23,695 nt of DNA, taken from a virus. The stretch covers positions 1 through 23,695 of IMG/VR virus record IMGVR_UViG_3300027704_000160. The stretch is one strand, 5' to 3'. Shown one piece after another: positions 1 to 23,695 of this stretch. The notes under the pieces are model-generated. The model saw nothing but the letters and a program-made list of their open reading frames with translations. It was not told the origin of the DNA and made no database searches. Both the position numbers and the translations under genes were made by a program. The first letter of the stretch is position 1. Every line of letters starts with the position of its first letter.

Positions 1-3000
1 TCGACTTCAAAGGCGTAAACTCTGATGTGTTGTCGTTCGTTAACCTAAGTGGTATAGCGTTAGACGCTTCATAATAAAGATCTAAATCTACACTATCTTT
101 AGGCTCTGTTTCAAATATAGCACTTTTATTATCCACCTTTGTAAACCCACTCTCATCAAGTAGTAAATCTACTATCTCTATAAGTTGGAACTCACTACCA
201 TCGTGAGCAACTTGCCCTCTAGGGTCCCAGTTAGTAATATCAATACCTTCGTTTGTTAGTAGACCATTTGAATCTACACGTCTAAATGTTGTATAGAAAG
301 AGGTTCTAGCATTACTACTTATTGGGTTGGTAGACAAGTTATACATTGATGTAAGATAATCATCTGTACCACTTCCACCAACTACCATATATGTGTTTAG
401 TTGATCTGAACTAAACCTAAACAAAGTACCAACATCTGTTAACCTATACCTTAAGTTATCAAACGGGGTACCTGAAATGCTACCATAACCAGACACACAA
501 GACATATACAACCTATCGTAGGTGGAGCTATCAACATCATTATCACCTGATTTAGTTAAGCCTCTTAAACTCTCATTGAAAGGAAATTCACCACTATAAT
601 GAGCATCATAATCAGAGTGGGCTGCAGCATCTATAAAACCAACAACTCCATTACCACCATTAACCTCTAGATACTGCATTTGACTACTGTAAGATTCCCA
701 GAAAGAGTCTGTTAGGTTAAAAAAATTACTAAACACCGATTGATTGCCTTGATATATAGGTCTAAAGTTATCGAAATCGCTAAAAGTAGTGAAATACCCA
801 AACCCATTAAAGTTGTAAGAAGCCTTAGGACCTGAGGTAGCTGGGTTATTGAAACTGCCAGTGTCTATATAACCTATACGGAAAGATTGTATTGAAGTAT
901 AGTTCGAACTAGAACCATAAGGCTTTAATATATTCTCTATTAAGGCGAAATCCCTCTGAAGTTTAACGAAAAACCTACCATCGAACTCTGGCTTATTAAC
1001 CACTACTTCATCTAAGAATTCTAAGAAGTACTCTAAATCATCAATCGCAGTTTGTGCAGCCGGAAATACACCTGTATCTACTAGTATTGTAGGGAAATTA
1101 GCTTCATCCCCGAAAGGTCTAACTATATTTATACTACCATCAATACCTAAATCAGAGTTAGGTATTGACAACCTAGAGACTTCTCTATAACTAGTATAAT
1201 AATTACCTAGCGAAGTCACTGCTTTAACTCTAACTTTTAGTGTCCCTTCAGACTCAGAGTCATTAAAGAAGCTACCAAAGCTAGCCAATGATAATTCAAA
1301 AACACTAGAGGTTTTAAGATGCTCGACGTTACCGTCTATACCCATTTGATCAGAGTCCATCCCTCTACTACCCATTAATCTCATGTCTAGCTTTATGAAC
1401 TCAGGGGCTTCGTTCTCTATGGCTATAATTTTATATCTAGCCTCAGACTCTACTAGAGAGTTTTCACCATGTTTCTTTTTAAGTATCAAATAAGTCTCTT
1501 CGTCAACTTTATTTCTTTCAGCTGACGGAAATGAAACCCATACGTTACCATCATCAGCATCATACCAACGGTCCATTACTAAATTATAGTACTCGCTTGA
1601 CGTTTCTTTTATATAGTACTTGGCATAATCCATCCAGTTATCTGGTTGAGAATTAGCCCAATCTTGAGTGACTAAAAAGCTATTAGATTTAACTGCTTCG
1701 CTTTTATTTATAGAAGTAGAATCGTTGGAATAGGAATTAGTAGTACTAGGGTTAGTTTCACTTCTAGTACCAACAGATATAACAGGTGTTTCTCTACCAT
1801 ACTCATCACCTATGATCAACCCAAACCTATAACTTCTAAGAGTTTTTATAGATTTCTCTGGATTAAGTATAGTAGTTATATCTTTCGATACCATAGATTG
1901 TCTTATAGCAACAGTAGAAGGCATGTCGTAACCTTGAGTGTAATTACCATATATTAATCTGTTTCCTACGATCTCTTGAGCTTTAGCTAATCTAGGTACG
2001 TTATCCCAAGATCTTAATATCTGATCACTAGGAACGGTCTTATGAATCATCTCTGATGTTATAACAATGTCGTGGCTATTAGTACTAGTTGAAATATCAC
2101 TCCATTCTGGGTCTACACCTTTTTCAACAGTCTTAGCTACATATACATTTGGGGAATCCGTAGATTTATAAAGTATGTCTATAGATTTTATATCATCAGG
2201 TCTAACTGTAATATCTTGAAGTAGGTTGGTAATAGTAACCTCCCTTAATAGGTTTGTCATACCTAAGTTGTGACCTTTCTTTTGGTCATAATCGAACTTG
2301 CTAGGTATAAAAGCTATTTCAGACCAAGGAGAGAAGCTAGAATACTCATTATCATTATACTTATATCTAAAAGCAAACCTTGGAAATTTTAATTCAAAAA
2401 GCGGCTTACCGGGCTGTACAAGTTCGACTAGCCATTCAGTGTGACTAGCTAATGTATCGGAGGATATAGAAAGTAATGTTATGAAAGTAAGACCACCATC
2501 AACATTGGCTGGATGATAAATACCCCTAACAGTAGAAACAAGACCTTGAGTATCATTAAGACATGTAAGTTTAACGTGATCACCCTCTAGTATATTAACT
2601 CCAACACTAGCGATTGGTATAGTAGCATAATCAACTCCATCAGCATCTGTCCAACCTCCTATAGTAAAATTTTTACCAGTTATAGTATATTCCGTAGAAC
2701 CCTCTCTAACACTAGACTTCAACTTTAATGAAGGAGCTGTTCTAGGGGCTTTACGTATTACTGTGAAGTGATCTTTAGTTACAGGCTCAACGGTTCCTAC
2801 GTAATCTGATCCAGCTTGTAATGCTCCATTTTTATTTTTAAGTACTAGCTTGGTATGGTTTGGAACCGCAGTTTGAGGTGATACTGTACCCGCTTTACTT
2901 CTACGTATATTTATTTTCTTAGGCTCTGATGAGTTATCAGTGTAGAATAAGAAATCATCTATTACATTTATACCAGTTACTCTAGAGTTGTAATCGAACT

Positions 3001-3646
3001 CTAAAGCTTTAGGAGCTTCAAAAGAAAACCAAGCTGCCGTACTTAAGTTACTAGGCTGAGGACGATCTAAATATATAGTATTGCTAGATATTTTAGCTAT
3101 CTTAGTTCCTTCAGTAGCTATGTTAGATGCACTAGAGAATATGTGTGCTTTAACTACCATACCAACTCTGTATATAGAAGCATCTGTTACAGACATTACA
3201 GGTACAGTACTGGAGCTTGTTAAAGAAGTAAAGCCAGCTGGAGTAGTTTCTGCTATACCAAATACGTCTACAACCACTGGTTTGTAACTACCATCTGAGT
3301 CCTGCTCTATTATCGAGTCGACGTAAAATTGCCTTGTAAAAGCACCACTAATTGGAGTTGAAGGTGTGAATAACCTAGGACTAGCAAACAAGAAGTAACC
3401 TTTATTATTTCTTTCATCCGCTACAGATCCAATACATTTAGTTTTCTCACCTGAAAAATTAGTGGTTAAGTGAGACAAGCCCTTACTTGAGTTCCCCTCT
3501 AAGTTCTGTACAGTACCAGCAGCACCACCTTCTGTAGTTCTAACTTGTATATTTAAAGCATCTCTATACTCACCATTAGGAACAAGTCTTTCATCAAGAT
3601 CCTTATTCATACGCCCGGCGGTGAATGTGTGTTTAATTTCTGCCAT
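1..3646 (-). CDS. Very large tail/stabilisation protein, P22 gp10-like N terminus (partial, C terminus outside window)
   Basis: The frame is open for 1215 codons from the ATG at 3646 to the window edge, where no stop has been reached, so the protein is truncated by the window. The N terminus (residues 11-33) reads GRMNKDLDERLVPNGEYRDA followed by LNI. This resembles the opening of phage tail stabilisation proteins such as P22 gp10 and the large tail proteins of crAss-like phages. The rest is mostly beta-rich with few cysteines, as expected for a virion protein. It starts 5 bases after the stop of the 300-residue neck gene, so the two are co-transcribed. By position and size I infer a tail hub or 'muzzle'-type component at the end of the short tail. 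A large tail fibre is the main alternative. That it is a structural protein is likely; the exact role is uncertain. Confidence 0.75.
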   Translation of the reverse strand, partial: MAEIKHTFTAGRMNKDLDERLVPNGEYRDALNIQVRTTEGGAAGTVQNLEGNSSKGLSHLTTNFSGEKTKCIGSVADERNNKGYFLFASPRLFTPSTPISGAFTRQFYVDSIIEQDSDGSYKPVVVDVFGIAETTPAGFTSLTSSSTVPVMSVTDASIYRVGMVVKAHIFSSASNIATEGTKIAKISSNTIYLDRPQPSNLSTAAWFSFEAPKALEFDYNSRVTGINVIDDFLFYTDNSSEPKKINIRRSKAGTVSPQTAVPNHTKLVLKNKNGALQAGSDYVGTVEPVTKDHFTVIRKAPRTAPSLKLKSSVREGSTEYTITGKNFTIGGWTDADGVDYATIPIASVGVNILEGDHVKLTCLNDTQGLVSTVRGIYHPANVDGGLTFITLLSISSDTLASHTEWLVELVQPGKPLFELKFPRFAFRYKYNDNEYSSFSPWSEIAFIPSKFDYDQKKGHNLGMTNLLREVTITNLLQDITVRPDDIKSIDILYKSTDSPNVYVAKTVEKGVDPEWSDISTSTNSHDIVITSEMIHKTVPSDQILRSWDNVPRLAKAQEIVGNRLIYGNYTQGYDMPSTVAIRQSMVSKDITTILNPEKSIKTLRSYRFGLIIGDEYGRETPVISVGTRSETNPSTTNSYSNDSTSINKSEAVKSNSFLVTQDWANSQPDNWMDYAKYYIKETSSEYYNLVMDRWYDADDGNVWVSFPSAERNKVDEETYLILKKKHGENSLVESEARYKIIAIENEAPEFIKLDMRLMGSRGMDSDQMGIDGNVEHLKTSSVFELSLASFGSFFNDSESEGTLKVRVKAVTSLGNYYTSYREVSRLSIPNSDLGIDGSINIVRPFGDEANFPTILVDTGVFPAAQTAIDDLEYFLEFLDEVVVNKPEFDGRFFVKLQRDFALIENILKPYGSSSNYTSIQSFRIGYIDTGSFNNPATSGPKASYNFNGFGYFTTFSDFDNFRPIYQGNQSVFSNFFNLTDSFWESYSSQMQYLEVNGGNGVVGFIDAAAHSDYDAHYSGEFPFNESLRGLTKSGDNDVDSSTYDRLYMSCVSGYGSISGTPFDNLRYRLTDVGTLFRFSSDQLNTYMVVGGSGTDDYLTSMYNLSTNPISSNARTSFYTTFRRVDSNGLLTNEGIDITNWDPRGQVAHDGSEFQLIEIVDLLLDESGFTKVDNKSAIFETEPKDSVDLDLYYEASNAIPLRLTNDNTSEFTPLKS

Positions 3647-3651
3647 CTATA

Positions 3652-4554
3652 TTACTTTATAGGTTTACTTAAACCCTTTAACACTTGAGTGAACTCTTCT
3701 ATCTTAATGCTAGATAGCCTTATCTTAGCTTTTCTAGCTTCAGCAAATCTTTCTTTCTTAAATCGCTGTACTATATATTCAGGTATATTAGATCTTGAGG
3801 CCAACACACCGTACGCTATCCATTTATATACAGCTTCTTCTGCAAACTTATGTACAACCATTTCGTTGTCTGTACCTAAACCATCGCTTATGTAATGCAG
3901 TACGATAGTCGAACCTGCTAGAGCAGATCCAAAGTGTATCATACCTTTGTTAGCATCGATATAGAAAGTGCCATTATCTTGAGCGTGTTGTGGATCAAGA
4001 CCATATCTTCTACCATAATGATCTAAATAATTTTCATTAGTCTCATAGTCATTTCTAATTTCATTAGGGGTGTGTGACTTGTAACCTGTCCACGTGTCTG
4101 AATCTGTTTGGTATTGAAGATCGTTTGACACCGATGTTGATCCATCAATAGTTTGATTAAAATCATAACTACCATCAGCTGTTTGGTTTATAGCAAATGG
4201 GTTTGAAGTCTTACCAGTAGGATATAAAACCCTCTCAATACCGTCAGTACCACTCGTGGTCATCTTACTATAGTTTACATAGTCTTGAGGCAATATCATT
4301 TGAAGCGTGTTAGGTACTTCAATCTCTTGGGCTTTTATGGATCTAAATATGTCATAGCTAAATTCCTGTATAGCTCTCATTGCGTGGAACTGTATATCAG
4401 TTCTATTTACTTTACTAATCAACTTGCTCTCACCAACGTATGCTACCATAAAACCATTTATGATACTATCCAATGAAGTGAACTGATAATCCCCGTAGTT
4501 ACCAGAATTACCAGAGCTGTAATATGTATTTTGATTTTGTGATAATAAACCCAT
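3652..4554 (-). CDS. Neck/tail adaptor-type structural protein (300 aa)
   Basis: This 300-residue protein starts 2 bases after the previous stop and ends 5 bases before the giant tail gene. Residues 1-25 are rich in Asn, Gln, Ser, Gly and Tyr, suggesting a flexible N-terminal arm. Residues about 45-85 form a predicted helical segment (DIQFHAMRAIQEFSYDIFRS), followed by a beta-rich middle and a basic helical C terminus (about 255-300). No enzymatic motif is visible. From memory, similar proteins sit between head and tail genes in uncultured marine phages and crAss-like phages, where they are annotated as structural or neck proteins. I infer a head-tail connector ring or tail tubular protein. 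There is no signal peptide or membrane segment. Confidence in a virion role is moderate; the specific ring is not assignable from sequence alone. Confidence 0.6.
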   Translation of the reverse strand: MGLLSQNQNTYYSSGNSGNYGDYQFTSLDSIINGFMVAYVGESKLISKVNRTDIQFHAMRAIQEFSYDIFRSIKAQEIEVPNTLQMILPQDYVNYSKMTTSGTDGIERVLYPTGKTSNPFAINQTADGSYDFNQTIDGSTSVSNDLQYQTDSDTWTGYKSHTPNEIRNDYETNENYLDHYGRRYGLDPQHAQDNGTFYIDANKGMIHFGSALAGSTIVLHYISDGLGTDNEMVVHKFAEEAVYKWIAYGVLASRSNIPEYIVQRFKKERFAEARKAKIRLSSIKIEEFTQVLKGLSKPIK

Positions 4555-4556
4555 AG

Positions 4557-5255
4557 TTAGTTATTCTTTTCAGCTTTAGTGTTTGCTTTATCTCTCATAG
4601 CAGTTTCAGTAAGAGCTCTATCTTTTAAAGCTATACCTGACAGCTCTAATATCCTCATTACTAAGTTAGTTTCTTCTGACTCGTGTAAATCGAAGTCTGT
4701 AGAATTAGCACCGTTATATAGCGCTTTACCTTGTATTACAACGTAACCCCAAGAAGGTGTATTAGGTTTTTTGATATACTCTACGTTTACCACTAAACCT
4801 ACTGTAGGATATATTTTTATTTTATTAACTCCCTTTCTAACATATACAGGTCTATCTGCCACAGCCTTAGTTAAAGGGTTTCTCTCCATTTGTCTAAGTA
4901 ACCTAGAATCAACTTCATCTACTTCTATGTTACTTACGAACACAGAGCTTAGTATATAAGCATTATCAGTTAAAGTGTATTCGTTATTTGTATGAGACTC
5001 ATTGATGAGTTCATCTACACGATGTACTGATATTCTTTCGTTTAATAATTCTATCTCATCCCCTATATCTGTACTATTCTTAGGCTTCAACTGAGCCATC
5101 TTAAGATCATGGAAGTAATTCTCAAATACCTCAAGCTGAGCTTGATCTGCGAACAGATTAAACTCCTGTGGTGTTATATAACCTCTCTGGTCCTTGTTGG
5201 CTAAAGCCTGGACTTTCTGGTATACTCTATCTATATCTACTGTATTGTTAGCCAT
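4557..5255 (-). CDS. Head-tail adaptor-like protein (232 aa)
   Basis: This 232-residue protein begins a new transcript segment downstream of a strong terminator (5311-5333). Residues 7-60 contain IDRVYQKVQALANKDQRGYI followed by TPQEFNLFADQAQ, a helical opening I recall from proteins encoded near the neck genes of marine Bacteroidota phages. The middle is beta-rich and the C terminus (about 195-232) is helical and charged (LVMRILELSGIALKDRALTE). No catalytic motif is seen. It is followed after 2 bases by the 300-residue neck protein and then by the giant tail protein, so the three probably act together in the connector and tail. A T7 gp11-like or P22 gp4-like adaptor is the most likely role, inferred mainly from position. 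Confidence 0.6.
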   Translation of the reverse strand: MANNTVDIDRVYQKVQALANKDQRGYITPQEFNLFADQAQLEVFENYFHDLKMAQLKPKNSTDIGDEIELLNERISVHRVDELINESHTNNEYTLTDNAYILSSVFVSNIEVDEVDSRLLRQMERNPLTKAVADRPVYVRKGVNKIKIYPTVGLVVNVEYIKKPNTPSWGYVVIQGKALYNGANSTDFDLHESEETNLVMRILELSGIALKDRALTETAMRDKANTKAEKNN

Positions 5256-5273
5256 ATCTATTATTTTACTTTA

Positions 5274-5308
5274 ATATAGTTACATAATAAAGTAGTATGT
5301 TACTATAT
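5274..5308. repeat. 13-bp near-perfect inverted repeat upstream of the neck genes
   Basis: The arms are 5274-5286 (ATATAGTTACATA) and 5296-5308 (TATGTTACTATAT). Twelve of 13 positions pair, around a 9-base spacer. The dyad lies between the terminator at 5311-5333 and the start of the adaptor gene at 5255. The position suggests an operator or promoter element for the neck/tail genes, but no function is shown by the sequence. Confidence 0.5.
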
Positions 5309-5310
5309 AG

Positions 5311-5333
5311 AAAAAGCCACAATTAAGTGGCTT
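5311..5333 (-). terminator. Intrinsic terminator after the thioredoxin-like gene
   Basis: On the minus strand AAGCCAC, loop TTAATT, GTGGCTT form a perfect 7-bp stem that runs into a T tract (complement of the A run at 5311-5315). It sits about 10 bases past the stop of the thioredoxin-like gene. The plus strand lacks a T tract, so the orientation is minus. Confidence 0.85.
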
Positions 5334-5342
5334 AGTTACTAT

Positions 5343-5711
5343 TTACTGAAATTTACTTAGTGTTATATTGTCTATAACTGTCTGAACCTGTTTCTTAGTT
5401 GCCTGTAATTGCATCATAATGTTGGGGTCAAACCTAGACTGCTCTACCCCGTTATCAAATATTATAACTGTAGGTATAGAGGTTACTTTATATTTCTTCT
5501 GAATACTAGCACCTTTGACAATACACAACCTATACGGTTCGCAGTCTTTCAATGATTTTAGAAATTCAACTTGATTACCTTGATTCCACTCAGCCCAGAA
5601 CTCTACTACAGTTATACCTTTAGCTGTCCTAGAATTAAACGTATCTTTAGATATAAATTCTTGCGCATTGATTAAAGCAGGTAACATAAATACTAGTAAC
5701 AACTTATTCAT
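5343..5711 (-). CDS. Exported thioredoxin-fold protein lacking the CxxC active site
   Basis: The 122-residue product has a clear signal peptide (MNKLLLVFMLPALINA, probable cut before Gln17), so it should reach the periplasm of a Gram-negative host. The mature part follows the thioredoxin plan: a strand TVVEFWAEW at 34-42 and the cis-proline loop TSIPTVIIFDNG at 77-88. Where thioredoxins carry WCGPC this protein has WNQGNQ (42-47), so both redox cysteines are gone. Two other cysteines, C57 and C63, remain in DCEPYRLC. It overlaps the upstream one-helix membrane protein by 8 bases, and a strong terminator follows. I infer a non-redox binding or scaffold role at the cell envelope, or a disulfide-dependent role using C57/C63. 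The thioredoxin fold is fairly sure; function is unknown. Confidence 0.75.
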   Translation of the reverse strand: MNKLLLVFMLPALINAQEFISKDTFNSRTAKGITVVEFWAEWNQGNQVEFLKSLKDCEPYRLCIVKGASIQKKYKVTSIPTVIIFDNGVEQSRFDPNIMMQLQATKKQVQTVIDNITLSKFQ

Positions 5712-5982
5712 ATAACTTTTCTTTAATTGCTTTCAAATCGTCTTTAATTTCTTTCACATCCTCTTGAGTGGACATTATAGTTTGGCGGATTAACTTATCT
5801 TTCATATCAAACTCCATTCTAGTTATCTCTGGGTCCATAGGTTCTGGTAAGTTCCTGGCTTCAGCTATATCATTCTGAAGTGTAAACCACATCCCAACTA
5901 GAGTAAATATTAAAGCAGCTATACCAGCTAATGTTTTTATACTTACATTTAATGTAGTATCTTCATTTAACTCTTTACTCAT
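5704..5982 (-). CDS. Small one-helix membrane protein with coiled coil (92 aa)
   Basis: The product has a charged N terminus (1-11), a hydrophobic segment at about 15-35 (IKTLAGIAALIFTLVGMWFT) and a long polar, heptad-like helix at about 55-92 (RMEFDMKDKLIR, then EDVKEIKDDLKAIKEKLYE). This is the layout of an inner-membrane protein with a coiled-coil outer part, seen in small phage membrane proteins including inner-membrane spanins and some holin-associated proteins. It begins 1 base after the outer-membrane-like protein and overlaps the exported thioredoxin-like protein by 8 bases, so the three are translated together. A lysis role (i-spanin-like) or an envelope-spanning complex with its neighbours are both possible; neither is proved. 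Confidence 0.65.
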   Translation of the reverse strand: MSKELNEDTTLNVSIKTLAGIAALIFTLVGMWFTLQNDIAEARNLPEPMDPEITRMEFDMKDKLIRQTIMSTQEDVKEIKDDLKAIKEKLYE

Positions 5983-5983
5983 A

Positions 5984-7048
5984 TTAAAATATTAAATAGT
6001 TTATACCAGTTTTTAATTGATAAGAAGGTCTGTCCCAGAACTTTAAATGCCTAGCCTCTACGAATATACTAAAATGTCTATTAAAATTAACACCGAATAT
6101 CAATCCTGCATCCCACTCTGTTTGACTACCGTTTCTATTAAAAGAAAAATCCGTAAGTCCTTTGTGCGCTGGGTATAGAGAACCCCAAGTGTGTAACCAG
6201 CAATTTTCATCGTAATAATAATAATCTAATCCTATAACTGCTGACACTTCCTGCTGTAGACCTATTAAGTCTAACTGCTCTTTATTGTATCTATTAAGAA
6301 CCGTAGGAAAGTAATACTTGTAAAACTCATCATCGCCTGCGCATATCCACTCAGATTCACCAGCCTCAATGTCTATGTATATCCACTCTCCAGATTGAGA
6401 TGTACTGAGATAATAATATGAATTAGCTAAAGCTTTCCAATCTTCATTACCGTTCGTTCTAGTCCACTCTTCTATAGGTGAGTAACCATATACTGGATGT
6501 GATCGATGTGCTACACCTGCTGTAACATCAAATGACCCAAAGCTTTTACGTAGTCTAGCTTCTCCTAGTGTGTACTTTAAGTTTATTAACCCATCGTTAA
6601 CGTAAGCAGCTTTAGCCGTGAAGTTACTAGAGATATACCTTAGTTTATATTCTTGTTGAGTTACTTCGGTACCTCTGTTTCTAACAAAAGAATACTGAAA
6701 CAAATACTCTAGTCCAGGAGCATTAGATACTGTAGAGTAATCACTGATCTCATGTTCTGAACCGTCATAAAATAAACCTTGCTTTACTTGGTAATTAAAC
6801 CTAGCTATTTTTCTAAGTCCTATAGTTATGTTTACATTAGGTTCACTGTACTGAGTCATCTCTATTATAGTACCGTTTACATAATCATCTTGATGCCCAG
6901 GGTCATATAAACCTTGAACTCTATAACCTACAGGTTCTGCAGCAGGCGTAGTAGTAGAGAAGCTAGCGTAAAAAGTAGCAAACCTAAATACTTGAGCATC
7001 GGCGCTATAGCATAGCAATAATAGTAGTGTAAAAAATATTCTTTTCAT
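5984..7048 (-). CDS. Outer-membrane beta-barrel-like exported protein (354 aa)
   Basis: I start the gene at the ATG at 7048, not at the in-frame ATG at 7072, because the protein then begins with a classical signal peptide (MKRIFFTLLLLLCYSADA, cut before Gln19) and no longer overlaps the upstream gene. The mature part has no further hydrophobic helix and consists of alternating, Tyr/Phe/Trp-rich segments typical of a transmembrane beta barrel. It ends in a terminal Phe (QLKTGINYLIF), as outer-membrane proteins usually do. The ADA-Q cut site fits Bacteroidota. I infer an outer-membrane protein made during infection, possibly altering receptor access or the envelope before lysis; a virion role is less likely given the signal peptide. 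It is followed after 1 base by a one-helix membrane protein and then by an exported thioredoxin-like protein. Confidence 0.65.
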   Translation of the reverse strand: MKRIFFTLLLLLCYSADAQVFRFATFYASFSTTTPAAEPVGYRVQGLYDPGHQDDYVNGTIIEMTQYSEPNVNITIGLRKIARFNYQVKQGLFYDGSEHEISDYSTVSNAPGLEYLFQYSFVRNRGTEVTQQEYKLRYISSNFTAKAAYVNDGLINLKYTLGEARLRKSFGSFDVTAGVAHRSHPVYGYSPIEEWTRTNGNEDWKALANSYYYLSTSQSGEWIYIDIEAGESEWICAGDDEFYKYYFPTVLNRYNKEQLDLIGLQQEVSAVIGLDYYYYDENCWLHTWGSLYPAHKGLTDFSFNRNGSQTEWDAGLIFGVNFNRHFSIFVEARHLKFWDRPSYQLKTGINYLIF

Positions 7049-7059
7049 ATAACGATTTA

Positions 7060-7308
7060 TTAGCATTTCCATCTACGTCTAGCTGCTTTGCCTCTCTCAC
7101 TTGTCCAACTTTTGGATCTAGCACAGAAGGATTTTCTACGACCAGCAGCTTTACTACCTGGTTTTACTTTACCAGTAACAGCTGTCTTGAGCTTACTACC
7201 AGGATTCTTCTTCTTGTAAGCGGCTACACCTTTTTTAGTCATACCCGCACCTTCTTTAATAGTAAGGAAATTTCTTCCCTTACCTTTAGTTGTCTTACGT
7301 ATTGCCAT
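7060..7308 (-). CDS. Small very basic protein, DUF6321-like (82 aa)
   Basis: Most of the protein is Lys, Arg, Gly, Ala and Ser. The C-terminal half carries the pattern GSKAAGRRKSFCARSKSW and ends RRRWKC. From memory this KSFCARxxx...WxC pattern belongs to a short phage family annotated DUF6321; I could not check this. Its strong positive charge suggests nucleic-acid binding, for example in the virion or at the ribosome, but no function is known to me. It lies 14 bases after the 118-residue gene and 11 bases before the outer-membrane-like gene (start at 7048), in the same orientation. The leader before its ATG is A-rich without a Shine-Dalgarno sequence. Confidence 0.7.
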   Translation of the reverse strand: MAIRKTTKGKGRNFLTIKEGAGMTKKGVAAYKKKNPGSKLKTAVTGKVKPGSKAAGRRKSFCARSKSWTSERGKAARRRWKC

Positions 7309-7322
7309 AACTTTTAGTGTTG

Positions 7323-7679
7323 CTAAATATTATCCGATTGATTGTCTCTAATTAATTCCATCGCTTCAGCGCTAGTCATAAGACAGTTGCTAGGATAGCT
7401 TAAGCCCCTACCTAAGTTAAGTAAAGCCGAAACCTCACCACCTAACCAAGAGCAATCTAACTCAACTACATAGTACTTGCTATCTTCTATAGCAACCTCT
7501 ATAACGTTTCCAAATTTAATTCTGTTATCAGAAGCTACCTCTTCGAATGTAGTCGCTAAGACCTCCGTTAAGTTACCTTCTTCATTGTATATCTTACGAG
7601 AATACTTCCCTTCGAGTTCTCTAGGAATATTACCTAGATAAGCTGCCTCATTAAGGCAGATAAATATATTTCCTTTCAT
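7323..7679 (-). CDS. Unknown protein (118 aa)
   Basis: I do not recognise this protein. It is soluble in character, acidic overall, and alternates beta segments (GNVIEVAIEDSKYYVVELDC at about 57-76) with short helices, ending in an Asn/Asp-rich tail. Four cysteines (C8, C76, C99 and none paired in a CxxC) do not form an obvious metal site. It starts 2 bases after the stop of the LamG adhesin, so it is translated with it. Position suggests a fibre chaperone or a small virion protein, but this is only inference from the neighbour. Confidence 0.55.
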   Translation of the reverse strand: MKGNIFICLNEAAYLGNIPRELEGKYSRKIYNEEGNLTEVLATTFEEVASDNRIKFGNVIEVAIEDSKYYVVELDCSWLGGEVSALLNLGRGLSYPSNCLMTSAEAMELIRDNQSDNI

Positions 7680-7681
7680 AA

Positions 7682-9937
7682 TTAATTTGAATGTGCAGAT
7701 AATCCTGCGTTATAATTGTTGGTTATTTCCTCCTGAGTTAGTGCTTCATTATACACTACAACCTCGTCAATAATTTCGTCCAACCCCTCTGTAAAATCTT
7801 GACTAACTCCTATAAGTAAAGGTTTTATATTTGTAGGTATAGCCCCAGTATGTGATGTACTTCCATCAGCGTTTCCATTCAAATAGAATTGAATAGTAGA
7901 ACCATCATAAACTACAGATAAATAATTCCATTGATTAATAGGCGGATATGTATTAGAGTTGAATTGCGTACTACCTATAAATAACCTAGATTTAACTGAA
8001 GCGTTACCCACATACCAAGTGTAAGCATTACCTTTATTTACTAAAGAAGAATACCCTGACTCTCTTTGGTATACCCAAGCTGATAAAGTTAATTCAGTTG
8101 TTATATCTAAAGTAGTATCATCAACCACTTCAGCATAACCCGAACCATCTAAGTTGAAAGCATACTCTCTTAGTTTTAATGGGTTACCTAGAACATCATA
8201 CCCTACGTTGTTAGGGTTTTGAACTAGTGTAGCATTTATTGCTGATGAACCTGCTGTTCCGATATATGAGCCTACTGTCGAGGATTGCTCTAGTTGCCAT
8301 CCTACCACTTTAAAACCTTTTGAAGATTGAGTTGTGTATTTAATAATACCATTATTTGTAGACGTTGAAGTAACTGTCTTTGTTTTAGAAACCCTCCATA
8401 TATTACCACTAACATTGGTTTTCGTATTAGTTCCTCCTGCAACAGCATTACCTAAAACAAGTCCAAAATCACCACTAGAAGCAGTATTGGTAATATCAGG
8501 TTCACTATTATCATCCATAATAACAAAAGCTGATAAAGTATATTCTAAACCTGAAGTAACAGAACTTCCATACCTAAACCTAAGTGATGAATTATCGCCA
8601 AATTCAGTAGCATTTTTAAATCCAATATAATTCCAAGAATAAGATGCGTAAGTTGTATTTTGTTCTGCAGATTCATCAGATGTAGGCTCACTGTTTAAAT
8701 ACAAATTACTCCCCTTACTCCAATCCATCATACCCAACTGAGGGATAGTAGGTTGTTGGTCATCGTATGTAGCACCACTAATAGTCCCGTCATTGCCCTC
8801 GCCTGAACTATCGTAAGCAATCGAACCTGCACCCTCACTCAAAGCCCAATAGCCTTTTAGATTAGATAGAGCAACAGTCGAATTAGGGTTATCCGTTACG
8901 AGGTGGTTAGGGTTGTTGTAGTCGAAGGTATAATCACTTTGCTCTAAATCACCTTGCCAAATTTGAATATTCGATAAAGTACCATTAAAAAAGGTTTGAG
9001 CTTTCCCTATCCTATTGAAATCTAATACTGAAGAAGGGTTGAATGTGATTGAAGATAAAAAAACACCATTTAGATAACCTTTACAAGTTTGATTAGTTAC
9101 ATCATACTCGTAAGCTATTCTATTGTAAGAACCATCTGATACTACATCTGAACTAAATGTTTGTTTTATCCAACCACCGTTATGGTAAGACGCAGAAAGT
9201 TGACCTCCATCTATACCAAACACAACAAAATAGTTATCTCTTGAAAATATGGGGTTTGCTCCCGACACCGAAGTCGTTGTGTCTGTAGACTTAACTGTAG
9301 CCATAAAAGTCCAAACACCACTTTGAGGGTTGATTCCATTACCTATATCAACATAATCATTAACCCCATCAAAGCTAAGAGCCTTCCCTGTAAATAACTT
9401 ACCTACATTTGAATTACCCGATTTGTCGGGAACGAATTGGGCTACTTCTTTTACTGTTACGCTATTTACTTCTGCTATCTTACTTGATAAGCCTAGTACT
9501 GTAACCGCAAAAGTTGAACTAGATGCTATTCTATAGAAAGTACTCTCGCCAACTTCTAAACTATAGTCAAGATATGAACCATCAGCGATCAATCTAACCC
9601 CTGCAGCAGAAGTGGACTCCACATTTATAGTAATTTTATATTTTCTACCTGCTTTTACTGTAAATACATTAGAAACCAAAGATGAACTTACTCCTGATTG
9701 TGTTCCATCTAATGTAGCACTACTGCCACTAATAGACCAACCATCTCCTGTAGTCCAATATGTTCCTGTTATGTTCTCTGCCTGTGTACCTGTCAAAGCG
9801 AAATCCACATCGGAAATAAATCCGACATCTTCTATCATAGTCGTTGTAAAACCAAGCCACGTTTTAAGTCCACTAGTTATTACAGAAATAATACTAGCAA
9901 GTCCTGACAAGACAATTGAATTACCTAAACCTAACAT
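7682..9937 (-). CDS. Two-LamG-domain virion adhesin / fibre (751 aa)
   Basis: The protein has four beta-rich modules after a hydrophobic N-terminal helix (about 8-30). Residues 42-168 look like a carbohydrate-binding jelly roll. Residues 185-345 are a LamG/concanavalin-like domain opening with ALSFDGVNDYVDIGNG. Residues 405-565 form a second jelly roll ending GWQLEQSSTVGSYIGTAG, a pattern common in phage head and tail fibres. Residues 590-745 are a second LamG domain (LTLSAWVYQ, then WNYLSVVYDGSTIQFYLNG). LamG domains bind glycans, so I infer that this virion protein attaches to host polysaccharide or to particles. It starts 1 base after the 88-residue virion protein, close to the capsid gene, so it could be a head fibre rather than a tail fibre. 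The N-terminal helix may be its anchor. Confidence 0.75.
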   Translation of the reverse strand: MLGLGNSIVLSGLASIISVITSGLKTWLGFTTTMIEDVGFISDVDFALTGTQAENITGTYWTTGDGWSISGSSATLDGTQSGVSSSLVSNVFTVKAGRKYKITINVESTSAAGVRLIADGSYLDYSLEVGESTFYRIASSSTFAVTVLGLSSKIAEVNSVTVKEVAQFVPDKSGNSNVGKLFTGKALSFDGVNDYVDIGNGINPQSGVWTFMATVKSTDTTTSVSGANPIFSRDNYFVVFGIDGGQLSASYHNGGWIKQTFSSDVVSDGSYNRIAYEYDVTNQTCKGYLNGVFLSSITFNPSSVLDFNRIGKAQTFFNGTLSNIQIWQGDLEQSDYTFDYNNPNHLVTDNPNSTVALSNLKGYWALSEGAGSIAYDSSGEGNDGTISGATYDDQQPTIPQLGMMDWSKGSNLYLNSEPTSDESAEQNTTYASYSWNYIGFKNATEFGDNSSLRFRYGSSVTSGLEYTLSAFVIMDDNSEPDITNTASSGDFGLVLGNAVAGGTNTKTNVSGNIWRVSKTKTVTSTSTNNGIIKYTTQSSKGFKVVGWQLEQSSTVGSYIGTAGSSAINATLVQNPNNVGYDVLGNPLKLREYAFNLDGSGYAEVVDDTTLDITTELTLSAWVYQRESGYSSLVNKGNAYTWYVGNASVKSRLFIGSTQFNSNTYPPINQWNYLSVVYDGSTIQFYLNGNADGSTSHTGAIPTNIKPLLIGVSQDFTEGLDEIIDEVVVYNEALTQEEITNNYNAGLSAHSN

Positions 9938-9938
9938 A

Positions 9939-10205
9939 CTAAGCTATATAAGCTATAACAGTACCACCAGCTATAGTAACAGTCGTGAACAGACCATATA
10001 TTGTAATACCAGCGGGTATTGTAATTGAAGTCAAACTATCTCCATTTACTGAAGCAACCGTAAGTGTAGCAGTTGATAAACAGGTGATGGCATTATAATG
10101 CGTACCTAGATTAGCAGTTTGACTACCTGTTAAGTGATCGAAACCTTTTTGTCCGAATGTTGCTAACTGGTGATTACCAGGGTTTGCTAAATTTGAATAA
10201 CTCAT
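9939..10205 (-). CDS. Small beta-rich virion protein (88 aa)
   Basis: After a polar N terminus (MSYSNLANPGNHQLATFGQK), residues 40-88 are a run of short hydrophobic beta segments rich in Thr, Ile, Val and Gly (TLTVASVNGDSLTSITIPAG, then ITIYGLFTTVTIAGG). This is the kind of small protein often encoded beside phage capsid genes as a decoration or fibre-base component. I do not recognise a named family. It is the first gene after the terminator at 10312-10341 and is followed after 1 base by the LamG adhesin, so it may form the base to which that fibre attaches. That link is inference from order only. Confidence 0.55.
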   Translation of the reverse strand: MSYSNLANPGNHQLATFGQKGFDHLTGSQTANLGTHYNAITCLSTATLTVASVNGDSLTSITIPAGITIYGLFTTVTIAGGTVIAYIA

Positions 10206-10311
10206 ATCTTTGTTTTTTTAATGTTAAAACTCTTTCGAGGAAATAGGGAACTAGCCCTCACATAGAATATTACATACTTAGTGAAACAGTTAAGTGGTAA
10301 CTATTCTAAAT
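10206..10311 (-). promoter_or_regulatory. Non-coding gap with probable promoter for the fibre segment
   Basis: This 106-base gap lies between a strong terminator and the 88-residue gene, so a new transcript probably starts here. It contains the octamer GTAACTAT on the plus strand at 10297-10304, a short ACTTA...TAAGT dyad and AGGG...CCCT. I cannot name a promoter: a clear TAnnTTTG Bacteroidota -7 box was not seen. The start codon is preceded by an A-rich stretch (AAAAAAACAAAGAT). Confidence 0.35.
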
Positions 10312-10341
10312 AAAAATAGCCACCCGAATTGGATGGCTATT
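10312..10341 (-). terminator. Intrinsic terminator after the 278-aa gene
   Basis: On the minus strand AATAGCCATCC, loop AATTC, GGGTGGCTATT gives an 11-bp stem with one G-T wobble, followed directly by TTT. It lies about 20 bases past the stop of the 278-residue gene. Confidence 0.88.
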
Positions 10342-10360
10342 AGTTCTTGATTTATGATTA

Positions 10361-11197
10361 CTAGTTGATCTTCTTTTCTATAGAATTTAAAACCTCCATA
10401 CCTTCGTCAGTCTTAAACCAAGCGGCTAATGCTGAGTATGGGTGCTCATCAAACGGAACAGTCATCAATTTTCTACCTGTGTTACCCCAAGTAAAAGTTC
10501 TATTGTCAGGTGATAAATTTACTATACCAGCTTCATTAGCTTTGATCCCTATGTTACGTAGATGTATGTTATCATCATTCATTAACTCTAAGAACAATTC
10601 TGGATTGTGACGAGCAAATAGTAGTAAATCTCTTTTAAGTTCCTTAGAACTCATATTAGATACTTCAGATCCAATCTCTACGCGCATAACAGCTTCTGCT
10701 TGATCGATGTCCATATTAGCTGCAGCATTCATAGCTTCAAGTTCTAATTGTATATCTTGAACTTCTTCTTTGGCTACTTCCTCAGGTTTATCTTCGTAGT
10801 ATAACTTATCTCGCATCGGGTGATACAGTGATAATAACTTTTGTAGCACTACTTTGTTTTTAGGTACTACAAGGACTCCGTCTCTAAATATTATATGCTC
10901 AGGTCTTTTAATACCCTCCATTTCATCCACAAACACAGTCTTCTGATTTGTAGTTAACACCATCTCTCTCTCGTAACCTTTCTCTTCGTCAAAGTAGTAA
11001 ATATTCTTACACGACATTATTCGAGCTACTGGAGTACTTTCATTTGATAAAAAATAAACTCTATCCTTGTATTCCCAAGTTTCAGATTTTTTTGTAGGTT
11101 TCTCAATAACAGCTTCAATCATTTTGTTAGCTGCTTTAATTTCTGGTTCGACTACCTTAGTAGCTTTTGGTTTTGTTACAATTTGCTTCTTAGCCAT
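10361..11197 (-). CDS. Unknown protein downstream of the capsid gene (278 aa)
   Basis: The first 45 residues are Lys-rich and likely disordered. Residues about 42-140 are beta-rich and basic to neutral. Residues 140-235 are helical and acidic (EEVAKEEVQDIQLELEAMNA), and a compact segment at 235-278 carries TWGNTGRKLMTVPFDEHPYS and KTDEGMEVLNSIEKKI. I do not recognise a function. From memory, similar proteins with the 'KTDEG..VL..I' ending follow the capsid gene in uncultured marine phages, which suggests a virion or assembly role. It lies between two strong terminators with only about 36 A/T-only bases ahead of its ATG, so its transcription probably depends on read-through from the capsid gene. 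Confidence 0.6.
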   Translation of the reverse strand: MAKKQIVTKPKATKVVEPEIKAANKMIEAVIEKPTKKSETWEYKDRVYFLSNESTPVARIMSCKNIYYFDEEKGYEREMVLTTNQKTVFVDEMEGIKRPEHIIFRDGVLVVPKNKVVLQKLLSLYHPMRDKLYYEDKPEEVAKEEVQDIQLELEAMNAAANMDIDQAEAVMRVEIGSEVSNMSSKELKRDLLLFARHNPELFLELMNDDNIHLRNIGIKANEAGIVNLSPDNRTFTWGNTGRKLMTVPFDEHPYSALAAWFKTDEGMEVLNSIEKKIN

Positions 11198-11220
11198 AAT
11201 ATAATAAAATAAAAATTAAT

Positions 11221-11257
11221 AAAAAAAAAGAAAGTTGAAGGGCCTAAACCCCTCAAC
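11221..11257 (-). terminator. Intrinsic terminator/attenuator after the major capsid gene
   Basis: On the minus strand GTTGAGGGG, loop TTTAGG, CCCTTCAAC form a 9-bp stem with one G-T wobble, followed by TTTC and nine T. It starts 14 bases past the capsid stop codon. Confidence 0.88.
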
Positions 11258-11271
11258 ACTCTAAATATAAT

Positions 11272-12735
11272 TTACGCTGCGTTAGTTTCTAATAAACAGA
11301 AATTATTAGCACCTTGAGTTACTAAACATCTTTCAGATAAGAAGTGCATTTCCATTGCATCTAAATCTGAAGTAGCTGCTCCAACTGAACCTGTAGTCCA
11401 AGTTTTGAAACGGCGATCTTCCATACCTGCAGCTCTATAACGAACATGTAAGAACGGACGTCTGATGTTTTTACCCATAGCTTGGTCGTAAACCGAACTA
11501 GTACCTGCGGGAACTATAATACCAGCAGTTCTATAAGCGTTAGCAGAACCAACATTACCTCTAGTAGCTGAATCATTTAAGTATTTCCAGTCAGACTTGT
11601 AGAAGTCATAAGAACCTCTTCTAAATCCAGAGAAACCTAAGTTCAACGCCATTTCAGCACTGTTATCAAATACACCGTAAGAATTACCTGCAGCTGTATT
11701 TATTTGACCACCTAACATATCATCGATCTGTAAAGACTGGTCTCTATTTAAGAACATCATATTCTCTTCAATAGCACCTTGCTTATCGAATTCTTTAAGA
11801 ATAAAATCGAAATCGTCTAATGTATTACTTGCTGCAAAGCCATCAGCGATAATACCTCTTTCTCTAACAGCAGCGAACAAACCTTGAGTACCATCTAATT
11901 TACCAGCAATAAGCTCAGCGTTAGTAGATACTTCAGATTCAATCATAGTCATTTCACAGTAATCAGTAAAACGAACCTTAGTATCACCTGCAGCTTTTAA
12001 GTACCACATGTAACCTGATTGACCGTCTTCACCTGAAACTTCAACCCAACCGATTTGAGCCGCATCAGATCCAGAAACCTCGTACTTATCTTTCAAGATA
12101 GCCATTTTGTTCCCGTAAGATTTGAACTCAGGCTCAACAGCTTCAGCTCTACCAACAGAACCTTTAGCAGCAGCAGAACCATAAACGAATAAAGTAACAG
12201 CCTCGCCAGCACCACCAGTACCAGTAACACCTAAAGCTACATAAGCTGATGTACCTATAAAAGGAACTAAATGTACACTGTTAGTAGATAAAGTAATAGC
12301 TCCACCTACAGCGCTTGCAGGAGCAGTTGCGATAGCAGAAACTACACATGCAGCAGTTTTATTGTTACCAGCATGAGACACAACAACTGTATCGCCTACT
12401 CTAAGACCGTGTCCAGCAGGTAAAGCTATTTTACCATTTGCTACGGTAGTACCAGAAGCAGCACCGTCTAGAGTACCTGCATAAGATAGGTGTAAACGAC
12501 CTTGTTCAGACCAAACTACTTGATCAGATGCAGAAGCTTCTTCAGCCCCAACTTGTTCTAAAAATCCAGATACCGTTCGGTTACCAAATACTTCAGCCTC
12601 TTTTTCCATAAGGTCTGGTAAGTACTGTTGTGCCCAGGTAGTATCAGTAGTACCTGTAAAGTCTAAATAATTGCTAGCTAATGCTTGCTTGCCCGGAGCA
12701 GGAGTACCTGTCGGGGCGTTTTGATTAATTGCCAT
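11272..12735 (-). CDS. Major capsid protein, HK97-like fold expected (487 aa)
   Basis: The 487-residue protein follows terminase, portal and a scaffold-like gene, the standard order for a capsid gene. It is long, soluble and Ala/Gly-rich, with no signal peptide. Near the N terminus it reads WAQQYLPDLMEKEAEVFGN (about 34-52), followed by a Gly/Ala/Val-rich beta insertion at about 85-190, which may be a surface domain. The C-terminal part (about 430-487) contains RPFLHVRYRAAGMEDRRFKT. I recall close relatives annotated as major capsid protein in marine phages. No maturation protease is visible between portal and capsid, so any processing would need a gene outside the window. A strong terminator follows at once, and the leader before its ATG is AATTAAGAAAAG, A-rich with no Shine-Dalgarno sequence, as for highly expressed flavobacterial genes. 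Confidence 0.82.
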   Translation of the reverse strand: MAINQNAPTGTPAPGKQALASNYLDFTGTTDTTWAQQYLPDLMEKEAEVFGNRTVSGFLEQVGAEEASASDQVVWSEQGRLHLSYAGTLDGAASGTTVANGKIALPAGHGLRVGDTVVVSHAGNNKTAACVVSAIATAPASAVGGAITLSTNSVHLVPFIGTSAYVALGVTGTGGAGEAVTLFVYGSAAAKGSVGRAEAVEPEFKSYGNKMAILKDKYEVSGSDAAQIGWVEVSGEDGQSGYMWYLKAAGDTKVRFTDYCEMTMIESEVSTNAELIAGKLDGTQGLFAAVRERGIIADGFAASNTLDDFDFILKEFDKQGAIEENMMFLNRDQSLQIDDMLGGQINTAAGNSYGVFDNSAEMALNLGFSGFRRGSYDFYKSDWKYLNDSATRGNVGSANAYRTAGIIVPAGTSSVYDQAMGKNIRRPFLHVRYRAAGMEDRRFKTWTTGSVGAATSDLDAMEMHFLSERCLVTQGANNFCLLETNAA

Positions 12736-12751
12736 CTTTTCTTAATTTAAA

Positions 12752-13888
12752 TTAGCGTTTGTTTTTAATTCTAAGTTTGAAGTCACTCGATGAATCACCT
12801 AGAACCTTGTACTTAACTCCACCCACTTGCGCCTCGCCGTGAGTCTGTCTAGCTTCAGTATTAACGTTCTTACCTTGAGCCACAGTTCCTTTGATTGCAT
12901 CTGCTTTTCCTTGCTCATAAAAATGTTGAGCTAAAGCGTCAGCGTTCATAGCTGCGAATAAGGATTTGTGATAACCCGCTGCATCTTGTATAGTATTATC
13001 TTCACCAACAAACTTGTTGACAAAATTACTTAAGTCGCTTTGAGTTTCTTTGACCTCGGTTTTATTCTTAACATTGTACCTAAACTTTTTATCTCCGACG
13101 TTGAAATCAAAACCTTTGAACTCTTCTCCGAATACAGTATCTGTACGCTGTCTGAATGCTTTTGTTGTAGCTTCTGTAGTTTCTTTTTGTACTGCAGAAT
13201 CCTCATTATACCTATTAAAGAAATTTATAGCCTCTTGCTGTTCTGTTGACAGATTGCTTCCAGCTTTAATCTCGTTATAGTACTTATCTTTTTGTTTCTC
13301 TAAATGCTTCTTAGCGTTAGCCACTTCTTCTTTTAGAGCTATCTTCTTCTTTTTAATATCTCTATCTGAATCTACATCTTCGTCAAACCCGAACTTCTCT
13401 TCTAGTAAGAAACTTCTTTCTTCTGGAGATAAATGTGGTTTGGACTGTTTGTAGTATTCATCTAAAGCATCTGTTGGGTCTAACTCGTTAACGTCAGTGT
13501 TTAATCTAACGTAGTCGTTTATATCACCTCCAGTATCAGCCATAAAGTCAACTAGCTTTTGCACGCCTTCAGGTAATGCTTTACCAGTTTCTTTAGCTTT
13601 AGCAACAACCTCCTCAATAGACTCAACAACGGCTTCAGTTTTTACATCTGCAATTCCATCTACTATTTCCTCTAGTACTGGTGCTTCTGCTTCTTGTACT
13701 TCTGCTTGCGGCTGTACCGCTTCTTGTTCTTCTGTGGCTCGGGTGTTTTCATCGCTTCCCACCACTCCTGTTGTGTCAGCTGCTGTTTCTTCAGTTTCAC
13801 TTACCGGTGGTTTAGTTAAGTCTACTTTATAGACTTCAGGTTCTTCGTTATTACTAGAACCTAGGTTTACTTTTGTTACGTTATCCAT
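12752..13888 (-). CDS. Capsid scaffold protein (378 aa)
   Basis: The protein lies directly between portal and capsid genes. The first half is strongly acidic and low in complexity: residues 10-110 are rich in Glu, Val, Ala and Thr (ETEETAADTTGVVGSDENTR). A charged coiled-coil region follows at about 175-240 (KKKKIALKEEVANAKKHLEK), and the C-terminal 40 residues are basic (DFKLRIKNKR). An acidic, helical body with a basic C-terminal hook is typical of phage scaffolds, which guide capsid subunits around the portal and then leave. No Ser-His-Asp or other protease motif was recognised, so it does not look like a fused protease-scaffold. It ends 16 bases before the capsid ATG. The role is assigned from composition and position. 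Confidence 0.78.
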   Translation of the reverse strand: MDNVTKVNLGSSNNEEPEVYKVDLTKPPVSETEETAADTTGVVGSDENTRATEEQEAVQPQAEVQEAEAPVLEEIVDGIADVKTEAVVESIEEVVAKAKETGKALPEGVQKLVDFMADTGGDINDYVRLNTDVNELDPTDALDEYYKQSKPHLSPEERSFLLEEKFGFDEDVDSDRDIKKKKIALKEEVANAKKHLEKQKDKYYNEIKAGSNLSTEQQEAINFFNRYNEDSAVQKETTEATTKAFRQRTDTVFGEEFKGFDFNVGDKKFRYNVKNKTEVKETQSDLSNFVNKFVGEDNTIQDAAGYHKSLFAAMNADALAQHFYEQGKADAIKGTVAQGKNVNTEARQTHGEAQVGGVKYKVLGDSSSDFKLRIKNKR

Positions 13889-13894
13889 AATATA

Positions 13895-13906
13895 ATTTTA
13901 TAAAAT
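13895..13906. repeat. 12-bp perfect palindrome before the scaffold gene
   Basis: ATTTTATAAAAT reads the same on both strands and sits in the 33-base gap between the portal stop and the scaffold ATG. In such AT-rich sequence this may be chance; it is a possible regulator site or mRNA leader element only. Confidence 0.25.
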
Positions 13907-13921
13907 AATTAGTGAAAGGTA

Positions 13922-16264
13922 TTACATTCCGAATTTACTCATACCAGCTCCACCTGTTAATACATCATTACCTGATGATTCAAACTTTTTAACGGTTTCA
14001 CCTTGTTTTATTTGCTTTTGAGCTTCAAGTTTTTTATCTTCTCTTGCATCTTTCCTGCTATCTTCAGCTCCTTTAAGTCCCATGCTTAACTCATGCTCTA
14101 ACCTCATTAACTCTTTTTTAACTTCAGCTTCTCTTTCTAAGTACTGCATTCTAAGCTCATTCTTTGTCTGCTCTAATTGAGCCTCCGACTGAGTCTTAGC
14201 TTGATTCTTCTGTACTTCAGCTTGAGCTGCTGCTGCTTGGGCCTGTTGATTAGCCTGTGATTGAGCTTGAATATTTTGCTGTTGCATCTGCTGATCTCTC
14301 TCGGCTTTCTTTTTACGCTTAACTTTAAGTAATTGATTTGCTAGTTTTATATTTCTAACATCCCTTAAGTCTATAGCATCGTCCAGTTCAATCATTCCTT
14401 GACCTAGTGCTACTTGAATGTTATTCTCTAGCATTTGACGTTCTTCATCATCTGGCATTAACTCTATAAAGATACCAAAATCGTAAAGATGAAGATCTTT
14501 TATTTCCTCTAGTGTAGCTACGTTATGAGAACCTATAGCTCTAACAAACGCTTCTTTAGTAGGTGAGTATTCAACAATATCAGAAATCCTTAAAGAAAGT
14601 GACTCTGCAACCTCAGATGTTAAGTACATCATAGATTGTAATATATGTCTAGTTGCTGTATTAGAGTTAGCAGCTGCCATCTTCTGTATACCAACTAAAG
14701 CATTTTTATCTGGAGTAGATCCGTCTCTAGCTTCGTTCAAACCTGTTACGTCTCTAATCATTTGCATGTAGTAGTTATACGTAGTTATTAGACTCTGTAT
14801 TTTATTACCACCACTACCATTCTGTATTTGCTGAATTGGTATTTTACCAGGATTCATATCACCTTCAGAAGTAAATGACCTACCTATAACAGAACCTGTC
14901 TGGAAGAACATGTTTAAAGCTTCTTGAGGATTATAATTAGTACCATTACCTAAATCCACTTCAGCTAAACCATCAGCATCTAAGTAAACACCATCAGGTA
15001 CCATTCTGTTTAATACTTGTTGTAACTTTAAGTGAGTCAACTGAATCATATCAGCGAACCCAGTTATTCTATTAACTAACGATTGTATTCTACCTTCATA
15101 AACTCTAGGAGCTACTATGTTGTAATTCATTTTAACCTTACCGAAATCAGACTTAGAACGCATCATGTTACTAGCCATCTCCCACTTCAAGAGTTTATTA
15201 GACCCTAAAACATAAACACCTTCATATAGACACTCAACTACTTTGTTTAACCTACTGAATTCACCGTCCATATCAGATGGTGGGTTAAACGTATCGTCTT
15301 TAACTATTACTTTATCTGCTCCAGTACCTGTCTTCTTTAATTTGTAAACGTTATTAGCATGAGTCTTATAATTAAAATACAAGACGCTTACTTTATTCTT
15401 ATCATAACTAGCTCTCTTGTTTACAATATCATTAGGTCCTTCTACAATCTCTTCTATCTCTGACTCTGTTAGGTTAGGAAACTCCTTTACTAATTCGTTT
15501 ATAGGAATCTCTTTGACTTCCCCGACGTAATACATGTCTTCAAAGTATGGTGAATCAGTGTGAGAGTAAACTAAGTCAGCTGGATCTACATATTCAACTT
15601 TAGCTCCATCACTGTAATTAAACACAGTTTTAGTAGCACCTATACCTATAGTAACTAAATCATATATAGCTCGTCGCTTAACAAGGTCATAATTACATCC
15701 TTCTAATAGAGTGTTTATAGCCTGTTCTTCAGCTATCTCTATAGATTGCTTATAACTGAGTTGCATATGTAATGCTAACTCTTCTTCAGAGTCTGGTAGT
15801 GTTTCTTTTTTATTCTCATAAAGGTCTATACCCATTTGAGATTTTACAGTATCATTATACTCTTTAGACCTCATGTCTCTAAGCATAGACTCCATATATT
15901 CAGTTCTCTTGCTTACACCATAGTGGTCTTGAGAAAAAGCATTTATCTCATAAGATCTTTGAGACATACCGTTAACTACTATATCTACAAACTTAGATAT
16001 AATAGGTACTGGCTTCCAATCTAGGTTTAAGTAGCTAAGGTCACCATTTATTGATAGTTCGTTTTTATACTTTTCTATAGGTTGTTCACCTCTAGCGTAT
16101 AATCGTAACTTGTGAAAATTATTACTGTTATCATGGTATCTATTGTTTATGCCATTGAACCATTCTGATTGAATAGCTCTAGCAACTCTCAGACCATAGT
16201 CTTGAGACATTTTTTCTAAATCACTTACCGCTTGCGACGGAAAGTTTATAACAGACTCTGCCAT
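13922..16264 (-). CDS. Portal protein (780 aa)
   Basis: The gene starts 1 base after the large terminase stop, the usual place for a portal. Residues about 75-110 include PVPIISKFVDIVVNGMSQRS, and residues 500-560 include a helical stretch with DVTGLNEARDGSTPDKNALV, similar to portals of the P22/crAss-like class. The last 140 residues (about 640-780) form a long Gln/Ala-rich and then charged coiled coil (QAQAAAAQAEVQKNQAKTQ), the expected place of a C-terminal barrel or crown that reaches into the capsid. The protein would form the dodecameric ring through which terminase pumps DNA and to which the neck proteins attach. Length is in the range for large podovirus portals. No odd breaks were seen. 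Confidence 0.85.
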   Translation of the reverse strand: MAESVINFPSQAVSDLEKMSQDYGLRVARAIQSEWFNGINNRYHDNSNNFHKLRLYARGEQPIEKYKNELSINGDLSYLNLDWKPVPIISKFVDIVVNGMSQRSYEINAFSQDHYGVSKRTEYMESMLRDMRSKEYNDTVKSQMGIDLYENKKETLPDSEEELALHMQLSYKQSIEIAEEQAINTLLEGCNYDLVKRRAIYDLVTIGIGATKTVFNYSDGAKVEYVDPADLVYSHTDSPYFEDMYYVGEVKEIPINELVKEFPNLTESEIEEIVEGPNDIVNKRASYDKNKVSVLYFNYKTHANNVYKLKKTGTGADKVIVKDDTFNPPSDMDGEFSRLNKVVECLYEGVYVLGSNKLLKWEMASNMMRSKSDFGKVKMNYNIVAPRVYEGRIQSLVNRITGFADMIQLTHLKLQQVLNRMVPDGVYLDADGLAEVDLGNGTNYNPQEALNMFFQTGSVIGRSFTSEGDMNPGKIPIQQIQNGSGGNKIQSLITTYNYYMQMIRDVTGLNEARDGSTPDKNALVGIQKMAAANSNTATRHILQSMMYLTSEVAESLSLRISDIVEYSPTKEAFVRAIGSHNVATLEEIKDLHLYDFGIFIELMPDDEERQMLENNIQVALGQGMIELDDAIDLRDVRNIKLANQLLKVKRKKKAERDQQMQQQNIQAQSQANQQAQAAAAQAEVQKNQAKTQSEAQLEQTKNELRMQYLEREAEVKKELMRLEHELSMGLKGAEDSRKDAREDKKLEAQKQIKQGETVKKFESSGNDVLTGGAGMSKFGM

Positions 16265-16265
16265 A

Positions 16266-18497
16266 TTACCGTTTAATTATTTTTGAGTTAAATCCATTGT
16301 TGCTGTATTTCGATACCATAATATTTAAAGGTTGTTTTTTAGTCTCAGGGTTTGGTCTATACATATGACGATTGCAAGCCATAATCGCTAAACCAGAACT
16401 TATAGATGCATCAAACTTAGTTCTTTTATTTATATCAAACTTAGACCAATCGTTTAGAGTGTCATTGAAATATGTAGTACCATAAGTACCATCCTCTTGC
16501 ATTCCGACGTGATCGTTTATATACATTTCAATAGCTGCTGCATGGGCTTGTTTTATATCCTCACTAGAGTTTGGCATACCACCAACTTCTTTTTCGGCTA
16601 CTGAAAGTTTATTCCATATCTTATCAGGTCTGTTCATACTAAAACCTCTGTAACCTCTTCTACGTAAATAGTACAATAGACGAGGTTTATTATTCTCTGC
16701 GAGTATTGGCATCCCGTAAAATACTAGTGCCATTAGAACATCCTCAAAGAAGATCTCGGCAGTTTGAGGTCTAGCTAAGTACTGTAAGAAAAATGTATTA
16801 GCTGGAGCATCTTCCATACTAAACTTTGTTAGTCCGTGCAAAGCTCCTTTAGAGCCCTTACCATCTACAGTACCACTAATGTCGTAACTATCACAACCAA
16901 ATGCTCCAACGTGTTCGTTACCAGGATATTTAATCCCGTTCTTTAAAACTACATTGTTTTGCATGTTAGCATTAGGTACCCAACTAATATCAAATCTACC
17001 ATTAGGGTCTGGGTTAAAAGTGACTTTAGTATCTTTAACACCGTTCTGCCACTGAAAGTTACCTCTAGTAACGACCGATGAGTTTCTATTACCTTCATTG
17101 TAATCTATTTGCTCGTATATTTTTACAAGGTTAAATAGACTTTGTTTTGTTTCATCTCTAAAAGCGTGCTCTTCAGTTCTAGGGAATTGACGGTAGAATT
17201 CATTTAAAGCATCCTGATCACCTCTAAGACCTTCGACTTCGTTCTCCCAGTTATCAATCACACCGTATTCTATTTCGTCACCTCTAGGATCTAATACTGT
17301 GGTTTCTGGGTCATTGAATACTGGTATACCATATTGATCTATAAACCCTTCGTAGTTCCATTCCATTGGAACGAACAAGGAATATAAGCCAGACTTAGTC
17401 TGACCGTTTTTATTTCTTTTATTTACATCAGAGTCTTTATATAAGTCTTTGAAATTCTGACCACCTTTATCTAGTGCATTAGAGGTTGAACCCATTAGGC
17501 ACTTACCTATAATTCTACTACCTAAACGTAAACAAGTCTTAGTTACTCTCCAATTGTTCTTTATATTATCTGGCCTCTCCCATTTACCGCTTTCATCATG
17601 TACAAGTAAAGCTAGTTTCTCTCCATCATAACTGTTGTCACCAGTGTTCTTCCAGTCAATAGTAGTATCTAAACCTTGTATGTCATCAATCTCTTCGCGC
17701 TCCCTCATCTTTCTACGCGTAAACTTCTTAGCAGGTACTCTATATGCTAGTTCTGATTTCGGACGGTCCATACCATCTTGAATCGGCTTGAAAAAGAAAG
17801 GGTAGTTAAAGCTTATGGGTACTACCTTATCTGTAAACATTTTCTTGGCATCACCACCAGACTTTGATAAGATCCCAAATCTACTATCACTTGCTAAGGT
17901 AGCTAAATTAACGGTTTCAGCCGAGCTCATAAATGAAAAACCTGAACGACGGTTCTTAAGGTAACACATACCGTAGCAGCGTTTGTCAGCTTTACAAGCC
18001 TCCCAGAACAGGAAGAATAACCTGTTAGCCTCTCTGAAATCTGGAGCCCCAACATCTATCTTACTCCATTGAAGGTACATGTAATAAGAACCAGTTAAGT
18101 AAGTAGGTTCACCATTGTTCATGAACCAAAAACCGTTGTCTCTTCTATTGAACTCTTCGTCTATGTAAGTATAATGTTCTTCCTTAAAACTCTCAGGCTG
18201 GTTTTGCCAATCGAATACCGTTTTTATTTTATTTATTATAGGACTCTCTTCAAACTTCTCCCACTTCTGTTCGACTTTACTTTTACCTCGTGAATAAACA
18301 GACTTAGGTGCTAGAGGCAGGGCTATTTTTAAACCCTGTATTTCTAGCACCTCACCTATTTGACCAGTCTTAGATATTACAACGAAGTCATGCTCCTTGT
18401 TGTAGCCATGCTTCCAACCTTTAGACTTGTTTAACCTATTTAAAGTGTTTAACCTTACTGGTTCTATTGTTTTTACTAAGCTCTGATTGTACTTCAT
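16266..18497 (-). CDS. terL: Terminase large subunit (743 aa)
   Basis: This is the packaging motor: an N-terminal ATPase and a C-terminal RNase H-type nuclease. Residues 178-192 (CYLKNRRSGFSFMSS) are at the place of the Walker A loop, which is divergent and lacks the usual GKT/S ending. LALLVHDESG at 295-304 is a clear Walker B with D301 and E302. CLMGSTSNALDKGG at 333-346 matches the coupling motif. In the nuclease, FGCDSYDISG at 533-542 gives the first metal-binding Asp (D536), EN at 601-602 is a candidate for the second acidic site, and FDASISSGLAIMA at 695-707 gives the late Asp (D696/697 region). FREANRLFFLFWEACKADKR (154-173) is a pattern I recall from marine and crAss-like phage terminases. 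The gene overlaps the upstream small-terminase candidate by 4 bases and is followed after 1 base by the portal. Confidence 0.93.
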   Translation of the reverse strand: MKYNQSLVKTIEPVRLNTLNRLNKSKGWKHGYNKEHDFVVISKTGQIGEVLEIQGLKIALPLAPKSVYSRGKSKVEQKWEKFEESPIINKIKTVFDWQNQPESFKEEHYTYIDEEFNRRDNGFWFMNNGEPTYLTGSYYMYLQWSKIDVGAPDFREANRLFFLFWEACKADKRCYGMCYLKNRRSGFSFMSSAETVNLATLASDSRFGILSKSGGDAKKMFTDKVVPISFNYPFFFKPIQDGMDRPKSELAYRVPAKKFTRRKMREREEIDDIQGLDTTIDWKNTGDNSYDGEKLALLVHDESGKWERPDNIKNNWRVTKTCLRLGSRIIGKCLMGSTSNALDKGGQNFKDLYKDSDVNKRNKNGQTKSGLYSLFVPMEWNYEGFIDQYGIPVFNDPETTVLDPRGDEIEYGVIDNWENEVEGLRGDQDALNEFYRQFPRTEEHAFRDETKQSLFNLVKIYEQIDYNEGNRNSSVVTRGNFQWQNGVKDTKVTFNPDPNGRFDISWVPNANMQNNVVLKNGIKYPGNEHVGAFGCDSYDISGTVDGKGSKGALHGLTKFSMEDAPANTFFLQYLARPQTAEIFFEDVLMALVFYGMPILAENNKPRLLYYLRRRGYRGFSMNRPDKIWNKLSVAEKEVGGMPNSSEDIKQAHAAAIEMYINDHVGMQEDGTYGTTYFNDTLNDWSKFDINKRTKFDASISSGLAIMACNRHMYRPNPETKKQPLNIMVSKYSNNGFNSKIIKR

Positions 18498-18766
18498 TTA
18501 GATCTTCCTTCTGCGAAACCTTTAAAACTTGCTTTATTTTCTGAAACTTTCTTATCACCTAACATTTCTTCTTCTTCTTGTATTCTATTAAGAATTTCGA
18601 ACGCATCGAATATAGCGAGTTTCTTCGTTGCTGCAGCGTTTTTAAGCCTATCAGCTGTGATGTCATCACCACTATCAACAATAGCTTCTTTAGCAACCTT
18701 GATAAGTTCCTCAACAGCTTTATGTCCAGCTTGGATTATACTCTTCTTCGTTTCCTGTATATTCAT
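18494..18766 (-). CDS. Small terminase subunit candidate (90 aa)
   Basis: The protein is short, helical and charged, with GDDITADRLKNAAATKKLAI at about 33-52 and an acidic stretch EEEEML near residue 64-69. It ends in a basic tail. It overlaps the large terminase start by 4 bases, the usual place of the small, DNA-recognising terminase subunit. I recall similar proteins with the 'DDITADRLKNAAATKKLAIFDAF' pattern ahead of terL in marine phages, although their role is not proved. There is no clear helix-turn-helix. Its start lies 47 bases inside the preceding gene; there is no suitable later Met, so the overlap is probably real. Confidence 0.55.
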   Translation of the reverse strand: MNIQETKKSIIQAGHKAVEELIKVAKEAIVDSGDDITADRLKNAAATKKLAIFDAFEILNRIQEEEEMLGDKKVSENKASFKGFAEGRSK

Positions 18767-19298
18767 ACTCTACATTTATAAACCTATCCATAACTCTATA
18801 CAATCTCTCTCCGTCTATAACAAACTCAAACTCATCTCCAGGAGAGAAACCCACTAATGCTTCTTTATCAAAAGCCTTAGAGTATTTAACCACACCTATT
18901 AAAGGTATCTCAGTGTCAGCAACAAACTTATCTTTACATTTTAGCGGTTTTATGAACGTATAACCAGGAACTACTTTCCTGTCATTGGGCTTACCATACA
19001 TAAAGAATTGATCAGGCTGTAGTAGGAATTCATCATCATTTAAAAATCCTCTACCGTTTTTCTCAACACCCTTAACGTTGTGCCATCTTCTGAAGACATT
19101 GTGATGCACTATTAACTCATCTCCGACACTCACGTTTAATGGGTTGTGCATTGGCGTAGAAACAACTACGGCTCTACGGTTAATGTACGAGTGATTAAAT
19201 ATTTCTGTATTTAATATCAAACTCTTGTCACCAACCTTCACCGAGTTGTTATACCTATCACCCACTGGTTTTATAATAAAGTCTATTACTGGTCTCAT
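18720..19298 (-). CDS. Tandem GroES-like co-chaperonin-type protein (192 aa)
   Basis: The protein reads as two GroES-type barrels in a row. Repeat 1 (about 4-103): VIDFIIKPVGDR, then a loop KVGDKSLILNTEI at 21-33 that matches the GroES mobile loop with a hydrophobic triplet (LIL), then RRAVVVSTPM, NVSVGDELIVHHN at 55-67 and EFLLQPDQFFMYG at 90-102. GroES has the same order: mobile loop, GEVVAVG, VKVGDIVIF and a closing strand pair. Repeat 2 (about 112-178): YTFIKPL, IGVVKYSK, FSPGDEFEFVIDG and LYRVMDRFINVEYE. The second repeat has a less clear loop (KDKFVADTEIPL). Its stop lies inside the small-terminase gene, and its start shares 1 base with the previous stop. I infer a second co-chaperonin, or a GroES-derived assembly factor, for the phage chaperonin encoded upstream. 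The fold assignment is by eye. Confidence 0.6.
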   Translation of the reverse strand: MRPVIDFIIKPVGDRYNNSVKVGDKSLILNTEIFNHSYINRRAVVVSTPMHNPLNVSVGDELIVHHNVFRRWHNVKGVEKNGRGFLNDDEFLLQPDQFFMYGKPNDRKVVPGYTFIKPLKCKDKFVADTEIPLIGVVKYSKAFDKEALVGFSPGDEFEFVIDGERLYRVMDRFINVEYEYTGNEEEYNPSWT

Positions 19299-19522
19299 TA
19301 ATACTCTAAGTCATATTCGACAGATATTGCCATGTTCTTATTAAAGTCCTTCCAAGGTATGACTATATCACCTTTTTTTATATAGATCGAATACTTATCT
19401 TCGTTTTCTACTATGTTACATATAGTGTGACCTCCGTAAACACCTTGACCAACTGCGTAATGCATGGAGTCGTTTTTATAATCCTTACCTATAGTAATCT
19501 TTCTTATAACACTACTCTGCAT
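19298..19522 (-). CDS. Unknown small protein (74 aa)
   Basis: I do not recognise a function. The protein is beta-rich with a strand-turn pattern: VIRKITIGKDYKNDSMHYAV at 5-24, GQGVYGGHTICNIVENEDK, and a final DIVIPWKDFNK...SVEYDLEY. From memory, similar short proteins with 'GKDY.N.AMHY.VGQ' occur beside packaging genes in uncultured marine phages. It overlaps the upstream 90-residue gene by 11 bases and shares 1 base with the next start, so it belongs to the same translation unit. A small beta-barrel binding protein is possible. Confidence 0.55.
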   Translation of the reverse strand: MQSSVIRKITIGKDYKNDSMHYAVGQGVYGGHTICNIVENEDKYSIYIKKGDIVIPWKDFNKNMAISVEYDLEY

Positions 19523-19784
19523 CTTTAGGGTGGTTTATCGCTCCTGTATTTACGTCAATATCACTTGTACCATATTCTTTCTCTAAGGTATCCTGTAACA
19601 ACGTAATAGAGTCTTGTGTCATAGCTAGTCTATGTAATAATCCGTGCTTGGAAGATTCAATCTTACCTATCTCAAAGTACAACTTGTTTACCGTACTAAT
19701 AACTTCCTGTAACTCAGTTAAGTGTTCTTTTGAGATGTTTTCTGCTTTTGGTTTTAAATCTACCACTTTGTTTTTCTTAGCCAT
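19512..19784 (-). CDS. Unknown helical/coiled-coil protein (90 aa)
   Basis: The first 20 residues are basic (MAKKNKVVDLKPKAENISKE). Residues 20-70 form one long amphipathic helix with a heptad-like pattern (LTELQEVISTVNKLYFEIGK, then HGLLHRLAMTQDSITLLQDT), followed by EKEYGTSDIDVNTGAINH. The layout suggests a short coiled-coil protein that forms oligomers. Similar proteins ending 'EYGT.DI...TG.I' are known to me only as unnamed phage proteins. It starts 10 bases after the holin-like gene and overlaps the next gene by 11 bases. Confidence 0.55.
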   Translation of the reverse strand: MAKKNKVVDLKPKAENISKEHLTELQEVISTVNKLYFEIGKIESSKHGLLHRLAMTQDSITLLQDTLEKEYGTSDIDVNTGAINHPKDAE

Positions 19785-19794
19785 TTTAATTTAT

Positions 19795-20208
19795 TTAATT
19801 GTTATTGTTTCCTTTAGACGAACCACCGAAGAAGAAGTCTACTATTGTATTTACTTTTGCACTCATAGCACCGAATGCTGAACTTATGAAACCTATTTCG
19901 TAATCACTAAGCTCTAGTGTATTCATCACAAAATACTTAAACATAACATATGTTATACCGAAGTAAGCCACAGTAAATAGTATAGCTAAGATCTTTTGAA
20001 TTATTGCATCATCTTGATATAAGCTTCTAGCACCTTGCCGATCCTCTACTTCCTTAGCAAAAGCTTCTTTCTCTGCCTCAAGAAGTATCTTCTTTAATTC
20101 AAGTTTAGCTTCATCTCTTTCTTTATCCGTAGTTATAACCTTGTCGAGTATACCCTCTGCGTTCTCAACAATCTTACCGAATAATCCACCTATTAATTTT
20201 CCTACCAT
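19795..20208 (-). CDS. Holin-like membrane protein, GTA/3TM holin type (137 aa)
   Basis: A charged, helical N-terminal half (residues 1-65, DKERDEAKLELKKILLEAEK) is followed by a strong transmembrane segment at about 70-94 (IIQKILAILFTVAYFGITYV) and a second hydrophobic stretch at 103-128. The end reads VDFFFGGSSKGNNNN; a C-terminal 'FFGGSS' after the last hydrophobic segment is typical of the holin family first described with gene transfer agents. Holins make the inner-membrane lesion that lets the lysis enzyme out. No endolysin is visible in the window, so its partner would be elsewhere. It starts 2 bases after the winged-helix-like gene. The membrane location is sure; the holin role is likely by family resemblance. 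Confidence 0.7.
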   Translation of the reverse strand: MVGKLIGGLFGKIVENAEGILDKVITTDKERDEAKLELKKILLEAEKEAFAKEVEDRQGARSLYQDDAIIQKILAILFTVAYFGITYVMFKYFVMNTLELSDYEIGFISSAFGAMSAKVNTIVDFFFGGSSKGNNNN

Positions 20209-20210
20209 AA

Positions 20211-20651
20211 TTATCTGTTTGGGTCTTTTATCATGTCATCTATAACTTTGTTCATAACCTTATCTGTGTAAGACTTATTGTTATAGTATTTATTACTAGA
20301 TGTCATTGGAATATCTTCTTCTCCTAGTAATATTTTATAAACTCTATTTATAAGTACGTTACACTTGTGAGATGTTTTAAATATAGAGTACTTTATAGTT
20401 GTTCTATTACGATGTCTCCACACATCTATCCAGCCTTGGTCTCTAAGTCTATCCCATCTTTTTTTATCCCAAGAGTAAGCGTATATACCGTTTATAAATT
20501 CATCTCTTGTAAACCTATTTAAACAGCTTAAGTATATGAGTAGCTCGAGATCAGCATCTTTTATATCATTCTGATTGCATGCCCACTTTCGAACTACCCT
20601 ATAATACTTAAGTAGATTTATTTCTTTTAAATCCTCAGCCGTTATTCTCAT
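20211..20651 (-). CDS. Probable winged-helix protein (146 aa)
   Basis: Residues 10-80 have a helix-helix-helix-wing order: INLLKYYRVVRKWACNQNDI, DADLELLIYLSCLNRFTRDE, then KRWDRLRDQGWIDVWRHRNR with an aromatic turn, and a wing-like TTIKYSIF. This order resembles MarR-like winged-helix domains that bind DNA. The C-terminal third is basic and Asn/Lys-rich. I recall related unnamed proteins in marine phages. It overlaps the GroES stop by 4 bases (ATGA), so its translation is coupled to the chaperonin genes. It may be a late-gene regulator or a packaging helper; both are inference. Confidence 0.55.
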   Translation of the reverse strand: MRITAEDLKEINLLKYYRVVRKWACNQNDIKDADLELLIYLSCLNRFTRDEFINGIYAYSWDKKRWDRLRDQGWIDVWRHRNRTTIKYSIFKTSHKCNVLINRVYKILLGEEDIPMTSSNKYYNNKSYTDKVMNKVIDDMIKDPNR

Positions 20652-20902
20652 TCAACTAATACGATGTCTCTGAGTTTTATAACTCTATACATAACCTCGT
20701 TGTACCTAACATCATGCCCTGAATGCTTGTCATACATTATTGTCATACCGGTACTTACAATAGAGGCTAGGTCTCCAACTGAAATTACTTCAGCTTTCTT
20801 GTATCTATTATCTGAGTCAGTGTTGTCAGTGAGTAATAACCCACCGACTTTCTTTTCTTCTTTTATAGTCTTTATAACTACATAATCATTAATTGCTTTC
20901 AT
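20648..20902 (-). CDS. groES: GroES-type co-chaperonin (84 aa)
   Basis: Residues 4-12 (INDYVVIKT) match the first GroES strand, and residues 14-31 form the mobile loop, with VGGLLLTDN at 19-27. The loop's Gly-Gly plus hydrophobic triplet (LLL; IVL in E. coli) is the part that grips GroEL. AEVISVGD at 37-44, MTIMYDKHSGHDVRYNEVMY at 53-72 and the closing DIVLVE at 79-84 complete the fold. At 84 residues it is shorter than the usual 95-100. It starts inside the end of the GroEL-type gene (14-base overlap) and so is translationally coupled to it, in the reverse of the common groES-groEL order. It should cap the phage chaperonin, the host chaperonin, or both. Confidence 0.85.
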   Translation of the reverse strand: MKAINDYVVIKTIKEEKKVGGLLLTDNTDSDNRYKKAEVISVGDLASIVSTGMTIMYDKHSGHDVRYNEVMYRVIKLRDIVLVE

Positions 20903-22454
20903 TTAATCTTACGTTTGAGATTACACAATCAGCGGACATAACAGTTAAAGCTACACTCACTGCATTTTTCAGCGCCGATTTTGTAACCAAAACCGGGTCT
21001 ATTATTCCAGCCTTAATCATATCGACTGTCTCACCTGTTACGACATTAATACCAAGTCCTTCACCCACTGAAGTCTGAGGATCAAGACCCGCATTAGCCA
21101 GTATAGTGATGAAAGGTGCTCTCAATGCTTCTAAGAGTACGTCAGCACCCACGTAAGTGGAAGAAATTTTTTCAGAAACATCAAGGAGTGCTACGCCCCC
21201 TCCAGAAACTATACCCTCTTGTAGAGCTGCTTTAGTAGCATATATAGCATCTTCTACTCTATCTTTCTTTTCTTTAAGCTCTACCTTGGAATTAGCTCCA
21301 ACCTTTATAATACCAACGCTTCCTGATAGAGTAGCTAGTCTTTGCTCTAACTTCTTCTTAATAAAATTATTCTGCTCTGTAGAGATTTGCTTATCTAACT
21401 CCTCTATGCGAGCCTCAACCTCTGAGGTAACTTCCTCTAGGGTTATAACAGTAGATTTACTATCTGTAACAGCGAACTCAGCTTCACCCAAATGATCTGG
21501 AGTGATTAAATCTAAGTCATCACCTAATTCTTCATTGATTACTGTAGAGCCTGTAAGTATTGCTAAGTCTTCCATAGCATCTTTACGTGTAGGACCAAAG
21601 CCAGGTGGGTCGATTATGTTAACCTTAATGTTACCCTTAACCTTATTCATCAGTAAAGCAGATTTAACTTGCTGTGATACCTGAGCTACTATAAGTAATG
21701 AACGATTACTCTTTATGACATGTTCTAATACGGACTGAATCTTACGTACGTTAGGGATCTCTGAGGACACTGTGAGGATATATGGGCTGTCTAATTCTGC
21801 TAAGTGCTTCTCCGTGTTTGTAATGAAGTGTGGGGATGTGATACCACAATCTATCTGAGCTCCATCGACTACGTCAACGTAAGTATCTTCACAATCGCTC
21901 TCTTCCATTAATACTACTCCATGTTTTCCCACTCTTTCATAAGCATCAGCTATTATAGCTCCAAGCTCGTTGTCGTTGTTACAAGAAATTGCAGCAACAG
22001 ATTTTAACATGTCTCCTTTTACTTCTACAGACATTTCGTCTAGCATAGATAAGACATCATCTAAGCAAGTATTAACTCCATCTTTTATTTCTCTGATTGG
22101 TAATCCTGCAGCGACGGCAAGATCTATAGATTTGATAAGCGCTTCGGCTAGTACAGTTGCAGTGGTCGTACCATCACCTGCTTCTTTTACTGTATTACGA
22201 GCTGCTTCTTTAATGAGTGTAGCACCCATATTCTCGACCGGATCAAATAAGACTACGCTTTCTGCAACGGTTACTCCGTCTTTTGTTATGATCGGTCTGC
22301 CTCGTCCATCTTCATATATCACGCATTTTCCTGATGCGCCCAGTGTGGACTTAACGGCTAGTGCTAACTTATTGACTCCGGCGATGATTCTGTTTTTAGC
22401 TTCACCACCGAAGTCTAAGTTCTTCACCAATTCACTTGGTAAGTTGTATTCCAT
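20889..22454 (-). CDS. groEL: GroEL-type chaperonin (521 aa)
   Basis: The full three-domain chaperonin plan is present. ITKDGVTVAESV (56-67), the nucleotide motif AGDGTTTATVLAEAL (92-106, with D94 equal to GroEL D87) and RVEDAIYATKAALQEGIVSG (399-418, with D402 equal to the ATPase residue D398) are intact, so ATP hydrolysis should work. The apical domain is recognisable (about 195-375) but differs from E. coli at substrate- and GroES-binding positions in my hand alignment (Y199 to I205, Y203 to H209, L234 to Q240). The C terminus stops at VRLNESN without the Gly-Gly-Met tail that fills the cavity floor in GroEL, giving 521 instead of 548 residues. It would form rings that fold proteins in the cytoplasm. 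It is a phage gene rather than a host remnant because it overlaps the next phage gene and lies in one operon with packaging genes. Confidence 0.92.
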   Translation of the reverse strand: MEYNLPSELVKNLDFGGEAKNRIIAGVNKLALAVKSTLGASGKCVIYEDGRGRPIITKDGVTVAESVVLFDPVENMGATLIKEAARNTVKEAGDGTTTATVLAEALIKSIDLAVAAGLPIREIKDGVNTCLDDVLSMLDEMSVEVKGDMLKSVAAISCNNDNELGAIIADAYERVGKHGVVLMEESDCEDTYVDVVDGAQIDCGITSPHFITNTEKHLAELDSPYILTVSSEIPNVRKIQSVLEHVIKSNRSLLIVAQVSQQVKSALLMNKVKGNIKVNIIDPPGFGPTRKDAMEDLAILTGSTVINEELGDDLDLITPDHLGEAEFAVTDSKSTVITLEEVTSEVEARIEELDKQISTEQNNFIKKKLEQRLATLSGSVGIIKVGANSKVELKEKKDRVEDAIYATKAALQEGIVSGGGVALLDVSEKISSTYVGADVLLEALRAPFITILANAGLDPQTSVGEGLGINVVTGETVDMIKAGIIDPVLVTKSALKNAVSVALTVMSADCVISNVRLNESN

Positions 22455-22492
22455 AATGTTTATTATATTGAATTAAATTAAATTGTCGATGT

Positions 22493-22789
22493 TTATTTGA
22501 AAGTCTTCACGACTTTAGGTCCATTAGCGAACTCTAGTTTCTTGGCATAATGCTTAACACTACCGTCGATAGCAACCTCAGCGTCATCGAGTGTTTCTCT
22601 TCTTGTGACATCAACCCATTTTTCCGGGTCATTCGGGTTGTTAACTTCTGTTTGGTAGTATCCATTAACTAGCTGTGTTATCCGCCAGTTACCTTTATCG
22701 GCTAAGTGTCTATACTCTGCGATCTTCTCTTCTGATAGAGTTAGGTTTCCAGTATTAATGGTACTGGTGTTGTAGTAATAATAGGTCAT
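22493..22789 (-). CDS. Unknown small protein (98 aa)
   Basis: I choose the ATG at 22789, because a longer reading back to 22942 runs inside the preceding gene in another frame and has an unlikely composition. The protein begins with MTYYYYNTSTINTGNLTLSE and contains WRITQLVNGYYQTEV at about 34-48 and WVDVTRRETLDDAEVAIDG (about 59-77). It ends GPKVVKTFK. From memory, this 'NGYYQTE...DVTRRETL..AE.AIDG' pattern recurs in small unnamed proteins of marine viruses. No membrane segment, signal peptide or catalytic motif is visible. It follows the histone-like gene by 22 bases and precedes the chaperonin by 38 bases. Confidence 0.6.
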   Translation of the reverse strand: MTYYYYNTSTINTGNLTLSEEKIAEYRHLADKGNWRITQLVNGYYQTEVNNPNDPEKWVDVTRRETLDDAEVAIDGSVKHYAKKLEFANGPKVVKTFK

Positions 22790-22811
22790 GTGTTTGGTTT
22801 TGGTTATTGAT

Positions 22812-23222
22812 TTATTTATTATTTTTAGGTCCTGCTTTAGATTTCTTAGGTGCCATAACTCCTTTACTATCTTTTCTAGAGTTATAAGCAACTGCAGCTT
22901 TCTTAAAGTCAGCAAACGATTTGTACTTCTTCTGTACTCCACCTTTGTCAGCTTCCCATGTTGCTTTATAAGTATTACCCGTACCTCTTGCAGTTTTAAC
23001 TTTTTTAATAGTTTTAGCTACAGCTACTTTTTTAGCTCTTGATACTGGAGCTGCTTTAGCAGGTGTAATCTTTCTAGCAACATAAGTACCTTTAGCCATA
23101 GACTTTACAGCTTTGTTCTCTGTTTTCTTAGCTACCTTAGTAGTTTTCTTAGCGGCTCTTTTAGCTTTATAGCTATCTACTTTCTCTTTAATTTTAGCTT
23201 TCGCTTTCTTGAATACTGGCAT
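22812..23222 (-). CDS. Lys/Ala-rich histone H1-like basic protein (136 aa)
   Basis: Residues 1-75 are built almost only of Lys, Ala, Val, Arg and Thr (KAKAKIKEKVDSYKAKRAAK, then KKTTKVAKKTENKAVKSMAK), much like the basic tails of histone H1 and bacterial Hc1-type proteins. Residues 80-112 are less biased (GNTYKATWEADKGGVQKKYK, SFADFKKAAVAY) and could be a small folded part. The end is again basic (KKSKAGPKNNK). Such proteins neutralise DNA charge. In a phage this could help to condense the genome, occupy host DNA or bind RNA; nothing in the sequence decides. The gene lies 38 bases after the split small gene and has the A-rich leader AAAACAAAGAC before its ATG. Confidence 0.65.
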   Translation of the reverse strand: MPVFKKAKAKIKEKVDSYKAKRAAKKTTKVAKKTENKAVKSMAKGTYVARKITPAKAAPVSRAKKVAVAKTIKKVKTARGTGNTYKATWEADKGGVQKKYKSFADFKKAAVAYNSRKDSKGVMAPKKSKAGPKNNK

Positions 23223-23260
23223 GTCTTTGTTTTAAGTTCTTTGCATATATTTACTTGTAA

Positions 23261-23377
23261 TTACTTCTTTTTAACTTTTTTACTTGGTACACAGTTAGGT
23301 ACTTTCCTTGATCCTTTCTTTTTAAGACCCACCATCTTGTACCCTTCCCAACAAGGAGTCTTCTTCTTACTTTTCAG
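23261..23377 (-). pseudogene. Start-less C-terminal fragment with CWEGY...PNCVP motif
   Basis: The frame reads, after a stop just upstream, LKSKKKTPCWEGYKMVG, then LKKKGSRKVPNCVPSKKVKKK and a stop at 23261. The 'PCW.GY.MVG.KKK.G..VPNCVP' pattern recurs in short phage proteins I remember, either alone or at C termini. There is no ATG, GTG or TTG before the motif (only CTG at 23377 or an internal ATG that would lose the CWEGY part). The fragment overlaps the end of the zinc-knuckle gene in the +1 frame, so the two were probably one gene split by a frame change. It could instead be read by frameshifting or a CTG start. Confidence 0.5.
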
Positions 23378-23531
23378 GGTTTATTTTTTTAGCTCTGTTT
23401 CTACCGAACTTCATCCTAAGCTTCTGCATAAATATAGAACCCTCAGATTCTCTTGCGGCTTTATTGTGGGACATGCCACTGCATTTACTACAGTCTTTCT
23501 TATTCTTCTTATTACATTGTTTGCATTTCAT
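23367..23531 (-). CDS. Tiny CxxC-CxxC zinc-knuckle protein (54 aa)
   Basis: The gene starts MKCKQCNKKNKKDCSKCSGM and ends GRNRAKKINPEK. Four cysteines (C3, C6, C14, C17) form CxxC-7-CxxC, a zinc-knuckle arrangement, followed by a helical basic part (RESEGSIFMQKLRMKFGRNR). It is too short for a named domain call. The next frame downstream carries a conserved-looking motif that has no start of its own, so this protein may be the front part of a broken 90-residue protein. Small basic zinc proteins like this may bind nucleic acid, which I infer only from composition. It is the first gene seen in the operon, preceded by a 164-base non-coding stretch. Confidence 0.6.
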   Translation of the reverse strand: MKCKQCNKKNKKDCSKCSGMSHNKAARESEGSIFMQKLRMKFGRNRAKKINPEK

Positions 23532-23695
23532 ATTCTTATCTTTAGGTTACTATACTATAGTCACATTATAATAGCTTATTTTAAAAGTGTGACACTAGCC
23601 TGTTACTTTCTAGTATTACTAGGCTAATGTCCTAGTTTTTCATATTACAAATATTGGAGGATTGTGTAGCCCCCCTCCCCTACCCGGCCCACCCC
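23532..23695. promoter_or_regulatory. Non-coding leader with several inverted repeats
   Basis: I see no gene in these 164 bases. The stretch holds GTCACA (23560-23565) facing TGTGAC (23588-23593), TAGCCT (23596-23601) facing AGGCTA (23621-23626), and the odd-centred palindrome CTAGTATTACTAG (23610-23622). On the minus strand TATTATAAT lies about 40 bases before the first ATG and could serve as a -10 box. The likely role is a promoter/operator region for the leftward operon; this is inference. Confidence 0.4.
23670..23695. other. C-rich window edge
   Basis: The last 26 bases are almost only C with a few T, A and G (plus strand), in sharp contrast to the AT-rich rest. This could be a genome or contig end, or an assembly or amplification artefact. 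Confidence 0.4.

Follow-up and report, generated by a model that had tools for sequence, protein, structure and literature searches.

In SprB/SprF-type adhesin pairs and PorP/SprF barrel pairs, the gene for an outer-membrane barrel lies beside that for a surface protein exported by the type IX secretion system (T9SS), and lambda Lom is an 8-stranded barrel of the Ail/OmpX type. Among phage systems described in the cited literature, T5 Llp is a single small lipoprotein of superinfection exclusion (PMC9586334), and phage-encoded T9SS cargo has been reported for the Cryophage (PMC7468147) and for crAss-type cluster 2 (PMC6949934). One survey lists no spanin for 91 of 677 phages (PMC6139136), and the account available for isolated flavobacterial phages names spanins for few of them (PMC8776804). 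How Bacteroidota phages break or alter the outer membrane has been little described.

The locus considered here comprises three adjacent viral genes, BARREL, TMCC and TRX. No paper on this trio was found in a literature search outside which most subscription journals lay, and, as the original prediction had it, no named system with these three members turned up. The trio probably acts on the host envelope late in infection.

Organization of the locus

The window, that is, the whole stretch of 23,695 bases that was analysed (IMG/VR record IMGVR_UViG_3300027704_000160), comes from a virus record classed linear and is therefore perhaps a fragment. By its terminase, portal, capsid and neck-type proteins it lies near podoviruses of marine flavobacteria. 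Its 232-residue neck-type protein matched 87 phage records, all at less than 60% identity: 68 under Flavobacterium, 15 under Cellulophaga, 2 under Tenacibaculum, 1 under Maribacter and 1 unnamed. The features that concern us are:

3652-4554, minus strand: neck-type virion structural protein, 300 aa (phrog_13977, E 1.4e-41)
4557-5255, minus strand: neck-type virion structural protein, 232 aa (phrog_14543, E 1.4e-40)
5314-5333, minus strand: terminator-like hairpin and U-run behind TRX, from a consensus scan
5343-5711, minus strand: TRX, 122 aa; thioredoxin fold with a signal-like N-terminus, without CxxC
5704-5982, minus strand: TMCC, 92 aa; predicted single-helix inner-membrane protein with a C-terminal coil
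5984-7048, minus strand: BARREL, 354 aa from the ATG at 7048; modelled outer-membrane beta-barrel
7060-7308, minus strand: DUF6321 small basic protein (PF19846, 42.3 bits, cut-off 28.5)
7323-7679, minus strand: p118, hypothetical protein in the same presumed unit as the trio
7682-9937, minus strand: LamG-containing fibre or spike protein, 751 aa (PF13385, 98.2 bits; NF048003 spike/fibre domain, 48.1 bits)
9939-10205, minus strand: p88, first gene of the presumed unit
10315-10341, minus strand: terminator-like hairpin upstream of the presumed unit, from the consensus scan
19795-20208, minus strand: holin-like protein, far from the trio (phrog_3427 holin, E 1.6e-4)

The coordinates, the minus strand and the hairpin bear out the proposal of three genes in a row, with one-base spacing or overlap and a common terminator. 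A single base separates the BARREL stop from the TMCC start, TMCC and TRX overlap by 8 bases, and the hairpin at 5333-5314 folds as RNA with -12.7 kcal/mol (z -3.1). The longest reading of BARREL begins at 7072, giving 362 aa and a 13-base overlap with the DUF6321 gene. Terminator-like sites numbered 8 in the consensus scan against 2.0 expected. Since the next such site upstream on the minus strand is that at 10341-10315, p88, the LamG fibre gene, p118, DUF6321, BARREL, TMCC and TRX look like one unit, an assignment that depends on the scan.

Elsewhere in the window, GroEL-like (521 aa) and GroES-like (84 aa) genes lie on the minus strand at 20648-22454 and 18720-19298, and a second co-chaperonin-like protein matches phrog_13932 (E 1.1e-08); searches of the window for RNA families and tRNAs found none. 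Small basic proteins of the DUF6321 type recur around the trio as neighbour cluster 1 (55 of 132 loci); their match is to the C-terminal end of larger phage proteins (phrog_10346).

The trio is absent from six cultured relatives. Its slot is empty in elemoE, phi38:1, ctfjg026 and Gundel_1, and holds other small genes in phi19:3 and Panino. None of six proteins matched PADLOC-DB 2.0.0, a set of known anti-phage defence proteins, at E up to 0.1. The placement of the trio between fibre and neck genes, part of the original prediction, holds for the window but not for L001 and L002, its nearest relatives, with barrel identities of 88% and 84% to the window's; there the trio is found upstream of the lysis genes and the terminase. 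The window's arrangement could be read as that of virion components, the three proteins being carried in the particle and helping it through the envelope at infection. The trio is not beside neck genes in most relatives, however, and the signal-like N-termini of the barrel and TRX argue against virion assembly in the cytoplasm, so that this explanation is very improbable.

Distribution of the three genes

Alignment searches found the barrel encoded in at least 538 viral-contig stretches and TMCC in at least 573, of which 80 each were kept for analysis. Single-sequence searches with the barrel and TRX gave 3 and 24 loci, and the three genes follow one another in the same order in all 27; the exceptions within this set are a barrel split over two ORFs (L019), one extra gene between TMCC and TRX (L016, L017) and extra genes between barrel and TMCC (L025). 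After removal of duplicates, all three genes occur in 67 of 75 barrel-found loci. Six of the other eight end at or just after the module and one (L096) has about 1 kb left, while L108 clearly departs from the rule, its barrel lacking both TMCC and TRX although 6 kb remain. The 76 TMCC-found loci include 61 with all three genes, 12 with TMCC and TRX but no detected barrel (some of them cut by contig ends), two with BARREL and TMCC only and one with TMCC only, these last three ending no more than 45 bases from TMCC. Of 132 distinct TRX loci, 131 have TMCC close by; the barrel is found in 118 if eight genes are allowed and in 120 if the whole locus is counted. The trio's own genes served as queries for these loci, which are a directed rather than an unbiased sample.

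In whole records, the window included, the TMCC profile matched 44 of 44 trio records and the barrel profile 15 of 17; neither matched any of the six cultured relatives. Two whole contigs (G029, G043) gave no barrel match at all. A TMCC-like gene stands alone, without barrel or TRX, at L028:7543-7878, on a contig that has the window's local arrangement of capsid, fibre, p118, DUF6321 and neck genes.

The trio is a real conserved module, as had been proposed, with one predicted member for each envelope layer, and it is shared by hundreds of uncultured viruses. Independent occurrence of the genes in relatives would have spoken against this: they mostly occur together, but not uniformly. In light of the loci that have TMCC and TRX without barrel, of L108 and of L028, TMCC and TRX are best regarded as a tight pair and the barrel as a frequent partner.

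Three barrel and two TMCC single-protein queries found no convincing homologue among 50,697 phage records, and a TRX query found only weak matches there, mostly to thioredoxins. That a module present in at least 500 viral-contig stretches goes unfound by five barrel and TMCC queries in such a collection marks a large blind spot. A viral structure library does contain one clear, unnamed relative of the barrel (A0A516LKJ4, 26% identity, E 8.3e-23), and the barrel family is thus not wholly absent from deposited viral proteins.

Predicted properties of the proteins

For BARREL, structure prediction gives an outer-membrane barrel of roughly 12 strands. In the AlphaFold2 model, which was built from 20 sequences and is of moderate confidence (pLDDT 68.7, pTM 0.60), the long strands number about 12 and residues 186-262 form a helical insert. 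Its best 50 Foldseek matches in the PDB are all outer-membrane proteins (E 5.4e-08), and VIA-align superposes it on the EstA autotransporter (Z 16.2, rmsd 3.9, 213 aligned residues) and on KdgM (Z 15.8, rmsd 2.6, 163 aligned), with no T9SS barrel among the best 50 matches listed. The protein has a signal-like N-terminus and a C-terminal Phe, which is the last residue in 91 of 111 complete relatives; here and below, assignments of signal peptides and topology come from inspection by eye and from scripted hydropathy and charge instead of a dedicated predictor. By sequence, BARREL fell into no Pfam or NCBIfam family above cut-off and no PHROGs family at E up to 1, and its profile found nothing meaningful among PDB sequences. 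Membership of the PorP/SprF family was considered and set aside, there being no match to a Pfam or NCBIfam model of that family at E up to 1 with a single-sequence query, which could miss a distant relation. Derivation from a host barrel is likewise not supported: among 397 genomes of the family to which one Flavobacteriaceae MAG belongs, BARREL matched that MAG's own contig only. TMCC matched the same contig and, weakly (E 4.9e-4), a site inside a 631-residue frame.

In 13 loci (L086, L087, L089, L090, L091, L102, L134, L139, L145, L153, L178, L179, L181) the barrel itself carries a lipobox-like N-terminus, by which some barrels may be lipid-anchored as well.

TMCC has one hydrophobic stretch followed by a coil. 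It is well conserved (64% mean column identity over 20 relatives) and matches no Pfam family at E up to 1. Across 130 relatives, Lys and Arg are more numerous before than after the helix in 52, fewer in 5 and equal in 73. Sequence, alignment and charge bias agree with an inner-membrane protein having an N-terminal helix and a predicted periplasmic coil, as in the inner-membrane subunit of two-component spanins, and TMCC resembles an i-spanin in predicted size and topology. The match to an Rz-like spanin family (phrog_7686) is not significant (E 0.044); a family of unknown function, phrog_1009, gives E 0.0018.

Several observations touch on TMCC from the side. A second TMCC-like protein of 108-114 aa, which has the N-terminus and helix in common with TMCC, is encoded just upstream of the M15 endolysin in about 10 loci (for example, L005:2140-2466, L119:7686-8024 and L185:7689-8033), and may be an i-spanin or an antiholin. 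The TMCC match is reported with one internal TGA in G019, G020 and G024, the records of L087, L089 and L099. In a more distant group TMCC is often preceded by a very large protein (cluster 17, about 2,300 aa where complete), seen as a 5' gene at 3-3161 of L004 and upstream of TMCC in L121, L125, L147 and L167.

TRX exceeds the cut-off for the Pfam Thioredoxin family (PF00085, 24.2 bits against 23.5), and its family profile matches PDB thioredoxins (best E 1.6e-11). The cis-Pro motif is kept in 128 of 128 complete relatives, and CxxC, usually replaced by N-x-x-N, is present in none of them, on which ground a redox-active thioredoxin was rejected. The window's TRX has no lipobox; the lipobox pattern does fit one TRX elsewhere (L128). 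The original prediction of an outer-membrane-barrel-like protein, a one-helix coiled-coil inner-membrane protein and a periplasmic thioredoxin-fold protein is thus upheld, the first by the model and its structural matches, the second, still as a prediction, by hydrophobic stretch and coil, and the third by Pfam and PDB profile matches to the fold, with a signal-like N-terminus pointing to the periplasm.

Linkage to lysis genes

In many relatives the trio is followed by lysis genes, namely an M15-type endolysin (phrog_894, E 1.5e-37; PF08291) and a three-helix holin (PF11351, phrog_3427); within eight genes, across 132 loci, the endolysin is found in 48 and the holin in 65. In five loci that lack barrel and passenger, the secreted protein considered below (L119, L146, L150, L182 and L185, with L146 cut just upstream), TMCC and TRX lie directly before or next to endolysin and holin. 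A search of 44 records found a PF08291 endolysin in 22, located within 7.5 kb of TMCC in 21 and within 2 kb in 13, whereas 20,000 random placements brought at most 14 of the 22 within 7.5 kb.

The trio also diverges with the endolysin rather than with the terminase. Over 41 common loci, the pairwise identities of TRX, BARREL and TMCC correlate with those of the endolysin at 0.85, 0.77 and 0.62, respectively, as against 0.16-0.32 with the terminase over 20 loci. Physical linkage alone could produce part of this co-divergence. A lipobox scan within 5 kb of TRX in 132 loci returned 17 candidates, of which 13 are the barrel itself, one is TRX and three are others, so that there is no regular o-spanin partner.

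An outer-membrane step of lysis is suggested by three things together: the assignment of one predicted protein to each envelope layer, descent in common with the endolysin and the want of a lipoprotein partner. The reading that we favour, with a probability of about 0.38, is that the trio is a late-acting phage envelope module for this step, replacing spanins of the Rz/Rz1 type. The localization, timing, lytic role and contact between BARREL, TMCC and TRX that we infer would be as follows. TMCC would be anchored in the inner membrane with its coil reaching into the periplasm, where TRX, whose thioredoxin fold is redox-dead, would be its near-obligate partner; and BARREL would be located in the outer membrane. 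Travelling with the M15 endolysin, the module would perform the outer-membrane step in place of the spanins. Many relatives also have, in this region, a variable secreted protein whose tail is of T9SS or T9SS-like type.

Several findings weigh against the spanin-substitute reading. The predicted periplasmic part of TMCC is short, at about 55 residues. The trio correlates poorly with the holin (0.14-0.27 over 31 loci), though this gene too is close by. The 23.7-kb window has no M15 endolysin, its holin-like gene lies 12 kb from the trio, and PF08291 is unmatched in 22 of the 44 records, in which another endolysin may be present. Finally, lysis does not explain the passengers.

Secreted passengers and their T9SS or T9SS-like tails

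Directly downstream of TRX in 38 loci is the gene for a short secreted protein, X180, and other groups of loci have a long secreted protein (cluster 5) or one that by eye is LDLa-like (cluster 15) close by. Within 7.5 kb, 94 of 132 TRX loci have a protein whose tail is T9SS or T9SS-like, a count that is partly circular because these neighbours themselves supplied the tail models; 88 of 96 tailed passengers have a signal-like N-terminus. The T9SS type A sorting domain (TIGR04183) scored above its curated cut-off in seven of eight long passengers tested. In whole records it was found in six of 44, once each and never farther than about 3.5 kb from TMCC or BARREL, and in none of the six cultured controls.

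Profile comparison shows a short tail common to three otherwise different passenger families, the X180 tail matching that of cluster 15 with probability 95.1 and that of the degenerate cluster 5 with 85.6, against at most 11.1 for 39 control C-termini. Five of five X180 proteins had no match to the T9SS type A sorting domain, and the X180 tail as a true T9SS tail is unsupported, profile comparison with the T9SS domain giving probabilities of 11.3 and 13.4. The X180 model (pLDDT 74.7) has no significant PDB match (best Foldseek E 0.069), its best Z, a non-significant 5.5, being to a carbohydrate-binding module.

Flanks of 2.5 kb to either side are available in 91 loci; of these, 73 have both barrel and passenger, 13 the barrel alone, one the passenger alone and four neither (Fisher p 0.004, with relatives that are not independent); 89 of the 91 have either a passenger or an M15/holin gene. 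All 26 measured loci with X180 of type I have a barrel loop of 41 residues, and all four with type II one of 49-52 residues. A specific X180-barrel partnership was also sought in their co-divergence and discarded: the correlation of 0.84, against 0.43 and 0.45 over 33 loci, loses its excess within type I (0.76 against 0.83 and 0.78), and was therefore driven by four loci. Cluster 15 and cluster 5 passengers gave no clear co-divergence excess with the barrel.

These passengers suggest display at the cell surface, instead of or in addition to lysis, and surface display or receptor masking is a close rival of the spanin-substitute reading, if a tentative and, taken singly, somewhat improbable one. 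The barrel would anchor a variable phage protein, or help to export it via host type IX secretion, with TMCC and TRX as inner-membrane and periplasmic helpers, and the result would be to exclude superinfection or to keep progeny off their own debris. The T9SS-type tails, the confinement of TIGR04183 to the neighbourhood of the module in whole records, the barrel-passenger association, the matching of X180 types to loop lengths and the position of the trio after the fibre gene in the window all favour such a role. Yet no passenger is found in the window, whose barrel loop has 49 residues, nor in 13 of 17 measured loci with a loop of 44-52 residues, and neither the profile of the X180 tail nor barrel-X180 co-divergence within type I lends support. 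T9SS export, moreover, is not known to need a dedicated periplasmic thioredoxin, which counts against display. Of the functions offered by the original prediction, lysis and receptor masking or exclusion thus gain support from neighbouring genes, whereas DNA entry gains none.

The near-obligate pairing of TMCC and TRX and the looser attachment of the barrel allow for two neighbouring functions, a lysis-linked TMCC-TRX pair and a separate surface system of BARREL and passenger that is only transported with it. Where more than 120 bases separate the barrel from TMCC (31 scorable loci), TMCC and TRX remain neighbours in 29 and the barrel lies beside the passenger in 14; the pair is also found without barrel. 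But BARREL co-diverges with TRX (0.81 over 41 loci), and close to the window's lineage it is common for a barrel to have no passenger; such a division is quite unlikely. A single trans-envelope machine of Bacteroidota viruses, in which the TMCC coil and redox-dead TRX would drive or gate BARREL, both placing a T9SS-tailed protein on the surface and opening the outer membrane at lysis, is an unlikely combination too, though a shade less so.

Relation to known systems

As in the SprB/SprF and PorP/SprF pairs, a barrel gene in trio loci can lie beside the gene for a presumed T9SS-exported surface protein, but the window's barrel, as a single-sequence query, matches no PorP/SprF model, and no counterpart to TMCC or TRX is known in those pairs. 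With T5 Llp, as far as its source describes it (PMC9586334), and with lambda Lom, the trio has in common that small phage envelope genes lie next to receptor-binding or fibre genes; it differs from both in a roughly 12-stranded barrel with two partners. The cargo of the Cryophage (PMC7468147) and crAss-type cluster 2 (PMC6949934) resembles the passengers in carrying T9SS type A sorting domains and in varying between relatives. It differs in that the available text of these reports describes it without a module of barrel, coil and thioredoxin, and the window itself is without cargo.

The trio resembles the two-component spanins of the lambda Rz/Rz1 type in its predicted small inner-membrane protein with a periplasmic coil, in the overlapping downstream gene and, in its relatives, in having endolysin and holin as frequent neighbours. 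Unlike the spanins, it has as downstream partner a thioredoxin fold without lipobox, and as outer-membrane member an integral barrel in place of a small lipoprotein. Lacking both the lipoprotein of spanins and the CxxC of thioredoxin enzymes, it is placed with neither, and offers a concrete candidate for how the outer-membrane step of lysis, or else surface display directed by the phage via type IX secretion, is carried out.

Follow-up and report, generated by a model that had tools for sequence, protein, structure and literature searches.

An overlapping groEL-groES pair and a probable second, tandem co-chaperonin in a marine phage

A virus that encodes both GroEL and GroES raises the question of whether it carries a working folding machine of its own, where that machine came from and which proteins it would serve. 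The window analyzed here, 23,695 bases long, is a whole viral contig from a marine virus of Bacteroidetes-type bacteria, and every recognized gene in it lies on the minus strand. In the direction of transcription, two small basic or unknown genes precede groEL (20889–22454), which encodes a 521-residue group I chaperonin large subunit, and groES (20648–20902), which encodes an 84-residue Cpn10; both were identified from their open reading frames, Pfam and PHROGs. These are followed by the gene for a 146-residue protein with no assigned function (20211–20651; phrog_17028, E 2.7e-10), found after groES across the clade (90 loci), by a holin-like gene (19795–20208; weak match to phrog_3427, E 1.6e-4) and by two small genes. 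Next come a 192-residue protein assigned by PHROG, model and fold match to a tandem GroES fold (18720–19298), a 90-residue protein that is terminase-small-subunit-like by position only (18494–18766), the 743-residue terminase large subunit (16266–18497; phrog_6681, E 3.6e-171) and the 780-residue portal protein (13922–16264; phrog_6547, E 1.2e-137). A 378-residue product, the probable major capsid protein and more virion genes complete the order. The probable capsid protein (487 residues; 11272–12735; phrog_13704, E 4e-101) carries the PHROG label of a virion structural protein, and its capsid role is assigned from its position after the portal. The window also encodes a thioredoxin-like protein with a signal-peptide-like start within the virion gene run (5343–5711; PF00085, E 3.4e-5), a large, likely glycan-binding fibre protein in which two stretches are of the LamG/concanavalin lectin type (7682–9937; PF13385), and two small basic products, a DUF6321 protein (7060–7308; E 1.2e-10) and a lysine-rich, histone-like one (22812–23222).

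The sequence-only reading of this locus had described an intact groEL that comes first and overlaps groES by 14 bases, which is what the minus-strand reading frames contain (overlap at 20889–20902, ATGAAAGCAATTAA). The operon arrangement on which it built is also kept by related phages. Among 93 distinct related IMG/VR loci with a full-length GroEL, identical ones having been removed, GroES lies downstream of groEL on the same strand in 92; the genes overlap in 89 loci, by exactly 14 nt in 71, which suggests translational coupling. GroEL is under purifying selection (dN 0.050 and dS 0.54 between the window and a related locus, L013); in the same comparison, dS exceeds 1 for both GroES (dN 0.088) and the tandem protein (dN 0.086). 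An overlap arising by chance or as a frameshift artefact was ruled out by the 92 conserved loci together with the low dN relative to dS. With dN far below dS and the order conserved, these are long-established genes that remain in use and have held their order.

Several loci depart from this arrangement in detail. At L117 (185–1912), GroEL and GroES are fused in frame, and the fusion lacks approximately 26 residues from the GroES start, the mobile loop among them, through either a natural deletion or a misassembly. Three loci (L043, L058 and L108) carry a gene resembling 2OG-Fe(II) oxygenases between groEL and groES, the L043 copy matching PF13640 below the cut-off (E 0.0023). In Vibrio phage pv27, groEL (L254:2501–4081) is positioned between the genes for tail sheath and tail tube, and no annotated GroES adjoins it. 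The L012 GroEL (2089–3654) is 93% identical to that of the window, compared with 69% for GroES, 63% for the tandem GroES and 81% for the terminase; recombination between phage lineages has apparently swapped this allele.

The earlier placement of the pair inside the head-gene operon was correct as to direction but loose as to position. The pair is co-directional with the run of tandem GroES, terminase, portal and capsid genes, but it lies 1.35 kb upstream of that run and is separated from it by holin-like and unknown genes. On the same strand downstream, the tandem GroES gene is found in all 78 loci that reach it and the terminase gene in all 61 that reach it. In distant relatives, the groEL-groES pair is not fixed beside the head genes: it lies on the strand opposite to its neighbours in elemo phages and approximately 9 kb from the terminase in MW202828. 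Operon position is therefore a poor guide to clients.

The window's GroEL is a full-length Cpn60 (PF00118 over residues 31–514, 199.5 bits against a cut-off of 34.3, E 1.2e-58; phrog_5725, E 2.7e-140). Its identity of approximately 40% to bacterial GroEL, and a best PDB match to an ancestral Bacteroidetes-group reconstruction, could fit an auxiliary groEL-groES pair recently acquired from a host and giving general support to the infected cell. Phylogenetic analysis argues against such an origin. A 90-row GroEL tree unites 31 marine sequences in a single clade (support 100) on a long, phage-only stem of 1.8–1.9 changes per site, and grouping this clade with Bacteroidota was rejected by the AU test (p-AU 8e-6). 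In a 45-row tree, the phage clade has a support of 100/100, and a 100/97 branch places elemo, Panino, ctfjg026 and phi38:1, four GroEL-bearing phages with a tandem GroES, on the marine-clade side, opposite bacteria and two other phages, immuto and DAC23. The groEL-first phages fall on one side of a 93/79 branch, which is not decisive, and long branches make the precise order of branching within the phages uncertain. The phage GroEL clade nevertheless lies outside the bacteria and is not a recent host copy, so that the chaperonin tree proposed in the sequence-only reading leaves its phage origin standing. The reversed gene order and the altered apical groove described below also tell against a host copy, and Bacteroides phage DAC23 provides the contrast: its host-like GroEL is nested in Bacteroidota, with a small GroES-type gene first. 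Recent acquisition from a host is hence hardly credible.

Residues for ATP binding and hydrolysis, including GDGTT, are kept in all 31 clade members. D94 and D402, which had been proposed by hand alignment as intact ATP-site residues, do correspond to E. coli D87 and D398, and together with D59 (E. coli D52) they are invariant in 31/31. The window GroEL ends without a GGM tail. In the apical groove, E. coli L234 is replaced by Q and L259 by K in every clade member (Q240 and K264 in the window); L237 is retained, V263 is replaced by L or M and V264 by M, and further groove positions carry H, M and L/I in the clade alignment. E. coli mutants show that positions L234 and L259 contact both client and GroES. 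The rewritten groove may point to a narrow client set, although the L234Q and L259K replacements could instead mean weak client or lid binding. In the inter-ring loop, corresponding to the region of E. coli R452, E461 and S463, the contacts are not kept and the loop is shortened and variable; ring pairing is therefore argued to be weak or absent, which suggests a machine with one ring, or with rings that part readily.

The small partner is a Cpn10 by Pfam (PF00166, 41.9 bits against a cut-off of 21.1, E 1e-10), by PHROG (phrog_3188, E 1.1e-12) and by fold search, in which ranks 1–34 are exclusively Cpn10, Cpn20 and gp31 chains, 1g31 among them. De novo TIM-barrel matches, which fail on any single stretch, were disregarded. 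Its mobile loop carries the hydrophobic motif GGLLL (residues 20–24), within a block modeled at a pLDDT of 57, and a hydrophobic tripeptide (LIL, LLL, LIM or similar) precedes T in all 97 GroES sequences. Cpn10 proteins usually have a roof beta-hairpin; here it is absent, leaving a gap relative to Thermus and other canonical Cpn10. Taken together, the changes in the groove, the ring loop and the roofless lid suggest a specialist machine.

The GroEL-type chaperonins of phages EL (gp146), OBP (gp246) and AR9 (gp228) have an altered groove and altered ring-ring contacts, as in the window, but they are far more divergent and function without a co-chaperonin (PMC7185714, PMC9598537). A single-ring, cage-free holdase of this kind, for which GroES is no longer needed, would be compatible with the lost contacts around R452, E461 and S463 and the shortened loop. 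The window, however, retains a groES that overlaps groEL, is under selection and has an intact mobile loop, which makes a lidless holdase very improbable. The sequence-only reading took EL as its example of a chaperonin-encoding phage, a background that is outdated, since many phages besides EL encode GroEL; the search for phage GroEL matched 268 records, some of them bacterial contigs.

That reading had also called the folding machine self-contained. It does comprise a phage-owned, constrained GroEL and GroES, but a second, tandem GroES-fold protein was missed. The 192-residue protein matches phrog_13932, a family of 200 residues that PHROGs labels co-chaperonin GroES, and so do all 15 sequences aligned from the marine clade together with five isolate lineages. 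An AlphaFold2 model of the single chain, built from 38 viral sequences, has a pLDDT of 81, and its sole segment below 50 (residues 30–38) occupies the loop position just after an LIL tripeptide. The best PDB fold match, which is modest but spans the full length, is a Cpn20 co-chaperonin subunit (7ekq_R; 205 columns, E 7e-4, TM 0.53), followed by another long 7ekq chain and then only by Cpn10 chains to rank 30. The second half of the protein matches a phage GroES profile with a probability of 93. A Pfam search with the window's protein gave no Cpn10 match, a sub-threshold MazE match being taken as noise. Profile comparison of clade-only alignments returned nothing (probability 3), and domain 1 is therefore identified by its PHROG family, the predicted structure and the fold search. 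In domain 1, the mobile-loop position is occupied by LIL (residues 27–29 in the window's protein) in at least 98 of 118 distinct tandem proteins; this tripeptide is of the class that the GroES proteins of the same phages carry. In the tandem-family alignment, domain 2 has a shorter loop and no mobile-loop motif; with a docking-loop motif in domain 1 only, the protein is therefore named Cpn20-like rather than a Cpn20.

Distribution links this protein to GroEL. The tandem GroES is present in all 19 large GroEL-bearing contigs checked, and conversely GroEL is found in 10/10 tandem-GroES contigs that do not end upstream of the locus; four tandem-GroES contigs without GroEL do end there and were not counted as losses. 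On the model and this evidence, the 192-residue protein is probably a second co-chaperonin. Alternatively, GroEL-GroES would be a working phage chaperonin, while the 192-residue protein, its fold retained, would act in virion structure, scaffolding or packaging and bind terminase or capsid. Its gene keeps its place immediately upstream of the terminase (within 350 nt in 60/61 loci), whereas among relatives the groEL-groES pair does not stay next to the terminase. The most conserved stretch outside the loop, HHNVFRRWHNVKG, has no GroES counterpart, domain 2 lacks the docking motif, and the protein persists in phage phi46:3, which has GroES and tandem GroES but no GroEL. However, phi46:3 could use host GroEL with its single GroES, the co-occurrence with GroEL is strict in the marine clade, and LIL is conserved at the mobile-loop position, where the model places a flexible loop. 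We consider the structural role rather unlikely, and a second co-chaperonin the better account.

Comparison with known systems shows which parts of the locus have precedents. Marine et al. in 2017 (ISME J 11:2479) reportedly described GroEL/GroES pairs of marine viruses in which gene order tracked GroEL phylogeny; those viruses, like the window, have a GroES gene near a GroEL that is divergent and specific to phages. To our knowledge, that work makes no statement on a terminase-side tandem GroES, groove replacements or a shortened inter-ring loop. That some phages carry both GroEL and GroES has been noted with citation of that study (PMC7185714), GroEL was reported in 2017 in 36 of 78 environmental genomes of this flavobacterial podovirus group (PMC5332604), and Pervagoviridae have a cpn10 among their core genes (PMC8776804). 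A limited literature search found neither a tandem GroES in phages nor groove or ring-contact changes in this phage group, which is weak evidence of novelty; a full-text search on groEL/groES gene order returned nothing. Phage GroEL with GroES is thus largely known in kind, and the tandem GroES is the fresh element.

The window's terminase-portal-capsid lineage includes the phi38:1 group ('group 2' environmental Bacteroidetes phages, PMC5332604), elemo, Panino (PMC11590407) and the isolate ctfjg026. Cellulophaga phage phi38:1, Flavobacterium phage elemo, Maribacter phage Panino and ctfjg026 each have their own GroEL, GroES and tandem GroES, with GroEL 36–39% identical to that of the window and the pair elsewhere in the genome. 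In elemo and ctfjg026, groEL is followed by an overlapping or abutting groES, as in the window; in Panino a small orf intervenes, and phi38:1, unlike the window, has groES first. Gundel_1 has no GroEL, GroES or tandem GroES.

T4 gp31 resembles the window's GroES in having a mobile loop and no roof loops, the lack of which gives gp31 a wider opening (PMC6318259). T4, however, relies on host GroEL, whereas the window phage brings its own GroEL and a second GroES-fold protein; a system of a lid without phage GroEL would fit phi46:3 but not the window. The closest parallel to the tandem protein is the chloroplast and apicoplast Cpn20, in which two GroES folds lie head to tail beside a single-domain Cpn10, the chloroplast proteins forming hetero-oligomers (PMC5780408). 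Identity to Cpn20 is approximately 16% and the phage protein has the loop motif in domain 1 only; the phage tandem GroES is probably an independent fusion.

We therefore favor, at a probability of roughly two in three, a dedicated phage chaperonin, possibly a single ring, that works with two co-chaperonins and serves head and packaging proteins. On the established genes, modeled folds, conserved motifs, order, co-occurrence and phage ancestry, we infer its ring state, mixed lid and clients as follows. Translation of GroES would begin at the overlapping start codon, coupled to that of groEL, and GroEL, judged by its family, would form seven-membered rings and hydrolyze ATP. GroES would dock through its GGLLL mobile loop, its roofless lid closing a cage with more room, in the manner of gp31. 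The tandem protein may replace GroES or mix with it in the lid, as chloroplast Cpn20 does with Cpn10, a role proposed from its fold, its loop and its co-occurrence with GroEL, with the plastid system as precedent. Clients would most plausibly be head or packaging proteins from the co-directional downstream genes, by gene position and the T4 gp23 precedent only; the capsid or portal put forward in the sequence-only reading would be candidates by the shared direction of their genes. A more specific version, in which a single-ring GroEL with a mixed lid of roofless GroES and Cpn20-like protein forms an asymmetric, partly open cage for large head or packaging clients such as the portal and terminase, as an independent viral parallel to Cpn10/Cpn20, is doubtful enough to be offered only tentatively.

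These findings bear on why some phages carry a whole chaperonin even though the host has one. Phages of this lineage form a natural series, from GroEL with roofless GroES and tandem GroES, through co-chaperonins only (phi46:3), to none of the three (Gundel_1), which allows one to ask which part serves which client, and the fixed polar groove residues make client specificity directly testable. Furthermore, a second origin of tandem co-chaperonins, if true, would be informative about how lids accommodate odd-numbered rings.
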